A program made the position numbers and the translations under genes. DNA of 64,000 nucleotides from NCBI GenBank assembly GCA_902766095.1, contig CACXCN010000011.1, positions 1 through 64,000 on the forward strand, written 5' to 3'. Below, in pieces: positions 1-64,000 of the stretch. Origin of the DNA: an uncultured Selenomonas sp. (GTDB taxonomy: Bacteria; Bacillota; Negativicutes; Selenomonadales; Selenomonadaceae). The notes below the pieces were generated by a model. It had not been told where the DNA came from. It searched no databases and worked only from the letters and a program-made list of their open reading frames with translations. Position 1 is the stretch's first letter, and every line of letters starts with the position of its first letter.

Positions 1-85
1 GCCGTGCGTGACCATGAGCTCCGAGGACGGCGTGTCGAACTCGATCGTGCGGTACGAGAAATCGCCGGACGTGTTGAACGGCACC
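1..85. pseudogene. Coding-looking fragment cut by the IS element
   Basis: The 85 bases before the IS left end stay open in two opposite frames that share the same third-codon positions, and both have the strong GC3 bias of the window. The reverse-strand reading gives about 28 codons with the local preference for ACG, TCG, CTC and CGC and contains YRTIEFDTPSSEL. The forward reading contains SSEDGVSNSIVRYEK. Neither continues sensibly on the right side of the IS (from 1155), so the rest of the gene is missing or lies outside the window. Product and strand are undecided. Confidence 0.25.
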
Positions 86-113
86 TGTAGGTTTGTCAAT
101 CATCTGTTACACT
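86..113 (+). repeat. IS left terminal inverted repeat
   Basis: This 28-bp end pairs with 1127-1154 in inverted orientation, with about 21 of 28 matches. The transposase stop codon (reverse TGA, 96-98) lies inside it. Confidence 0.8.
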
Positions 114-1046
114 AGCCATATAATCGTCTAAATATTCGTTCGGAGCCTTCCATCCTAACGGGCGCATCGGGAAATTATTATACTCACGGTTACGTACAGC
201 TAGTTGTTTTTTGAAGTCTTCAAACGAGTAAAACGTATGGATTGCGTAGAATTGTTCGTTATCCTTGCGGTGAGAGCGTTCTACCTTGCCGTTGTGCCTC
301 GGCGTGTAGGGCCTTATTTTATGGTGCTTGATGCCATAGGCTTCGAGCTGTTGCTCGAACAGGGTAGGATCATAATCCTTTTTGCTGTTTCCAAACCTTT
401 TAGTGAATTCCATGCCGTTGTCTGTCTGGACGGTTTCTATCTTGAATGGGAAACGGTCGACAAGTTGCTGCAGGAATACCATGGATGAATAAGTACTCTG
501 CTCCTGAAAGGCTGCTATATAGCGTAGACGGCTGTATTCATCAATGGCGGTGTACTGGTACATCTTTTCGCCAGCGTCCTTAGCATCACCTACGATGCAG
601 GCGGATGGGACAACCTTGGCATCAATCTGTACCTTCTGGCCGGGATAATCAGCGGGAGCGTATGGCTTCGGTATGTACTTGGGATTGGGAGCCTTGACCC
701 TAGTCACTCCCATACGCTTCATACAACGATACAGGCCAGCCACGGTGCGTTTGTAGCCTCTCATGCGGAGCTTTACCCAGAAGATGACCAGGCCATCGTG
801 TACGTTTCTGCGGCGCATATCCTTTATAAGCTTAATCTCGTCAGCTGTGTGCTGGTTCGGATGATGATGTGGTCGCCTGCTTTTAGGCACAAGGGATTTT
901 TCGGAAACACCATCGTAGCGTTTTTTCCACCTGTATATCGTCATCCTGCAGACGCCGAACTCTCTGCTGGCTTTAGTCACGCTATGCTTAGTGGCGTACT
1001 TAACTACTGATAGACGGAATTTGGCATCCTGTGTTATTATATTCAT
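96..1046 (-). CDS. IS481-type DDE transposase
   Basis: This 316-aa transposase catalyses cut-and-paste or copy-out movement of the surrounding element. The N-terminal 60 residues form a helix-turn-helix (ASREFGVCRMTIYRWKKRY). A second HTH-like segment follows, and then an rve integrase core with the DDE triad visible in VQIDAK, QTDNGMEF and HNGKVERSHR. The start is the ATG at 1046, which has AAAGGAGAG six bases upstream. An in-frame ATG at 1100 lies further out and has no ribosome site. The frame is intact with no frameshift, so the element could be active. Codon use is more AT-rich than its neighbours, consistent with a mobile origin. Confidence 0.88.
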   Translation of the reverse strand: MNIITQDAKFRLSVVKYATKHSVTKASREFGVCRMTIYRWKKRYDGVSEKSLVPKSRRPHHHPNQHTADEIKLIKDMRRRNVHDGLVIFWVKLRMRGYKRTVAGLYRCMKRMGVTRVKAPNPKYIPKPYAPADYPGQKVQIDAKVVPSACIVGDAKDAGEKMYQYTAIDEYSRLRYIAAFQEQSTYSSMVFLQQLVDRFPFKIETVQTDNGMEFTKRFGNSKKDYDPTLFEQQLEAYGIKHHKIRPYTPRHNGKVERSHRKDNEQFYAIHTFYSFEDFKKQLAVRNREYNNFPMRPLGWKAPNEYLDDYMASVTDD

Positions 1047-1126
1047 GGGAACTCTCCTTTGGACATGTTTTGTGCTGGTGCAAACACAATCATACCACAA
1101 GGTAGGGTTCCTTTTCTACTGCCCAG

Positions 1127-1154
1127 AGTGTCACATATGTATTGTAAACCTACA
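1127..1154 (-). repeat. IS right terminal inverted repeat
   Basis: This is the partner of 86-113. It ends in CCTACA at 1154, and the chromosomal metG promoter begins 30 bp further on. Confidence 0.8.
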
Positions 1155-1184
1155 CACGTCGCAATTTATTGCGGCAGTCCCTCT

Positions 1185-1212
1185 TTGCTATTCAGTGTAA
1201 AAATGCTACAAT
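1185..1212 (+). promoter_or_regulatory. Putative metG-tatD promoter
   Basis: The -35 TTGCTA (1185-1190) and -10 TACAAT (1207-1212) are separated by 16 bp, about 60 bp before the metG start. No T-box or SAM riboswitch fits in the remaining short leader. It sits just outside the IS right end, so the insertion left metG its own promoter. Confidence 0.55.
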
Positions 1213-1269
1213 AAAAAGAGTATGCATCCGCGTCTCATTAGCGCGGCAACAGAAAGGGGATTCATTTCC

Positions 1270-3279
1270 ATGACAGAGAAAGCCAAGACACCGTATTATA
1301 TCACGACCCCGATATACTATCCGAGCGCGAAGCTCCATATCGGGCATGCCTATTGCACGACGATCGCCGACTCGCTGGCCCGCTTCAAGCGCCTGGCGGG
1401 CTATGACGTTTTTTTCCTGACCGGCTCTGATGAGCACGGCCTCAAGATCCAGCAGAAGGCCGAGGCGGCCGGCATCACGCCGATTGAGTATGTGGATAAG
1501 ATCGTCGCTGAGTTCCAGCGCCTCTGGAAGCTGCTCGACATCTCGAATGATGACTTCATCCGCACGACGCAGGAACGCCATCAGCGTGTCGTGCAGGAGG
1601 TGTTCAACCGCATCTATGCGAAGGGCGATATATATAAAGGCGAATACAAGGGCCTCTACTGCACGCCCTGCGAGTCGTACTGGACGGAGCATCAGCTCGA
1701 TGAGAACGGCTGCTGCCCGGACTGCCACCGCCCGGTGCAGGAGGTCTCCGAGGAAGCCTATTTCTTCAAGATGAGCAAATATCAGGATCGCATTCTCGAC
1801 TATATCAAGACGCATCCTGACTTCATCCAGCCGGTGTCGCGCCGCAACGAGATGATTAATTTCATCGAGCAGGGCCTCGACGATCTCTGCATCTCGCGTA
1901 CCTCGTTCAACTGGGGCATTCCTGTGCCTATCGATCCGAAACACGTCATCTATGTCTGGTTCGACGCTCTGACGAACTACCTGACGCCGATCGGCTTCCT
2001 CGACAATCCCGAAATGTTCAAGAAGTACTGGCCGGCCGACCTGCACCTCGTCGGCAAGGAAATCGTCCGCTTCCATACGATCATCTGGCCGTGCATCCTC
2101 ATGGCGCTCGATCTGCCGCTGCCGAAGAAAGTCTACGGCCACGGCTGGCTCATCGTCAATGGCGATAAGATGTCGAAGTCGAAGGGCAACGTCGTCGATC
2201 CGATCAAGCTCATCGATGAGTTTGGTGCCGATACGATCCGCTATTTCCTGCTGCGCGAGATCAACCTCGGCCAGGATGGCAACTTCTCGCGCGATGCCCT
2301 GATCCAGCGCATCAATTCCGACCTTGCGAACGACCTCGGCAATCTGCTGCATCGCACGCTCAACATGATCGGCAAGTTCCAGGATGGTGTCGTGCTGCCC
2401 TATGACAAGTCGGTCGAGACCGATATCGACCGCTCGCTCATCGCTGATGCGGCAGAGACGGTGAAGTTCTTCCATGAGAACATGGAGAATATGGAGATAT
2501 CGCTGACGATAAAGAAGGTCTGGGCTTTCATCAGCCGCTCGAACAAGTACATCGATGAGACGGCGCCGTGGGCGCTCGCCAAAGACGAGACGAAGAAACA
2601 GCAGCTCGCGAATGTGCTCTACAATCTCATGGAGTCGCTGCGCCATATCAGCATCATGATCTCTCCGTTCATGCCGCAGACGGCGCCACGCATCTGGCAG
2701 CAGCTCGGTCTTGAGGGGCAGCAGCCCTTTACCAGTGTCCAGCTGACTGACATCGAGGGTGAGAACAGCTGGTACGGCATCCCAGCCAATCTGCACATCG
2801 GTCAGCCGGAGCAGCTGTTCCCGCGCATCGAGGTCGAGAAAGAGGACAAGGCGGCGCAGAAAGCGGCCCAGGCAGCCAACAAGAAGGCCAAGCAGGAGAA
2901 GAAGGCCCGCAATGCGGCGCAGGCTGGCAAGCAGAAGGCTGCTGATCAGGAATCCGAGAGCAATGTCATTTCCTTCGAGGATTTCAACAAGATACAGCTG
3001 CGTGTCGTGAAAGTCATAGCGGCCGAAATCGTGCCGAACACGGACAAACTGCTGAAGCTGACCGTCGACCTCGGCGATGAGCAGCGCCAGGTCGTATCGG
3101 GCATCGCCCAGCACTACAAGCCGGAGGAACTCGTCGGCAAGAGCGTCGTCATGGTCATCAACCTGAAACCGGCCAAGCTGCGTGGCATCGTATCGCAGGG
3201 CATGATACTGGCTGCCGGCTCGGGCAAAGACCTGAAGGTCTTGTCCGTCGACATGCCGTCCGGCACCGAGGTCCACTGA
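1270..3279 (+). CDS. metG: Methionyl-tRNA synthetase (MetRS)
   Basis: This class I enzyme charges tRNA-Met with methionine in the cytosol. The 669-aa protein has the HIGH motif at residues 23-26 and KMSKS at 300-304. A single Cys4 zinc knuckle (CTPC at 131-134, CCPDC at 148-152) lies in the connective peptide. An anticodon-binding helical domain follows. After a Lys/Ala-rich linker (about 535-565) comes a C-terminal Trbp111/EMAPII-like OB fold that dimerises and binds tRNA. The start is the ATG at 1270, with GAAAGGGGA nine bases upstream. It overlaps tatD by one base, giving the conserved Firmicute pair metS-tatD. Confidence 0.97.
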   Translation: MTEKAKTPYYITTPIYYPSAKLHIGHAYCTTIADSLARFKRLAGYDVFFLTGSDEHGLKIQQKAEAAGITPIEYVDKIVAEFQRLWKLLDISNDDFIRTTQERHQRVVQEVFNRIYAKGDIYKGEYKGLYCTPCESYWTEHQLDENGCCPDCHRPVQEVSEEAYFFKMSKYQDRILDYIKTHPDFIQPVSRRNEMINFIEQGLDDLCISRTSFNWGIPVPIDPKHVIYVWFDALTNYLTPIGFLDNPEMFKKYWPADLHLVGKEIVRFHTIIWPCILMALDLPLPKKVYGHGWLIVNGDKMSKSKGNVVDPIKLIDEFGADTIRYFLLREINLGQDGNFSRDALIQRINSDLANDLGNLLHRTLNMIGKFQDGVVLPYDKSVETDIDRSLIADAAETVKFFHENMENMEISLTIKKVWAFISRSNKYIDETAPWALAKDETKKQQLANVLYNLMESLRHISIMISPFMPQTAPRIWQQLGLEGQQPFTSVQLTDIEGENSWYGIPANLHIGQPEQLFPRIEVEKEDKAAQKAAQAANKKAKQEKKARNAAQAGKQKAADQESESNVISFEDFNKIQLRVVKVIAAEIVPNTDKLLKLTVDLGDEQRQVVSGIAQHYKPEELVGKSVVMVINLKPAKLRGIVSQGMILAAGSGKDLKVLSVDMPSGTEVH

Positions 3280-4082
3280 TGGAATTCGTAGATACGCATA
3301 CGCATCTGAATGATGAGAAATTCCTCGCGGGCGGTACGAGCGAGATCGAGGGAGCACTGCAGCGGGCGGCCAAGGCCGATGTGACGCGCCTCATCAATAT
3401 GGGGGACACGCTGGAGTCCTCGGAAAAGGCCGTGCAGCTTGCGGAACGCTATGCCAGCTGCGGCGTCTATGCCGGCGTTGGCATCCACCCGGAGGAGGCA
3501 CGTCCGCTATCAGAGACGGACGATGATATACTGGCCGGTTGGACCGATATGCCTCATGTCGTCTGCATCGGCGAAATCGGGCTCGACTATCACTGGGAAA
3601 AGGACATGAGCCGCCGCAAGCTGCAGCAGGATGTATTTATCCGTCAGCTGGATCTCGCGCGGCAGCTGCACATGCCAGTCTGCATCCATTCGCGCGATGC
3701 CCATGCCGATACCCTGCGCATCCTGCAGCATGAGGGTCAGGGCCTGCGCGGCGTCCTGCACTGCTACTCCGGCAGCGTCGAGATGGCGCTGGAGCTTTGC
3801 CGCAGGGGATGGTATATCGGCGTCGATGGCCCTGTGACGTTCAAGAATGCGAAGCGCAATGTCAGAGTCGTACAGGCCGTGCCGCTCGAGCAGCTGCTGC
3901 TCGAGACTGACGCTCCCTACATGGCTCCGGAGCCCGTGCGCGGCACGCGCAACGAGCCGGCCAATATACCATATATCGCCCGGAAAGTGGCAGCCATAAA
4001 GGATATCGAGGTGGAGGAGGTTGCCCGCGTGACGACGGCCAATGCCATGAATCTTTATGACCTGGACCGGCATCAGGTATAG
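3279..4082 (+). CDS. tatD: TatD-family metal-dependent hydrolase/DNase
   Basis: TatD proteins are two-metal TIM-barrel hydrolases with 3'-5' exonuclease or DNase activity implicated in DNA repair. The 267 aa show the usual ligand set: HTHLN near the N-terminus, GEIGLDYHW, CIHSRDAH, HCYSG and ETDAPY. The ATG shares its first base with the metG stop codon (3277-3279), so the two are translationally coupled. In Bacillus this gene (yabD) also lies between metS and the G5/3D gene yabE, and the same order is kept here. The exact cellular substrate is not evident from sequence. Confidence 0.93.
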   Translation: MEFVDTHTHLNDEKFLAGGTSEIEGALQRAAKADVTRLINMGDTLESSEKAVQLAERYASCGVYAGVGIHPEEARPLSETDDDILAGWTDMPHVVCIGEIGLDYHWEKDMSRRKLQQDVFIRQLDLARQLHMPVCIHSRDAHADTLRILQHEGQGLRGVLHCYSGSVEMALELCRRGWYIGVDGPVTFKNAKRNVRVVQAVPLEQLLLETDAPYMAPEPVRGTRNEPANIPYIARKVAAIKDIEVEEVARVTTANAMNLYDLDRHQV

Positions 4083-4112
4083 ATGTGGTAAATACTTTGA
4101 TAAAATGACCAG

Positions 4113-4153
4113 AAAGTGGCAGAGAAAATCCGAAAAAGGGGCTCTGCCACTTT
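4113..4153 (+). terminator. Hairpin after tatD
   Basis: A perfect 12-bp inverted repeat (AAAGTGGCAGAG at 4113-4124, CTCTGCCACTTT at 4142-4153) encloses a 17-nt loop. It begins 31 bp after the tatD stop. No long T tract follows, so it may be a weak or bidirectional terminator or an attenuator before the 3D-domain gene. Confidence 0.5.
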
Positions 4154-4219
4154 GCTATTCCCATATTTCAGCTTTTTTTCATATAAAAGTGGGAAAATAT
4201 ATGCTGAAGGGGGAATTCA

Positions 4220-5044
4220 ATGCGTATTCAAGACCTGCTCATATCCAGCAAGAGTGAAAAGAAACTCGTACTTTGTGCCGTGCTTGGTGCTATGTCCATG
4301 GTGACCACCGGATTCACACGCAGTGCTATACCGACTGATCTGCATAAGGTATCAATTCACGTCGATGGGCGGACCATAACAACGAATACTACCCATACCA
4401 GCCCTGATTACATACTGGCCAGGGCGGGTGTAAAGCTCGGAGCGCATGATGAGTATCATCTGCAGAAGCTCAACGAGCGTCATACTGATATCACTGTGTA
4501 TCGCGCTGTGCCGATCACGGTGGAATATCAGGGTGAGAAGAAGGAAATAATGACCAGCAAGAAGACTGTTGGTGATGCACTGAATGAGTCGGGCTACTAT
4601 CTGGAAAGCATCGATGTGCAGCCGGGACTCGATGCCGAGGTGAAGCCGGGCCTGTCCATATCCGTGAAGGATAAGGCAGTCGTCCAGCAGGAGGAGCAGC
4701 TCGGAGCTGCAGGCGGCACGATCAGCACGGCGGGCAGCGGCTCGGCGGCTGATACAGGACGCTATCAGGCGGCCTATACGATGGAGGCAACGGCCTATCT
4801 GCCAAGTGATGGCGGCGGCAGCGGCATCACGGCCTCCGGCATGGTCGCCCGCCGCGGCGTAGTGGCGGTCGATCCGAATGTCATACCGCTCGGCACGCGG
4901 CTCTACATCCCGGGCTATGGCGAGGCCATAGCGGCGGACACGGGTGGTGCCATCCGCGGTGACCGCATCGATCTTTGCATGGAGAGCTACGGCGAAGCCA
5001 TGCAGTTCGGACGCCGCTATGTAACGGTTTATGTTATTGGTTGA
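4220..5044 (+). CDS. YabE-like 3D-domain cell-wall protein
   Basis: This 274-aa protein is probably exported and acts on peptidoglycan. Residues 18-40 form a hydrophobic anchor or signal segment. Two DUF348-type repeats follow (about 42-160), then a low-complexity Gly/Ser/Ala linker (160-190). The C-terminal 3D domain has its three aspartates in VAVDPNVIPLG, ADTGG and DRIDLC. The 3D fold is related to MltA lytic transglycosylases. No separate catalytic domain is seen. The start at 4220 has AAGGGGGA six bases upstream. In Bacillus this gene is followed by rnmV and ksgA; here a strong terminator ends the unit instead. Confidence 0.85.
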   Translation: MRIQDLLISSKSEKKLVLCAVLGAMSMVTTGFTRSAIPTDLHKVSIHVDGRTITTNTTHTSPDYILARAGVKLGAHDEYHLQKLNERHTDITVYRAVPITVEYQGEKKEIMTSKKTVGDALNESGYYLESIDVQPGLDAEVKPGLSISVKDKAVVQQEEQLGAAGGTISTAGSGSAADTGRYQAAYTMEATAYLPSDGGGSGITASGMVARRGVVAVDPNVIPLGTRLYIPGYGEAIAADTGGAIRGDRIDLCMESYGEAMQFGRRYVTVYVIG

Positions 5045-5056
5045 TATTACGAGAGA

Positions 5057-5100
5057 AATCTTTTCCTGCAGCCAGCTGCTGCAGGAAAAGATTTTTTTTC
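5057..5100 (+). terminator. Rho-independent terminator
   Basis: A 16-bp perfect stem (arms 5057-5072 and 5078-5093) with a 5-nt loop is followed by a run of T. It ends the metG-tatD-3D transcription unit. Confidence 0.93.
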
Positions 5101-5145
5101 ATAAATAGGAAGGCGTTCCCAAAAATCTATCCGAGGCATATGTAC

Positions 5146-5185
5146 TTTCCAACAACAGAGAAACTTGCTATAATTGTTATAACAA
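5146..5185 (+). promoter_or_regulatory. Putative promoter with palindromic operator
   Basis: TATAAT (5169-5174) lies 17 bp after a poor -35 (TTTCCA, 5146-5151). A perfect 12-bp palindrome, TTGTTATAACAA, occupies 5174-5185, overlapping the expected start point. A repressor site there is inference. The EAL gene begins at 5227. Confidence 0.45.
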
Positions 5186-5226
5186 AGTGTTATTACTATG
5201 ATTATGATTTGGAAGGTTCTTGAGTA

Positions 5227-7857
5227 ATGGAACACAGTAAGACCATTTCGCTGACCAAGAAATTATTGCGCGATTACTTCGATATGGGCAATACTGCCTT
5301 GATTCGGCAGTTCCTGCTGCCGGATGCTGTAGCTTTCGGCTTGAAATCTTATCGTTACTATGTCGGGGCCGATGAGGTAGAGAAGCTGTTGCGCGATATG
5401 TATCGCCAGCTGGAGGCCTGCCGCCTCAACAAGATGGGCTGTGTCGCCCATGATGTACCCGGCGGGACTACGTTGTGCGTCAATATCATATATTCGACCC
5501 GTGACCGCGTGCGCAACATGCTGCAGGTACTCGTGATGTACCGCGAGGTCGATGGCGGCCTCCGCATAGCCGGCATCCATATCCAGCGCGATATGCGCCA
5601 TGAGCTGACCTACCGCATGGTCAGCGCGCAGATGCTGAACAAGGGCGAGAACAGTGATTCTATGGACGAGATCATGGATATGGTTTCGTCCTATGTGAAC
5701 TGCGCCTATGTGCAGTACCGCACGGACGAAAATCTCCCATTCGAATATTTCAGCGACGAGCTCTGGCGCATGCTGAAATACAAGAGCTCGGAGGATTTCG
5801 CTCAGGAGACGGATCTCGAGCTCAAGAGCATCATACATCCGCAGGATTTCGAGGCCAGTCGGGCCGATGTGAAGCGTCAGCTCCTGTCCCGGGACAACTA
5901 TCAGATCGAATATCGCCTGTGCCGGGCGGATGGCACCTATATATGGTGCATGGAATGCGGGCGCTACATGTATGACAAGAAATCCGGCGTCGGCATCTTC
6001 AATACGGTCATATCGAACCTGTCGCCGCTGAAGCAGACGCATGCGACATTCCTCTACAGCTTGCGCCATGACCGACTGACGCGCCTGTACAATAAGAAAG
6101 CCTTCTGCCGTCGCACGGCGGAGGTGCTCGAGCAGTATCCGGATACGGAATTCGAGATCATGCGGTTCAACATCTCGCGCTTCAAGGTCATCAACGATCT
6201 TTTCGGTGAGGAAAACGGTGACAAGCTGCTGAAATACGTGGCCCATTTCCTCCAGTCCATCCAGCTGGAGCCCTGCGTATACGGTCGGCTCTATGCGGAT
6301 AACTTCATCGTATTCTATCCGACGGCCAACAATATGCGTGAGCATCTCATTCATTCGCTGCAGATGCTGGCTGAAAGCTATGCGCTCGACTATCGCATTG
6401 ATTTTTATTTCGGCGTTTACCGGGTGACCGACCGCACGCTCTCCGTGACCATGATGCTCGACCGCGCGACGATGGGTCTGTCGAAGGCAGCGCATAATGG
6501 TCTCGTGACCTGCGGGGAATACGATGACGATATGCGTGAGAATGTCGTCAATGAGCAGGTCATCGTGAACAACATGAAGTCATCGCTGAAGAATGGCGAT
6601 TTCATCGTCTACCTGCAGCCGAAATACGAACTCATGAGTGAGCGTGTCGTCGGAGCCGAGGCTCTCGTCCGCTGGATCCACCCGCAGCTGGGATTCATAT
6701 CCCCGGGACGCTTCATTCCGATATTCGAGCAGAATGGCTTCATCTACCAGCTCGACAAATACGTATGGGAAAAGACGTGCCAGCTCCTGCGGTCGGATAT
6801 CGATGCCGGTCGTCCCGTGCTGCCGATATCGATCAATGTATCGCGCATCGACCTCTACAGCCCGAACATCGTCCAGGTTTTCAAGGATCTCGTGGAGAAA
6901 TACGATTTGCCACCGCGCCTGCTGGAACTCGAGCTTACGGAGAGTGCCTACGTCGAGAATCCGCAGCAGATCATCGAGATAGCGAAGACATTGCAGTCGC
7001 ATGGCTTCCCAATCCTCATGGATGATTTCGGTTCCGGCTACTCTTCGCTGAATATGCTGAAGGATATGCCGGTAGATATATTGAAGATAGACCTCAACTT
7101 CCTCTCGGATACTCAGGGAGAGGATAACGGTCGTGGCGGCAACATACTGAACTCGGTCGTGCGTATGGCCAAATGGCTTCACATACCGGTCATTGCCGAG
7201 GGCGTTGAGACACAGCAGCAGGTCGATTTCCTGCGCACGATCGGCTGTGAATGCGTACAGGGCTATTTCTACTCGAAGCCAGTGCCGATCGATGTTTATG
7301 AACAACTCATTGCCAGGAATGGCAATGACAAGCTCATGAATGAAGAACTCCATCTCGGAGCGCATGATACCGCTGATATGATGGATATGAGCGCGCAGTT
7401 GACCGTGCTCTTCAATGCCTCGGGTTGTGCCATAGGCCTTTATGAGCTGCTCGGCGATGATCATATCGAGGTGCTGCGGGTCAATGAAGGCTACTTCAAA
7501 CTGTTCCATGTCCAGCGCGATGAGGTGTATGGACCGGACAAGACCGTCTTTGACAACATAGATGATGGCGATCGGGAGGCATTAGTGGCGGCTATTGCCG
7601 AAGCTCAGAAGACGAAGCGCCCTGTAGAATGCCGCTTGCGCCGTAAGCTGGGCAATGGATCCGGCATGCTGTACGTACGCGCTCGCATCAGCATCATCTA
7701 CGAGGAACGGCGCCGCACGCTGCTCTATATATTCATGGAAGATATCACCGCTCTCGAGAAGGAGCACCAGAAGCTGACCTGGGCACTGGAGCGCCTGCGC
7801 GCCATCGCCCCCGATGAGGTGTCAGCCATAGAGCACGAGCTCAGTCAGGGGGATTGA
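5227..7857 (+). CDS. NTF2-PAS-GGDEF(degenerate)-EAL-PAS c-di-GMP phosphodiesterase
   Basis: This 876-aa cytosolic signalling protein most likely hydrolyses cyclic-di-GMP. The order is an NTF2/SnoaL-like domain (about 1-135), a PAS domain (about 150-265), GGDEF (about 275-430), EAL (about 445-695) and a second PAS-like domain (about 725-845). The GGDEF signature is replaced by YADNF at 356-360, so cyclase activity is unlikely. The EAL half looks complete: EALVRW at 478-483, then SINVSR, LELTES, MDDFGSGYSS, DILKID and AEGVETQQQ. No membrane segment is seen. It is monocistronic, between a terminator and a palindromic repeat. The sensed signal is unknown. Confidence 0.88.
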   Translation: MEHSKTISLTKKLLRDYFDMGNTALIRQFLLPDAVAFGLKSYRYYVGADEVEKLLRDMYRQLEACRLNKMGCVAHDVPGGTTLCVNIIYSTRDRVRNMLQVLVMYREVDGGLRIAGIHIQRDMRHELTYRMVSAQMLNKGENSDSMDEIMDMVSSYVNCAYVQYRTDENLPFEYFSDELWRMLKYKSSEDFAQETDLELKSIIHPQDFEASRADVKRQLLSRDNYQIEYRLCRADGTYIWCMECGRYMYDKKSGVGIFNTVISNLSPLKQTHATFLYSLRHDRLTRLYNKKAFCRRTAEVLEQYPDTEFEIMRFNISRFKVINDLFGEENGDKLLKYVAHFLQSIQLEPCVYGRLYADNFIVFYPTANNMREHLIHSLQMLAESYALDYRIDFYFGVYRVTDRTLSVTMMLDRATMGLSKAAHNGLVTCGEYDDDMRENVVNEQVIVNNMKSSLKNGDFIVYLQPKYELMSERVVGAEALVRWIHPQLGFISPGRFIPIFEQNGFIYQLDKYVWEKTCQLLRSDIDAGRPVLPISINVSRIDLYSPNIVQVFKDLVEKYDLPPRLLELELTESAYVENPQQIIEIAKTLQSHGFPILMDDFGSGYSSLNMLKDMPVDILKIDLNFLSDTQGEDNGRGGNILNSVVRMAKWLHIPVIAEGVETQQQVDFLRTIGCECVQGYFYSKPVPIDVYEQLIARNGNDKLMNEELHLGAHDTADMMDMSAQLTVLFNASGCAIGLYELLGDDHIEVLRVNEGYFKLFHVQRDEVYGPDKTVFDNIDDGDREALVAAIAEAQKTKRPVECRLRRKLGNGSGMLYVRARISIIYEERRRTLLYIFMEDITALEKEHQKLTWALERLRAIAPDEVSAIEHELSQGD

Positions 7858-7883
7858 CGGCCTCCTTAGCATCGGCGAAAGAA

Positions 7884-7954
7884 GCGGCAGGCATGGTTCC
7901 ATCTTATTATCGCTATAAATCACAATAGCGTAATGAAGGAACCATGCCTGCCGC
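7884..7954. repeat. Short copy of a dispersed nested palindrome
   Basis: Perfect 17-nt arms (7884-7900 and 7938-7954) enclose a second, imperfect stem (TATCGCTAT against ATAGCGTAA). Read on the reverse strand, the first 38 bases match 30565-30602 at 34 of 38 positions, so this belongs to a repeat family. It lies between convergent genes, 27 bp after the EAL gene stop, and can serve both strands as a terminator. Confidence 0.8.
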
Positions 7955-7997
7955 ATTTTGCATGCTCAGACTAAGAAAACAGGTATTTGACCTTTTG

Positions 7998-8070
7998 ATG
8001 TTTATAAAAAGACCCTATTTTATAAAGTTGATATTGTCATGTTTGCAAAAAAGGCCATTTTTATAAACAT
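7998..8070. terminator. AT-rich inverted repeat before a convergent gene end
   Basis: A perfect 13-bp inverted repeat (ATGTTTATAAAAA at 7998-8010, its complement at 8058-8070) ends three bases from the stop of the reverse-strand gene. The palindrome TTTATAAA occurs at 8001, 8019 and 8060. The loop is long (47 nt), so it may be a terminator for the reverse gene or a protein-binding array. Confidence 0.4.
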
Positions 8071-8072
8071 GC

Positions 8073-8531
8073 TCAGTGCCAATCGGGCTCGGGCGGATTG
8101 GGGTCGAGCGTTTCGGGCTCGTGATAGTTCTCGGCATGCTCGAGCAGTTCCTTGAGCTCCTCGATGCGCTTGCGATGGCGTACCATGGCGAAGCCGATGC
8201 GCTCGTGCTCCTCGGGGGTGAATTCGTCGCTCTCGTAGGAGGCCTCGATGCGCTTCAGACGCTCTTTGACTTCCTTGATGATGTCTTTGAGCGGCTGGGC
8301 GTGCTTGAGGCTGAGGCCGTAGACGGCCTGGATCTGTTCCTCGATATGGCGCGCATAGCCGACCTCGCCGGAGTCTTTTTCGAGGCGCAGGGCGATATGG
8401 TATATGATGGAGTAGGGGTCTTCGGCACGGTGAATCATATCGAGCAGCATGATCTTCATTTGCTGCTGCTCACCATGCGGCATGGTTACCAGCGGATCCT
8501 TGGCTTGGCGTTCAACATTTTCGCGTGACAT
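8073..8531 (-). CDS. Uncharacterised charged helical protein
   Basis: I do not recognise this 152-aa protein. It is hydrophilic and rich in Glu, Lys, Arg and His, has no signal peptide or membrane segment, and is predicted mostly helical with coiled-coil character around residues 85-135 (IIKEVKERLKRIE, RHRKRIEELKELLEHAE). The C-terminus is Pro-rich. The preferred start is the ATG at 8531, eight bases after AAAGGA; another in-frame ATG at 8537 lies too close to that site. GC3 bias like its neighbours and an isolated reverse-strand position between a repeat and a promoter support a real gene. An adaptor or regulatory role is possible but unsupported. Confidence 0.7.
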   Translation of the reverse strand: MSRENVERQAKDPLVTMPHGEQQQMKIMLLDMIHRAEDPYSIIYHIALRLEKDSGEVGYARHIEEQIQAVYGLSLKHAQPLKDIIKEVKERLKRIEASYESDEFTPEEHERIGFAMVRHRKRIEELKELLEHAENYHEPETLDPNPPEPDWH

Positions 8532-8624
8532 AGTCATCTTCCTTTCTGCAGTATCAGTATAGCACTGCTGGCGGCAGCAGGACAATGGCTGGCATCATCT
8601 TCGCTGGCGGCGCTGGAGCTTTGT

Positions 8625-8654
8625 TTGACGATGCTCGCCGCTCTATGATAAAAT
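8625..8654 (+). promoter_or_regulatory. Putative promoter
   Basis: TTGACG (8625-8630) and TAAAAT (8649-8654) are separated by 18 bp. It lies 42 bp before the start of the PG-binding/3D protein gene. Confidence 0.6.
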
Positions 8655-8695
8655 ATTAGCCATAAGATGTGCGAAAAGTTTGGCGAGGTGATCAT

Positions 8696-9310
8696 ATGGG
8701 CAGAGCATGGCGAATCCTTGTTATGCTGGGGCTGCTGCTACTTTTGGGGAGCAGTGCCGTACTGGCGGCAGCTTTTCCCGTCCGTCAGGGAAGTCGCGGT
8801 GAGACGGTGCGCGAAGTCCAGCAGCAGCTGATTGATGATGGCTATTTGAATGATGCTGCCGATGGGGTCTGCGGACCGCATACCGTGACAGCGATAAAAG
8901 CTTTCCAGAAAGCCAGGGGACTGGAGGCTGATGGCGTCTGCGGACGGGGCACCTACCGGGCCCTGATGGGACATGACTATGTGCCCACGGCAGCCGACCA
9001 GGCCACAGCCGTGCCGGAGCACTACCAGAACGGCTATGTGCTCTATGTGACGGCCACGGCCTACAGCGCTGAGGATCCGGGCCTCTCAGCGCATACAGCC
9101 AGCGGCACGCGCGTGCGCCGCGGCGAGATCGCTGTCGACCCCTCTGTCATACCGCTGGGTTCGCATGTATTCATTCCCGGCTATGGCGAGGCCATAGCCG
9201 AGGATATCATGGGCGTGAGCGGCAACATCATCGATGTGGCCTTTGATACGCATCTCGAGGCCATGTCTTTCGGCCGCCAGGAGCTCGAGATCTATGTAGT
9301 GGCACCCTGA
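8696..9310 (+). CDS. Peptidoglycan-binding 3D-domain protein
   Basis: This 204-aa exported protein has a signal peptide (about 1-26, LVMLGLLLLLGSSAVLAA). A PG_binding_1 domain follows (about 30-90, VRQGSRGETVREVQQQL through DGVCGRGTYRAL), then a C-terminal 3D domain (about 118-204, AVDPSVIPLGSHVFIPGYGEA). It is a paralogue of the 4220 gene in the 3D part, but the second conserved site reads EDIMG instead of ADTGG. A role in wall remodelling is likely; whether it is catalytic is not clear. The ATG at 8696 has GAGGTG five bases upstream; an upstream ATG at 8669 has none. Confidence 0.85.
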   Translation: MGRAWRILVMLGLLLLLGSSAVLAAAFPVRQGSRGETVREVQQQLIDDGYLNDAADGVCGPHTVTAIKAFQKARGLEADGVCGRGTYRALMGHDYVPTAADQATAVPEHYQNGYVLYVTATAYSAEDPGLSAHTASGTRVRRGEIAVDPSVIPLGSHVFIPGYGEAIAEDIMGVSGNIIDVAFDTHLEAMSFGRQELEIYVVAP

Positions 9311-9366
9311 ACAATCAGAAAACAACATAAGCAGGTTACAGAGATAGTATCACTGGCCTGAGGGGG

Positions 9367-9409
9367 AGCACCCCTGTTTACCTTCATCGGAGGTGGGCAG
9401 GGGTGTTCT
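9367..9409 (+). terminator. Hairpin terminator
   Basis: AGCACCCCTG (9367-9376) pairs with CAGGGGTGTTCT (9398-9409), with an inner ACCT/AGGT stem. Only a short T-rich tail follows. It ends the 3D-domain gene unit. Confidence 0.6.
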
Positions 9410-9556
9410 TAGTATGCAAATGTAAATATAGTATAGGCACTGGGAAACAAAAGTCAAATAGGTATATACAGATTTATAAATGAGAATTATTGCAGATGAT
9501 TTGACGAAAAAAGAAATAAACGATAAAAAATATAGTAAAAAAATACACCTAAAATA

Positions 9557-9670
9557 TTGATTTTTGTCCGATGTTGGTGTATTATAATAACAGACTGAGG
9601 GATAACACGTGGAATCAATTAGATTTTTATCGTTCTAGTTAATCGGTTCCTATAAAATATCAAGTTATCC
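9557..9670 (+). promoter_or_regulatory. Pectin-locus promoter and possible operators
   Basis: The 389-bp gap 9311-9699 holds the terminator above, an AT-rich stretch (9411-9556, no gene seen) and this promoter: TTGATT (9557-9562), a 17-bp spacer and TATTAT (9580-9585). Downstream lie AATTAGA-N10-TCTAGTT (9617-9640, one mismatch) and a wider inverted pair GGATAAC (9600-9606) and GTTATCC (9664-9670). Both are candidate regulator sites before the transporter gene; no regulator is assigned. Confidence 0.6.
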
Positions 9671-9699
9671 TGTGGGATCTTTGAAAGGGGAACTTCGTT

Positions 9700-11247
9700 A
9701 TGGAACAGAAGGTACACGAACTAAAGCTCATCAACAAGCTGGGCTTTTCCTGCTACCAACTGTCGACAGTCACCGATACGCTCGTAAATGCTTGGCAGAT
9801 GTATTTCTATACCACATTCTGCAATATATCGATAGCGTTTGTAGCTTCGGTACTGGCGGCAAGCAAACTCATCAGCGCGTTTTTGACACCGATACTGGGC
9901 TCGGTCAGCGATCATCTCTATCAGACGAAATTCGGCCGCCGCTTCGGCCGGCGCAAGTCGATGCTGCTGATTGCCATTCCGTGGAAAGTAGGCGTGTTCC
10001 CGCTCTACTGGATTCCGAACATGCCGACCTGGTACTATGTGGGATTGCTGCTGCTGACGTCGTTCGTCAATCCGCTCGCGATCGTCTCGCAGGGCACGTT
10101 TGCCGCCGAGATGGCGCGTACTCCGTCCGAGAAGGCTCAGCTGGCCGGCATGAATCAGGTCGGTGCAGCCATCGCCGGCATCGCTTCATCGATGGCTACC
10201 GTGTATTTCTTCGATGCGTTCGGTTCGGATAACCCGATGACGTTCTTCATCGCCGCGCTGGTCTACGATGCCGTATCGCTGCTGATGCTCATCCTGTTCT
10301 ATCTGTCGGTGTTCGAGCGTCCGGTCGATCCAAAGTTCCTGGCTGAGGAGATGGCCAAAAAGGAAAAGCATTCCTTCGTGAAATCGTTCCGCATCATTGT
10401 TCGTGACTTCCGTTCGGCTATCCAGCTTCGGGCGTATCGCCTCTATTTGTGCATGTACCTCTCAGAGCAGATGTTCCGCTCGCTGGCCGGTACCATCAAT
10501 ACGTACTTCATCGTGTTCGTGCTCATGCTCGATCCGAAAGTTGTTTCTGTATCTACCGCAATGGGTTTCGTCTTCGGCATGTGCTTCCTGGGCTTCCATA
10601 TCTGGCTCACGGCGAAGACGAATGGTAATGTGACCTACCGCATCGGCGGTATTGCCGCTATAGCCATACTGGTTGGCTTCTTCTATCTGGGTGTGGAGCT
10701 GCCGCCGAACACGGAGCTGCTGCTCATCATATTCATCGTGGCCATGAACTTCGGCAAGGCTGGCCTCGTCAACGCCATGCAGTATACATTCGCCTTTATC
10801 CCGGATATCGATGAAGTGCTCACGGCTCATCGCCGCGAAGGAGTGTATTCTGGTGTCAATAACTTCCTTGATGTCCTGTTCACGACGCTCGAGGTTGTCA
10901 TTATCGGCTTTCTGCTCGAGGCTACCGGCTTCGTCAAGAATTCGCAGACGCAGCCGGATGCTACGGTCGATGCGCTACTCATACTCTACACGGTCGTACC
11001 AATCGTCATCATTTCCTTTGGCTTGTTCGTGACGTTCCGGTTCCATCTGAACCAGCATAACCACAAGCTGCTTGTCACCGAGGTAGCTCGCTTGAAGAAC
11101 GGCGGCAGCAAGGCGGATGTCGACAGCGAAACGAAGCGTGTTGTCGAGGACCTCACGGGTCATTCCTATGAGGAATGCTGGGGCAACAACGATATGTTGC
11201 AGGTAGCCGATGTGCAGGGGAGCGCAGCCGGTTCTACCGCGAAATAA
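9700..11247 (+). CDS. GPH-family sugar:cation symporter
   Basis: This 515-aa inner-membrane carrier of the glycoside-pentoside-hexuronide (MelB-like) group has about 12 hydrophobic helices. The family's cytoplasmic loop motif is present after the second helix (GSVSDHLYQTKFGRRFGRRK). It heads the RG-I gene run, so uptake of unsaturated RG-I oligosaccharides or the GalA-Rha disaccharide is inferred from context; the sequence alone gives only the family. The ATG is preceded by AAAGGGG at nine bases. No terminator separates it from the chemoreceptor 73 bp downstream, so the two are probably co-transcribed. Confidence 0.87.
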   Translation: MEQKVHELKLINKLGFSCYQLSTVTDTLVNAWQMYFYTTFCNISIAFVASVLAASKLISAFLTPILGSVSDHLYQTKFGRRFGRRKSMLLIAIPWKVGVFPLYWIPNMPTWYYVGLLLLTSFVNPLAIVSQGTFAAEMARTPSEKAQLAGMNQVGAAIAGIASSMATVYFFDAFGSDNPMTFFIAALVYDAVSLLMLILFYLSVFERPVDPKFLAEEMAKKEKHSFVKSFRIIVRDFRSAIQLRAYRLYLCMYLSEQMFRSLAGTINTYFIVFVLMLDPKVVSVSTAMGFVFGMCFLGFHIWLTAKTNGNVTYRIGGIAAIAILVGFFYLGVELPPNTELLLIIFIVAMNFGKAGLVNAMQYTFAFIPDIDEVLTAHRREGVYSGVNNFLDVLFTTLEVVIIGFLLEATGFVKNSQTQPDATVDALLILYTVVPIVIISFGLFVTFRFHLNQHNHKLLVTEVARLKNGGSKADVDSETKRVVEDLTGHSYEECWGNNDMLQVADVQGSAAGSTAK

Positions 11248-11320
11248 TCGTCAGATTCATTGGGTAAGGAAAAGAAGATAAGGTAACAACAAATAAGAAA
11301 AGCAAGTAGGGGAAAGTGAT

Positions 11321-13063
11321 ATGAGAATATCTGATTTGAATATAGCCTGCAAGCTCGGTCTGTATATAGTGATTACGACGCTGCTGATGGCGTCGATCGG
11401 CTATACCGGCTATCATTCGCTGCAGACGGTGAATGAGAACATGCAGGTGTACAGTGACCGCGTCACCGCGGCCCAGGCACTGGCAGGCGAGCAGCTCGGC
11501 ATCCGCAAGATGCAGATCGCACTGCTCGACTCGGCCGCTGCCCGGCCCGATGTGGTGACGGAGGACACGCCGTACGCGAAGCAGCATGGTCATGTCGTCG
11601 ATGCGAACGAGGGTAATGTCAAGGAGTTCGAGGCCAACTGGCAAAAGTACAAGGCCGTCGCTCCGGACAAGCCGGAGATACAGGCCGATATCGCTGAGGC
11701 TGAGGCGGCCTGGCAGAGCTATCGCGATACCCTGACCAAGGCGGGGAAACTCATAGCTGCCGGTCAGGACAAAGAAGGACTGGAGATCTATGTGGGGCCG
11801 GCGAAAGACGCTACGACCCGCATAAAGAAAGTCGTCGGTGAGCTCGAGAAAGATACCCAGGCCGATATGAAGGCCGTAGAGGAGGCCAATGAGGCCGAGA
11901 ACAAGGTCGTGATCACGAGGATGCTCGAGGTCATGATCGCCGGATTCGTCATCGTCGTCGTGCTGACGATATGGATTGTGCGCGAGATCAGACGTCCGTT
12001 GCGGCGCATGACGTCGACCTGCCAGCACCTGTATGATTGCGATTTCCGCGAACATCAGGAACTCCTGGTCAGCAGCCATGATGAGTTCGGCGCGATGTCC
12101 GAGGCTCTCGAGGCGATGCGTCTGCGTCTGCGGAAGCTGCTGTCACAGATAAAGACGAGCTCCGGCAAGGTGACAGACGAGGCTCAGACCCTCTCGCAGA
12201 TATCGTATCAGTCGGCGCAGGCCTCATCGCAGATCGCGAACTCGGTCAACCAGGCGGCCGGCTACGTCGAACAGCAGCAACAGGCTATGGAGCACAGTGC
12301 GGCGGCCATGCAGGCCGTAGCAGACTCCGTCGCGACGATAAAGTCGGAGGCTGGACGTGCCGCCCAGAACTCGGGCGAGGCGCGCCAGCAGGCGGTCAAT
12401 GGAGCCGCTTCCATCACCAATTCGACGGAGCAGATGGGACGCGTGCAGGATTCGGTGCAGTCAGCGGCTGATCTCGTAGATAAGCTCGGCAACCGCTCGA
12501 AGGTCATCGGCAATATCGTCGATACCATCACCGAGATCACCGGTCAGACGAATCTCCTGGCCCTGAATGCCGCCATCGAAGCAGCCCGGGCCGGTGAGGC
12601 TGGCCGCGGCTTCGCGGTCGTTGCCGACGAGGTCCGCAAGCTGGCGGAACAGTCACAGGAGGCGGCCGAGAAGATATCCGGTCTCGTAACGGTCATACAG
12701 AGCGAGACGATGGATGCAGTGAGCTCGATGGCTGATGGCCGCAATCAGGTCGACGAGGGGACTCATCTCGTACAGGATATGAGCGCTGTATTCCAGAGCA
12801 TCGAGCAGCTCGTCGTCGATACGGCCACTCAGATGGAGTCCATGGCGAAGAGCGTCGATGAGGCGGCTAACAATGCTGCTGCGGCTGCCGAGCAAGAGAA
12901 GCAGATGCGGGCGCACAGTGTCAAAGTCAATGAAGAGATGCAGTCGGTATCGGCAGCATCCGAGGAGCAGTCTGCCTCTGCGGAGGAGGTTGCTGCGGCC
13001 TCAGAGAGCCTGAACAAGCTGGCTGTAGAGCTTAACGATTCCATCAAGGAATTCAAATTCTAA
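11321..13063 (+). CDS. Methyl-accepting chemotaxis protein
   Basis: This 580-aa transmembrane chemoreceptor has TM1 at about 10-30. A periplasmic four-helix-bundle sensor follows (about 32-198), then TM2 (about 204-225), HAMP (226-280) and a long cytoplasmic signalling coil. The coil carries the conserved hairpin tip [20 protein letters not shown] and [19 protein letters not shown]. It ends in EFKF without an NWETF-type tail. RBS GGGGAAAG precedes the ATG. Its position between the RG-I transporter and the esterase, with no intervening terminator, suggests it senses a pectin-derived ligand or binding-protein complex; that is inference. Confidence 0.93.
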
Positions 13064-13111
13064 GCGTAAGATTTACGCGGCATTTTCTGAAACATGATTG
13101 AAGGTTTTTCT

Positions 13112-14470
13112 ATGTCCAAGATTCGTATACATATAGCTAGTGACTCCACCGTAGCTACCTATGGCGGCCGCGTTCTGCCCATGATGGGCTGGGGACAGCT
13201 GCTGTATCAGTATTTTGATTTTGACCAGGTCGAGATCTGGAACCGGGCCATATGCGGGCGCAGCTCGCGCAGCTTCGTCGAGGAGGGCCGGCTCGAGCGC
13301 ATGGCACAGGACTTCCGCCCCGGCGACTACCTGCTCATCCAGTTCGGGCATAACGATGCGACGAAACAGCGGCCGCAGCGATATACCGAGCCCGGGAAGC
13401 CATTTGCCGGCTGGCTGCAGCGCTACATCGATGCAGCTCGTGCCAAAGGCGTGCAGCCCGTGCTCATCACGCCGATGCAGCGGCGGGTATTCGATGCTGA
13501 GGGGCATTTCGAATGGGTGCTGATGGACTACATCCGCACCATACGCGAGCTGGCAGCTGCCGAGCAGGTACCGCTGCTCGACCTGGCTGCCGTCAGCGGC
13601 CCCGTCATCGCGAACATGGGGCCCGAGGAGAGTAAGAAATATTTCTTCTTCAGCGAGCCAGGCGAGGAGCCGAACTACCCCGATGGACATCAGGATGACA
13701 CACATTTCCAGGAGCGTGGGGCCCGGCTCATGGTCGAGCTCGTCGTGGGACTCATGAAAGAATCGGATCTGAATCTGAAAAAGTATATCATGCCCCGCCA
13801 GAAACCAGAGGTACGCGTCTATATGGCGGGCGACTCCACGATGGCCCAGTACGGTGGCCCTGAGCAGCCCATGGCCGGCTGGGGTCAGATGTTCTGGGAG
13901 TACATGCAGCCCACGGTCGAGATACGCAACCATGCCTGCTGCGGCCGCAGCTCCCAGTCATTCATCGACGAGGGACGTCTCGCACGCATCCTGCGTGAGA
14001 TACACAGCGGCGACTACTTGTTCATCCAGTTCGCACATAACGATGAGAAGCTTGACTATGACAATCCGGTGGCCTGCTTCGAGCGGAACATCCGGCAGTT
14101 CATCGCTGGGGCCCGGAGCCGGCTCGCCCATCCGGTGCTGCTGACTGCCGTCGAACGTCGCAAATTCACCGACAGCGGCGAGCTGCAGGTGACACACAGC
14201 CCGTTCATCGAAGCAACGCGCGAGATAGCGAGGCTCGAGGATGTGCCATTGCTCGATATGAATGCGGCCTCACGGCGGCTGCTCACCGAGCTTGGCCCGG
14301 AGGCAGCGCGGCAGCTGTTCCTCCAGGTACAGCCAGGCGAGGAACCGAACTACCCCGATGGTCATATGGACGACACGCATTTCTCGGAGTACGGAGCCAG
14401 GCGTATGGCCAGATTGGCGGCCCAGCTGCTGGCGGATTCGCCCATCGGGCTGCGCCTCATGCTGCGCTGA
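13112..14470 (+). CDS. Tandem CE12-type rhamnogalacturonan acetylesterase
   Basis: Two SGNH-hydrolase domains are fused in one 452-aa protein (about 1-225 and 232-452). Each copy has the catalytic set. Copy 1: SDST (Ser12), GRSSRSF, QFGHND and DDTHF (195-199). Copy 2: GDST (Ser242), GRSSQSF, QFAHND and DDTHF (420-424). The family (YesT/RhgT) removes acetyl groups from RG-I. There is no signal peptide, so it should act on imported oligosaccharides in the cytoplasm. The ATG at 13112 has GAAGG seven bases upstream; the in-frame ATG at 13094 has none. Both copies look active, and division of labour between 2-O and 3-O acetyls is possible but unproven. Confidence 0.87.
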   Translation: MSKIRIHIASDSTVATYGGRVLPMMGWGQLLYQYFDFDQVEIWNRAICGRSSRSFVEEGRLERMAQDFRPGDYLLIQFGHNDATKQRPQRYTEPGKPFAGWLQRYIDAARAKGVQPVLITPMQRRVFDAEGHFEWVLMDYIRTIRELAAAEQVPLLDLAAVSGPVIANMGPEESKKYFFFSEPGEEPNYPDGHQDDTHFQERGARLMVELVVGLMKESDLNLKKYIMPRQKPEVRVYMAGDSTMAQYGGPEQPMAGWGQMFWEYMQPTVEIRNHACCGRSSQSFIDEGRLARILREIHSGDYLFIQFAHNDEKLDYDNPVACFERNIRQFIAGARSRLAHPVLLTAVERRKFTDSGELQVTHSPFIEATREIARLEDVPLLDMNAASRRLLTELGPEAARQLFLQVQPGEEPNYPDGHMDDTHFSEYGARRMARLAAQLLADSPIGLRLMLR

Positions 14471-14510
14471 GCATGGATATGATTGAGAGTTCAGTGGAGA
14501 GATCGATTGT

Positions 14511-15803
14511 ATGAATATAAATGTTATGGACTATGGGGCGGCGGGCGATGGCGTCACCCTGGATACCGAGGCTCTGCAGCAGGCCATCGATGATGCCGAT
14601 ACCGGAGCCTGCGTCATCATACCGGCAGGCAGATATCTGACTGGCAGCCTGTTCCTGCACAGCAATATGAAGCTGTATCTCGAAAAGGATGCCGTGCTCC
14701 TGGGGAGCACGCAGCTCGACGACTATCCACAGATCGATACCCGTGTGGCGGGCATCGAGATGCGCTGGCCAGCCGCCCTGCTCAACGTGATCGATTGCCG
14801 CGATGTCCACATCGCGGGTCCTGGCACGCTTGATGGTCAGGGCGAGATCTGGTGGGAAACGTACTGGGGGACCGATGGGCACGGCGGACGTCGGGCCACC
14901 TACGATGCCCGGAACCTGCGTTGGATTGCTGACTACGAGATCCAGCGTCCGCGCCTCTTGCTCGTGCAGAACAGCCGGGACATCGAGCTGAGCGACATCA
15001 CGGCGCGCCGGTCGGGCTTCTGGAACATCCAGCTGACGTATTCCCAGCATGTGCATGTACATGATGTCACGGTCTGCGATAATGCCGGTCCGAGCACGGA
15101 CGGCATCGATGTGGACTCCTCGGAGCATGTGCTCATCGAGGGATGCACCGTCGCCTGCAACGACGATGATATCGTCATAAAATCCGGCCGCGATGCGGAC
15201 GGATTGCGCGTCGCCCGCCCCACGCGGGACGTCGAGATCCGGCACTGCCACATACGCTCCGGTGCCGGCATCACGATCGGCAGCGAGGTCTCCGGCGGTA
15301 TAGAGAATATCGATATCCATGACTGTGATTTCCAGAACAGTGACTGCGGATTCCGCATGAAATCCTCGCGGCTGCGCGGCGGCTATGTGCACCATGTCCG
15401 TGTGCATGGTCTCACGATGATGAACGTCCAGTTCCCGTTCTCGTGGGTGCTGGATTGGCATCCGGCCTACAATTCGTTCATCGTACCGGCCGGAGATATC
15501 CCTGAGTACTGGCGACGCATCGCGGCACCAGTGCCGGAGGAGCAGCAATACACCGACGTAGCCGATATCGAGGTAGAGGGATTCACCGCCCTCTACGGTG
15601 CGGACTACAGCAAGGTATCCCGGGCCATCGATATCCGCGGGGCTGGCAAGAAGCCGCTGCGCGCAATCAAGTTCAGCCAGGGACGGCTCGAGACGAGCGA
15701 GTTCGGTCACATCGAAGGCGTCAAAGACCTCGAGTTCACCGGAGTCATCGTCTACGCGCCTGAGCGCAGTTCATCCGCGAATGACGCCTATGACCAGCGC
15801 TGA
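14511..15803 (+). CDS. GH28 polygalacturonase/rhamnogalacturonan hydrolase
   Basis: This 430-aa right-handed parallel beta-helix hydrolyses alpha-GalA linkages. The GH28 aspartates are in STDGIDV (195-201) and NDDDIVIKSG (217-226), and the substrate-binding Arg-Lys pair is RMKS near 282. The usual Gly-His-Gly is replaced by GAG in SGAGITIGSEVSGG (about 250-263), so the family histidine is missing. This could signal RG-I rather than homogalacturonan specificity. With no signal peptide, it should act on imported oligomers in the cytoplasm. It sits 40 bp after the esterase and 27 bp before the GH105 gene in one operon. Confidence 0.87.
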   Translation: MNINVMDYGAAGDGVTLDTEALQQAIDDADTGACVIIPAGRYLTGSLFLHSNMKLYLEKDAVLLGSTQLDDYPQIDTRVAGIEMRWPAALLNVIDCRDVHIAGPGTLDGQGEIWWETYWGTDGHGGRRATYDARNLRWIADYEIQRPRLLLVQNSRDIELSDITARRSGFWNIQLTYSQHVHVHDVTVCDNAGPSTDGIDVDSSEHVLIEGCTVACNDDDIVIKSGRDADGLRVARPTRDVEIRHCHIRSGAGITIGSEVSGGIENIDIHDCDFQNSDCGFRMKSSRLRGGYVHHVRVHGLTMMNVQFPFSWVLDWHPAYNSFIVPAGDIPEYWRRIAAPVPEEQQYTDVADIEVEGFTALYGADYSKVSRAIDIRGAGKKPLRAIKFSQGRLETSEFGHIEGVKDLEFTGVIVYAPERSSSANDAYDQR

Positions 15804-15830
15804 GACAGTTCAGGAGAGGAGATCTTTTCT

Positions 15831-18011
15831 TTGAGTAGTTACTTTCCAGCGGCTGACAGCCTGGATCGGGCACAGCATGGCGATATGAGTCGCGAGCTGC
15901 GCACGATAGCCGGACGCTACATGGGAGATAATCCCGTGACGCCGCCCGTATTCCGCATCAGCCTTGCGAGTGGCTTCCGGCGGCAGGCCGATTACCGCTA
16001 TGTGTTCGACCTGGAGCAGCGGTTCCCTGAGGCCGGGCGCGAGCAGGCCGTCTATGCCTGGGGCCGCATATATTTCCCGGCCGCTACAGATGCCTGCTTC
16101 AAGGCAAATGCCATCGGCCCGATGACCGTGTGGCTCAATGGCCAGGTCATCTACCATTCCAATTACGAAGAGGAACGCGATGCCGCTCGGGCGCGTCGTT
16201 TCTTCATAAATGTACCGGCAGGCTGGTCGGATGTCGTCATCGAGTTCATCCGTACCCCCTTGGGATTCGGTGGCATATTCGGCACCGGCCGGTTCAAGAA
16301 TTTCCCCTTCCACTTCATGATGCCGCTCCCTGATACGCAGGGCTGGGAGGGCTGGGTCTACACCCGGCCGCAGCAGCGAGTGGATGTCGAGCATATCGAT
16401 GACTATATGAGCCTCCCGGCCGATGGTCACTGGCTGCCGGAGCGGAGCTTCGTAGCGGCTGAGGCAGGGGCGGATGCGCAGACATTCGGCCCTGCTCTGA
16501 ACCGCCTCTATGGCGATCGGCTCAGCCGCGGCCGGGCTGCCTGGGGCTGGACGCGCGCCCGCCTGCGCGGCGGCGAGCTCCATGTGCAGGGGCACGCCAG
16601 ATCAGCATTGAAGCTCCTGGTCAGTCTCGTCGGCGAAGCCGATGAAGCCAAGCAGGTCTCCTTGTCCGCTGGTGACGTCGATATCCATATACCAGTTGCC
16701 GGTGGCGAGCATGATCTGCGCGTCCAGGCCGCCGGTCACGAGGATGGCTGGGGCTGCGAGCTGACATTCACGCAGGATGGTCATCCGGCCCCGCTGCAGA
16801 ATCCGGCTCACGTCGTCGGCTACCGTGGCGCCTGGCTCTATCTCGGACCGGCGGCTCTGCAGGCGATGATACAGCCGGACCTGACGCTCGTCCAGCAGGA
16901 GACATACTGGCAGGTCGATGTCCCACAGGGCTTCATCCGGCCATTCCTCGAGAACGACCGCTTTGGCAAGTGGAACTATCCGCTCGGCGTCACGCTCTAC
17001 GGCATGCTCATGTGTGCGCGGGAGATCGGGGCCGATGATATGAAATCCTACATCCGCCAGCATGTCGATCTCGCCGTGAGCTATTACGACTACGCGCTCT
17101 GGGACAAGGAGCGTTACGGTGCAGCGGCTATCGACAATCAGATATCGAACGTCGACAGCCTCGATGACTGCGGCTCGTTCGCCTCGCTCATGCTCGAGCT
17201 CGGCCGCGAGGGGCACGTCCCCGGCAGTCGCGAGATCGCAGCTGCGACCGCGCACTACATCGAGCACGAGCAGACCCGCCTTGATGACGGTACGCTCGTG
17301 CGTGGACAGGCCAGCCTCGCCGAGATGGCCGGTACGATGTGGGCCGACGACCTCTACATGAGTGTCCCGTTCCTCTCTCGCTACTATGAGCTCACGGGTG
17401 ATACCGCCTATATCGACGATGCGGCGCGCCAGTACCTGAACTTCCGCAAATACCTGTTCATCCCGGAACAGAAAATCATGTCGCATGTCTATCTGACCGA
17501 CCGGGGAATCGCGAATCACATTCCCTGGGGCCGTGGCAACGGCTGGGTACTGTTCTCGCTCTCCGAGCTCCTGCGCGTCATGCCGCACGACCACGAGGCG
17601 CGTGCGACATTGCTCGAGTTCTTCCGCACGCTCTGCGAGGGCTATCTCGCGCTGCAGGACACGGATGGCATGTGGCATCAGGTCCTGACCGACCCGACCT
17701 CGTATCAGGAGGCGTCGTGCACAGCCATGTTCGTGAGCGCCTTCGCTCGTGGTGTGCGGCATGGCTGGTTGACAGGCGATGTGGAGAGCTACATACAGGC
17801 CGTCGAGCGCGGTTGGCACGGACTCAGCGAGCTGGCTGTCGATAGCCATGGCGCGGTGTACGGCATCTGCCAGGGCTCGGGCTACTCATTCCGCTCGACG
17901 TACTATCGCGATGAGCTGACCTGGGTGCTCAACGACCCGCACGGCATCGGCATCGTCCTCATGGCCGGCAGCGAGACGATGCGTCTGCGTGACTATCTGG
18001 CGGAGAGATGA
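15831..18011 (+). CDS. GH105 unsaturated rhamnogalacturonyl hydrolase with N-terminal accessory domain
   Basis: GH105 enzymes hydrate the 4,5-unsaturated GalA left by RG-I lyases and release it from rhamnose. The 726-aa protein has beta-rich N-terminal regions (about 1-340; WLNGQVIYHSNYEEE resembles a jelly-roll sugar-binding fold). An (alpha/alpha)6 barrel follows, with NYPLGVTLYGM, VDSLDDCGS, MWADDLYMSVPFL (about 502-514), GRGNGWVLFSLSELL (about 566) and SYQEASCTAMF. No signal peptide is seen. Start is TTG at 15831, nine bases after GAGGAG. The product pairs functionally with the PL4 lyases. The accessory domain makes it roughly twice the length of YteR-type enzymes. Confidence 0.87.
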   Translation: MSSYFPAADSLDRAQHGDMSRELRTIAGRYMGDNPVTPPVFRISLASGFRRQADYRYVFDLEQRFPEAGREQAVYAWGRIYFPAATDACFKANAIGPMTVWLNGQVIYHSNYEEERDAARARRFFINVPAGWSDVVIEFIRTPLGFGGIFGTGRFKNFPFHFMMPLPDTQGWEGWVYTRPQQRVDVEHIDDYMSLPADGHWLPERSFVAAEAGADAQTFGPALNRLYGDRLSRGRAAWGWTRARLRGGELHVQGHARSALKLLVSLVGEADEAKQVSLSAGDVDIHIPVAGGEHDLRVQAAGHEDGWGCELTFTQDGHPAPLQNPAHVVGYRGAWLYLGPAALQAMIQPDLTLVQQETYWQVDVPQGFIRPFLENDRFGKWNYPLGVTLYGMLMCAREIGADDMKSYIRQHVDLAVSYYDYALWDKERYGAAAIDNQISNVDSLDDCGSFASLMLELGREGHVPGSREIAAATAHYIEHEQTRLDDGTLVRGQASLAEMAGTMWADDLYMSVPFLSRYYELTGDTAYIDDAARQYLNFRKYLFIPEQKIMSHVYLTDRGIANHIPWGRGNGWVLFSLSELLRVMPHDHEARATLLEFFRTLCEGYLALQDTDGMWHQVLTDPTSYQEASCTAMFVSAFARGVRHGWLTGDVESYIQAVERGWHGLSELAVDSHGAVYGICQGSGYSFRSTYYRDELTWVLNDPHGIGIVLMAGSETMRLRDYLAER

Positions 18012-18020
18012 GGTAATGTC

Positions 18021-20567
18021 ATGAAAGATATAGATACAGCGAAGCTGCATGAGATATTCCGTCATCCATCCGGCGAGTACAGCGTCATGCCGTTCTGGTT
18101 CCTTAACGGCAAATTGGACAAGGCGGAGCTCCGACGACAGCTGCTAGATTTCCTAGCGCACGATGTGCATGGCGTGGTACTCCATCCGCGCCTCGGACTG
18201 ACTCGCGACACCCCCTACATGAGTGAGGCGTATCTCGACTGCATCAGATATGCCGTAGAGGTCGCAGCGGCGCATGACATGCGCGTCGTGCTCTACGATG
18301 AGGCCATGTACCCCTCAGGCTCGGCGCACGGCATGGTCGTCGCTGGCAATCCCGAGTATGCGGCTCGTGCCCTCCGGCTCATCGATGAGCTCTGGCTCGA
18401 GCAACAGGAGTGGCGGCCCGAGATTAGCGCCGAGGAGGAGATCATCTACGCGGCGGCTGTCTGGCAGAAGGATGATGGTTCGCTCGACCTCGTGCGGCAG
18501 CTGCCGCTGCAGCTGGAGGCCGATGGTTCCTATGCACTACCGGAGCGGCCGTCCGCGACAGCTGGCGGGCACTACCTGCTGACAGCCATCGTCGCGACGT
18601 ACTCGCATGGTACGATCCGCGGCGTGCACTTCGGCGAGGACGACGGCGAGCCGGGCGCTCCGGCGGCCGCTGACCTCCTGAATCCAGAGGCCATGCGGAA
18701 ATTCATCCGTGTCACGCATGAGAAATACTACGAATGCCTGCAGCAATACTTCGGCACGACGGTCATCGCGTTCTTCACCGATGAGCCGAGCCTGCTCGGC
18801 CGCTGCGTCGATGAGAAGAAGCTGAAGCCGTGGTCGAAGGATTGTCTGGCTGATTTCCTGGCGGCGGGCAATCAGCCCGGCGACCTCCTGGCCGAGTGGT
18901 ACGAGGCAGGCCCCGCGACGGAGAGCCTGCGGCGGCGCTATCGCCGCTTCCTGAACAGCCGGCTCGAGGCCAGCTACTATGAGCAGCTCTCCGACTGGTG
19001 CGCGGCGCACGGCATCGCCCTGACGGGGCATCCGGCTGGTAGCATGGATATCGGCTGCCTGCGGCACTTCCAGATACCGGGACAGGATCTCGTCTGGCGC
19101 TGGGTAGCGCCGGAGAACGATCTCGGTATCACGGGCGTGAACAGCACGCTCGCGAAGTGCTCGAGCGATGCGGCCCGGCATCTCGGACGCCGACGCAATG
19201 GCAACGAGTGCCTCGGCTGCTGCGGTCCGGTCAATCACCCGTGGGACTTCACCGTCGCCGATATGAAATGGTACTTCGATTGGCTGTTTGTGCGCGGCGT
19301 GAACCTGCTGTTCCCGCATGCGTTCCTTTACTCGGTCGAGGGCGAGCCCCGCTACAACGAGCGTCCGCCTGATGTGGGACCGAACAACAGCTGGTGGCCC
19401 TACTACGGCTACATCGCGCGTTACGCCGCGCGGCTGAGCTGGCTCAATACCGACAGCACGAATACGGCCAGCGTCGCCGTGCTCTGCGAGCCCGACACCT
19501 TGCCCTGGCGCATTGTGCGGCCGCTCTATGAGCATCAGATCGAGTTCAACTACCTCGAGGATCGCCTGCTCACCGGTGAGACGGAAACTCAGGCAATCAT
19601 CGCGGCGGGCGCTATCGATATCGGCCGTCAGCATTACACGATCCTGCTGATCGAGGACCTGGAGCTGCTGGAGGATGCGGCCCTCGCCGCAACCGTTCGC
19701 GAATTCCAGGCGGGCGGTGGTCAGGTGATTGCAGTGCGTCCCGATAGTGGAACGGTTCCTATGGGGACTGAACCGGTATCGTATGTCCGCACGGCCGATG
19801 AGCTCGTGCAGCGCCTGCAGGCGCTCGGCGCTCAGACGGGCAAGCTGGCTCCGGCCAGCACCGATATCCGCCTGACGCACCTCCGGCGCGCGGACGATAG
19901 GCGCGAATACTATTTGCTGACGAATGAGGGCGAGCCGGACTATGCCGGCACGCTGCAACTGTCCGTCAGCGGCAGCGTCGAGCGCTGGGACCCCTGGACG
20001 GGCGAGATGGAAGCGCAGCCGGTGACGCAGACGGCGGACGGGCTGACGATGAAGCTCGAGCTGCCGCGGCGCGGCTCCGTGATCTACTGCATCGACCCGG
20101 ACGGGACGCCGCAGCTCGATGAGGCGGCGAAAACGGTTCGCCATGAGGACATCGTCCTGCGCGACTGGCAGACGGAGCTGCCGCCTGGAGAGACCTGGGC
20201 GCATCCGCTACGGCCGAACCTGGGAATCGGCGACTGGACGGAGCTGGCAGAGCTGCATGACTACTATGGCAGCCTGGTATATCGGACGCAGGTAGAGCTG
20301 CCCGCAGCTGCTGAGGTACAGGGCGTCGCCCTCGACCTCGGTACGGTCGGCGAGCTCGCCGAGGTACTCATCGATGGGGAGCGCGTCGGTGTCAGTCTCT
20401 GGGCACCGTATCGCGTGGATCTATCAGCCGCGCTGGGCGCGGCACGGCGCACAGCCGAGCTCACCGTCATCGTGACGAGCAGCTATAGCCGGCGCTACAG
20501 TGACCGGGTAAGACCCTCAGGACTCCTGGGGCCTGAGCCGCGGCTCGAAGTGACATATCGGGCCTGA
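18021..20567 (+). CDS. GH106-like putative alpha-L-rhamnosidase
   Basis: This 848-aa cytoplasmic protein has an N-terminal TIM-barrel start typical of the GH106-related group (FWFLNGKLDKAELRRQLLDF, HPRLGL, VVLYDEAMYPSGSAHG). Its middle contains FFTDEPSL and LTGHPAGSMD, and it ends in a galactose-binding-like beta-sandwich (about 715-840). Removal of rhamnose from RG-I oligomers fits the adjacent GH105, GH28 and rhamnose genes. Family membership is from pattern memory, not a search; another clan GH with the same barrel is possible. RBS GAGG overlaps the GH105 stop region. The gene is followed by 111 bp with no clear terminator before the porin. Confidence 0.62.
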   Translation: MKDIDTAKLHEIFRHPSGEYSVMPFWFLNGKLDKAELRRQLLDFLAHDVHGVVLHPRLGLTRDTPYMSEAYLDCIRYAVEVAAAHDMRVVLYDEAMYPSGSAHGMVVAGNPEYAARALRLIDELWLEQQEWRPEISAEEEIIYAAAVWQKDDGSLDLVRQLPLQLEADGSYALPERPSATAGGHYLLTAIVATYSHGTIRGVHFGEDDGEPGAPAAADLLNPEAMRKFIRVTHEKYYECLQQYFGTTVIAFFTDEPSLLGRCVDEKKLKPWSKDCLADFLAAGNQPGDLLAEWYEAGPATESLRRRYRRFLNSRLEASYYEQLSDWCAAHGIALTGHPAGSMDIGCLRHFQIPGQDLVWRWVAPENDLGITGVNSTLAKCSSDAARHLGRRRNGNECLGCCGPVNHPWDFTVADMKWYFDWLFVRGVNLLFPHAFLYSVEGEPRYNERPPDVGPNNSWWPYYGYIARYAARLSWLNTDSTNTASVAVLCEPDTLPWRIVRPLYEHQIEFNYLEDRLLTGETETQAIIAAGAIDIGRQHYTILLIEDLELLEDAALAATVREFQAGGGQVIAVRPDSGTVPMGTEPVSYVRTADELVQRLQALGAQTGKLAPASTDIRLTHLRRADDRREYYLLTNEGEPDYAGTLQLSVSGSVERWDPWTGEMEAQPVTQTADGLTMKLELPRRGSVIYCIDPDGTPQLDEAAKTVRHEDIVLRDWQTELPPGETWAHPLRPNLGIGDWTELAELHDYYGSLVYRTQVELPAAAEVQGVALDLGTVGELAEVLIDGERVGVSLWAPYRVDLSAALGAARRTAELTVIVTSSYSRRYSDRVRPSGLLGPEPRLEVTYRA

Positions 20568-20678
20568 ACAGGGAAAGCTGTTTATTACCAATGTCAGCGT
20601 CAGTAGAGAGTCGTTTGGCATTGAGGCAATAATAGAGATTCAATAGAGGTTTGTGTTAAATTTATGGGGGGATTCTCA

Positions 20679-22325
20679 ATGAAATCCAGAATCATGAACA
20701 AACAACTGATTGCGGCAGTCGTTGCCGGCTGCTTGGTGGGGCTGACTTCGCCGGTATTCGCAGCAGCAGCGGGCGGATTTGACGATGTACCGCGCGACAA
20801 CTGGAGCTACGGTGCCATCCAGACACTGCTCAAGGACGGCGTTATCGACTCGTTCGATGATAATACGTTCAATGGTCAGAAAATCGTCACGCGTTTCGAG
20901 ATGGCTCAGATCATCCGTCGCGCTACGAACAAGGCCGTGAATTCCTCAAGCGTCAGTTCTTCTGATAAGGAGCTCATTATAAAGCTCAGCAAGGAGTACG
21001 GCAAGGAGCTGAATCAGCTCAAGAGCGGCAGCCTCTCGAACTCGTCCAATAACAGTGCCGCAGTTGTGCGTCCGGGGAAGAACGGCATAATGGATTTCAG
21101 CGGCACGAAGACCTACGTGCGATACGATTACTGGAACAACAAGAGCAATTACACCAACAGGACCGATAAGAGCGCTGGCGGCGACAAGGGGAACTTCTTC
21201 ATGGATGTCGAGTTGCGCGGCCGCTATGAGTTTGCTCCGAAGTGGAATGCCCGTTTCATGTATGAGATGCAGCGGGCCATTTCAGGGCAGTCCTTGCAGG
21301 AGGATGGCGAAGGTGACCTGAAGGAGTTCAGCATCGATGGCCCGTTGAAGGTCGGCAAACTGAAAAACTCGAAGTTCCAGTTCGGTCGTTTCAAGTACAA
21401 GCCAGTGCTTGGCTACGTCACGAAGGCCTATATGCAGGGTGGTATCTGGAATTTCCAGGCCAACAAGAAGCTCAAGGTCGAGGTAGCCTATGGCGATCTC
21501 AGTGAGAGATACTATCGCTCCGGTGGCTACAATACGTCCGATGTGGCAGGAGTAGATAAATACAGGATCATTGATCAGAATGGAAAAGTCATCGCCTCCT
21601 ATGACAGCAAGAACAATAGCAAGGGCGTAATCCAGAACAAGGATACCAAGAGCAAACTGCCCAATATCGCTACGACGCAGAAAAGCTACTACAATTCCGA
21701 CTCAGCCTATTCGGTACTCTACGCGCCTTATTCCGAGCAGATGGGCGTCATCTCCCTGCGCTATCAGGCAGATCGCAAGACGCGCCTCTATGGCGGTTTC
21801 TACACATTGAACAGCAAGCACAAATCATTCCACGATGCTCAGATATACGAGCTCGCTGGCCAGCGCACGCTGGACAAAGATTTCACGCTCTACTTCGACT
21901 GGGCTCGCAGCAGCCGCAGTGAAGACAACTCGCTCTATTACCTCGGCTTGAAGTATAAGAACGAGAGCCTTTCAAAGCCGCATAGCTGGAGCTGGCTCGT
22001 ACAGGGCGCCTTCCACGAAGCCAAGGCCACTATCAACTCCGATCTCGATATCAAGAACTACGGCGTAAGAGAAGGTTCGCTGACTGGTGATACGGCAGCT
22101 GCATTCAATGGCGACAGCGGCAGCTGGTACTATGGCTATAACACCGAGCGTCATGCGTATAACGGCGCTAAAGGATTCGCTGTGACATACAAATGGGTTC
22201 CGTTGGCTCACTCCGTACTCGTGTTCCGCGGCATGTACTTCGAACCGATACATGTAGATGCCAGCTGCAAGGATGCCATGAAGCATCGCTTCCAGTTCCG
22301 TACCGAGTATGATATCTACTTCTGA
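20679..22325 (+). CDS. SLH-domain outer-membrane porin (OmpM-like)
   Basis: This 548-aa outer-membrane protein is of the Negativicutes type. It has a signal peptide (about 1-29, ending VFAAAA) and one SLH domain (about 33-90, GGFDDVPRDNWSYGAIQTLL through TRFEMAQIIRRAT). A helical or Ser/Asn-rich linker follows to about 130, then a C-terminal beta-barrel of alternating strands ending FRTEYDIYF with terminal Phe, the usual Bam signal. SLH binds the modified peptidoglycan and tethers the outer membrane. Placement between RG-I glycosidases and lyases suggests an oligosaccharide-specific pore replacing a SusC/D system. The start is the ATG at 20679, six bases after GGGGGGA. Confidence 0.9.
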   Translation: MKSRIMNKQLIAAVVAGCLVGLTSPVFAAAAGGFDDVPRDNWSYGAIQTLLKDGVIDSFDDNTFNGQKIVTRFEMAQIIRRATNKAVNSSSVSSSDKELIIKLSKEYGKELNQLKSGSLSNSSNNSAAVVRPGKNGIMDFSGTKTYVRYDYWNNKSNYTNRTDKSAGGDKGNFFMDVELRGRYEFAPKWNARFMYEMQRAISGQSLQEDGEGDLKEFSIDGPLKVGKLKNSKFQFGRFKYKPVLGYVTKAYMQGGIWNFQANKKLKVEVAYGDLSERYYRSGGYNTSDVAGVDKYRIIDQNGKVIASYDSKNNSKGVIQNKDTKSKLPNIATTQKSYYNSDSAYSVLYAPYSEQMGVISLRYQADRKTRLYGGFYTLNSKHKSFHDAQIYELAGQRTLDKDFTLYFDWARSSRSEDNSLYYLGLKYKNESLSKPHSWSWLVQGAFHEAKATINSDLDIKNYGVREGSLTGDTAAAFNGDSGSWYYGYNTERHAYNGAKGFAVTYKWVPLAHSVLVFRGMYFEPIHVDASCKDAMKHRFQFRTEYDIYF

Positions 22326-22345
22326 TAATGAAAGGAGCAGCTTCT

Positions 22346-24103
22346 ATGATAGTGAAGTCTAGATTGGCTGGCGCGGTGACGCTGGCTCTGGCAGCTGCCC
22401 TGGTCTATGGCATGACGCCGGCAGAAGCAGCTGATATCGCCACGGTACAGGGACAGAACGTCACCATGAACAATGGCGTGATAGAGATACATCTCATCAA
22501 GAATGGCACGGCCACTTACCTTTCGAAGAACGGCGGCCCGAATCTCGTCGAGAATGTCATCAAGAACAAGCTGACATTCTACTGTGACTATCATCCAGCC
22601 GGACAGCCCGACATGCCGTTTCTCTCCGATCAGGTCAAGGTCTATGAGAACAATGAGAATGTGGCTCACATAGCTTACATCGACTCGAAGAGCCCGCTGG
22701 CTGTCGAGTACCATTATCGTATGGTCAAGGGCGATAGCGGCATATATCAGTACGTCGTAGCCAGGAACAATACCGGCAAGGTCTATCCCATAGGCGAGTT
22801 CCGCACCGTCTACCGCATTGATATGGATAAATTGCCGAACGCCTACAATGCGTACCGGCAGGCCCCGATGCCAGCCTCATCGCATATGCGGTCGTTCAAG
22901 AAACTCCAAGATGAAACCTATGATATGGATGATGGGTTCAAGTATACGAATGGCTCGGTTTATTCGAAATATGATTTTGCCGGCTACTATAAGGACAACC
23001 CGCTCTGGGGCACTTATGGCAACGGCAAAGGCTTCTGGTATATTCCAGTGAGCATGGAGGCCTATCCGGGCGGACCCATGAAGCAGGATTTGCTGGTGCA
23101 CTATGATGGCATCATTCTGAACTACATGATGGGCGCGCATTTCGGCACGGGTGTGACCAAGGTGCCGGCAAACTGGACGAAGATGTACGGCCCATGGTAC
23201 CTCTATATCAATGATGGTGATTCCGACGAGGCGGTCATATTCGACGCGCGTCAGCGAGCGGCACTTGAGCAGAAGGAATGGCCCTACCAGTGGGTCGATG
23301 AGTCGCTATATCCGAAAGCCCGCGGTACCGTCAAGGGACAGCTGAAGCTGACGAACGGCGGCATCATCGATAAGGCGCAGGTCATACTGGCGCGTCCTGG
23401 CTCTGATGTCGTACATGATTCTGAGAGCTATATATTCTCTGCCGATACGGACGGGAACGGAAGCTTCACCATTGACAAGGTCCGTCCGGGCATTTACGAT
23501 CTCACGGCCTATATGCAAGGCGGTCCGAGCGGTGACGTTACGACGGAGCTGAAGAAGGGCCAGATAAAAGTCGAGCCCGGTAAGACAACCGACCTCGGTA
23601 CAGTAGAGTGGCAGGTGCCACAGCGTGAGACAATCTGGCAGCTCGGCACGGCTGACCGTAAGGCCTCGGAATTCAGATACGGCGGCGAGCTGCGCAACTA
23701 CAAGTGGTCGCAGATGCTGCCGGATGACGTCGATTTCTATATCGGCAAATCTGATGAGAGCGAGGACTGGTATTATTCGCAGGCTGGTATAGGCACATAC
23801 AACATCCATTTCGACATGGACTCCATACCGGCGCAGAAATACCACCTGACTGTTTGTCTCGCTGGTTATTCCGATAAGGGAAATGGCTCATTCGAAATAA
23901 GATTCAATGGGCATCTGCTCAAGACCTGCGACTACGAAAATGATCAGACGGTCTATCGTTCTGGTACGACCAGTGGCACATACCATCAGGAAGATTTCGA
24001 CATCGATGCTGCGTGGCTGAAGAAAGGCGATAATGTAGTATCGTTTGTCGATAAGAATGGCCTGATAATCTACGATACTGTGGTGTTTTCAGCTGGGAAA
24101 TAA
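22346..24103 (+). CDS. PL4 rhamnogalacturonan lyase, copy 1
   Basis: This 585-aa exported lyase cleaves the Rha-GalA backbone of RG-I by beta-elimination. A signal peptide (about 1-29, cleavage near PAEA-AD) is followed by the three-domain PL4 layout: a catalytic beta-sandwich (about 35-320), an FnIII-like domain (about 325-410, GTVKGQLKLTNGG, ADTDGNGSF) and a CBM-like C-terminal domain beginning WQLGTADRKASEF. Catalytic-region motifs include KYDFAGYYKDNPLWGTYG and GGPMKQDLLVHYD. The ATG at 22346 has AAAGGAGC upstream and lies 20 bp after the porin stop. Periplasmic or surface location is inferred from the signal peptide. Confidence 0.87.
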   Translation: MIVKSRLAGAVTLALAAALVYGMTPAEAADIATVQGQNVTMNNGVIEIHLIKNGTATYLSKNGGPNLVENVIKNKLTFYCDYHPAGQPDMPFLSDQVKVYENNENVAHIAYIDSKSPLAVEYHYRMVKGDSGIYQYVVARNNTGKVYPIGEFRTVYRIDMDKLPNAYNAYRQAPMPASSHMRSFKKLQDETYDMDDGFKYTNGSVYSKYDFAGYYKDNPLWGTYGNGKGFWYIPVSMEAYPGGPMKQDLLVHYDGIILNYMMGAHFGTGVTKVPANWTKMYGPWYLYINDGDSDEAVIFDARQRAALEQKEWPYQWVDESLYPKARGTVKGQLKLTNGGIIDKAQVILARPGSDVVHDSESYIFSADTDGNGSFTIDKVRPGIYDLTAYMQGGPSGDVTTELKKGQIKVEPGKTTDLGTVEWQVPQRETIWQLGTADRKASEFRYGGELRNYKWSQMLPDDVDFYIGKSDESEDWYYSQAGIGTYNIHFDMDSIPAQKYHLTVCLAGYSDKGNGSFEIRFNGHLLKTCDYENDQTVYRSGTTSGTYHQEDFDIDAAWLKKGDNVVSFVDKNGLIIYDTVVFSAGK

Positions 24104-24135
24104 GCAGTTGATTCTCGGGATATCTTAGCAATGAG

Positions 24136-24166
24136 AGGGCTGTTGCTTATGGCAACAGCCCTTTTA
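24136..24166 (+). terminator. Terminator between the two PL4 genes
   Basis: AGGGCTGTTGC (24136-24146) and GCAACAGCCCT (24152-24162) form an 11-bp perfect stem with a 5-nt loop, followed by TTTT. It could reduce expression of the second lyase relative to the first. Confidence 0.85.
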
Positions 24167-24185
24167 TCAAAGGAGCAGACCACAT

Positions 24186-26009
24186 ATGAAGACTGAATAT
24201 GCCGGGGCGACCGGCGTACTGGCCTTGACATTGTTGCTGGGCAGCATCCCGCCGGCAGAGGCTGGCATGCTGCAGCTCGATCGCGCGGCCATGCACGCTG
24301 AGCTCGACAATGGGATCCTCGATATCGCCATACGGTTTGATGGCACGGTGGAGAAGGCGCTCTACAAGGGGCGTGACATCATCAAGGACCGTGCGCCGGG
24401 CAAGACGACATTTTATCTCGACTACAATACCGGTCATCATGCCTATGCCGTGATACCGAACCAGCTGCGCGTGCTCGAGGATACCGACGAGGTAGCGCAT
24501 GTGGCCTACGTGGACACGCAGAGCATCCTCGGACTCGAGTATCACTACATCATGAAGCGCGGCGACAGCGGGCTCTACTCCTACGTCATCGCGCGCAACA
24601 ATCTGCCGGAGCCGCTGCATCTCGCTGAGATGCGCACGGTCTATCGGCTCGACCGCAGCCTGTTCGATCATGCCTATACGGTGGAGCGCGACAGCCTCAT
24701 CCCGCGTCAGGATGTCATGCGCAAAGGCAAGAAGCTGCAAGATGAGACGTATGACATGGGACCCGAGGGCGAGAAGTACACGAATGGTCCCATCTATGAG
24801 AAATACGACTATGCAGCCTACCTCGCGGATACGCCGTTCTGGGGGGCCTACGGGCATGGGCTCGGGTTCTGGGTCATGCCCGTGAGCAACGAGTATCATC
24901 CGGGCGGCCCGCTGAAGCAGGACCTCACGGTCCACTATGATACGGTCGTCTGCAACTACCTGACGAGTGCTCATTTCGGCACGCCGGAGTTCGATGCGCC
25001 GGTGGGCTGGGAGAAGATGTACGGTCCTTGGTATGTGTATGTGAACGAGGGGACGCCGGAGCAGGTGAAGCATGATGCCGCCCGTCGCGAGCAGCGCGAG
25101 CGCAGGGCCTGGCCGTACGCCTGGGTGCGGGAGAGCGATTATCCTGTGACGCGTGGCTCGGTCCGCGGTTGCCTGCAGTTCAGTGATGGACGTCCGGCAG
25201 CTGATGCGCAGATCATCCTGGCTCGTCCCGGCGTCGATGCCATCGATGAGTCGGACTCGTACCTGTTCGCTGCCCGGACCGATGCACGCGGCCGATTCGA
25301 GGTGCCGCAGGTGCGGCCAGGCGAGTATGAGCTGCAGGCCTATTTCGCCAAGGCTCCTCAGGCTGGACAGCCACAGAGCATAACGGATACGTTCCGCAGC
25401 CAGCCGTTCCGCGTGAGCGCACAGGGCGCGAAACTGCCGACACTGGTCTGGCCAGTCGAAGCGCCTGAGGTGGTCTGGCAGATCGGCACGGCTGATCATC
25501 GGGCCGATGAATTCGCCTATGGCGGTGAGCCACGCAACTACAAATGGCATCAGATGGTGCCGGCGGATCTCGACTACGATGTAGCGACGAGCACTGCCGC
25601 GCAGGACTGGTACTACGTGCAGAGTCGTCCGGGGCGCTGGAACATCCATTTCACGCTGCCTGCGTCGGAGCTGCAGCAGCACGACTATGAATTCGTTCTA
25701 GCGCTCGCTGGCTACTCGACTGGTATGGGCAAGCAGTACGCGACGGTCGATGCCGGGCTGCTGCTGAACGGTCAGCCGCTGCAGCAGATCAAGTACCCGA
25801 ATGACAAATCCGTCTATCGCTGCAGCACGACGAGCGGTACGTACCACAGGATGGTGGTCAAGCTGCCACGGAAGCTGCTGCAGCCTGGGGCGAATACCCT
25901 GACGATCGAGAATCGCGGCGCCTCGCTCATGTACGATACGTTGCTCCTGCAGAAAAGCAAATCCGGGACTGTGAACGAAAGCCGCGGCCAGCAGCCGCAG
26001 CAGGGATGA
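24186..26009 (+). CDS. PL4 rhamnogalacturonan lyase, copy 2
   Basis: This 607-aa paralogue of the preceding lyase has the same three domains and a signal peptide (about 1-26, PPAEAGM). Matching motifs include KYDYAAYLADTPFWGAYGHG, GGPLKQDLTVHYDTVV, KMYGPWYVYVNEG, LARPGVDAIDESDSYLF and WQIGTADHRADEF. It uses more GC-rich codons and has a Gln-rich tail. RBS AAAGGAG lies nine bases before the ATG. Two diverged lyases may differ in chain position or acetylation tolerance; the sequence does not tell. No separate promoter was found after the terminator, so expression may depend on readthrough. Confidence 0.87.
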   Translation: MKTEYAGATGVLALTLLLGSIPPAEAGMLQLDRAAMHAELDNGILDIAIRFDGTVEKALYKGRDIIKDRAPGKTTFYLDYNTGHHAYAVIPNQLRVLEDTDEVAHVAYVDTQSILGLEYHYIMKRGDSGLYSYVIARNNLPEPLHLAEMRTVYRLDRSLFDHAYTVERDSLIPRQDVMRKGKKLQDETYDMGPEGEKYTNGPIYEKYDYAAYLADTPFWGAYGHGLGFWVMPVSNEYHPGGPLKQDLTVHYDTVVCNYLTSAHFGTPEFDAPVGWEKMYGPWYVYVNEGTPEQVKHDAARREQRERRAWPYAWVRESDYPVTRGSVRGCLQFSDGRPAADAQIILARPGVDAIDESDSYLFAARTDARGRFEVPQVRPGEYELQAYFAKAPQAGQPQSITDTFRSQPFRVSAQGAKLPTLVWPVEAPEVVWQIGTADHRADEFAYGGEPRNYKWHQMVPADLDYDVATSTAAQDWYYVQSRPGRWNIHFTLPASELQQHDYEFVLALAGYSTGMGKQYATVDAGLLLNGQPLQQIKYPNDKSVYRCSTTSGTYHRMVVKLPRKLLQPGANTLTIENRGASLMYDTLLLQKSKSGTVNESRGQQPQQG

Positions 26010-26062
26010 TGCATATCCCTCGGGTGCAGTTCCTTCATATAGATTCAAAATCCTGAGGAGGT

Positions 26063-26100
26063 ACAGTTGCAGCGCATGATGCTGCTGGGACTGTTTTATA
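26063..26100 (+). terminator. Imperfect terminator after PL4 copy 2
   Basis: ACAGT...GCAGC (26063-26073) pairs with GCTGC...ACTGT (26081-26094), followed by TTTATATATA. Confidence 0.6.
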
Positions 26101-26153
26101 TATACCCCTACTATGACCTCCTAACTTTATCTTATTTTCTATTCCTCAAGGTG

Positions 26154-26194
26154 ACCGGCTGTCTTTCCCCAAAGAACAAGACAGCCGGTTTTCC
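26154..26194 (+). terminator. Strong terminator before the rhamnose operon
   Basis: A 12-bp perfect stem (ACCGGCTGTCTT at 26154-26165, complement at 26178-26189) is followed by TTTTCCTT. Together with the hairpin at 26063 it insulates the rhamnose operon. The 378-bp gap 26010-26387 holds these two hairpins and the rhaB promoter; no gene is seen. Confidence 0.85.
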
Positions 26195-26268
26195 TTGTCT
26201 ATAGGAGGAATGGTCCTCTAGCGGCAGAAAAGCCAGAAAATAACATAAAAATAAAAAAGTAGGCGAAA

Positions 26269-26331
26269 AAAGAGAAAAACACCTTGCAAAATCTTTGTTG
26301 TTGTTGTAATATATGAGTTGTAAAGAGAAAC
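26269..26331 (+). promoter_or_regulatory. rhaB promoter with flanking direct repeats
   Basis: TTGCAA (26284-26289), a 17-bp spacer and TAATAT (26307-26312) make a good sigma-A-type promoter. A direct repeat of AAAGAGAAA with similar flanks lies on both sides (26269-26278 and 26322-26331). These may be sites for the DeoR regulator encoded downstream; that is inference. Confidence 0.6.
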
Positions 26332-26387
26332 AAAGAAAAATCAAAAACAAAACCGGCAAATATATCAAAAGCGATAGGTGAAAAGCA

Positions 26388-27794
26388 ATGAAAACAACGA
26401 ACTATTATCTGGCTATTGATATCGGCGCCTCGAGTGGACGCCATATACTGGGCTGGATGGAGAATGGCAAGATCCGTATGGAGGAGATATATCGCTTCCA
26501 GAACGGCTTGCACAAGGAAAACGGTCATCTTTGCTGGGACATCGACCATCTGGCAGCAGAGGTCGTAGCGGGGCTCAAGAAATGCCGGGAGCTGGCGCGC
26601 GTCCCAGAGAGCGTGGGCATCGATACCTGGGGCGTCGATTTCGTCCTGCTCGATGAGAACGGCAACCGCCTTGGCAACAGCGTCTCGTACCGTGATCACC
26701 GCACGGAAGGCATGGACGAGATCGTCTATCAGAAGATACCGGAGAAAGAGCTCTACGCGCGCAACGGCATCCAGAAGCAGATATTCAATACGATCTATCA
26801 GCTGACTGCCATCCAGCAGACGACGCCGGAGCTGCTCGAGCGGGCGGAGACATTCCTGATGATACCGGAATATCTGAACTATCTGCTGACCGGCGTCCGC
26901 ATGAATGAGTATACGAACGCGACGACGACCCAGCTCGTCAATGCGAAGACGCAGACCTGGGATGATGAGCTCCTTGCGAAGCTCGGCTTCCCGCGCAAGC
27001 TCTTTGGCGAGCTGCATATGCCGAAAAGCGTTGTCGGACCACTGAGCGACAAGGTGGCCGAGCAGGTAGGGTTCCAGACGACGGTCGTGCTGCCGGCCAC
27101 GCATGATACGGGATCGGCCGTGCTCGCCGTACCGGCGGAGGGCGAGGAAAGCATCTATCTGAGCTCGGGCACGTGGTCCCTCATGGGGATCGAGCGGCTC
27201 ATACCGGATTGTACGGAGACGAGCCGCAAGCATAACTTCACGAACGAGGGTGGCTATCACTACCGCTATCGCTATCTGAAGAACATCATGGGCATGTGGA
27301 TGATGCAGTCGCTGCGGCGGGAGTTCAAACACGCCTATACGTTCGAGGAGCTGTACGAGCTCGCGCATATCGGCCGCTACTTCACCTCGACGGTCGATGT
27401 GAATGATGACTGCTTCCTATCGCCGGACAGCATGATAAAGGCAGTACAGGATTACTGCGAGCGCACGGATCAGGAGAAGCCGGAGACGGAATGCGAGCTC
27501 CTGTACTGCATCTACCACAGCCTTGCGAACTGCTATGCGAAGACCGTGGCCGAGATCGAGGAAGTGACCGGCCGCAAATACGATACGATCAATGTCGTAG
27601 GCGGCGGCTGCCAGGACCGTTTCCTGAACCATCTGCTGGTCGAGGAGACGGGCAAAGAGGTCTATGCGGGCCCGATAGAAGCTACGGCCATCGGCAACCT
27701 GCTCGTGCAAATGCTGCGCGATAATGTATTCGTCGATCTCAACGAGGGACGTCGCACCATAGCGAAATCCTTCGATGTAAAGAAAGTTGATTGA
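26388..27794 (+). CDS. rhaB: Rhamnulokinase
   Basis: This FGGY-family sugar kinase phosphorylates L-rhamnulose at C1 using ATP in the cytosol. The 468-aa protein has the N-terminal ATPase fold start LAIDIGASSGRHILG, the substrate-region GIDTWGVDFVLLD, PATHDTGSAVLAVP and YLSSGTWSLMG, and the C-terminal NVVGGGCQDRFLNHL. It heads rhaB-rhaA-rhaD and has its own promoter. RBS AGGTGA lies seven bases before the ATG. Length and motifs match the family, with no oddities. Confidence 0.95.
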   Translation: MKTTNYYLAIDIGASSGRHILGWMENGKIRMEEIYRFQNGLHKENGHLCWDIDHLAAEVVAGLKKCRELARVPESVGIDTWGVDFVLLDENGNRLGNSVSYRDHRTEGMDEIVYQKIPEKELYARNGIQKQIFNTIYQLTAIQQTTPELLERAETFLMIPEYLNYLLTGVRMNEYTNATTTQLVNAKTQTWDDELLAKLGFPRKLFGELHMPKSVVGPLSDKVAEQVGFQTTVVLPATHDTGSAVLAVPAEGEESIYLSSGTWSLMGIERLIPDCTETSRKHNFTNEGGYHYRYRYLKNIMGMWMMQSLRREFKHAYTFEELYELAHIGRYFTSTVDVNDDCFLSPDSMIKAVQDYCERTDQEKPETECELLYCIYHSLANCYAKTVAEIEEVTGRKYDTINVVGGGCQDRFLNHLLVEETGKEVYAGPIEATAIGNLLVQMLRDNVFVDLNEGRRTIAKSFDVKKVD

Positions 27795-27828
27795 AGCTGG
27801 ATAAAGCTTTTCGAGGAGGAAAATAAAG

Positions 27829-29064
27829 ATGTCAAGATTCGATGATGCCAAGGAACAGTATGCAGCTTGGGGTGTCGATGCGGAAAAAGCCCTGGATACC
27901 CTTCAGAAAGTGCGCATTTCGATGCATTGCTGGCAGGGCGACGATGTGCTGGGATTCGACAGCGATGCGCTGACGGGCGGCATTGCGACGACCGGCAACT
28001 ATCCGGGCCGGGCCCGCAACCCGGAGGAGCTTATGGCTGATATCAAGAAGGCTTACTCGCTGATACCAGGCAAGCACAAGCTCAACCTGCATGCTTCGTA
28101 TCGCATTACGGATGAGAAGGTTGACCGCGATGCCATCGAGCCGAAACATTTTGCCGCCTGGGTGGATTTCGCCAAGGAACAGGGCATCGGCCTTGATTTC
28201 AACCCGACGTTCTTCAGCCACAAGAATGTCAAGGATAATATGACGCTCTCGAGCCCGGATAAAGATATCCGCGATTTCTGGATCGCTCATGGCAAGGCTT
28301 GCCGCAAGATCGCTGATTATTTCGGCCGCGAGCTCGGCATCACGGCCCTCGACAACATCTGGATTCCGGATGGCACGAAAGACGTGCCGGCCGACCGCAT
28401 CGGGCCGCGCCGTCGCCTGAAGGAAGCGCTTGATGAGATCCTCTCGGTCAAGTACGACAAGAAGAATATCGCCGATGCGGTCGAGGGCAAGGTCTTCGGT
28501 ATCGGTGTCGAGTCGTATACGGTCGGTTCGCATGAGTTCTACATGAACTATGCGGCGAAGAACGGCATCATGTGCCTGCTCGATACGGGTCATTATCATC
28601 CGACCGAGGTCGTCTCGGACAAGATTTCGTCGATGCTGCTGTTCAATGATCAGCTGGCTCTCCATGTGAGTCGTCCGGTGCGTTGGGACAGCGACCATGT
28701 CATAAAGCTCGACGATGAGCTCAAGGAGCTCGCGACGGAGCTCGTTCGCTGCGACGCACTCGACAAGGTTTTCATCGGTCTTGACTTCTTCGATGCGAGC
28801 ATCAACCGCATCGCGGCCTGGGTCATCGGCATGCGCAACATGCAGAAAGCATTGCTGTACGGTCTCCTGACGCCGAACGCGAAACTCAAAGAGGCTCAGG
28901 ACAAGGCGGACTTCACCTATGTGCTCGCGGGCCTCGAGGAGCAGAAGACGCTGCCGTTCGGCGAGATCTGGGCAGAGTTCTGCCGCCGCAACAATGTGCC
29001 GGTCGATGGCCAGTGGTATAACGAAGTCAAGCAGTATGAGAAGGATGTACTGTTCAAGAGATAA
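27829..29064 (+). CDS. rhaA: L-rhamnose isomerase
   Basis: This enzyme converts L-rhamnose to L-rhamnulose with a metal-bound TIM barrel. The 411 aa contain the family's landmarks, such as [11 protein letters not shown] near residue 29, [56 protein letters not shown] and [21 protein letters not shown] precedes the ATG. It lies 34 bp after rhaB and 29 bp before rhaD in one operon. Confidence 0.96.
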
Positions 29065-29093
29065 TTCATTTTCAGGAAGCTGAGGTTTTTATC

Positions 29094-29912
29094 ATGGATA
29101 TATTACAGGCAGATTTTGTGAAGCGCTTCGAGCGGCTGACCGCGGATGCTTTCCAGAAGGGCTGGCATGAGCGCAATGGCGGCAATCTGACATACCGCGT
29201 GAGGCCCGAGGAGGTCGAGGCGGTCAAGGATTCATTGCATGAGGTGCAGGAGTGGCAGCCCATCGGCAATACGGTACCGGGGCTGGCCGGCGAGTATTTC
29301 CTCGTGACCGGCAGCGGCAAGTACATGCGCAATGTGTCCCTCGAGCCGGAGAAGAACATCGCTCTGATCCAGGTCGACGAGAAGGGCGAGAACTACGGCA
29401 TCGTCTGGGGCCTCGTCGAAGGTGGCTGTCCGACGAGTGAGCTGCCGACGCACCTCGCAGCGCATGAGCTGAAGAAAAAGATGACGAATGGTCGGAACCG
29501 TATCATCTACCATGCGCATCCGACGAACCTCATCGCACTGACGTTCGTGCTGCCGCTCGAGGACAAGGCCTTCACGCGCGAGCTCTGGGAGATGGCGACC
29601 GAGGATCCGGTCATATTCCCGGAGGGCATCGGTGTCGTGCCCTGGATGGTCCCGGGCGGCAAGGAGATCGCCGATGCATCGGTGAAGCTCATGGAGAAGT
29701 ACCGCGTCGTCGTCTGGGCTCATCATGGCCTGTTCGTCTGCGGCGACGATTTCGATGAGGCATTCGGCCTCATGGATACGGTCGAGAAGGCTTCGGAAAT
29801 CTGCGTGAAAGTCCTGTCGATGGGCGGCAAGAAGCAGACGATTCCGAAGGAAGGCTTCATCCAGCTGGCCAAGGATTTCCATATTGACCTGAACACTGAT
29901 ATTTTGGAGTAA
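29094..29912 (+). CDS. rhaD: Rhamnulose-1-phosphate aldolase
   Basis: This class II aldolase splits L-rhamnulose-1-phosphate into DHAP and L-lactaldehyde. The 272-aa protein shows zinc ligands in YHAHPTN (about 140-146) and WAHHGLF (about 203-209), and the N-terminal WHERNGGNLTYR motif. RBS GAGG lies nine bases before the ATG. No lactaldehyde reductase or dehydrogenase is adjacent, so that step must be encoded elsewhere. A coding-looking remnant follows at 29941. Confidence 0.95.
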   Translation: MDILQADFVKRFERLTADAFQKGWHERNGGNLTYRVRPEEVEAVKDSLHEVQEWQPIGNTVPGLAGEYFLVTGSGKYMRNVSLEPEKNIALIQVDEKGENYGIVWGLVEGGCPTSELPTHLAAHELKKKMTNGRNRIIYHAHPTNLIALTFVLPLEDKAFTRELWEMATEDPVIFPEGIGVVPWMVPGGKEIADASVKLMEKYRVVVWAHHGLFVCGDDFDEAFGLMDTVEKASEICVKVLSMGGKKQTIPKEGFIQLAKDFHIDLNTDILE

Positions 29913-29940
29913 ATAGCGAACGCGCCTGATATTATTGTAA

Positions 29941-30063
29941 GGTTGGTACCCGCCCAAGACCCTCGATGAGATCTTGTCTGAGCGCTATGCCGGTGAGATC
30001 GATGAGAATGGCTGGCTGCTCTCGAGCTCTGAGCAGCAGCAGGCACAGCATAGCACGAACTGA
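29941..30063 (+). pseudogene. Unidentified gene remnant between rhaD and rhaM
   Basis: Forty open codons with local codon bias run from a stop at 29938-29940 to TGA at 30061-30063. The reading starts GWYPPKTLDEILSERYAG and ends QQQAQHSTN. No start codon with a ribosome site is present, so this looks like the 3' end of a gene whose front was deleted. I do not recognise the parent gene. Confidence 0.45.
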
Positions 30064-30100
30064 TTGCTATAGCTGATGATTTAGGAAGGAAGCAATTCGA

Positions 30101-30418
30101 ATGGAACGCATGGCTTGGAAAGCTATCATCAAAGATGGCAAACTCGATGAATATAAATATCGTCACGCTCATATCTGGCCGGAGATGAAGCAGGTCCTCA
30201 AAGAGGCTGGCATCACCAATTACTCGATATGGAATGTAGGCAATGAGGTGTTCGGCTACTTCGAGTGTGAGAAGGGCGTCAAATACGCAGAGAAATATCA
30301 GGCGGACAGCCCGGTCGTTGACAAGTGGAACGAATACATGAAAGATGTCATGGTCATGGAGATGGATCCGGAGACGGGCGCCCAGCCGAAAATGGAACAG
30401 GTGTTCTATCTGGCCTGA
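30101..30418 (+). CDS. rhaM: L-rhamnose mutarotase
   Basis: This small 105-aa enzyme interconverts alpha and beta L-rhamnose anomers before isomerisation. The dimeric alpha-beta barrel family signature is clear: YKYRHAHIWPEM (catalytic His/Trp region), GITNYSIWNVGNEVFGYFE and the C-terminal MEQVFYLA. RBS AGGAAGG precedes the ATG. It closes the rhamnose operon and is followed by a terminator and a large palindrome. Confidence 0.95.
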   Translation: MERMAWKAIIKDGKLDEYKYRHAHIWPEMKQVLKEAGITNYSIWNVGNEVFGYFECEKGVKYAEKYQADSPVVDKWNEYMKDVMVMEMDPETGAQPKMEQVFYLA

Positions 30419-30462
30419 CCTGATCATTCCCCCTGATAGATAGTAACAATGCAGTCCAAAAC

Positions 30463-30506
30463 GAAAAGCTCGCAGAAAGCCATTGCTTCCCGCGAGCTTT
30501 TCCATT
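30463..30506 (+). terminator. Terminator after rhaM
   Basis: GAAAAGCTCGC (30463-30473) pairs with GCGAGCTTTTC (30492-30502), an 11-bp stem. It ends the rhamnose operon. The A/T-rich arms could also serve the opposite strand. Confidence 0.8.
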
Positions 30507-30520
30507 TGAGCGATAAAGGA

Positions 30521-30799
30521 GCTGTAACGAAATACGATGTTGTCAGGCCTAAGCACTCAGTACCGCGGCAGGCATGGCTCCTTCATTGCGCTATTGTAGT
30601 TTGGCTAAAAGTAAATTTTTCCCAATGAATAGGTCCCTTGAAAGTACTTAAACGCGCTACGCTTGAACGAAAGTACTTTCCGCGGGATTGTCTGATAGGG
30701 AAAAATTTCCTTTCTTGACGCCAAACTACGACGCTCCATTCCGGAGCCATGTCTGCCGCTGCTTTGTCGTTCAGATGCTGGCGGGTATTTCGTTACAGC
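30521..30799. repeat. 279-bp nested palindrome, large copy of the dispersed repeat
   Basis: Five arm pairs share one centre near 30660-30662. Outer: 15 bp perfect (30521-30535 and 30785-30799). Then 17 bp with one mismatch (30565-30581 and 30743-30759), 9 bp (30596-30604 and 30721-30729), 11 bp (30613-30623 and 30698-30708) and 10 bp (30640-30649 and 30671-30680). The segment 30565-30602 matches the reverse strand of 7917-7954 at 34 of 38 bases. It sits between convergent rhaM and the DeoR gene. The 388-bp gap 30419-30806 contains only this and the rhaM terminator. Confidence 0.85.
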
Positions 30800-30806
30800 C
30801 CCGAAA

Positions 30807-31559
30807 TTACAGCAGCCGCACATGATTTTCGCTGAGGTATTTTTGCCAGGCCGAGTTTGGTGTAGTATCGGTCACCAGAGTGTCGATATCGCTGAAATCG
30901 GCACAGCGCACGAAAGCCGTCTGGTCGAACTTGCTGTGATCGACCAGCATGATGGTATGGCGGGCCTGCTTGATCATGGTTTTCTTGATCTCGCTTTCGC
31001 TCTCATTTGACTCCATGATGCCTTTGTCCATGTCGATCGCCTTGCAGCTGATGAGGGCATAGTCGACGTAGTAGCCCTCGAGTGCCTTTATGGCCATGCT
31101 GCCGGTCAGGGAGCAGGAGTTGGCCCGCAGGGCGCCGCCGGTGCATATCATTATGAAGGAACTGCTTGTGAAATCGTTCATGAGCTGGATTGAGTTCGTA
31201 ATGATTGTGATATCCTTGCGGCCGTTGATCTGCTGCAGCAACGTACGACAGGTCGTGCTCGAGTCGACCATGACGGTATCACCGGTTTCGATGAGATTGC
31301 TGGCCTTGTGGGCGATGGCGAGCTTGCTCTCGCTGTTGAGTCCGCTGCGCTTCACATAGGAGAGATCTTCGCTCGTGCTGTCAGCGATGATGGCACCGCC
31401 ATAGCTGCGTCGCAGCAGATTCTGCCCCTCGAGTTTCTCGAGATCGCGACGGATCGTTTCTTCGGTGACCTGATAGAGCTTGGCCAGCTCACTGACATAT
31501 ACCTTGCGTTCAGCAACAAGTTTCTCCATTATTTTTTGGCGGCGTTCGAGTCCGAGCAT
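30807..31559 (-). CDS. DeoR-family transcriptional regulator
   Basis: This 250-aa repressor has an N-terminal winged HTH (about 6-57, RKVYVSELAKLYQVTEETIR RDLEKLE with a canonical DeoR recognition helix). A C-terminal sugar-phosphate-sensing DeoRC domain follows (about 75-235, DSSTTCRTLLQQI, NSIQLMNDF, GGALRANSCSLTG, DHSKF). It faces the rhamnose operon across the big palindrome, so control of rhaBAD-M and perhaps the RG-I genes by a rhamnose-derived phosphate is inferred. GGAGG lies ten bases before the ATG at 31559. No AraC-type RG-I regulator is present in the window. Confidence 0.9.
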   Translation of the reverse strand: MLGLERRQKIMEKLVAERKVYVSELAKLYQVTEETIRRDLEKLEGQNLLRRSYGGAIIADSTSEDLSYVKRSGLNSESKLAIAHKASNLIETGDTVMVDSSTTCRTLLQQINGRKDITIITNSIQLMNDFTSSSFIMICTGGALRANSCSLTGSMAIKALEGYYVDYALISCKAIDMDKGIMESNESESEIKKTMIKQARHTIMLVDHSKFDQTAFVRCADFSDIDTLVTDTTPNSAWQKYLSENHVRLL

Positions 31560-31613
31560 GATGCCATTACCTCCATTTAGCGCTGTATGTTAATTGGCTT
31601 TTGTTATATGCAT

Positions 31614-31642
31614 ATTATATAGCTTAAACGGTTTATGTGCAA
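31614..31642 (-). promoter_or_regulatory. Promoter of the DeoR gene with internal operator
   Basis: On the reverse strand TTGCAC (31642-31637), a 17-bp spacer and TATAAT (31619-31614) form a near-ideal promoter. The palindrome TAAACGGTTTA (31625-31635) lies in the spacer, a likely autoregulatory site. Confidence 0.72.
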
Positions 31643-31750
31643 TACAATTAAATATAAACACAGAAAAACAGTACAGTAAAAAGAAAAAATATTTGGTTCA
31701 CGTTGGATATCCCATAAAACAAAAAACATCGGAGGATATGCCCGAAATCA

Positions 31751-31780
31751 TTGGCAAAATCGTTCAATCGGCGTTATAAT
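31751..31780 (+). promoter_or_regulatory. Promoter of the amidase gene
   Basis: TTGGCA (31751-31756) and a consensus TATAAT (31775-31780) are separated by 18 bp, 36 bp before the ATG. It diverges from the DeoR promoter. Confidence 0.72.
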
Positions 31781-31815
31781 ATAAGGTACGAAACTTATTA
31801 GTAAGGCCTGGTTTA

Positions 31816-32553
31816 ATGACGAGAAGAGAATTTTTACGTAGTATTTTTGGCTTAGGGATCGGTATGGCACTGGCACCCACAGCCTTGCCGCGGGCAGAGG
31901 CGACCTGGCAGACGGGCACGGAGTTGCCGGGTGTACAGGTGGTGCCGACGAATCTGTCGTTCCGGGAACTCGAGAACCGGCGCGTCACAGATGCCATCAT
32001 TGTACATCATATCGGCAATACGAATGCCGACGTATCAGCGGCCACGGTGCACCAGTGGCATCTGGCTAATGGCTGGGCAGGTATCGGCTATCATTATGTC
32101 ATCCGCAAAGATGGTACGATCGAGCAGGGACGTCCGCTGTCGGCAGTAGGCGCGCATTGCTATGGCCAGAACTGGCACACGGTAGGAATAAATATAGTAG
32201 GAGACTTCGAGGTGGCGCAGCCGAATGAAGCGCAGATGCAGTCGGCTGCCCGGCTCATCGCCGGCCTCTGTGCTTTTTACGGCTTCGCACCTACCCACCG
32301 CACGGTATTCGGTCATCGAGATTTCAATGCGACAGCCTGCCCGGGAGAGAATCTGTATCACCGACTGGGCGAGCTCATCGATAGCAGTGCAGCTGTATTT
32401 GGTACGGTGGGACCGAGGACGGCTGACGGCGATAACAGTTTCGCTCCGACGGATATGCCGGCCAGCAAGGGGCGTGCTCCGCAGCGCACCGATCAGGCGG
32501 GAAAGACGGCTGGACAGGCCGGGCGGCCGCTGCATCAGCATCTAGGGAAGTGA
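31816..32553 (+). CDS. Tat-exported N-acetylmuramoyl-L-alanine amidase
   Basis: This 245-aa zinc amidase of the Amidase_2/PGRP (T7-lysozyme-like) type cleaves the MurNAc-L-Ala bond of peptidoglycan. The N-terminus MTRREFLRSIFGLGIGMALA carries a twin-arginine signal; the mature part starts near residue 30. Zinc ligands appear as the His in IIVHHIG, GHRDF and the Cys in TACPGENL. A Gly/Gln-rich tail follows (about 200-245). RBS AAGG is weak. The small membrane protein gene begins four bases after its stop, suggesting an operon. Wall turnover rather than phage origin is favoured by the Tat signal. Confidence 0.88.
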   Translation: MTRREFLRSIFGLGIGMALAPTALPRAEATWQTGTELPGVQVVPTNLSFRELENRRVTDAIIVHHIGNTNADVSAATVHQWHLANGWAGIGYHYVIRKDGTIEQGRPLSAVGAHCYGQNWHTVGINIVGDFEVAQPNEAQMQSAARLIAGLCAFYGFAPTHRTVFGHRDFNATACPGENLYHRLGELIDSSAAVFGTVGPRTADGDNSFAPTDMPASKGRAPQRTDQAGKTAGQAGRPLHQHLGK

Positions 32554-32557
32554 GTAT

Positions 32558-32899
32558 ATGCGTTACCGATGGTTCGTTGATGATGAGGAAGAGCAGCTTG
32601 ACGATATGGGGCGTCCGCTGAGCCGGGCTGCCCACGATGAAGCACTTCATCCACAGGAGAAGAAGGGGTTCACGCGCGGCGAGCGGGCCAGCATCGTATT
32701 GGCGACGCTTATCATCCTTTACGGCCTCGGGACGGCCGATGTGCCGCTTGTGATATTCTGTGCGGCGTACCTGCTGTTCATCCTGCGGCCGCTGGCCCGC
32801 AAAGTATTCAAGGAAAACGGCGAATCTGTCAGCAATGCCATGAAGGGATGCGCGATCGCGCTGTTCATAGGAGCTTTTCTGATGACTCTAATGCTTTGA
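32558..32899 (+). CDS. Small membrane protein of unknown function
   Basis: This 113-aa protein has an acidic N-terminal tail (residues 1-40, VDDEEEQLDD) and three hydrophobic helices: about 45-58, 60-78 and 96-113. No family is recognised. The start is four bases after the amidase stop, with GGGAAG upstream, so co-expression with the amidase is likely. GC3 bias and position support a real gene. The function cannot be inferred beyond an envelope location. Confidence 0.7.
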   Translation: MRYRWFVDDEEEQLDDMGRPLSRAAHDEALHPQEKKGFTRGERASIVLATLIILYGLGTADVPLVIFCAAYLLFILRPLARKVFKENGESVSNAMKGCAIALFIGAFLMTLML

Positions 32900-32923
32900 T
32901 TAGCAAGGGGCCATCTTATTTTT

Positions 32924-32953
32924 TTAACAAAATTACGAAAAATATCGTAAAAT
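32924..32953 (+). promoter_or_regulatory. glg promoter overlapping a palindrome
   Basis: TTAACA (32924-32929), an 18-bp spacer and TAAAAT (32948-32953). A perfect palindrome TTACGA-N6-TCGTAA spans 32933-32950 and overlaps the -10 element, so a repressor site controlling glycogen synthesis is plausible. It lies 137 bp before glgC. Confidence 0.6.
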
Positions 32954-33089
32954 ATCGGACATATGGTACAGAGCTTGAAGGGAAATTGAAGCTTATGGCG
33001 AATTAAAACAATAAGAATAAAGTAGCGAAAGCAGTTTTCTGGCTTTTGAGGGATGCCGGGAGCTGCGGTTCATACAAGGGGGACTTATC

Positions 33090-34244
33090 ATGAGTAAGAC
33101 AGAATGCCTGGCGATGATATTGGCCGGCGGACAGGGCAGCCGGCTGCGGGCGCTGACGAAGAAGATCGCTAAGCCGGCAGTGCCGTTTGGTGGTAAGTAT
33201 CGCATCATCGATTTCCCACTGTCGAATTGTGCAAATTCCGGCATCGACAAGGTCGGCGTACTGACGCAGTATCGTCCGCTGGAACTGCATAATTATCTCG
33301 CCTCGGGCAGTGCCTGGGATCTCGACACGAAGAATGGTGGTGTGTTCATACTGCCACCGTATGCTCGTGAGAAGGGGGCAGACTGGTATCGCGGCACGGC
33401 TGACGCGATCTATCAGAATCTGAATTTCATCGACCTCTACGATCCTGACTATGTACTCGTGCTGTCGGGCGATCACATCTATACGATGGATTACTCCTGG
33501 ATGCTTGAGGCACATAAGAAGGCCAAGGCTGATGCCACCATCGGCGTATTCGAAGTTCCCTGGGAGGAGGCACCGCGCTTCGGTATCATGAATACCGATA
33601 AAGACGGCCGCATCAATGAATTTGAGGAGAAGCCGGCAAAGCCGAAGAGCAATCTGGCCTCGATGGGCATCTATATCTTCAATAAAGATGTACTCGAGAA
33701 ATATCTGCTTGACGATGCGAAAGATGAGACGTCGAGCCACGATTTCGGCAAGAATATCATTCCGAAGATGCTGGCGGATAAGAAACGGCTCTACTCCTAT
33801 GCTTTCGAGGGCTATTGGAAGGATGTCGGCACGATCGAGAGCCTCTGGCAGGCGAATATGGACCTGCTGCAGGATGAGCCGCCGTTCGACCTCAATGGCG
33901 AGTGGAAGATCTATTCCTCGAATCCGTCCATGCCGCCGCACTATGTGGGACCCGAGGCCAAAGTCAAGAAATCCATGATCAGCGAAGGCTCCATGATACT
34001 CGGCGAGGTCTACAATTCGGTCATATTCCCGGGTGTGAAGGTCGGCAAGGGTGCCAAGGTCACGAATTCGGTCATCATGCCGAACACGGTCATCGGCGAT
34101 GGTGCTGTCGTTGATTACTCCATACTGGCCCAGAATGTGAAAGTGGAGCCGGGGGCCAAGGTGACAGGTGAGCTCGGCACCATAACCGTAATCGCTGATG
34201 GTGAGAAGGTCAGCGCCGAAGATAGCAGCAAGCGAGTGGGCTGA
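33090..34244 (+). CDS. glgC: Glucose-1-phosphate adenylyltransferase, GlgC subunit
   Basis: This 384-aa enzyme makes ADP-glucose, the committed step of glycogen synthesis. It has a nucleotidyltransferase fold (about 1-250) starting [31 protein letters not shown], with [11 protein letters not shown] and the glucose-1-phosphate region [20 protein letters not shown] left-handed beta-helix follows (about 290-384; [16 protein letters not shown]). GGGGGA precedes the ATG. It leads glgC-glgD-glgP-glgB-glgA. As in Bacillus, it probably pairs with GlgD. Confidence 0.96.
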
Positions 34245-34295
34245 GACCAGGGCGGATACCGCTGGTGATAGTCCGTTAGAACGGAGTGGATAAAA

Positions 34296-35402
34296 TTGAA
34301 GACTGTAATGGGTATCATAAACCTGCAGGAAGATAACAGCCTGATTCGTGAACTGACCGAGCAGCGGGCCGTGGAGTCAATCCCGTTCGCCGGGCGTTAT
34401 CGTCTGATTGATTTTGCTTTGTCGAGCATGGTCAATTCCGGCATCCAGAATGTCGGCGTGATGCTGCCGGAAAAGGGGCGTTCCGTACTTGACCACCTGC
34501 GCTCCGGCAAGGATTGGGATCTGGCCCGCCGGCATGATGGCCTGTTCTACCTGCCTCCGCATCAGGAGGAGCACACGAAGCACCGCGGCGACCTGAAGAA
34601 TTTCTATTACAATATCGATTTCTTCAATCACAGCAGTCAGGAATACGTGCTGCTGGCCAGCGGCTCGTTCGTCTACAATATGGATTTCAATGAGCTGCTG
34701 CGGTTCCATCAGAATACGGGAGCCGATATGACGCTCGTTTATCATACGGCGAACGGCGAGACGACTGGTACGAACATCGTGCTCGAGACGGAGGAGAACG
34801 GCCTCGTCTCGGATATCGCGGAGCGCTCGGCCGTATATGATGGCTCGAAGGTCGCGATGGGACTGGCCATCATGAAGAAGGAAGTATTCGTCGATATGAT
34901 ACGCGATACCTACGAGCATGGCGGCACGGACCTGCAGCTCGATGGCATATTGCGACGCGCTTCGCAGTACAATATATACGGCTATGAGCACGATGGTTAT
35001 GTCGCGCATATCGATTCGACGGGAGCCTACTACAAGGCCAGCATGGATATGCTGAAGCCCGAGGTGTGGACCGAGTTGTTCATGGGCGAGAACCGCATCG
35101 AGACCAAGGTCAAGGACGAGGTGCCGGTGCAGTACAAGGAGACCGCCGAGGTCAATAATTCCCTGATCGCGAATGGCTGCGTTGTGCGCGGCGAGGTCGA
35201 AAACAGCATCCTCTTCCGCGGCGTCAAGGTAGGCAAAGACGTCAAGATCCGCAATTCCATCATCATGCAGAAGTGCGATATACAGGATGGCTCGCTCATC
35301 GAGAATGTTATTTGTGATAAGAATGTAGTGATAACGCGGGAGAAATGGCTCAAGGGTGCAGATAACTACCCCCTGATCGTCACGAAGAACGTAGTTATCT
35401 GA
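34296..35402 (+). CDS. glgD: GlgD subunit of ADP-glucose pyrophosphorylase
   Basis: This 368-aa GlgC paralogue serves as regulatory or partner subunit. It keeps the fold (FAGRYRLIDFALSSMVNSGIQ, LLASGSFVYNMDF, C-terminal beta-helix VRGEVENSILFRGVKVGKDV) but lacks the AGGxGxRL nucleotide loop at the N-terminus (MGIINLQEDNSLIRELTEQ). This is typical of GlgD, which is nearly inactive alone. Start is TTG at 34296, nine bases after GGAG; an ATG at 34308 is less well placed. The gene is 51 bp after glgC. Confidence 0.93.
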   Translation: MKTVMGIINLQEDNSLIRELTEQRAVESIPFAGRYRLIDFALSSMVNSGIQNVGVMLPEKGRSVLDHLRSGKDWDLARRHDGLFYLPPHQEEHTKHRGDLKNFYYNIDFFNHSSQEYVLLASGSFVYNMDFNELLRFHQNTGADMTLVYHTANGETTGTNIVLETEENGLVSDIAERSAVYDGSKVAMGLAIMKKEVFVDMIRDTYEHGGTDLQLDGILRRASQYNIYGYEHDGYVAHIDSTGAYYKASMDMLKPEVWTELFMGENRIETKVKDEVPVQYKETAEVNNSLIANGCVVRGEVENSILFRGVKVGKDVKIRNSIIMQKCDIQDGSLIENVICDKNVVITREKWLKGADNYPLIVTKNVVI

Positions 35403-35414
35403 TCAGTTAGTGTC

Positions 35415-35470
35415 GGGCCGCTGTGCTGGCAGGGAGCTATGGAGCTTTGAGTACAGCGGCCCTGTTATTT
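35415..35470 (+). terminator. Intra-operon hairpin between glgD and glgP
   Basis: A perfect 10-bp stem (GGGCCGCTGT at 35415-35424, ACAGCGGCCC at 35453-35462) is followed by TGTTATTTT. It lies in the only long gap in the glg run and may attenuate transcription of glgP. Confidence 0.6.
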
Positions 35471-35517
35471 TCCCAGCGGTAGATTACCGCGTTGCTTTAC
35501 AAAGGGGAGTGGCTTTT

Positions 35518-37992
35518 TTGGCTAGAGAAAAGAGAACTGCGAATAAGAAGGTAGACCGCGAATTTGAGAAGCTGAAGGAAAATATAAAGCAGCGTTTCGT
35601 GTCGTCAGCCCATATCATGTGGGGACGCGATATATCGGAGCTGACGTCTAACGAGATATATCAGACGGTAGCTGCGGTAGCGAAGCAGTTCATATCCGAC
35701 AACTGGATCAAGACGAACAGAACATATATGGAGCGTCAGGAGAAGCAGATCTATTATTTCTCCATCGAATTCCTTATCGGCCGCCTGCTGAAGTCGAATC
35801 TCATCAATTTGGGCATCGAGGAGGCTGTCAGCGAGGTTCTCGAGGGTTTCCATCTGGACCTGACGAAGACATTCGAGGAGGAGCCGGATGCCGGCCTCGG
35901 CAATGGCGGCCTCGGACGCCTCGCCGCCTGCTTCATCGACTCGATGGCTGCCCAGCGCCTGCCGGGCCATGGCTGCAGCATCCGCTATCAGTACGGCCTG
36001 TTCGAGCAGAAGATCATCAATGGCAACCAGGTCGAGATACCGGATAACTGGCTCAAGAACGGCTTCGCCTGGGAGTATCGCAAGCCGGATAAGTCCATCG
36101 AGGTCAAGTTCAATGGCAATGCCTACATGAAGAAGCAGCCGGACGGCAGCCTCAAGCTCGTCTACGAGAATCCGATGACGGTCATGGCTGTGCCGTACGA
36201 TGTGCCGATCGTGGGCTACCACAACAGCACGGTCAATACGCTGCGTCTCTGGAATGCCGAGGTCAACCGTGATTTCTCGGACTATGGCTATCTGACGCAG
36301 GAGCAGATCCAGCAGAAACATCAGTACCGTGACTTCGTCGAGAGCATCACGACGTCGCTCTATCCGGATGACAGCACCTATGAGGGGCGCCGCATGCGCC
36401 TGATCCAGGAGTACTTCCTCGTATCGGCCGGTGTGCAGAGCATCGTGCGCCATTACAAGAAGACGGGCATGGATATCCATACGTTCGATCAGAAGATCGC
36501 TATCCATATCAACGATACGCATCCGGCTACGGCGGTGGCTGAGCTCATGCGCATCCTCATTGATGAGGAGGGCCTCGAGTGGGATGAGGCCTGGGATATC
36601 ACGCGCAAGACCATCGCCTACACGAACCATACGATCATGCCGGAGGCATTGGAGAAATGGCCGATCGACGTATTCAAATCGCTGCTGCCGCGTATATACA
36701 TGATCATCGATGAGATCAACCGCCGCTGGCTCGAGGAGGTGCGCGAGCGCTATCCGAACAACGAGGATAAAGTGCATGCGATGTCCATCATCCAGGATGG
36801 CATGGTGCATATGGCACGCCTGGCTGTCGTCGGCAGCCACAGCGTCAATGGTGTGGCCCGCATCCATACCGAGATTCTGAAGGAAACGACGCTTCATGAT
36901 TTCTATGAATATGCGCCGCGCATGTTCAACAACAAGACGAACGGCGTCACGCATCGCCGCTGGCTCATGGGCGCGAACCCGGCGCTGTCCGACCTCATCG
37001 ATGATACGATCGGCACGCGGCGTTGGCATCGCTACCCGGAGGGGCTCGGCATGCTCAACGATTACGTCGACGACAAGCCTTTCCTCGCCAAGCTGCGCGA
37101 TGTCAAGAAAATCCGCAAAGAAGCGCTGGCTGCCTATGTCAAGGAGCATAATGACGGCCTCATCGTCAATCCGAATACGATATTCGATATCCAGGTCAAG
37201 CGCATCCATTCCTATAAGCGCCAGCTCATGAACATCCTGCACATCATGTGGCAGTATGATCAGCTCAAGAACAACAGCAGCTACAAGATGACGCCGACGA
37301 CGTATTTCTTCGGCGGCAAGGCAGCACCGGGCTACTACATCGCGAAGGAGACGATCCGCCTCATCAACGCAGTCGCAGCCAAAGTCAATGCCGATAAGGC
37401 GACGAATGACATGCTGAAGGTCGTGTTCATCGAGAACTTCGGCGTATCCATCGGCGAGATCGTCTATCCGGCTGCTGATGTCAGCGAGCAGATATCGACG
37501 GCTTCGAAGGAAGCTTCGGGCACAGGCAACATGAAGTTCATGATGAACGGCGCGATAACGCTCGGCACGATGGACGGTGCCAATGTCGAGATCCGCGATG
37601 CGGTCGGCGGCGATGACCACTGCGTCATCTTCGGACTGCGCGCTGAGGAAGTCCTGAACTACTACGCTCATGGCGGGTATTCGGCCTGGGATGAGTACAA
37701 CAGCAACCCGAATGTCCGGACGGTGTTGAACCAGCTCACGGATGGCACGTATGGCAACTTCCAGTCGCTGTTCGACTATCTGATCCATGAGAACGATGAG
37801 TTCTTCATCCTGAAGGATTTCAACTCCTATGCCGAGGCGCATCAGGAGATATATCGTCGCTATGCCAACATGCTGGGCTGGATGAAGTCGTCGGCCATGA
37901 ATATCGCCAATTCCGGTGTATTCTCGTCCGATCGTACCATCACCGAGTACGCCAATGAGATATGGAATGTGCGCCCAGTCCTGATTTCCTGA
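35518..37992 (+). CDS. glgP: Glycogen/starch phosphorylase
   Basis: This 824-aa PLP-dependent GT35 enzyme releases glucose-1-phosphate from glycogen ends. Visible landmarks are the N-terminal region YYFSIEFLIGRLLKSNL, the substrate-site GLGNGGLGRLAACFIDS, HINDTHPATAVAELMR, RIHSYKRQLMNI, and the PLP-lysine signature EASGTGNMKFMMNGAITLGT. The best start is TTG at 35518, eight bases after AGGGGAG. Extending the frame upstream to 35410 would run through the hairpin, so it is rejected. Length then fits the family. The allosteric state is not evident. Confidence 0.95.
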   Translation: MAREKRTANKKVDREFEKLKENIKQRFVSSAHIMWGRDISELTSNEIYQTVAAVAKQFISDNWIKTNRTYMERQEKQIYYFSIEFLIGRLLKSNLINLGIEEAVSEVLEGFHLDLTKTFEEEPDAGLGNGGLGRLAACFIDSMAAQRLPGHGCSIRYQYGLFEQKIINGNQVEIPDNWLKNGFAWEYRKPDKSIEVKFNGNAYMKKQPDGSLKLVYENPMTVMAVPYDVPIVGYHNSTVNTLRLWNAEVNRDFSDYGYLTQEQIQQKHQYRDFVESITTSLYPDDSTYEGRRMRLIQEYFLVSAGVQSIVRHYKKTGMDIHTFDQKIAIHINDTHPATAVAELMRILIDEEGLEWDEAWDITRKTIAYTNHTIMPEALEKWPIDVFKSLLPRIYMIIDEINRRWLEEVRERYPNNEDKVHAMSIIQDGMVHMARLAVVGSHSVNGVARIHTEILKETTLHDFYEYAPRMFNNKTNGVTHRRWLMGANPALSDLIDDTIGTRRWHRYPEGLGMLNDYVDDKPFLAKLRDVKKIRKEALAAYVKEHNDGLIVNPNTIFDIQVKRIHSYKRQLMNILHIMWQYDQLKNNSSYKMTPTTYFFGGKAAPGYYIAKETIRLINAVAAKVNADKATNDMLKVVFIENFGVSIGEIVYPAADVSEQISTASKEASGTGNMKFMMNGAITLGTMDGANVEIRDAVGGDDHCVIFGLRAEEVLNYYAHGGYSAWDEYNSNPNVRTVLNQLTDGTYGNFQSLFDYLIHENDEFFILKDFNSYAEAHQEIYRRYANMLGWMKSSAMNIANSGVFSSDRTITEYANEIWNVRPVLIS

Positions 37993-38046
37993 GCCGGACC
38001 TGACTGAGGGGGATATACAGGCAAGGCCATGACAGGGGGGTAAAAA

Positions 38047-39960
38047 TTGAAAACATCAGCATTGAGTGAATACGACCTGTATTTGTTCCACCAAGGAACG
38101 AACTATCATGCCTATGAATTGCTTGGAGCGCATTTCATCGAGCAGGATGGCCAGCAGGGCGTCAGATTCGCGGTCTGGGCACCGCATGCCAAGTCGATCA
38201 GCGTGGTCGGAGATTTCAATAAATGGGATACGCGCGTGAATCCGATGACGAAGGTCAGCGATGGCGAGATATGGCAGGTATTCATCCCGGGGCTCGAGTC
38301 GGGGACTGTGTACAAATATGCGATCGAGCCGCAATGGGGCGGCCCGCGCATCATGAAAGCCGATCCGTACGGATTCTATGCGGAGAAGAAACCAGCGACA
38401 GCCTCGCGCCTCTATGAACTTGGCAACTATAGCTGGCAGGATGATGCCTGGCGGCAGAAGCAGGATCAGCAGTCGAGCTATGATCAGCCCATGCTGATCT
38501 ATGAGATGCATGCCGGCTCCTGGCGCCGCAATGCCGAGGGCGAGTATCTGAGCTATCGCGAGCTGGCTGACCAATTGATTGATTATGTCAAGGATATGCA
38601 CTATACGCATATCGAGTTCATGCCGCTTTGCGAGCATCCGTTCGACGGCTCCTGGGGCTACCAGGCGACGGGATACTATGCCGTGACGAGTCGCTATGGC
38701 ACGCCGGATGACTTCCGCTATCTCGTGGATAAGGCGCATCAGAACGGCATCGGCATCATCATGGACTGGGTGCCGGGCCATTTTTGCAAAGATGAGCAGG
38801 GGCTGCGCCATTTCGACGGCATGACGCTCTATGAGTCGGATAACGAGCAGCGCGCGGAGAACTGGGAATGGGGTACGACGAATTTCGACTATGGTCGCAC
38901 GGAGGTGCAGAGCTTCCTGATATCGAACGCCATGTTCTGGTTCGAGGAGTTCCATATTGACGGGCTGCGCATCGATGCGGTTGCGAATATGCTCTATCTG
39001 AACTATGGCCGCAAAGAAGGCGAGTGGACGCCGAACAAATATGGCGACACGGGCAATCTCGAGGCGATGGACTTCATCCGTAAGCTCAACGAAGCCGTGT
39101 TCAAATATCATCCGAAGGCGCTCATGATTGCGGAGGAATCCACCGACTGGCCGCTCATATCGAAGCCGGTCTACATGGGCGGCATGGGCTTCAACTACAA
39201 GTGGAACATGGGCTGGATGAACGACATGCTCAAGTACATGTCGCTCGATCCGATCTATCGCAAATGGAATCATGACAAGGTCACGTTCTCGTTCATGTAT
39301 GCGTTCTCGGAGAATTTCGTGCTGCCGCTGTCGCATGACGAGGTCGTGCACGGCAAATGCTCGCTCATCAGCAAGATGCCAGGTGACTATTGGCAGAAGT
39401 TCGCCGGTCTGCGCACGTTCTTCGGCTACTGGATGGCGCATCCGGGCAAGAAGCTGCTGTTCATGGGCGGCGAATTCGGCCAGTTCATCGAATGGAACTA
39501 TGATGACAGCCTCGACTGGCACCTCGTCCAGCAGTACCCCATGCACACGAAGATGCTCGAGTACAGCCGGGCTCTCAACAAATTCTACTGCGACAACAAG
39601 GTTCTCTGGCAGGTGGATTTCGATTGGAATGGCTTCCAGTGGATCGATTGCAATGATAACGAGAACAGTGTCGTGTCCTTCATCCGCAAGGCCGAGGATG
39701 GCGATGATTTCTTGATCATCGTCAGCAACTTCACGCCCGAGGTGCGGCACGGCTATCGCATCGGCGTGCCGATGCTTGGCGAATACGTCGAGGTGTTCAA
39801 CTCGGATGCCGAGGAGTTCGGCGGCAGCGGCGTGCTCAATGAGGGAGCGCTGGTCAGCCAGCCAGTGCCCTGGCATAACCGGGAGCAGTCCATAGAGATC
39901 ACGGTTCCGCCGTTGGCCACTATATATATACGCCACAAGGGGAAGCCGGCGGAAAAATAA
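38047..39960 (+). CDS. glgB: 1,4-alpha-glucan branching enzyme (GH13)
   Basis: This 637-aa enzyme introduces alpha-1,6 branches. A CBM48 domain (about 25-125, VRFAVWAPHAKSISVVGDFN) precedes the GH13 barrel. The nucleophile Asp310 lies in GLRIDAVANML, the acid/base Glu363 in IAEESTDWP, and Asp431 in LSHDEVVHGK. The C-terminal all-beta domain is present. TTG start at 38047 is eight bases after AGGGGGG. It sits 54 bp after glgP and 88 bp before glgA. Confidence 0.95.
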   Translation: MKTSALSEYDLYLFHQGTNYHAYELLGAHFIEQDGQQGVRFAVWAPHAKSISVVGDFNKWDTRVNPMTKVSDGEIWQVFIPGLESGTVYKYAIEPQWGGPRIMKADPYGFYAEKKPATASRLYELGNYSWQDDAWRQKQDQQSSYDQPMLIYEMHAGSWRRNAEGEYLSYRELADQLIDYVKDMHYTHIEFMPLCEHPFDGSWGYQATGYYAVTSRYGTPDDFRYLVDKAHQNGIGIIMDWVPGHFCKDEQGLRHFDGMTLYESDNEQRAENWEWGTTNFDYGRTEVQSFLISNAMFWFEEFHIDGLRIDAVANMLYLNYGRKEGEWTPNKYGDTGNLEAMDFIRKLNEAVFKYHPKALMIAEESTDWPLISKPVYMGGMGFNYKWNMGWMNDMLKYMSLDPIYRKWNHDKVTFSFMYAFSENFVLPLSHDEVVHGKCSLISKMPGDYWQKFAGLRTFFGYWMAHPGKKLLFMGGEFGQFIEWNYDDSLDWHLVQQYPMHTKMLEYSRALNKFYCDNKVLWQVDFDWNGFQWIDCNDNENSVVSFIRKAEDGDDFLIIVSNFTPEVRHGYRIGVPMLGEYVEVFNSDAEEFGGSGVLNEGALVSQPVPWHNREQSIEITVPPLATIYIRHKGKPAEK

Positions 39961-40048
39961 ATATGAATATCAGACGGTGCGACCGGGAACGGTCGTAGGG
40001 TCTTTACGGAAAAACAGTTTTCGTGTGCAAAGAGGGAGGAATCTTTCC

Positions 40049-41494
40049 ATGAAGGTATTATATGTAGCTTCGGAAGCAGTACCATTTGCTAAGACAGGCG
40101 GTTTGGCTGATGTAGCTGGCTCCCTGCCTAAGGCACTGGTAGAGGCAGGCGTCGACGCGCGCGTCATCATGCCGAAATATGGCAAGATACCCGAAGAGTA
40201 TCGCAACGCGATGGAGCACGTCTACGATGGGACGCTGCCGGTAGCCTGGCGTGAGAAATATGTGGGCATCGATAAATACGAGTTGAATGGCGTGACATTC
40301 TACTTCGTCGACAATCAGGAGTATTTCAATCGCGAGGGCTTCTACGGCTATGATGACGATGCCGAGCGTTTCTCATTCTTCAGCCGGGCAGTGCTCAATC
40401 TGCTGCCGGCGCTGGATTTCTGGCCGGATGTCATCAATGCTAACGACTGGCATGCGGGCCTCGTGCCGGTCCTGCTGAAGCTCGAGCATATGGGCGATGA
40501 GCGCTATGAGCGCATCAAGACGGTCTACACGATCCACAACCTGAAATATCAGGGCATATTCCCGAAGGACGTCATGAGCGACGTGCTCGGCCTCGACTGG
40601 AAATACTTCAACAACGGCGACCTCGAGTTCTATGATGCGGTGAACTTCATGAAGGGCGGCCTGACCTACGCCGACTATATCACGACAGTATCGAAGACCT
40701 ATGCGCAGGAGATCCAGTATGAGTATTTCGGCGAGCACCTTGACGGCCTGCTGCGCAAGCGCAGTGACAGCCTGTTCGGTATCGTGAACGGCCTCGATTA
40801 CGATGTCTACAATCCGCGCACGGATGAGAATATCTATGAGACCTACGATATCGACTCGGTCGATCGCAAGATTGACAACAAGGTCAGCCTGCAGCGCGAG
40901 CTCGGACTGCCCGAGAACCGCAAGGTCCCGGTCGTGGCGCTCGTGTCGCGCCTCGTCGAGGCCAAGGGCATGGATCTCCTCGTGCGCATGCTCGATGAGA
41001 TACTGCAGCATGAGGATATCCAGTTCGTACTGCTGGGCACCGGAGACAAGGTGTACGAGGACTGGTTCAAGGGCCTGGCCTGGCGCTTCCCGCGCAAGGT
41101 CTCGGTCAATATCAAATTCTCGAACCGGCTGGCGCAGTGCATCTATGCCGGCGCCGATATATTCCTGATGCCGTCGAACTACGAGCCGTGCGGCATCGGC
41201 CAGCTCATAGCGCTGCGCTATGGTACGATACCGGTCGTGCGCAAGACCGGCGGCCTGAGCGATACAGTCATCCCCTACAGCAAGTACACGGAGCAGGGCA
41301 ATGGCTTCGTATTCGAGAACTACAACGCCCATGAGATGATGGCCACGCTGCGGCGTGCATTGTCGCATTACGGCAACTATGCAGTATGGAAGCAGATCAT
41401 GCGGAATGCCATGACCTCAGACTACAGCTGGAATGAGTCGGCCCGCGAGTACATACGGCTCTATGAGCAGCTGCTGGGGAAGAAGGCAGAGTAA
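40049..41494 (+). CDS. glgA: Glycogen synthase, ADP-glucose type (GT5)
   Basis: This 481-aa GT-B enzyme extends glycogen from ADP-glucose. The sugar-nucleotide-binding KTGGLADVAGSLPKAL is at about 15-30. Other landmarks are NDWHAG, TIHNLKYQG, VSRLVEAKG and the C-terminal donor-site MPSNYEPCGIGQLIALRYG and RKTGGL. The start is the ATG at 40049, eight bases after GGGAGGA. The next gene starts 31 bp downstream. Confidence 0.96.
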   Translation: MKVLYVASEAVPFAKTGGLADVAGSLPKALVEAGVDARVIMPKYGKIPEEYRNAMEHVYDGTLPVAWREKYVGIDKYELNGVTFYFVDNQEYFNREGFYGYDDDAERFSFFSRAVLNLLPALDFWPDVINANDWHAGLVPVLLKLEHMGDERYERIKTVYTIHNLKYQGIFPKDVMSDVLGLDWKYFNNGDLEFYDAVNFMKGGLTYADYITTVSKTYAQEIQYEYFGEHLDGLLRKRSDSLFGIVNGLDYDVYNPRTDENIYETYDIDSVDRKIDNKVSLQRELGLPENRKVPVVALVSRLVEAKGMDLLVRMLDEILQHEDIQFVLLGTGDKVYEDWFKGLAWRFPRKVSVNIKFSNRLAQCIYAGADIFLMPSNYEPCGIGQLIALRYGTIPVVRKTGGLSDTVIPYSKYTEQGNGFVFENYNAHEMMATLRRALSHYGNYAVWKQIMRNAMTSDYSWNESAREYIRLYEQLLGKKAE

Positions 41495-41525
41495 GGAGAA
41501 GGCCGGGAGTAGAAAGGGAAGGCAT

Positions 41526-44500
41526 ATGCTGGATAACTCACAAATAGAGCATGATTCGCAGAAAAGTTATTTCCGTCTGCCCGTGGGTGCAGCTGAGGCC
41601 GACAGCATGGTGAAGCTCGGGTTGCGCATAACGACGCACGAGGAGATCAAGCAGGTGCTGTTGCGGCTCTGGGTGGATAATGCCGAAAAGCTCGTACCGA
41701 TGCACGACCGCCTGGACAAGGGCGAAGCTGTACCGACGAGCGAAAATCATTTCTATGTGGCCCATGTCCACACGCCGGAGTGCGGGACGCTCGTTTGGTA
41801 TTATTTCATCGTCACGCTGGCTGATGGTACGATATACTATGGCAACAATGCGGAGCAGTGGGGCGGCCGCGGGGCTATATACGACCATGTGCCGCCGTCG
41901 TTCCAGCTCACGGTATATGACCGCGGCGCGCGCACGCCGGACTGGTTCAAGCATGCCGTCATGTATCAGATATTCCCGGATCGCTTCTACCGGTCCGGCA
42001 GCGAGATCATTCCGAAAAAGGGCGCCGTATATCATGCGTGCTGGCAGGATGATCCCTGCTACTACAAGGATCCGGATACGAAGGAGATCGTAGCCTACGA
42101 TTTCTTTGGCGGCAATCTGAAGGGCATCGAGCAGAAGCTCGGCTATCTGGATGACCTCGGTATCGATACCATCTATCTGAATCCGGTGTTCGAGTCGGAG
42201 AGCAATCATCACTATGATACGGGCGACTACAAGAAAATCGATCCGATTCTCGGCACGAATGAGGATTTTCATGAGCTCGTGCAGGCAGCGAAGAAGCGCG
42301 GCATGCATATCATCCTCGATGGCGTCTTCAGCCATACGGGCAGCAACAGCCGCTATTTCAACCGCTATGGCCAGTATGATACCATCGGCGCCTATCAGGC
42401 GAAGGATTCTCCGTACTACGAATGGTATAATTTCCGCAATTTCCCGAATGACTATGAGTGCTGGTGGAACTTCGATACGCTGCCTGATGTGAAGGAAACG
42501 ACGCCGTCCTATATGGATTTCATCATCCGCGATAAGGACAGCGTGCTGCATCACTGGATGAAAGAGGGCATTGCCGGCTGGCGCCTCGACGTCATCGACG
42601 AGCTGCCGGCCGAGTTTTCGCAAACATTCTTCAAAGAGCTCAAGGCCACCGATCCCGATGCGGTCATGATCGGCGAGGTCTGGGAGGATGCCTCGAACAA
42701 AGTCGCCTATGGCATCCAGCGGCAATATCTCTGCGGGCATGAGATGGATTCGGCGATGAACTATCCGTTCCGCGATATATTGTTCGACTATCTGCTCGGC
42801 CATATCGATGCCCATACGGCGATGCGCCGGTTCGAATCGCTGCGTGAGAACTATCCGCGTGAGAATTTCTATGCGATGATGAACCTCATCGGCAGCCACG
42901 ATGTGCAGCGGGCGATCACGCTGCTCGGCGAGGCACCCTACTACGACGGCATGTCGGCCATCGAGCAGTCCCGCTATCGGCTCGACAGCGACCACTACAA
43001 TCTGGGCCTCGGGCGGCTGCTCATGGCTGCCTTGTGGCAGATGACTTATCCGGGCGTGCCCAGCATCTACTATGGTGATGAAATCGCCATGCAGGGCTTC
43101 AAGGATCCCTATAACCGCCGGCCCTACGACTGGGAGCATGGCGATAGCTACGTCCAGGACTGGTACCGGAAGATGATAAAGCTGCGCAAGGATCATGTGG
43201 CTCTGCAGACCGGCGAGCTGCTGCCGCTCTATGCGGATGACGGCGATGTCATCGCTTATGCGCGGCGCACGCGCGAGGGAGTTGATGCCTTCGGTCAGCC
43301 TGCCGATGATGATATATTCATCATCGCGTTCAACCGCAATGTCACTGAGGAGCGCACGATCACGCTCGATGTCAGCGATTTTGCCGAGGGCGTGTTCTTC
43401 GACCCGTTCTACCCAGATCGGGAGACGTCCGTCGTGCGCGGCAAGCTGACGCTGCAGCTGAAACCGCTGCGCGGACAGGTACTGGAGCAGAAGCATGAGG
43501 CTCCGCATTATGCGCGTCAGGCCGGCGTGCTGCTGCATCCGACCTCCCTGCCGTCGAAATACGGCTGTGGCGACCTCGGCAAGACGGCCTACCGCTTCAT
43601 CGACTGGCTGGCATCCGCTGGTCAGAGCGTCTGGCAGATACTGCCGCTCGGACCGGTGGGCTTCGGCTATTCCCCGTATCAGTCGCCTTCGGCCTTTGCC
43701 GGTAACACGCTGCTTATAGATATCGATGAGCTGATCGAGCAGGGCTGGCTCAAGGAGAGCGAGGCCCGGCTGCCATTCGCCATCAATACGGAACGGGTGG
43801 ACTTCGACCGCGTGGCGGCTTTCAAGGAGAAATGCCTGCGCAAGGCGTATGTGAAATTCGCCAAGGTGGCAGCCCGCAATGGCGATTATCAGGCGTTCAT
43901 CGAGCAGGATGCTTACTGGTTGGATGACTATGCGCTGTTCATGGCCGCGCATCGTGAGTTCAAGGGCGGCGATTGGACGACATGGCCGGAGCCCATCCGG
44001 AAACGCGAGCCCCGGGCACTGGCCAAGCTGCGCACTCGCCTGGCCGATGGCATCGGCTTTGTGAAATTCACGCAGTATCTGTTCCATGAGCAGTGGGAGC
44101 GCCTGCACGCCTATGCCAAGGCTCGTGGCATCCGCATACTCGGCGATATCCCGATATTCCTCGCTCAGGATAGTGCTGATGTCTGGGTCAATCAGTCATT
44201 GTTCGATCTGAATGAGGATGGGACGCCGCACACGGTGGCTGGCGTACCGCCAGATTATTTCAGCGCCACGGGACAGCTTTGGGGCAACCCGCAGTATGAC
44301 TGGAAAGCTATGCGTCAGGATGGCTATGCCTGGTGGAAACTGCGGCTGAAGAAACTGCTGGAGCTCGTGGATATGGTGCGCATCGACCATTTCCGCGGCT
44401 TCGAGTCCTATTGGGAGATTCCGGGCGGTGCCGATACGGCCATGGGCGGTACGTGGCGGCCGGGACCGGGGCTGGATTTCTTCAAGGCCCTGAAGCAGGA

Positions 44501-45017
44501 ACTCGGCGATCTGCCCATCGTAGCCGAGGATCTCGGCATCATCACTGATGCGGTCGAGCAGCTGCGGTCCGACTGCGGCTTCCCGGGCATGAAGGTGTTG
44601 CAGTTCATGCTTCATTTCGGTGATATGGGACGGTTCGGCTTCGTGGCACCGGAGAACAGCGTCATCTATACCGGTACGCATGATAACAATACGACGGTGG
44701 GATGGTATGAGCAGGATATCGACGAGGTGACGCGGGCGGCACTGGCAGATATGCTGCATGCCGATATCGATTCGCCGCGTGCAATCGACCGTGCGCTCGT
44801 CGAGTATGCCTACGCCTCCGAGGCGCGTCTGGCCATCATCCCGATGCAGGACGTGCTGGGACTCGATGCTACGGCCCGCATGAATGCGCCTGGCACGGTA
44901 GGCGGCAACTGGTCCTGGTGCCTCAAGAAAGACTGGGCTCAGACAGCTGACGCAGCCTGGCTGCAGGGACTGGCGCGCAAGTACGGCCGCAGCGGTCGTG
45001 CTGTGGCTGGGAAATAA
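41526..45017 (+). CDS. Fused neopullulanase-type GH13 and GH77 4-alpha-glucanotransferase
   Basis: This 1163-aa fusion carries two starch/glycogen enzymes. The N-terminal half has a CBM34-like domain (about 1-130) and a GH13_20-type barrel: MYQIFPDRFYRS, Asp355 in GWRLDVIDELP, Glu384 in GEVWEDASN and Asp459 in GSHDVQRA. A GH77 (MalQ) domain begins near 664 (GVLLHPTSLPSKYGCGDLG), with Asp954 in RIDHFRGFE, Glu1001 in VAEDLGI and Asp1053 in THDNNTT. Both sites look complete. The ATG at 41526 follows GGGAAGG. A short-chain maltodextrin trimming and disproportionation role next to GlgP is inferred. Confidence 0.92.
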   Translation: MLDNSQIEHDSQKSYFRLPVGAAEADSMVKLGLRITTHEEIKQVLLRLWVDNAEKLVPMHDRLDKGEAVPTSENHFYVAHVHTPECGTLVWYYFIVTLADGTIYYGNNAEQWGGRGAIYDHVPPSFQLTVYDRGARTPDWFKHAVMYQIFPDRFYRSGSEIIPKKGAVYHACWQDDPCYYKDPDTKEIVAYDFFGGNLKGIEQKLGYLDDLGIDTIYLNPVFESESNHHYDTGDYKKIDPILGTNEDFHELVQAAKKRGMHIILDGVFSHTGSNSRYFNRYGQYDTIGAYQAKDSPYYEWYNFRNFPNDYECWWNFDTLPDVKETTPSYMDFIIRDKDSVLHHWMKEGIAGWRLDVIDELPAEFSQTFFKELKATDPDAVMIGEVWEDASNKVAYGIQRQYLCGHEMDSAMNYPFRDILFDYLLGHIDAHTAMRRFESLRENYPRENFYAMMNLIGSHDVQRAITLLGEAPYYDGMSAIEQSRYRLDSDHYNLGLGRLLMAALWQMTYPGVPSIYYGDEIAMQGFKDPYNRRPYDWEHGDSYVQDWYRKMIKLRKDHVALQTGELLPLYADDGDVIAYARRTREGVDAFGQPADDDIFIIAFNRNVTEERTITLDVSDFAEGVFFDPFYPDRETSVVRGKLTLQLKPLRGQVLEQKHEAPHYARQAGVLLHPTSLPSKYGCGDLGKTAYRFIDWLASAGQSVWQILPLGPVGFGYSPYQSPSAFAGNTLLIDIDELIEQGWLKESEARLPFAINTERVDFDRVAAFKEKCLRKAYVKFAKVAARNGDYQAFIEQDAYWLDDYALFMAAHREFKGGDWTTWPEPIRKREPRALAKLRTRLADGIGFVKFTQYLFHEQWERLHAYAKARGIRILGDIPIFLAQDSADVWVNQSLFDLNEDGTPHTVAGVPPDYFSATGQLWGNPQYDWKAMRQDGYAWWKLRLKKLLELVDMVRIDHFRGFESYWEIPGGADTAMGGTWRPGPGLDFFKALKQELGDLPIVAEDLGIITDAVEQLRSDCGFPGMKVLQFMLHFGDMGRFGFVAPENSVIYTGTHDNNTTVGWYEQDIDEVTRAALADMLHADIDSPRAIDRALVEYAYASEARLAIIPMQDVLGLDATARMNAPGTVGGNWSWCLKKDWAQTADAAWLQGLARKYGRSGRAVAGK

Positions 45018-45054
45018 TGTCTGTTTATCCATAAATGAAGGAGGACGATAGGGT

Positions 45055-46011
45055 ATGTTTAAACCTCATAAACTGGCAATATTGGGATTAGGTCATGTCG
45101 GATCAGCAGTGCTGGCTCGGGCCATCGGCTTCGAGATGGCGGCTGAGATCGTCTGCATCGATAAGGATCCCCATGTGGCGCATGGGGAGGCACTCGATGC
45201 CATGCATTCGCTGCCCTGCAGCTATACGCCGAGTACGCATGTATATTCGGGCGGCTTCGAGGAGCTGAAGGATGCTGACGTCATCATATGCGCAGCTGGA
45301 CCTAGTATCATGCCTGGCAACCACGATCGCCTGACGCTGGCCAAGAACAATATCGCGGTCATGCGCGAGATCATGGGAGAGGTTGTGCGCTATACCCGTG
45401 ATGCTATCTTCATCATGATAACGAATCCGCTCGATGTCATGACGTATGTAGCGGCGACGGAGTTCGATTATCCGCGCGGACGCCTGTTCGGTACCGGTAC
45501 GACGCTCGAGACCTTGCGCTTCAAGAGCATATTGGCGCGCCATTATCATGTGGATGCGACCGATGTGCAGGGCTACATGCTCGGCGAGCATGGCAACTCG
45601 GCCTTCCCGGCCTGGAGCTCGGTGGGCATCGGCGGAATCCCCTTGGCCGACCTCGATGAATTCTTCGAGCATGAGGGGCCGCTGGACAAGGCAGCCGTGG
45701 CCGATGAGGTCGTACAGACGGCCTATGATGTGCTCGAGTCGAAGGGCTGGACGAATACCGGTATCGCTATGGGCGCCTGCCGCCTGGCACGGGCCGTGTT
45801 CTTTGATGAGCATGCAGTGCTGCCGGTCTCGCTGCCGTTTACCGGCGAGTATGGCCTGCACGATGTATCGCTGTCGCTGCCGAGCGTCATCGGCGCACAG
45901 GGCGTACTGCGCCGTCTGCCGATTCATCTGACCGATGAAGAACTCGAGCTTTTGCAGAAGAGTGCGGACAGCGTCAAAGAGGTCTTGCGAGCGAATGGCC
46001 TGATCAAATAA
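45055..46011 (+). CDS. LDH/MDH-family 2-hydroxyacid dehydrogenase
   Basis: This 318-aa NAD-dependent enzyme has an N-terminal Rossmann fold (LAILGLGHVGSAVLA), the catalytic His179 in GEHGNSAFPAW and the conserved Arg in MITNPLD. The substrate loop reads GPSIMPGNHDR (about 82-92). The usual specificity position (Gln in lactate, Arg in malate dehydrogenase) appears to be Ile85 by eye, which resembles L-2-hydroxyisocaproate dehydrogenases. L-lactate or branched 2-hydroxyacids are therefore candidates. RBS GGAGGA. It closes the glg unit, and a strong terminator follows. Confidence 0.8.
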   Translation: MFKPHKLAILGLGHVGSAVLARAIGFEMAAEIVCIDKDPHVAHGEALDAMHSLPCSYTPSTHVYSGGFEELKDADVIICAAGPSIMPGNHDRLTLAKNNIAVMREIMGEVVRYTRDAIFIMITNPLDVMTYVAATEFDYPRGRLFGTGTTLETLRFKSILARHYHVDATDVQGYMLGEHGNSAFPAWSSVGIGGIPLADLDEFFEHEGPLDKAAVADEVVQTAYDVLESKGWTNTGIAMGACRLARAVFFDEHAVLPVSLPFTGEYGLHDVSLSLPSVIGAQGVLRRLPIHLTDEELELLQKSADSVKEVLRANGLIK

Positions 46012-46028
46012 CCACAGGGATATACCGC

Positions 46029-46072
46029 AGCCGCATCAGGAGCGATTCGTGCTCCTGATGCGGCTTTTTATT
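46029..46072 (+). terminator. Strong terminator after the dehydrogenase gene
   Basis: A perfect 15-bp stem (46029-46043 and 46051-46065) with a 7-nt loop and a T run. It separates the glycogen and LPS operons. Confidence 0.93.
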
Positions 46073-46090
46073 GCTCCATTTCGGAAAAAC

Positions 46091-46119
46091 TTGCATAGCG
46101 GGACGATGTCTTGTAAAAT
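46091..46119 (+). promoter_or_regulatory. Promoter of the LPS operon
   Basis: TTGCAT (46091-46096), a 17-bp spacer and TAAAAT (46114-46119), 65 bp before the lpxC start. This is the best promoter found ahead of the LPS genes. Confidence 0.68.
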
Positions 46120-46184
46120 AGAGTTAATGGTATTCCTGTCGAAGGATGAAAACGGATATCACATAAAAGCTGGGAGGCGTGGTT

Positions 46185-47015
46185 TTGCAGAAACAAACGA
46201 CGATAGCTCATGAGGTGAGCTACTCGGGAATAGGGCTGCATTCCGGACTCGAGGTCCATATGAAGCTCTTGCCGGCTCCGGAGAATACGGGGCTGATATT
46301 CGTGCGCACTGATTTGCCCGGACAGCCGTGCATCGCGGCTCAGGCCCGGAATGTCGCGGCGACGGTCAGAGCTACGACCATAGAGGAGAACGGGGCAAAG
46401 GTGTTCACAATCGAACATCTCATGAGTGCTTTGCATATCGCTGGTATCGATAACTGCCGCATCGAGATGGATGCAGAGGAGCCGCCGGTCGCTGATGGCT
46501 GCTCGGAGACGTTCTATCGTCTGCTGCTCGAGGCCGGCGTAAGCGAGCAGGAGGCACCGCGTCATATCATAGAGATCGACCGCGTCTACCGCATCGATGA
46601 TGATGAACACCGGCGCTTCGTCATGGTGGTGCCGTACGATGGCTTCCGCGTGACGTTCACTTCGTTGAATCCTCATGCGCTCGTCGGGCTGCAGTTCGAG
46701 GATTTCCATATTGATAGCGACACCTACCTGCGGGAGATCGCACCGGCGCGCACGATCGCCTATGAGAAGGAGATCGAGGCGCTGCGCCAGATGGGACTCG
46801 GCCGCGGTGGCACGCTCGAGAATGTCATCGTCTACAACGATGAGAAATGGCTGAACAAGCTGCGCTATGAGGACGAGCTCGTGCGTCACAAGATCCTCGA
46901 CGTCATTGGCGACCTGCGACTGGCCGGCCCCATACGCGGCCATGTCATCGCTGTGGCTTCGGGGCATGCTCTGAATACGCAGCTGGCCAGGAAGATAGCC
47001 GATGCGCTCGGCTGA
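46185..47015 (+). CDS. lpxC: UDP-3-O-acyl-N-acetylglucosamine deacetylase
   Basis: This enzyme carries out the committed zinc-dependent step of lipid A synthesis. The 276 aa show HEVSYSGIGLHSGLEV, the zinc His in EHLMSALHIAGIDN, AYEKEIEALRQMGLGRGG, the His/Asp zinc site RHKILDVIGDL and the catalytic His in ASGHALN. TTG at 46185 is taken as start because GGGAGG lies seven bases upstream; the in-frame GTG at 46179 is only one base from that site. The length is slightly shorter than in Proteobacteria, as usual outside that phylum. Confidence 0.94.
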   Translation: MQKQTTIAHEVSYSGIGLHSGLEVHMKLLPAPENTGLIFVRTDLPGQPCIAAQARNVAATVRATTIEENGAKVFTIEHLMSALHIAGIDNCRIEMDAEEPPVADGCSETFYRLLLEAGVSEQEAPRHIIEIDRVYRIDDDEHRRFVMVVPYDGFRVTFTSLNPHALVGLQFEDFHIDSDTYLREIAPARTIAYEKEIEALRQMGLGRGGTLENVIVYNDEKWLNKLRYEDELVRHKILDVIGDLRLAGPIRGHVIAVASGHALNTQLARKIADALG

Positions 47016-47127
47016 TACGTTGCTGTTTATCAGCGGCCGCCAAGTGTCGTATAGTCCGGCGGCCACGCCGATACATCATAACTAAACCAGGAATTTATAT
47101 AAGCGAATTAGTGAAAGAGGGATAATC

Positions 47128-47568
47128 ATGGTCCTGGACATCAATGAGATTCAAAAGATATTGCCGCATCGCCCGCCGATGCTGCTTGTCGATCGCATCA
47201 CGGAGATCGAGCCGTTTCAATCAGCTACGGGCATAAAGAATATCACGATGATGGAGCCGCAGTTCCGCGGACATTTCCCGGGACATCCGATCATGCCGGG
47301 CGTGCTCATCCTCGAGGCGATGGCTCAGGTCGGTGGCGTCGCTATGCTTTACCCGGAGGAGAATCGCGGCAAGATCGCGCTGTTCGGTGGCATGGAGCAT
47401 GTGAAATTCAAGCGGCCGGTCGTCCCTGGCGATCAGCTCGTGACGAAAGCTCAGCTCGTGCGCGTGCGCGGCAATTTCGGCCTGCTGCATTGCGACGGCT
47501 ATGTCGATGACCAGCTTGTTGCCTCGGCTGATTTCAAATTCGCCTTAAAAGATGGCGAAAATCTGTGA
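47128..47568 (+). CDS. fabZ: 3-hydroxyacyl-ACP dehydratase
   Basis: This 146-aa hotdog-fold enzyme dehydrates 3-hydroxyacyl-ACP. It competes with LpxA for that pool, so it is often placed in lpx operons. Signature [13 protein letters not shown] and the catalytic His/Glu in [29 protein letters not shown]. The 205-bp gap to lpxA is the longest in the LPS block. Confidence 0.95.
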
Positions 47569-47674
47569 TAAATACTGATATTGGCAAGAAAAAAGGAGCT
47601 ATTCTTTGCTCATCCCTTATAAAGCTTGATTTTGCTTGTATATGAGTTGCGAGATTTATGCGATAGGGCTGGAA

Positions 47675-47742
47675 TATAATATATAGATAAAAGATAAGCA
47701 AAGACAAGCGAAAACCGTCATAAAGCTTCGCTGCGCGAAGCC
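47675..47742 (+). promoter_or_regulatory. Possible leader of lpxA
   Basis: The gap 47569-47773 contains a consensus TATAAT at 47675-47680 but no good -35 at normal spacing. It also has a perfect hairpin GCTTCGC-TGC-GCGAAGC (47726-47742) 31 bp before the lpxA ATG. An internal promoter plus a structured leader is possible; evidence is modest. Confidence 0.3.
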
Positions 47743-47773
47743 GCAGGCGGGATGATATATGGAGGGTATAGAA

Positions 47774-48586
47774 ATGAGCAGTGAGAACAAGGTCATTGCC
47801 TATATACATGATACAGCTGTCATCGCGCCGGGAGCGCGCATAGGCAAGAACGTCGAGATCGGACCGTATGCGGTCATCGGTGAGCATGTGGAGATTGGTG
47901 ATGGCACCATCATCGGACCACATGCCGTCATCACCGGCTGGACGCAGATCGGTAAGGAATGCCATATCTATCAGGGGGCTTCCATCGGTGAGGAGCCGCA
48001 GGATCTGAAGTTCAAGGGCGAGAAGAGCTACACGTTCATCGGCGATCGCACGAAGATACGCGAGTGCGCTACGGTGCATCGCGCTACGGGCGAGGGCGAG
48101 GAAACGCGCATCGGCAACGATTGCCTGCTCATGGCGTACACCCATGTCGCGCATAACTGCGTCCTGGGCAACAACGTCATCATGAGCAATGCGGCGATGA
48201 TCGCTGGTCACGCCGTGGTCGAGGATCGTGCGGTCATCGGTGGCATGGCTGGCGTGCATCAGTTCGTCAAGATCGGCCGCAATGCCATGGTCGGCGGCAT
48301 GTCGAAGCTCGTGCAGGATGTCGTGCCGTTCACGATCGTTGATGGCCGTCCGGCCAAGGTCGTGGGCCTGAACAGCGTCGGCATATCGCGTGCCGGTATC
48401 AAGCTCGAGTCGCGCCGTCGCATCAAGCAGGCGTACAAGATCCTTTATCGCTCGGGATTGTCGCTGCCGCAGGCAATCGCTGTCATCGAGCAGGAGGTCG
48501 ATTCCTGCGAAGAGGTCGAGCATTTCCTGCGCTTCCTGCGCAATGCGGAGCGCGGTATATGCCGTGAGCGTCGCGAGAATGACTGA
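47774..48586 (+). CDS. lpxA: UDP-N-acetylglucosamine acyltransferase
   Basis: This enzyme performs the first step of lipid A synthesis, transferring 3-hydroxyacyl from ACP to UDP-GlcNAc. The 270-aa protein is a left-handed parallel beta-helix of hexapeptide repeats (IGKNVEIGPYAVIGEHVEIG). It carries the catalytic His region MAYTHVAHNCVLGN and the C-terminal helical domain. ATG 47774 has GGAGGG seven bases upstream; an in-frame ATG at 47759 precedes that site and is rejected. lpxD is not in this window. Confidence 0.95.
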   Translation: MSSENKVIAYIHDTAVIAPGARIGKNVEIGPYAVIGEHVEIGDGTIIGPHAVITGWTQIGKECHIYQGASIGEEPQDLKFKGEKSYTFIGDRTKIRECATVHRATGEGEETRIGNDCLLMAYTHVAHNCVLGNNVIMSNAAMIAGHAVVEDRAVIGGMAGVHQFVKIGRNAMVGGMSKLVQDVVPFTIVDGRPAKVVGLNSVGISRAGIKLESRRRIKQAYKILYRSGLSLPQAIAVIEQEVDSCEEVEHFLRFLRNAERGICRERREND

Positions 48587-48635
48587 GTATCGCATTGATT
48601 GAGAGATATATGATCCAGCTGGGTCATCATAGTAT

Positions 48636-48665
48636 GCAAAAGGCAGCCTCATGGCTGCCTTTTGC
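48636..48665 (+). terminator. Internal terminator between lpxA and lpxI
   Basis: A perfect 13-bp stem GCAAAAGGCAGCC / GGCTGCCTTTTGC (48636-48648, 48653-48665) with loop TCAT. The run of T is within the descending arm. It lies 22 bp before the lpxI ATG, in the same strand and operon, so it could attenuate the downstream LPS genes. Confidence 0.75.
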
Positions 48666-48686
48666 GGGAAAATGGAGGATATCCGA

Positions 48687-49487
48687 ATGGAAAAGATAGG
48701 ACTGCTGGCCGGTGTAGGACGTCTGCCGGTGGAGTGCGCGCGGGCTGCGCGGGCCGTGGGCTACGAGGTGGTGGCAGTTGCACTGCTGCCTGACACGGAC
48801 CCGGAGCTGGACACGGCGGCGAACAGCTGCGAACACATAAGCATCGCCCAGTTCGACAGCATCATCCAGTATCTGAAGCAGCAGCAGGTGACGAAAGTGA
48901 CGATGATCGGCAAGGTCACGAAGGAATTGCTGTTCAGCGGCCCGAAACCTGATGCCCGCCTCATGGGTCTGCTCATGAGCCTGCCGGATCACAAAGATGA
49001 TACCATCATGATGATGTTCGTGCGCGAGCTGGCCAAGGAGGGCATACAGGCCTTCGACCAGACGATGATGATACGTCCGCTCATGCCGCATCATGGCGTC
49101 ATATCGAAGCGCGAGCCGACGGAGGCCGAGCGTCAGGATATGGAGTTCGGATTCCGCATCGCGAAGGAGCTCGGGCGCCTCGATATCGGTCAGACGGTCG
49201 TGGTGAAGGATAAGGCGGTCATGGCGCTCGAGGCCATAGAGGGTACGGACGCCTGCATCCGGCGCGGCGGTGAGCTCGCGCATGGCGGTGCGGTCGTAGC
49301 CAAGGTCGCAAAGCCGCAGCAGGACAATCGCTTCGATGTGCCGACCGTAGGCATGAATACGCTGGAGACGATGGCATCTGTAGGAGCGAAGGCTCTGGCC
49401 ATCGAGGCAGACAAGACGCTGCTTGTTGAGCGCGAGAAGGTCGTGCGCTTCGCAGAGGAGCACGATATAACCATAGTGGCGATGTAA
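48687..49487 (+). CDS. lpxI: UDP-2,3-diacylglucosamine pyrophosphatase, LpxI type
   Basis: This 266-aa DUF1009 enzyme hydrolyses UDP-diacyl-GlcN to lipid X. Many Gram-negatives use LpxH instead. Motifs seen: GLLAGVGRLPVECARAAR, GKVTKELLFSG, VGQTVVVKDK-type region (DIGQTVVVKDKAVMALEAIEG), TDACIRRGGEL and PTVGMNTLE. The start is the ATG at 48687 with GGAGGATAT upstream. It lies between two hairpins, 101 bp after lpxA. Confidence 0.93.
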   Translation: MEKIGLLAGVGRLPVECARAARAVGYEVVAVALLPDTDPELDTAANSCEHISIAQFDSIIQYLKQQQVTKVTMIGKVTKELLFSGPKPDARLMGLLMSLPDHKDDTIMMMFVRELAKEGIQAFDQTMMIRPLMPHHGVISKREPTEAERQDMEFGFRIAKELGRLDIGQTVVVKDKAVMALEAIEGTDACIRRGGELAHGGAVVAKVAKPQQDNRFDVPTVGMNTLETMASVGAKALAIEADKTLLVEREKVVRFAEEHDITIVAM

Positions 49488-49510
49488 GATAGTTCGCAAT
49501 GCGGGGATAC

Positions 49511-49557
49511 GGAGCTGTGGACAAAATGATTCTTCATTTTTTCACAGCCCCTTTTTT
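49511..49557 (+). terminator. Terminator between lpxI and lpxB
   Basis: GGAGCTGTG (49511-49519) pairs with CACAGCCCC (49543-49551), with an inner AAAATGA/TCATTTT stem, followed by six T. A TATAAT (49609-49614) lies after it, but no matching -35 was found. Confidence 0.72.
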
Positions 49558-49666
49558 ATTGAAGGCCGGCTGACCGCAAAAAAATCGGCGCAAAACGGCA
49601 AAGTATAGTATAATGTATAGGATAATGGCTTTATTATGCGGCCAGGGTTGGTCAGGAGGTCAGGAT

Positions 49667-50842
49667 ATGAAGATAATGTTGTCAGCGGGAGAGGTTTCAG
49701 GCGACCTGCATGGCGCCAGCCTGGCCCGGGCTATCCTGACGCAGGAGCCGGCAACGGAGCTCGTTGGATTTGGCGGGCAGAACATGGCGGCGGCCGGCGT
49801 GCGGCTGGCAGCTGATATGGCCAGCTATAACGTCATGGGCATCAGCGAGGTGCTGAAGAATCTGCGGCGCCTGGCCCGGTTGCTCGACCAGCTGACGGAA
49901 TTCATGCGGCAGGAGCGGCCGGATCTGCTCGTGCTGATCGATTATCCTGATTTCAATTGGCGACTGGCAAAAAGGGCCAAGGCGCTTGGCGTGCCGGTAT
50001 TCTCCTACATACCGCCCTCAGCCTGGGCCTGGCGCAAGGGCCGGGCGCGCAAATGCGCGCGCCTTGCCGATGAGTTCGTGGCGATATTCCCGCATGAGCT
50101 GCCGGTTTATGAGGCAGCGGGGGCGAATATATCGTTCGTAGGCAATCCACTCGTAGATACGGTGCAGCCCGAGATGCCACTAGAGGAAGCACGGCTGCAT
50201 TTCGGCCTGCAGGAGCAGGAGCATGCCGTGCTGCTGTTGCCGGGCAGCCGCCGTCAGGAGATCGAGCTGCTGCTGCCAGCGATGCTCGAAGCTGTGCATA
50301 TATTGCTGCATGGCCGTTCGGGCGAGCTGCCCACACGGTTTTTCCTGCCAGTGGCCGAGAATGTGGATGAGGAGCTCATCAAGCGCCTCATATCCCGCAC
50401 CGGACTTGACGGCCGCATCACGCTGACTCATGAAGCCCGCTATGCCCTGATGGGGATAGCGGATGCCGCTATGGCCACGTCGGGGACAGTCGTCATGGAG
50501 GCTGCTCTCATGGGGCTGCCCTGCGTCGTGCTCTACCGGCTGTCGAAGCTGTCCTACATCGTCGGACGTCTGCTCGTGCATGTGGAGAATTTCAGTCTGC
50601 CGAATATCCTGCTGGGCGAGCAGTTCCAGCCGGAGCTGCTGCAGGATGAGGTGAAGCCGGCGCGCATCGCGCACGAGATCGAGCAGCTCTATCGCGGTGA
50701 AGCACACCGTGAGGAGGTCGTGGCCAAGCTCCGGCAGGCTTGTGACCGCCTCGGCCCTCCGGGAGCGGCCGGACGCGTGGCGGCGAAGATACTGGCGGCG
50801 GCCAAGCGCCTGTCACCGGCATCGGAGGCGGCGGAGAAATGA
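49667..50842 (+). CDS. lpxB: Lipid-A-disaccharide synthase
   Basis: This 391-aa GT19 enzyme joins lipid X and UDP-diacyl-GlcN to form the beta-1,6 disaccharide. Landmarks are MLSAGEVSGDLHGASLARA, FGGQNM, LIDYPDFNWRLAKRAKA, YIPPSAWAWRKGRA, VGNPLVDTV, LLPGSRRQEIELLLP and ATSGTVVMEAALMGLP. ATG 49667 has AGGAGG six bases upstream; an ATG at 49613 has no site. msbA follows 62 bp later. Confidence 0.95.
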   Translation: MKIMLSAGEVSGDLHGASLARAILTQEPATELVGFGGQNMAAAGVRLAADMASYNVMGISEVLKNLRRLARLLDQLTEFMRQERPDLLVLIDYPDFNWRLAKRAKALGVPVFSYIPPSAWAWRKGRARKCARLADEFVAIFPHELPVYEAAGANISFVGNPLVDTVQPEMPLEEARLHFGLQEQEHAVLLLPGSRRQEIELLLPAMLEAVHILLHGRSGELPTRFFLPVAENVDEELIKRLISRTGLDGRITLTHEARYALMGIADAAMATSGTVVMEAALMGLPCVVLYRLSKLSYIVGRLLVHVENFSLPNILLGEQFQPELLQDEVKPARIAHEIEQLYRGEAHREEVVAKLRQACDRLGPPGAAGRVAAKILAAAKRLSPASEAAEK

Positions 50843-50903
50843 ATCGGGCGGCGGCTCCGGCCCCGCATGATGGTGAATAGAGAGAACGGGAGAAACTTCT
50901 TAG

Positions 50904-52649
50904 ATGAAGAATTACATAAGGCTGTTGCAATACATACGGCCCTATCTGAAGCAGCTTTTCGTAGCAATTATCTGCATCATAGTCGCGTCGGGTGCGAACC
51001 TGTATCTGCCCTGGATCATCAAGGACATGATCGATAAGGTTCTCGTTGCCAAGGATATGCAGATGCTGACGCTCATATCGATCGGCATCGTCGTCGTGTT
51101 CATCATTCGCGGCATATTCTACTATGGCCAGTCGTACCTCGTGTCGTTCATCGGGCAGAAGGTCATCATCGATGTGCGCGAGGTCATGTTCCGCAAATTC
51201 CAGCGCATGCCGATGGCGTATTTCGACAAGCATCAGACCGGTGAGACCATGAGCTATATCACGAACGATGTGGCTGCCATCCAGTCGGCGCTCGTCGATC
51301 AGCTCATCGAGCTCGTCACAGAGGGGTCCATCCTCATCGGCTCCATCGTCATGATGGTGTATCTCGATTGGAAGCTCTCGCTGCTGACGCTGGTCATCAT
51401 CCCCGTCGTCGGCCAGGCTATGAAGATATTCGGCCGCAAGCTGAAGCGCAATGGCACGGTCATCCAGGAGCGCATGGCGGATATCACGTCGCTGCTGCAG
51501 GAGAGCATCTCCTCCATACGCGTCGTGAAATCATTCGTGCGTGAGAAATACGAGATCGACCGGTTCTGCAACCAGAACCAGCTCAATTTCCAGGCGGCCA
51601 TGAAGAACGTCCAGCTCACGAGCCTGCTGACACCGACCGTCGAGTTCCTGGCGGCACTCTCCGTCACGTTCATCGTCTGGTTCGGTGGCTATGAGGTCGT
51701 GCAGGGCGTCATGACAGCCGGTTCGCTCGTTGCGTTCCTGACCTATGCGGTGAACCTCGCGAACCCGGTGAAGCGCCTCTCGCGCGTCTACGGCAACCTG
51801 CAGCGCGCCATGGCCGCTGTCGACCGCGTGTTCGCCGTCATCGACCTCAAAGAGACGATAACGGACAAGCCGGATGCTTACGAGCTGCCGGCTACGCACG
51901 GGCAGGTAACGTTCGACCATGTCTGCTTCGAATACAAGAAGGGGGTGCCGGCCCTGACGGACGTGTCGCTTACGGTCCAGCCGGGACAGATGATTGCTTT
52001 TGTCGGCCCTTCGGGTGCTGGCAAATCGACCATCGCGAATCTCATACCGCGTTTCTACGAGGTAACGAGCGGCTCCATCAGCATCGACGGCCATGATATC
52101 CGCGATGTGACCGTGGCCTCCCTGCGGGAGCAGATCGGTATCGTGCCGCAGGAGACGATGTTGTTTTCGACGACGGTACGCGAGAATATCCGCTACGGAC
52201 GTCTCGATGCCACGGATGAGGAGGTCGAGGCAGCGGCGAAGGCTGCCAATGCCGATGCTTTCATCCGGGCATTGCCGAAAGGCTACGACACGCAGATCGG
52301 TGAGCGCGGACTGAATCTCTCTGGCGGGCAGCGTCAGCGCATGGCCATCGCCAGGGCCATCTTGAAGAATCCGCGCATACTGATACTCGATGAGGCCACA
52401 TCGGCCCTCGATACCGAGAGTGAGAAAATCGTGCAGGCCGCCTTGGACAAACTCATGGTCGGGCGTACATCGTTCGTCATCGCTCATCGTCTGTCCACGA
52501 TATTCGATGCCGATCAGATCTATGTCATAGACGCCGGCCGGGTACTCGAGCATGGCACGCATGAGGAGCTCCTGGCCCGCAACGGCCTGTACAAGCACCT
52601 CTATGATATCCAGTTCCGCAATACGTCAGAGACGTCAGAGCAAGCGTAA
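50904..52649 (+). CDS. msbA: Lipid A-core flippase ABC exporter
   Basis: This 581-aa half-transporter flips lipid A-core to the periplasmic face. It has six N-terminal helices (about 15-300) and a C-terminal ATPase: Walker A GPSGAGKST, Q-loop QETMLFS, signature LSGGQRQRMAIARAIL and Walker B ILILDEATSALD, with His in IAHRLST. Sequence alone fits any type-I exporter; neighbours decide MsbA. GGGAGAAA lies upstream of the ATG. Confidence 0.92.
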   Translation: MKNYIRLLQYIRPYLKQLFVAIICIIVASGANLYLPWIIKDMIDKVLVAKDMQMLTLISIGIVVVFIIRGIFYYGQSYLVSFIGQKVIIDVREVMFRKFQRMPMAYFDKHQTGETMSYITNDVAAIQSALVDQLIELVTEGSILIGSIVMMVYLDWKLSLLTLVIIPVVGQAMKIFGRKLKRNGTVIQERMADITSLLQESISSIRVVKSFVREKYEIDRFCNQNQLNFQAAMKNVQLTSLLTPTVEFLAALSVTFIVWFGGYEVVQGVMTAGSLVAFLTYAVNLANPVKRLSRVYGNLQRAMAAVDRVFAVIDLKETITDKPDAYELPATHGQVTFDHVCFEYKKGVPALTDVSLTVQPGQMIAFVGPSGAGKSTIANLIPRFYEVTSGSISIDGHDIRDVTVASLREQIGIVPQETMLFSTTVRENIRYGRLDATDEEVEAAAKAANADAFIRALPKGYDTQIGERGLNLSGGQRQRMAIARAILKNPRILILDEATSALDTESEKIVQAALDKLMVGRTSFVIAHRLSTIFDADQIYVIDAGRVLEHGTHEELLARNGLYKHLYDIQFRNTSETSEQA

Positions 52650-52663
52650 CAGAAGGGGACATA

Positions 52664-55168
52664 ATGCAATTACTCTACAACATAGCGGCCATCATCATCG
52701 TTGTGCTGATTATCCCGATGTTCATGGTCCGGTCGGTGCGCGAGAAGGGCTTCGTGGAGCGCATAAAGCAGAGTCTGGGCTTTTTCCCGGCCCACGCACT
52801 GGACAAGGTCGCCAAAAAGCATTGCATATGGGTGCATGCGGCCTCCGTCGGCGAGATCGTCGCCACGAGCCCGCTCATCAAGGAATTTCACCGTGAGTTC
52901 CCGGAAAGTCCGATACTCGTATCGGTCGTGACGACGAGCGGCTATGAGATGGCGAACCGCATCATCAAGGATGCCGATGCCATCATCTATTTCCCGCTCG
53001 ATCTGCCGTGGCTGGCCGGTCACGTGCTGCGCCGCATCCGTCCACGCGTGTTCCTGCCGGTCGAGACCGAGCTCTGGCCGAATTTCCTCAAGAATGCCCG
53101 CGAGATGCATCTGCCGGTCATGATGGTCAACGGCCGCATCAGTGACAAGAGCGTGAAGCAGTACAAGCATCTTCATAGCATACTGCGCGACATGATCGGC
53201 ACGGTGCAGTGCTTTGCCATGCAGTCCAGTATCGATGCCGAGTACATCATGCGCCTCGGAGCACCGAAGGAGCTCGTGACGGTCACGGGCAATACGAAGT
53301 TCGACCAGACCTATACGGATGTGAGCCCCGAGGAAAAGGCACAGATCATAGAGAGTATGGGACTCTCGGATGCGGATGGCATCCTGCTGGCCGGCTCGAC
53401 CCATCGCAAGGAAGAGGAATACGTCCTGAAAGCCTTCGCAGCCGTGCGCCAGAACCACCCGCGGGCCCGTCTCGTCATAGCACCGCGCGAGCTGCTGCGG
53501 ACGCAGGAAGTCATCCACATCTGCAAGAAAGCCGGCTTCACCGTGAATACGCGTACTGGCCTGCAGGACGGCAGCGAGCAGCCGGGCGCTGATATCGTCA
53601 TACTGAATACGATCGGCGAGCTCGGCAAGGTGTACAGCATCGGCGACGTCGTCTACGTGGGCGGCAGTCTCGTCATGCACGGCGGCCATAACATCCTGGA
53701 GCCGGCGGCACATGGCAAGGCCATCATCGTCGGCCACTATATGTTCAATTTCAAGGATACGTATGCGTTGTTCAAGAATCGCAACGCCTGCATCATGGTC
53801 AACAACACGAAAGAACTCGTGCGCGAGGTCACGCGCCTGTTCGATGAGCCGGAGGAGCGCCACCGCATGGAGCGCGAGACGCTGGCCATCGTGCAGGAAA
53901 ACAAGGGAGCCTCCTACAAGTCGGCCCAGCTCCTGCGCAAAACATTGACGGAGTTCGAGAGCCGTCCCGAGAATCATCAGCTCGTGCGCTCGACGCAGAA
54001 GATCGCCAATTTCCAGACGTACTTCATCGACCTCGTGCACAGCAAGGAAGCCCATGGCTTCTTCCTGAACATCCTGCTCGGCATCCTGTACGTGTTCTCA
54101 CTCATATATGCCGGTCTCGTCAACCTGAAGCTGAGCGGCTTCAGCCATGGACTGTTCCGCCGCAGAAAGCTGGATTGCTTCGTCATTAGTCTCGGCAACG
54201 TCACGGTCGGCGGCACGGGCAAGACACCGACCGCCCAGCGCCTCGCCAGCGATATCCGCGATATGGGCTACCGTGTCGTCATACTGAACCGCGGCTATCG
54301 CGCGAAATGGCATGGCGATGTCGGCATCGTCTCTGACGGGCAGCGCCTGCAGATGACAGCGGCTGAGGCCGGCGACGAGGCCTATATGCTTGCGAAGCAC
54401 CTGCCGCAGGTGCCGGTCCTCATCGGTGCCGAGCGCTATGAGACTGGACGCTACGCTATCGAGCATTTCGGCGCCGAGGTGGCCATCCTCGATGATGGCT
54501 ATCAGCACTGGCAGCTCGAGCGCGACCTCGATATCCTGCTCGTCGATGCGGTCAATGTATTCGGCAACGGCTACATCCTGCCACGCGGTACGCTGCGCGA
54601 ACCGATCTCGCATATCAGCCGGGCTGATGTCTGCCTCATGACGAAAGTCGATCAGGCGGCCGAGGGCTCGCGCGAGTATATCTGCGAGACCGTGCACAAG
54701 TACAACCGGGAGGCCCGCATCGTCGAGAGCATCCACGAGCCGCGCTGCTTCATCCGCCTCGCGGAATGGTATGAGAACATAGGTGGCAAAGGCATCGATG
54801 TGAGCGCGATGCGCGGCCGCAAGATCATGGCCGTCTCGGCCATCGGCAATCCGGCCTCGTTCGAGCAGACGCTGTCCGACATTGGCACGGTCATCATCGA
54901 GAGTCTGCGCTATCCGGATCACCATGACTACAGCATGCAGGAGATGAACGATATCCTGCAGCAGGCCCAGAGCCTCGGGGCAGAGGCCATCATCATCACG
55001 GAGAAGGATGCCGTCAAGATACCGAGCGAGGTCATCCATGCCGGCTGGGATATCCCCGTATACGTCATCTGCGTGCAGGTCACATTCCAGTCCGGTGCGC
55101 AGGAGTTCCATGATATGTTGTTCGACCGGCTGAGCAAGCGTCTCGGAGCGCGTCAGCCGCGCCATTGA
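52664..55168 (+). CDS. waaA-lpxK: Fused Kdo transferase (WaaA) and lipid A 4'-kinase (LpxK)
   Basis: This 834-aa bifunctional protein combines the Kdo transferase (GT30, about 1-430) and LpxK (about 455-834). In the first half: an N-terminal membrane segment, WVHAASVGEIVATSPLI with the catalytic Glu, VETELWPNFL, GSTHRKEEE and GGSLVMHGGHNILEPAA. The kinase has its own membrane segment (FFLNILLGILYVFSLIYAG) and P-loop GGTGKTP at about 515-521, then NRGYRAKW, DDGYQHWQLERD and ITEKDAVK. The reading frame is continuous. The fusion couples phosphorylation and Kdo addition. AAGGGGA precedes the ATG. Both activities appear intact. Confidence 0.94.
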   Translation: MQLLYNIAAIIIVVLIIPMFMVRSVREKGFVERIKQSLGFFPAHALDKVAKKHCIWVHAASVGEIVATSPLIKEFHREFPESPILVSVVTTSGYEMANRIIKDADAIIYFPLDLPWLAGHVLRRIRPRVFLPVETELWPNFLKNAREMHLPVMMVNGRISDKSVKQYKHLHSILRDMIGTVQCFAMQSSIDAEYIMRLGAPKELVTVTGNTKFDQTYTDVSPEEKAQIIESMGLSDADGILLAGSTHRKEEEYVLKAFAAVRQNHPRARLVIAPRELLRTQEVIHICKKAGFTVNTRTGLQDGSEQPGADIVILNTIGELGKVYSIGDVVYVGGSLVMHGGHNILEPAAHGKAIIVGHYMFNFKDTYALFKNRNACIMVNNTKELVREVTRLFDEPEERHRMERETLAIVQENKGASYKSAQLLRKTLTEFESRPENHQLVRSTQKIANFQTYFIDLVHSKEAHGFFLNILLGILYVFSLIYAGLVNLKLSGFSHGLFRRRKLDCFVISLGNVTVGGTGKTPTAQRLASDIRDMGYRVVILNRGYRAKWHGDVGIVSDGQRLQMTAAEAGDEAYMLAKHLPQVPVLIGAERYETGRYAIEHFGAEVAILDDGYQHWQLERDLDILLVDAVNVFGNGYILPRGTLREPISHISRADVCLMTKVDQAAEGSREYICETVHKYNREARIVESIHEPRCFIRLAEWYENIGGKGIDVSAMRGRKIMAVSAIGNPASFEQTLSDIGTVIIESLRYPDHHDYSMQEMNDILQQAQSLGAEAIIITEKDAVKIPSEVIHAGWDIPVYVICVQVTFQSGAQEFHDMLFDRLSKRLGARQPRH

Positions 55169-55202
55169 TTGTGTGCTGCTTTTACAGCGGAAAGGGTAAT
55201 AA

Positions 55203-55937
55203 ATGAACGTCCTCTGTGTGATACCGGCGCGTTACGCGTCGACAAGACTGCCGGGCAAGCCGCTGCTCGATATAGCCGGCAAGCCCATGATCGTGCGCGT
55301 CTATGAGCGGGCCAGCCAGGCCCGTCGAACGACGGCGACAATCGTGGCGACCGATGATGAGCGCATAAAGGCAGCCGTCGAGAGCCATGGCGGGCAGGCC
55401 GTCATGACGCGGGCCGATCATCCGACCGGCACGGACCGTCTGGCCGAGGTAGCCGGGAAATATCCTGATGTCGATGTCATCATCAATGTGCAAGGCGATG
55501 AGCCGCTCATAGAGCCGGCGCTCATCGATGAGCTGGCCGCGGCATTCGAGACGGATGACGGACTGCAGATGGCTACAGTGCGCACGGAGATGACGGATGA
55601 GGCGGAGCAGCGCAATCCGAACAATGTGAAGGTCGTGACGGATAAGAACGGCTATGCACTTTATTTCTCGCGGTCGCTGCTGCCCTATCCGCGCCATGCC
55701 GGAGCTCACGTCTACAAGCACATCGGCATCTATGCCTACCGGCGCGAGTTCCTGCTCCAGTATGCCAATATGGAGCCGACGGAGCTCGAGAGTGCGGAGA
55801 GCCTCGAGCAGCTTCGGGCTCTCGAGAACGGCTATCGCATCAAGGTCATAACGACGGATGCCCAGTTCGTCGGCGTGGATACGGCAGAGGATCTGGCACG
55901 TGTCAATGAGATATACAAAGCCCAGAACCTGGGTTGA
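55203..55937 (+). CDS. kdsB: CMP-Kdo synthetase
   Basis: This 244-aa nucleotidyltransferase activates Kdo with CTP for WaaA. Family landmarks: [40 protein letters not shown] and [14 protein letters not shown]. The C-terminal [10 protein letters not shown] is typical. RBS AAAGGG. It is the first of the Kdo genes kdsB-A-D-C, ordered from late to early and last steps. Confidence 0.95.
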
Positions 55938-55975
55938 ATGATACCTTTTTGTCAGGACAGGAAGGAGTAAATACC

Positions 55976-56803
55976 ATGAACAAGGTCAAGATAGGCAATT
56001 TCCTCGTGGGCGGTGGCGAACCACTGACGCTGCTGGCCGGTCCGTGCGTGTTGGAGGGATTGGATCGCTGCCTGCTCATCGGGCGCACGATCAAGGACAT
56101 CTGTCAGAAGCTCGGCGTGAACTATGTGTTCAAGGCTTCGTTCGATAAGGCGAACCGCTCGTCGTTCCACAGCTTCCGCGGGCCGGGAATCGAGAAAGGC
56201 CTCGAGATGCTGCAGACGATCAAGGATGAGCTGCAGGTGCCGGTCGTCACGGATATCCATGAGACGTATCAGGCGGAGCCCGTCGCGAAGGTCGCCGATG
56301 TCATACAGATCCCGGCGTTCCTGTGCCGCCAGACGGACCTGCTGCATGCTGCAGCCGTGACGGGACGGGTAGTGAATGTGAAGAAGGGGCAGTTCCTCTC
56401 TCCGGAGGAGATGCGCAATGTCGTTGACAAGCTCCACGAGTGCGGTTGCAATCAGATGATGCTGACGGAGCGCGGCTCGACATTCGGCTATCATAATCTC
56501 GTCGTCGATATGCGCTCGCTGCCAGCCATGCGTCAGCTCGGTTATCCGGTCGTGATGGATGGTACGCACAGCGTGCAGCTGCCGGGTGGCAATGGCACGA
56601 GCTCGGCTGGCCAGCGCGAGTACGTGGACTACCTCGTGCGCGCTGCCGTCGGCGCCGGCGTCGACGCATTGTTCCTCGAGGTGCACGATAACCCGGAGGA
56701 AGCGCTGTCGGATGGGGCGAACATGGTCTACCTCGACCATCTGCCCGAGCTGCTCAAGGATGCCGTGGCGATATACGAGATCGTGCGGCCGAAGCTGAAG
56801 TAA
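55976..56803 (+). CDS. kdsA: Kdo-8-phosphate synthase
   Basis: This 275-aa TIM-barrel aldolase-like enzyme condenses arabinose-5-phosphate and PEP. Key motifs are [59 protein letters not shown]-like region and [10 protein letters not shown]. The later CGCNQ and [11 protein letters not shown] suggest a metal-dependent class may apply. ATG 55976 has AAGGAG eight bases upstream; an earlier ATG at 55934 overlaps kdsB without a site. Confidence 0.95.
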
Positions 56804-56860
56804 GAAAGGGCGGAGCCATGTCTGGCGCGGTGATAACAGCTCTTATGTAGTATAAGGTAT

Positions 56861-57868
56861 ATGAAAATATTTGGGGGCAAGGACTTGAGCAATGCAGCTG
56901 AGATAAAAGCAAAAGCTATAGAAACTCTGGACATCGAGGCCAAGGCGGTCGAGAAACTGAAGACGCGCATCGATGATGAATTCGTTGCGGCGGTCGAGTG
57001 CATATTGGCCTGCAAGGCCCGCGTGGTCGTGACCGGCATGGGCAAATCGGGCCATATCGGACGCAAGATCGCGGCGACGCTGGCCAGCACGGGCACGCCG
57101 TCGTTCTTCATGCATCCGGCCGAGGCCTTCCATGGCGACCTCGGCATGGTGACCGAGGATGATGTCGTCATAGCCATATCGAACAGCGGGGAGTCGACGG
57201 AGGTCGTGAACATCCTGCCAATCATCCGCCGCATCGGGGCGACCATCATCGCGATGTGCGGGCGCCCGGACTCACAGCTCGGCAAGAACAGCGATTACTT
57301 CATCAATATCGGTGTCGAGCGCGAGGCCTGCCCGCTCGGGCTGGCTCCGACCGCCAGCACGACCGCGACGCTGGCCATGGGCGATGCCATTGCTATGGCG
57401 CTCATGTCGGTCCGCAACTTCACGAGCCAGGATTTCGCTCTGTTCCATCCGGGCGGGGCGCTCGGACGTCGTCTGCTGCTGAAGGTTTCGAACGTCATGC
57501 ATACGGGCGACGAGAATCCAATCGTGAAGGCGGACACCTCGGCCAAGGATGCATTGTTCACGATGACGGACAAGGGCCTTGGCGCAGCCTCGGTTGTCGA
57601 CGAGCAGGGCAAGTTCATCGGCCTCGTCACCGATGGCATCATCCGCCGTGCGCTCGCGAAGGACTACAGCTTCCTCGACGAGCCGGTCAAGAATATCATG
57701 TTCACGACGCCGCTGACCATCAGCTCTGACAAGCTGGCCGCTGAGGCCCTGTCGGTGATGGACAAGCACAAGCCGCGTCCGGTAACCGTTCTGCCGGTCG
57801 TAGATGGCGACCGCGAGCCGGTAGGCATCGTCCACCTGACCGACCTGCTGCGCCAGGGTGTGGTATGA
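56861..57868 (+). CDS. kdsD: Arabinose-5-phosphate isomerase
   Basis: This 335-aa enzyme turns ribulose-5-phosphate into arabinose-5-phosphate for KdsA. An SIS domain (about 40-185; VVVTGMGKSGHIGRKIAATL, SNSGESTEVV) is followed by two CBS domains (about 205-335; VSNVMHTGDENP, VKNIMFTTPLT). The ATG at 56861 has AAGG four bases away; a TTG at 56885 has GGGGGCAAGG nearby and is an alternative start. A short stretch matching the dispersed repeat lies just upstream at 56812-56828. Confidence 0.92.
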   Translation: MKIFGGKDLSNAAEIKAKAIETLDIEAKAVEKLKTRIDDEFVAAVECILACKARVVVTGMGKSGHIGRKIAATLASTGTPSFFMHPAEAFHGDLGMVTEDDVVIAISNSGESTEVVNILPIIRRIGATIIAMCGRPDSQLGKNSDYFINIGVEREACPLGLAPTASTTATLAMGDAIAMALMSVRNFTSQDFALFHPGGALGRRLLLKVSNVMHTGDENPIVKADTSAKDALFTMTDKGLGAASVVDEQGKFIGLVTDGIIRRALAKDYSFLDEPVKNIMFTTPLTISSDKLAAEALSVMDKHKPRPVTVLPVVDGDREPVGIVHLTDLLRQGVV

Positions 57869-57888
57869 TATAAAGGTCTGATAGAAAT

Positions 57889-58488
57889 ATGGAAGAGAAA
57901 TACAGTGCACGCCGCAAAGCCCAGCACGTGAAGCTCATCATCATGGATGTCGATGGCGTGCTGACGGATGGCGGTATCTACATAGGCGCCGAGGGGGAGC
58001 TCTACAAGCCGTTTTTCTGCCGCGACGGGCTCGGCATCACGCTGGCCCATCGGGCCGGCCTGCGTACGGCCATCATCACAGGGCGCATATCGAAGCAGGT
58101 AGCGTACCGGGCACAGGAGCTCCATATCAGCGAGGTGTTCCAGGGACACAGCGACAAGCGGGCTGCGTATAAAGAGCTGAAGCAGAAATCGGGCCTGGCG
58201 GATGAAGAAATCGCTTATATCGGTGATGATCTCATCGACCTGCCTGTCATGCTGCAGGTGGGATTCCCGGTCGCGGTGGCTGATGCTGTCGACGAGGTAA
58301 AGGCGCATGCGGCTGCAATCGCCGGCTTTCCCGGTGGTCATGGCGCCGTGCGCGAGACGATAGAGTTCATATTGCGCTGCCAGAACAAATGGCAGCCGCT
58401 GCTGGCCGGTTTCATGGCGACTGAGGCACCGGAAGGCCAGGCCGATATCGCTAAGCCGACGGATGCGCTCGATAATCTGGCTCAGTAA
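57889..58488 (+). CDS. kdsC: Kdo-8-phosphate phosphatase
   Basis: This 199-aa HAD phosphatase releases Kdo. The nucleophile motif MDVDGVLTDGG is at about 16-26, and it has FFCRDGLGITLAHRAGL, ITGRISKQVA and the Mg site IGDDLIDLPVM. Its C-terminal tail (about 165-199) is longer than the core needs and rich in Ala/Pro. It is 20 bp after kdsD. The next gene starts 28 bp after its stop. Confidence 0.94.
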   Translation: MEEKYSARRKAQHVKLIIMDVDGVLTDGGIYIGAEGELYKPFFCRDGLGITLAHRAGLRTAIITGRISKQVAYRAQELHISEVFQGHSDKRAAYKELKQKSGLADEEIAYIGDDLIDLPVMLQVGFPVAVADAVDEVKAHAAAIAGFPGGHGAVRETIEFILRCQNKWQPLLAGFMATEAPEGQADIAKPTDALDNLAQ

Positions 58489-58516
58489 TTTTCCGGAAGG
58501 ATTTGGAGGAATTTTC

Positions 58517-59437
58517 ATGGCTTACAAGATGGTTATGCTGCTTAGCCGTATAGCCGTTCATACGCCTTATCGTTTACTTATGGGGATCGGCTGGATATTA
58601 GGCCAGCTGTATTACCTGCTGATAAAGAAGGAGCGTGAGCGCGCTGTCGCGCAGATGATGCCGGCCCTGCATGTGAGTGAGAAGGAGGCCAGGCACCTCG
58701 TGCGGGCCTCCTTTGTGAATCTCGCGCGCAATGTGCTCGAGATCCTGTACATGCCGCATCTCAATGAGCAGAATTTCACGGACTATATCGAGATCGACCA
58801 TCTGGAACGCCTGAAAGCGGCTCTGGCTGAGAAAAAGGGAGTCGTCATCGTCACAGGCCATATCGGTACGTGGGAATGGCTGTCGGCTGCCTTCACCCTG
58901 AACGGTCTGCCGGTCACAGCGATAGCGAAACCGCAGCCGAACATCCAGTATACGAATGCACTCGACGATCTGCGCAAGACCATCCACGTACAGATATTCT
59001 CGCGTGGCTCGAGCGAGCTCCTGGCAGCGGCCCGCGCATTGAAATCCGGCAAGATTCTCGGTTTCCTCTGCGATCAAGATGCGGGTCCGGGCGGAGCGTT
59101 CCTGCCTTTCCTCGGACGACTGGCCTCGACACCTATGGGCGCAGCCGTGTTCTCGCGCAAGTTCAATTCACCGGTCGTGCCGGCGTTCATCCTGCGCCAG
59201 CCGAATGGCAAGCACAAGGTCATCGTCGGGGAAATCATGCGCTACGAGGATACGGGCGATACGGACAAAGATCTGTTCGATTTCACGGCGCGCATGACGC
59301 AGATCGTCGAGCAGGTCATCCGTGACAACCCGACGCAGTGGCTCTGGTTCCAGAAACGCTGGAACACGAAGCCGGAGCAGATGAAGACGGGTAAGCACCA
59401 CACGGTACAGGCGGAGAAGCAGGGGGATGAGTCATGA
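58517..59437 (+). CDS. LpxL/HtrB-family lipid A acyltransferase
   Basis: This 306-aa inner-membrane protein adds secondary acyl chains to Kdo-lipid A. An N-terminal membrane stretch (about 20-40, LMGIGWILGQLYYLL) precedes the H-X4-E motif HIGTWEW, the later DQDAGPGGAFLPFLG and FSRKFNSPVVPAF, and WLWFQKRWNTKP at the end. ATG 58517 has GGAGG seven bases before it. Whether it transfers laurate or myristate (LpxL or LpxM role) is not visible. It overlaps lptC by four bases. Confidence 0.9.
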   Translation: MAYKMVMLLSRIAVHTPYRLLMGIGWILGQLYYLLIKKERERAVAQMMPALHVSEKEARHLVRASFVNLARNVLEILYMPHLNEQNFTDYIEIDHLERLKAALAEKKGVVIVTGHIGTWEWLSAAFTLNGLPVTAIAKPQPNIQYTNALDDLRKTIHVQIFSRGSSELLAAARALKSGKILGFLCDQDAGPGGAFLPFLGRLASTPMGAAVFSRKFNSPVVPAFILRQPNGKHKVIVGEIMRYEDTGDTDKDLFDFTARMTQIVEQVIRDNPTQWLWFQKRWNTKPEQMKTGKHHTVQAEKQGDES

Positions 59438-59991
59438 GCACAAAGGCCAAGCTGGGCATCGTCCTCGTAGTGGCAGCGGTAGTGGCCCTCGTCGTCTGGG
59501 CAGTCAGCACAGTGCCGCAGGCACCGCCCCCGAGCGAGGCTCCGGCCAGCAAGACCATGTCCTATGATGGCAATACCATCCGCGAGGAAAAGGATGGCCG
59601 CGTCATCTGGGAACTGACGGCTGACCATATCGAGATGGATACCGATACGAAGAACGTCACCATCGAGGGCGTCCATGGCAAGTTTTACGCTGCCGATGGC
59701 CGCATCGCGGAGGTCACGGCTGATCGTGGCAGCTATGATGCCACATCGCGCGATGTGACGCTCGAGGGCGGCATATCCATCACGAACAGCGATGGCGCCT
59801 CGCTCCAGTCCGACCAGCTCAAATGGACGGCAGCCGAGCAGTGCCTGTCGGCCCTCGGCAACGCCTTGGCGCAAAAGGATGACATCACGATCAGCGGCGA
59901 CCGCATCGACAGTACGGACGCCTTCAACAAGGTCAAAGTGAGCGGTCATGCCCACATAGCGAAGGGGGATACAAGCAATGAGACTAGATAA
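59434..59991 (+). CDS. lptC: LPS transport periplasmic protein LptC
   Basis: This 185-aa single-helix protein links the LptB2FG extractor to LptA. An N-terminal TM (about 7-27) is followed by a periplasmic beta-jellyroll (about 42-180; SYDGNTIREEKDGRVIWELTA, VTLEGGISITNSDG). The ATGA overlap with the acyltransferase and the 14-base overlap with lptA indicate tight coupling. Confidence 0.9.
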   Translation: MSTKAKLGIVLVVAAVVALVVWAVSTVPQAPPPSEAPASKTMSYDGNTIREEKDGRVIWELTADHIEMDTDTKNVTIEGVHGKFYAADGRIAEVTADRGSYDATSRDVTLEGGISITNSDGASLQSDQLKWTAAEQCLSALGNALAQKDDITISGDRIDSTDAFNKVKVSGHAHIAKGDTSNETR

Positions 59992-60676
59992 ATACAGGAA
60001 AGCAGCCCTGACGCTGGCGCTGGCTGCCGTCATTCCGGTTGCTGCCTTTGCTCCGGCCACGGCAATCGCGGCGGGAGAGGCCGCTTCGCTCGACGCTGAT
60101 ACCGTCGAGTACGATATGTCGACCGGCCTCGTCACGGCCGAGGGCGACGTGCTCATGAAGCGCGGCACGAGCCGCGTGTCCGGCGAGCGCGCCAGCTACA
60201 ATACGAAGACCCAGGCGGGCTCGGTCATCGGCAATGTCATAGCAGTGCACGATGATATGCGCCTGACCTGTGCTCAGGTCACGAGTGATGGCTCAGGTCA
60301 CATGCAGGCGACGGGCGGTGTGCACGGTACACAGGCGGACAAAAGCTTCACCGGCGAGCAGGTCGACTACTATCCGGAGAATAAATATGTCCTGATGGCG
60401 ACGGGCGGCACGCTCACGAGTGCGGATGGCACGTTCACGGCAGACCATCTCGAGGGCTGGCTCGCTGAGGAGCACTATGTCGGCAAGGGGAACGCCCATG
60501 TCGTGAGCCCGGCCCGCGGTCTCGAGGCCGGCGGCGACCAGCTCGATTACTATGGCCAGGGCGATGGCAAGGCGGTCATGACCGGCAATGCCTGGGCCGT
60601 GCAGAATAATAATACGATGAAGAGCAACCGCCTGACGATATACCTTGCGAAAGACGGTCAGGCTGCAGTAAAATAG
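59978..60676 (+). CDS. lptA: LPS transport periplasmic bridge LptA
   Basis: This 232-aa OstA-like protein forms the periplasmic bridge for LPS. A signal peptide (about 1-32) is followed by jellyroll strands [36 protein letters not shown] and [19 protein letters not shown]. It is longer than the Escherichia protein (about 185 aa), perhaps giving an extra repeat of the fold. It begins 14 bases inside lptC. Confidence 0.9.
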
Positions 60677-60716
60677 ATTTGAAATCAGTTTCCAGGCGGA
60701 GGACGGAGGAAGCATA

Positions 60717-61436
60717 TTGTTTATCGAGGCAAAGAATCTCGTGAAAACCTTCAAGAAGCGCACCGTCGTCGATCATGTATCGCTGCGCGTCAACAAGGGC
60801 GAGATCGTGGGCTTGCTCGGCCCGAACGGCGCGGGCAAGACGACGACATTCTATATGATCGTGGGTCTGGAGCAGCCAACGGCTGGAGAGGTGTTCCTCT
60901 CGGACATCAATATAACGGACCTGCCCATGCACAAGCGGGCGGCGCTCGGCATCAGCTACCTGACGCAGGAGGCCTCCATATTCCGCAAGCTCACGGTCGA
61001 GGACAACATCATGGCGATCCTCGAGACGACGAAGCTGTCGCGGGCAGAGCAGAAAGTGAAGCTCGAGAGCCTGCTCGAGGAGTTCCATATCGGCCATGTG
61101 CGCGAGCGCAAGGGCACCGAACTTTCGGGCGGCGAGCGTCGCCGCGTCGAGATCGCGCGCTGCCTCGCGCTTGAGCCGCAGTTCATCCTGCTCGACGAGC
61201 CGTTTGCCGGCGTCGATCCGCTCGCTGTCGCCGATATACAGGAGATCGTCCAGTACCTGCGCCAGCGCGGCATGGGGATTCTGATCACGGACCACAATGT
61301 CCGCGAGACGCTTCACATCGTCGACCGGGCCTATATACTGAACAACGGCAAGATATTGCTCGATGGCGACAGTCAGACCATAGCCAACAGCCCGATAGCG
61401 AAGAAGTTCTATCTGGGAGAGAATTTCACTCTGTGA
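60717..61436 (+). CDS. lptB: LPS export ATPase LptB
   Basis: This 239-aa cytosolic ATPase drives LPS extraction. Walker [11 protein letters not shown]-loop [15 protein letters not shown], signature [16 protein letters not shown], Walker [13 protein letters not shown] and switch His in ITDHNVRET are present. The start is TTG at 60717, seven bases after GGAGGA. The lptF/G gene begins ten bases after its stop. Confidence 0.95.
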
Positions 61437-61446
61437 GGGGAGCCGC

Positions 61447-62547
61447 ATGCATTTAAGGATATTAGATAAATATATATTCCGCGAAGTCTTTGTGACATTT
61501 CTGTTCGGCATCGCGGCATTCTCGGCGGTATTCATCGGCTCCGGCACGCTGTTCAAGATCGCCAAATACATCACGGACTATGGCGCCTCGCTGCAGGCGG
61601 TCACGAAGATATTCGTTTTCGGCCTCCCGAGTGTCATCATCTGGACATTCCCGATGTCCATGCTGCTCGCGAGCCTCATGACGTTCGGTCGCCTGTCGAG
61701 CTCATCCGAGATCACAGCGATGAAATCCTGTGGCATCGGTTTCTATCGCATCGCGATGCCGGCCATCATCATGGGCTTCATCGTGAGCATCGGGGCAGTC
61801 GCCTTTAATGAGTATGTCGTCCCCTGGGCGAATACCGCTTATCGCAATGTGCTCTACTATGAGATCCAGGGCAATACGGGGATGAAGTCACAGGAGCACA
61901 TCATCCTCAAGGATATCGACAATGGCGAGATCAAGCGTCTCGTTTATGCGCGCGTCTATGATTCTGATACGCAGCGGCTCGAGGGCCTCACGATGCAGGA
62001 CTTTGATGAGAATGGGCAGGTGCGCCATGTCGAGAATGCCGAGTATGCAGACTGGAGCGGCAATGTGTGGACGATGCACAATGGCATGATCTATGACATA
62101 TCTGACCAGGACGGAGCCTCGGAGCACTCCATGCGTTTCAACACGCAGGTATTGCCGATTAATGCGAATCCGAACCGCATCGTGCGTGAGCAGAAGAAGC
62201 CGGAAGAGCTCACGATGAAGGAGCTCAAGGCCGAAATCAAGATACTGCGCACGCAGTACGTCAATACGAACAAGCTCGAGGCGGAGCTTTACCAGCGCAT
62301 CTCGGTGCCGATGGCCAGCCTTATATTCGCCCTGATCGGTGTACCGCTCGGCCTGCAGCCGACGCGCAACAGCTCTTCGGCTGGCTTCGCCATGAGCGTC
62401 ATCATCATATTCATATACTATGCGCTCATGACGATGGGCAACGCCATGGCGCGCGGCGGCATCGTCACACCGATGCTGGCGGTCTGGATACCGAACATCG
62501 TCGGCCTCATAGCCGGTGCAATTCTCATAAAGCGTGCCTCGCGCTGA
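61447..62547 (+). CDS. LptF/LptG-family LPS export permease
   Basis: This 366-aa permease has six TM helices in two clusters (about 10-120 and 275-365) around a periplasmic jellyroll (about 130-250). The beginning LRILDKYIFREVFVTFLFG and the later LYQRISVPMASLIFALIGVPLGLQ match YjgP/YjgQ. Only one such gene is in the cluster, so it may work as a homodimer or with a partner encoded elsewhere. Confidence 0.9.
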   Translation: MHLRILDKYIFREVFVTFLFGIAAFSAVFIGSGTLFKIAKYITDYGASLQAVTKIFVFGLPSVIIWTFPMSMLLASLMTFGRLSSSSEITAMKSCGIGFYRIAMPAIIMGFIVSIGAVAFNEYVVPWANTAYRNVLYYEIQGNTGMKSQEHIILKDIDNGEIKRLVYARVYDSDTQRLEGLTMQDFDENGQVRHVENAEYADWSGNVWTMHNGMIYDISDQDGASEHSMRFNTQVLPINANPNRIVREQKKPEELTMKELKAEIKILRTQYVNTNKLEAELYQRISVPMASLIFALIGVPLGLQPTRNSSSAGFAMSVIIIFIYYALMTMGNAMARGGIVTPMLAVWIPNIVGLIAGAILIKRASR

Positions 62548-62584
62548 GGAAAGCCTGACATTCTGACAGAAAGGGAGTGTACGG

Positions 62585-63919
62585 ATGTACGGAGTCGTAT
62601 TGATACTCGTACTTATAATAACAGGTGGTGCCATCGCTTTCATCGGTGACCGCCTCGGCACGAAGATTGGCAAGAAACGTCTGTCTATCTTCGGCTTGCG
62701 TCCGCGCCATACATCCATACTCATAACGATATTCACCGGTATCTGCATCACGACGCTGACCTTCGGCGTCATGGCTGCCGTATCGGAGAATGTCCGCACC
62801 GCACTGTTCGGCATGGAGAAGCTCCATCAGACGATGCGCGATACCCAGGCCAGCCTGACTCAGGCTACGGCCGATCTGGCCGAGGCACAGGATGAGCAGG
62901 CACGCACCGATGAACAGCTCGCAGCCTCGCAGGCGGATGTGGACCGCCTCCAGAGCCGTCAGCAGGAACTGCAGGCCGAGTCAGACCGCCTGTCGGCCGG
63001 CAACCGGGCGCTCGAGGCTGCGAACAGCAGCCTGCAGAGCCGCAATGACGAGCTGGCCGGCGTCAATGACCAGCTCGGCCGGCAGAACGGGCAGCTCACG
63101 CAGCAGAACGGACAGCTCACGCAGAAGAACAGCGAGCTGACCGATTCGAACAAGCAGCTTGAGACCCGTGCCGACGAGCTGCGTACCGGTCTCATCAATA
63201 TGCGTGAGGGCGATATCGCATTTCGCGCCGGCGAGGTCATAGCGGCCGGCGTCATAAAGGGCGGCCAGAACCTCAAGGCCGTGACGAATGATATGGAAGC
63301 CCTCGTGCAGCTGGCCAATCGCAATGCGAATGTGCGTCTCGGCACGAATCATGATAACCAGGACCTCTGGGTCTATCGCCCCGACTATGATGCGGCGTTG
63401 CAGCAGATCGCTGGCAGTCCGCAGGATACAGCCGTGCGCATCGTGGCCGCTGGCAACCTGCTGCGCGGCGAGCCGGTCCGGGCGGCGCTCGAGCTATACC
63501 AGAGCAGCCTCATCTACAAGGACCAGTCGCTCATCTACGCTCATGACTATCAGCTGACGGGCGGGGCGAACGGCGAGGCGGAGACCGTGGTCATGCAGTT
63601 CCTCAATGAAGTGAACAAGACGGCTACCGCGGCTGGCGTGCTGCCCGATCCCATCCGCGGCACGGTGGGCACGATGGATGTCGAGCAGTTCTATACGACG
63701 GTACATCAGCTGTTCGGCATCCACGGCACCGTGCATATAGCGGCGACGGCAAATGGCGATATCAATACGCTCGGACCACTGCGCCTGAATATCACGGTGA
63801 CGCAGCTGCCGAGCAGCGGCCTGGCTCTGGGCCGCGACTACACGCTGGGAACCGATGACTACAGCGGCCTGGGCTCGTACCGGCTGGGACGTCACAGCCT
63901 GACGGATTCGCTGAAATGA
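62585..63919 (+). CDS. DUF3084-type membrane coiled-coil protein
   Basis: This 444-aa protein has two N-terminal TM helices (about 2-22 and 42-64), then a long Gln/Ala/Leu-rich coiled coil (about 78-210; repeats such as QLGRQNGQLTQQNGQLTQKN). An alpha-beta C-terminal domain follows (about 213-440; GEVIAAGVIKGG). It matches the DUF3084 architecture known from cyanobacteria and other diderms. Its place after the Lpt genes suggests an envelope role. RBS AAAGGGAG. Function unknown. Confidence 0.82.
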   Translation: MYGVVLILVLIITGGAIAFIGDRLGTKIGKKRLSIFGLRPRHTSILITIFTGICITTLTFGVMAAVSENVRTALFGMEKLHQTMRDTQASLTQATADLAEAQDEQARTDEQLAASQADVDRLQSRQQELQAESDRLSAGNRALEAANSSLQSRNDELAGVNDQLGRQNGQLTQQNGQLTQKNSELTDSNKQLETRADELRTGLINMREGDIAFRAGEVIAAGVIKGGQNLKAVTNDMEALVQLANRNANVRLGTNHDNQDLWVYRPDYDAALQQIAGSPQDTAVRIVAAGNLLRGEPVRAALELYQSSLIYKDQSLIYAHDYQLTGGANGEAETVVMQFLNEVNKTATAAGVLPDPIRGTVGTMDVEQFYTTVHQLFGIHGTVHIAATANGDINTLGPLRLNITVTQLPSSGLALGRDYTLGTDDYSGLGSYRLGRHSLTDSLK

Positions 63920-63937
63920 TGAGAGTGAGATGACTCC

Positions 63938-64000
63938 ATGAGTGAGGAATTGCCAGTAGCGGCTCTGGACCCTGGTCGTGATAAATGCGGCTTCGCTGTG
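63938..64000 (+). CDS. YqgF/RuvX-like RNase-H-fold protein, 5' end only
   Basis: The first 21 codons are present before the window ends. The reading begins MSEELPVAALDPGRDKCGF, with the DPGRDKCG start typical of YqgF/RuvX-type RNase H folds, whose first catalytic Asp is in ALDPG. It lies 18 bp after the DUF3084 gene. In cyanobacteria these two families are also neighbours as far as I recall. Confidence 0.6.
   Translation, partial: MSEELPVAALDPGRDKCGFAV

Follow-up and report, generated by a model that had tools for sequence, protein, structure and literature searches.

The methyl-accepting chemotaxis receptor encoded at positions 11321-13063 (plus strand) of the window, that is, the whole 64,000-nucleotide stretch of Selenomonas sp. 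DNA that was analysed, is probably an operon-encoded sensor of an acidic rhamnogalacturonan-I (RG-I) product in the periplasm that would be dedicated to the RG-I operon. That the receptor belongs to this operon is supported, at the level of sequence, by the syntenic operon of another genus and by the joint presence of transporter and sensor. The expression of the receptor with the operon, the class of its ligand and the attractant sign of the response are predicted.

Receptor gene and layout of the RG-I operon

The receptor consists of 580 amino acids as defined by its open reading frame and Pfam domains. It matches the Pfam families 4HB_MCP_1 (9.2e-13), TarH (7.7e-13), HAMP (1.4e-8), and MCPsignal (6e-42). 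The periplasmic four-helix-bundle sensor (residues 33-198; 11417-11914, plus strand) was identified from Pfam, the structure model, and PDB fold matches, and it is flanked by hydrophobic stretches at residues 8-26 and 202-220 that correspond to two transmembrane helices. The HAMP domain (residues 218-271; 11972-12133) and the MCP signalling domain (12371-12907) follow on the same strand. The signalling domain exhibits the conserved hairpin tip, and the length from this tip to the C-terminus is 166, which is the same in 10 of the 13 other MCPs of the genome. These characteristics agree with the initial annotation, in which the protein had been described as a canonical MCP with a periplasmic four-helix sensor. 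The sensor model (17 sequences) has a mean pLDDT of 79.4 and consists of helices 3-72, 85-113, 118-146, and 150-238. The membrane-distal alpha1-alpha2 tip (11546-11608, plus strand), which was delimited from alignments and from the modelled alpha1-alpha2 region, is placed between helices 3-72 and 85-113. It carries the private insertions P76-T80 and V93-N96, and these tip blocks have pLDDT values of 63-69.

The receptor gene is the second gene of a co-directional run of nine genes for RG-I use (9700-26009, plus strand). The first gene of the run encodes a GPH/MFS_2 sugar transporter (9700-11247) that matches PF13347 (8.4e-36) and, below the curated cut-off, TIGR00792 (3.8e-28). The receptor gene is followed by the genes of a tandem GDSL esterase of the rhamnogalacturonan/pectin acetylesterase type (13094-14470; PF13472 in two stretches and a weak match below cut-off to the PaeY model), a rhamnogalacturonidase-like GH28 protein (14511-15803; profile matches), a GH88/105-type unsaturated glucuronyl/rhamnogalacturonyl hydrolase (15831-18011; PF07470 at residues 379-719, 2.8e-65), a GH106-like alpha-L-rhamnosidase (18021-20567; PF17132, 2.1e-5, and NCBIfam AlphaRhamBT4145, 3.1e-13, both below cut-off), an SLH-domain outer-membrane porin (20664-22325; PF00395), and two PL4 rhamnogalacturonate lyases (22328-24103, PF14683 3.2e-28; 24186-26009, PF14683 6.9e-25). 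In the GH88/105-type protein, the N-terminal part of approximately 375 residues (15831-16960) matched no Pfam family. The esterase carries its two GDSL domains in tandem in a single chain. A poor ribosome site accompanies its first ATG, and the second one, at 13112, is the better candidate.

Signal-like N-termini, judged by eye, are present in both PL4 lyases and in the porin, and none is visible in the GDSL, GH28, GH105, and GH106 proteins. The lyase products are therefore expected in the periplasm, which is the site of the sensor. No solute-binding-protein family was found among the scanned operon proteins. The genes for rhamnose catabolism, namely rhaB, rhaA, an aldolase gene (rhaD), and rhaM (26388-30418, plus strand; profile matches), are separated from the lyases by a gap of 378 bp before rhaB and thus possibly form a separate transcript. 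A stable hairpin after rhaM (30410-30500; fold z -2.64) is the likely terminator of the rhamnose genes. The DeoR-family protein that is encoded further downstream (30807-31559, minus strand; PF00455 and PF08220) is a candidate regulator of the RG-I locus.

The intergenic gaps along the nine-gene run are 73, 30, 40, 27, 9, 96, 2, and 82 bp. The receptor gene lies 73 bp after the transporter gene and 30 bp before the esterase gene (48 bp if the esterase starts at its second ATG), which corroborates the position between transporter and esterase that had been assigned to it. A promoter-like site, TTGATT-17-TATTAT (9557-9585, plus strand; consensus match only), precedes the operon. A separate promoter for the receptor together with constitutive expression had been named beforehand as refuting evidence, and no plus-strand sigma-70-like site was found between 9585 and 12008. 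The sole terminator-like element at the 3' end of the receptor gene is a weak hairpin (13064-13078, plus strand) that is not a convincing terminator, as 50 of 200 shuffled sequences are at least as stable (z -0.41), and the gene is without a convincing flanking terminator, in line with the initial annotation. Co-transcription of the receptor with the operon is predicted from this layout. The sigma-28 score before the receptor gene is 17, compared with a background 95th percentile of 18, at most 19 for the other MCPs, and 17-21 for flagellins scored in gene orientation, and the score therefore discriminates poorly. The 5' leader of the operon exhibits folding no better than shuffles, and a search for leader RNAs gave no Rfam match within 8000-32000.

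The genome of the window (2.34 Mb, 94 contigs, 99.8% complete) has 14 MCP genes, CheW domains at five places that include two CheA-sized frames, and flagellin domains at six places. Only two of the 14 MCP genes are flanked on either side, at a distance of up to 150 bp, by genes that run in the same direction, namely those of the operon receptor and an MCP of the che cluster beside CheR; this count was based on a simple choice of open reading frames, and two other MCPs lie near contig ends and are partly visible. The initial annotation had stated that receptors are seldom co-transcribed with polysaccharide genes. This holds within the genome but not in the sense of an unprecedented arrangement, since a methyl-accepting transducer is listed among the regulators of carbohydrate loci in the gpPULs of Roseburia and Eubacterium rectale (PMC5320581). 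Those loci resemble the locus of the window in having an MCP-type protein, and rhamnogalacturonan is not mentioned in the available part of that source. In one genome, assumed to have 2,200 genes, chance would place one or more of 14 MCPs in a run of this kind with a probability of approximately 0.05. A single genome is therefore not persuasive, and the question of chance is decided by comparison across genomes.

Taxonomic distribution and conservation of the receptor

The whole operon is syntenic in RUG072 (G013), a rumen genome of another genus, where the receptor gene also lies between the transporter and esterase genes. The identities between both operons are 82% for the MFS_2 transporter, 57% for the receptor, 52% for GDSL, 65% for GH28, 59% for GH105, 55% for GH106, 60% for the porin, and 80% and 53% for the PL4 lyases. 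At E<=1e-100, the transporter was found in only two of 189 family genomes (the window genome and RUG072), and the receptor gene adjoins it in both. The next best receptor after that of RUG072 is 40% identical (151 family genomes). The search with the sensor only at 1e-12 identified three of 380 class genomes, namely the window genome itself, RUG072 (67%), and G070 (31%), and the match in G070 does not have the tip insertion and is not part of an RG-I locus. In genome contigs, a degenerate pattern identified three loci for the transporter and no orthologues for the receptor. No further transporter besides that of the window was found at 1e-120, a strict cut-off, in a non-exhaustive phylum sample of 398 genomes. 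RUG072 has a promoter-like site within its transporter gene (L084 9268-9295). The palindrome ATAAACCGGTTTAT closely follows the promoter-like region that precedes the operon in RUG072 (L084, between 7500 and 8010); it resembles a LacI-type operator, and the leader in the window exhibits no equally clear copy.

The sensors of the window and RUG072 receptors are 64% identical (112 of 175), and the parts after the second transmembrane helix are 56% identical (202 of 360). Ten of the 14 MCPs have a reciprocal best partner in RUG072 (15 proteins used), and the five reciprocal-best pairs with sensors of 157-176 residues were taken as controls. Their identities for sensor and post-membrane part are 66/71, 47/62, 41/67, 41/54, and 34/54%, which gives 46% and 61% when pooled. 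This is the reverse of the direction in the operon receptor pair, and the operon pair differs from the pooled controls with z 4.5 when alignment columns are treated as independent. Within the operon pair alone, which is one orthologous pair, the excess of sensor over cytoplasmic identity is not significant (Fisher p 0.09). The controls exclude L047, whose partner is truncated to 414 aa, and L055, in which no transmembrane helices were found. Two pairs with large sensors were kept apart, of which L053 exhibits the higher identity in the sensor (57/54%) and L050 does not (17/41%). The nine-residue tip insertion (P76-T80 and V93-N96) is common to the window and RUG072 receptors only. Each of its columns is a gap in 12-15 of the 15 other family receptors that were aligned, and the insertion was not seen in the other aligned MCPs of the window genome and RUG072.

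The PL4 domain PF14683 was found in five of 380 class genomes, namely the window genome, RUG072, Pelosinus, G070, and G278. Orthologous MCPs at PL4 loci are present in the window genome and RUG072, and G278 has only a PL4 fragment. In G070, which belongs to the same genus as RUG072, the locus is reduced to rhaBADM, a shortened porin, two PL4 lyases, and DeoR (G070:C43:18000-57800). In 40 kb of G070, covered as two adjoining stretches of 20 kb, there is no transporter, receptor, or esterase and there are no glycosidases. Since transporter and receptor are both present in two genomes and both missing in G070, they appear to be kept or missing together within the family, although the number of genomes is small. 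The reduced locus of G070 has the appearance of block-wise gain or loss.

Outside the family, Pelosinus propionicus DSM 13327 has the transporter (76%) followed by a 4HB MCP in the same orientation (L082 9520-12982). Pelosinus was given less weight as independent support because its MCP is non-orthologous, with a sensor only 18.7% identical to that of the window, because an inverted repeat and a promoter-like site lie between transporter and MCP, and because MCPsignal matches number 55 in this genome. The Pelosinus MCP is followed by a broken MFS_2 transporter and pieces of a GH4 enzyme, and the neighbouring transporter and MCP are possibly an independent pairing or a rearrangement scar. Clostridium sp. 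DSM 17811 has the transporter (59%) and PL4, and no MCP was found in the 17.5 kb examined. A general rule that RG-I operons carry an MCP was rejected, as G070 and Clostridium sp. DSM 17811 are without one in the stretches covered and the MCP of Pelosinus is non-orthologous.

Candidate ligands and alternative explanations

Among relatives of known structure, Tsr is the closest by sequence (3.6e-7). In the phmmer alignment, the residues R64, R69, and R73 of Tsr, its ligand-site arginines, face Q65, S71, and R75 of the receptor, and only R73 is matched. An amino-acid receptor is thus unlikely, and a receptor of the Tar/Tsr type was ruled against because R64 and R69 are replaced by Q65 and S71. 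The fold and architecture are the same as those of Tsr and Tar of E. coli, whereas the amino-acid site is not conserved. The top fold matches of the sensor are PcaY_PP-LBD (Z 17.5) and MCP2201-LBD (Z approximately 16), and the matches range over Z 15-17.5 with 8-14% identity. Both folds are compatible with a sugar-acid ligand, though a shared fold does not show function. PcaY_PP of Pseudomonas putida is a 4HB receptor for metabolisable cyclic acids whose tightest ligand, according to PMC5449446, is quinate, a cyclic polyhydroxy acid; its likeness to the sensor (rmsd 1.8 over 141 aligned residues) comes with a sequence identity of 8%.

The expected location of the lyase products in the periplasm, the sugar-acid-compatible fold, and the lack of an amino-acid site favour an acidic RG-I product that is sensed directly. 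The receptor would be functional and dedicated to the operon for RG-I use, located in the inner membrane, and made upon operon induction. Its periplasmic four-helix bundle would sense a small acidic compound that arises when RG-I is broken down, and the likeliest ligands would be unsaturated galacturonate-rhamnose oligosaccharides or galacturonate freed by the PL4 lyases. Ligand binding would bias the flagellar motor through the CheA/CheW of the genome, and the cells would gather at sites of RG-I degradation. The most specific form of this proposal, direct binding of a PL4-made unsaturated galacturonate-rhamnose oligosaccharide by the sensor with its nine-residue tip insertion, is tentative.

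A protein may instead mediate the sensing, either the GPH transporter, whose state the receptor would read, or a periplasmic protein that carries a sugar and docks at the distal tip, and we consider this rather unlikely. The genes of receptor and transporter are direct neighbours in both genomes, and the private insertion sits at the membrane-distal tip, where maltose-binding protein docks on Tar. Docking of a sugar-loaded protein is disfavoured by the lack of a solute-binding protein gene among the annotated operon genes, and a GPH-type symporter needs no such protein. Most gut 4HB chemoreceptors have no known ligand, and docking of solute-binding proteins is one of the reasons proposed in PMC12415202 for a screen in which none of 11 folded gut 4HB domains bound any of the screened compounds. 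A by-product of pectin or a cue that occurs with it is an improbable ligand, be it methanol, borate, or acetate made by the acetylesterase that is encoded next to the receptor. The esterase gene is the next gene, a borate receptor exists in Ralstonia according to PMC5561266, and receptors for small carboxylates are among the 4HB fold matches (MCP2201: citrate and malate). However, the esterase is without a visible signal peptide, so acetate would be freed in the cytoplasm and away from the sensor, and a general cue does not explain a sensor that is confined to genomes with the RG-I operon.

It is likewise improbable that the receptor is a bystander, that is, an MCP gene that was inserted by chance into the operon of the common ancestor, or that moved along with it, and that kept an unrelated ligand. 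The chance estimate for one such operon leaves room for such an event, the non-orthologous receptor beside the Pelosinus transporter makes chance neighbours plausible, and the PL4 loci of Clostridium and G070 are without any MCP. These points are opposed by the conservation of the sensor above the signalling region and the private insertion in both receptors, as well as by the occurrence of transporter and receptor together in both genomes and the joint absence of transporter, receptor, esterase, and glycosidases in G070.

Relation to known receptors and biological meaning

Receptors encoded in catabolic clusters are already known. NahY is needed for naphthalene taxis and its gene lies with degradation genes (PMC5116465; PMC6600141; Grimm and Harwood 1999), and alkN is located between alk operons (PMC5116465). 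The genes of NahY and AlkN of Pseudomonas, like that of the window receptor, sit with the genes for degradation of a growth substrate. They are compared here by gene position; NahY and AlkN are plasmid-borne and concern aromatics and alkanes, whereas the window receptor belongs to a polysaccharide operon of an anaerobic Gram-negative Firmicute. In Clostridium cellulovorans, an MCP protein is reported to be up approximately four-fold (log2 1.96) on xylan compared with glucose (PMC4441647).

Pectin chemotaxis in Sphingomonas sp. A1 is described as coupled to pectin uptake through the binding protein SPH1118, in a system of a periplasmic pectin-binding protein, an ABC transporter, and a presumed MCP-like receptor (PMC7055323). 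The window system differs from it in that the operon itself includes the MCP gene and encodes a GPH symporter, and in that a binding protein was not seen among the operon proteins. Beyond this pectin system, no receptor for RG-I or galacturonate turned up in a literature search that was thin on subscription journals, and the assignment of an RG-I substrate to a receptor would be new.

Since RUG072 keeps the receptor at the same place in its operon, taxis of this motile, gut-type bacterium towards the food that the operon digests is probable. The single substrate of the operon makes the list of candidate ligands short, and the receptor would show taxis wired into the regulon of one polysaccharide. 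If direct binding of the lyase-derived oligosaccharide is true, the receptor would be a dedicated chemoreceptor for the product of a polysaccharide lyase that is made only during RG-I digestion, and the cells would track sites of plant-wall digestion.
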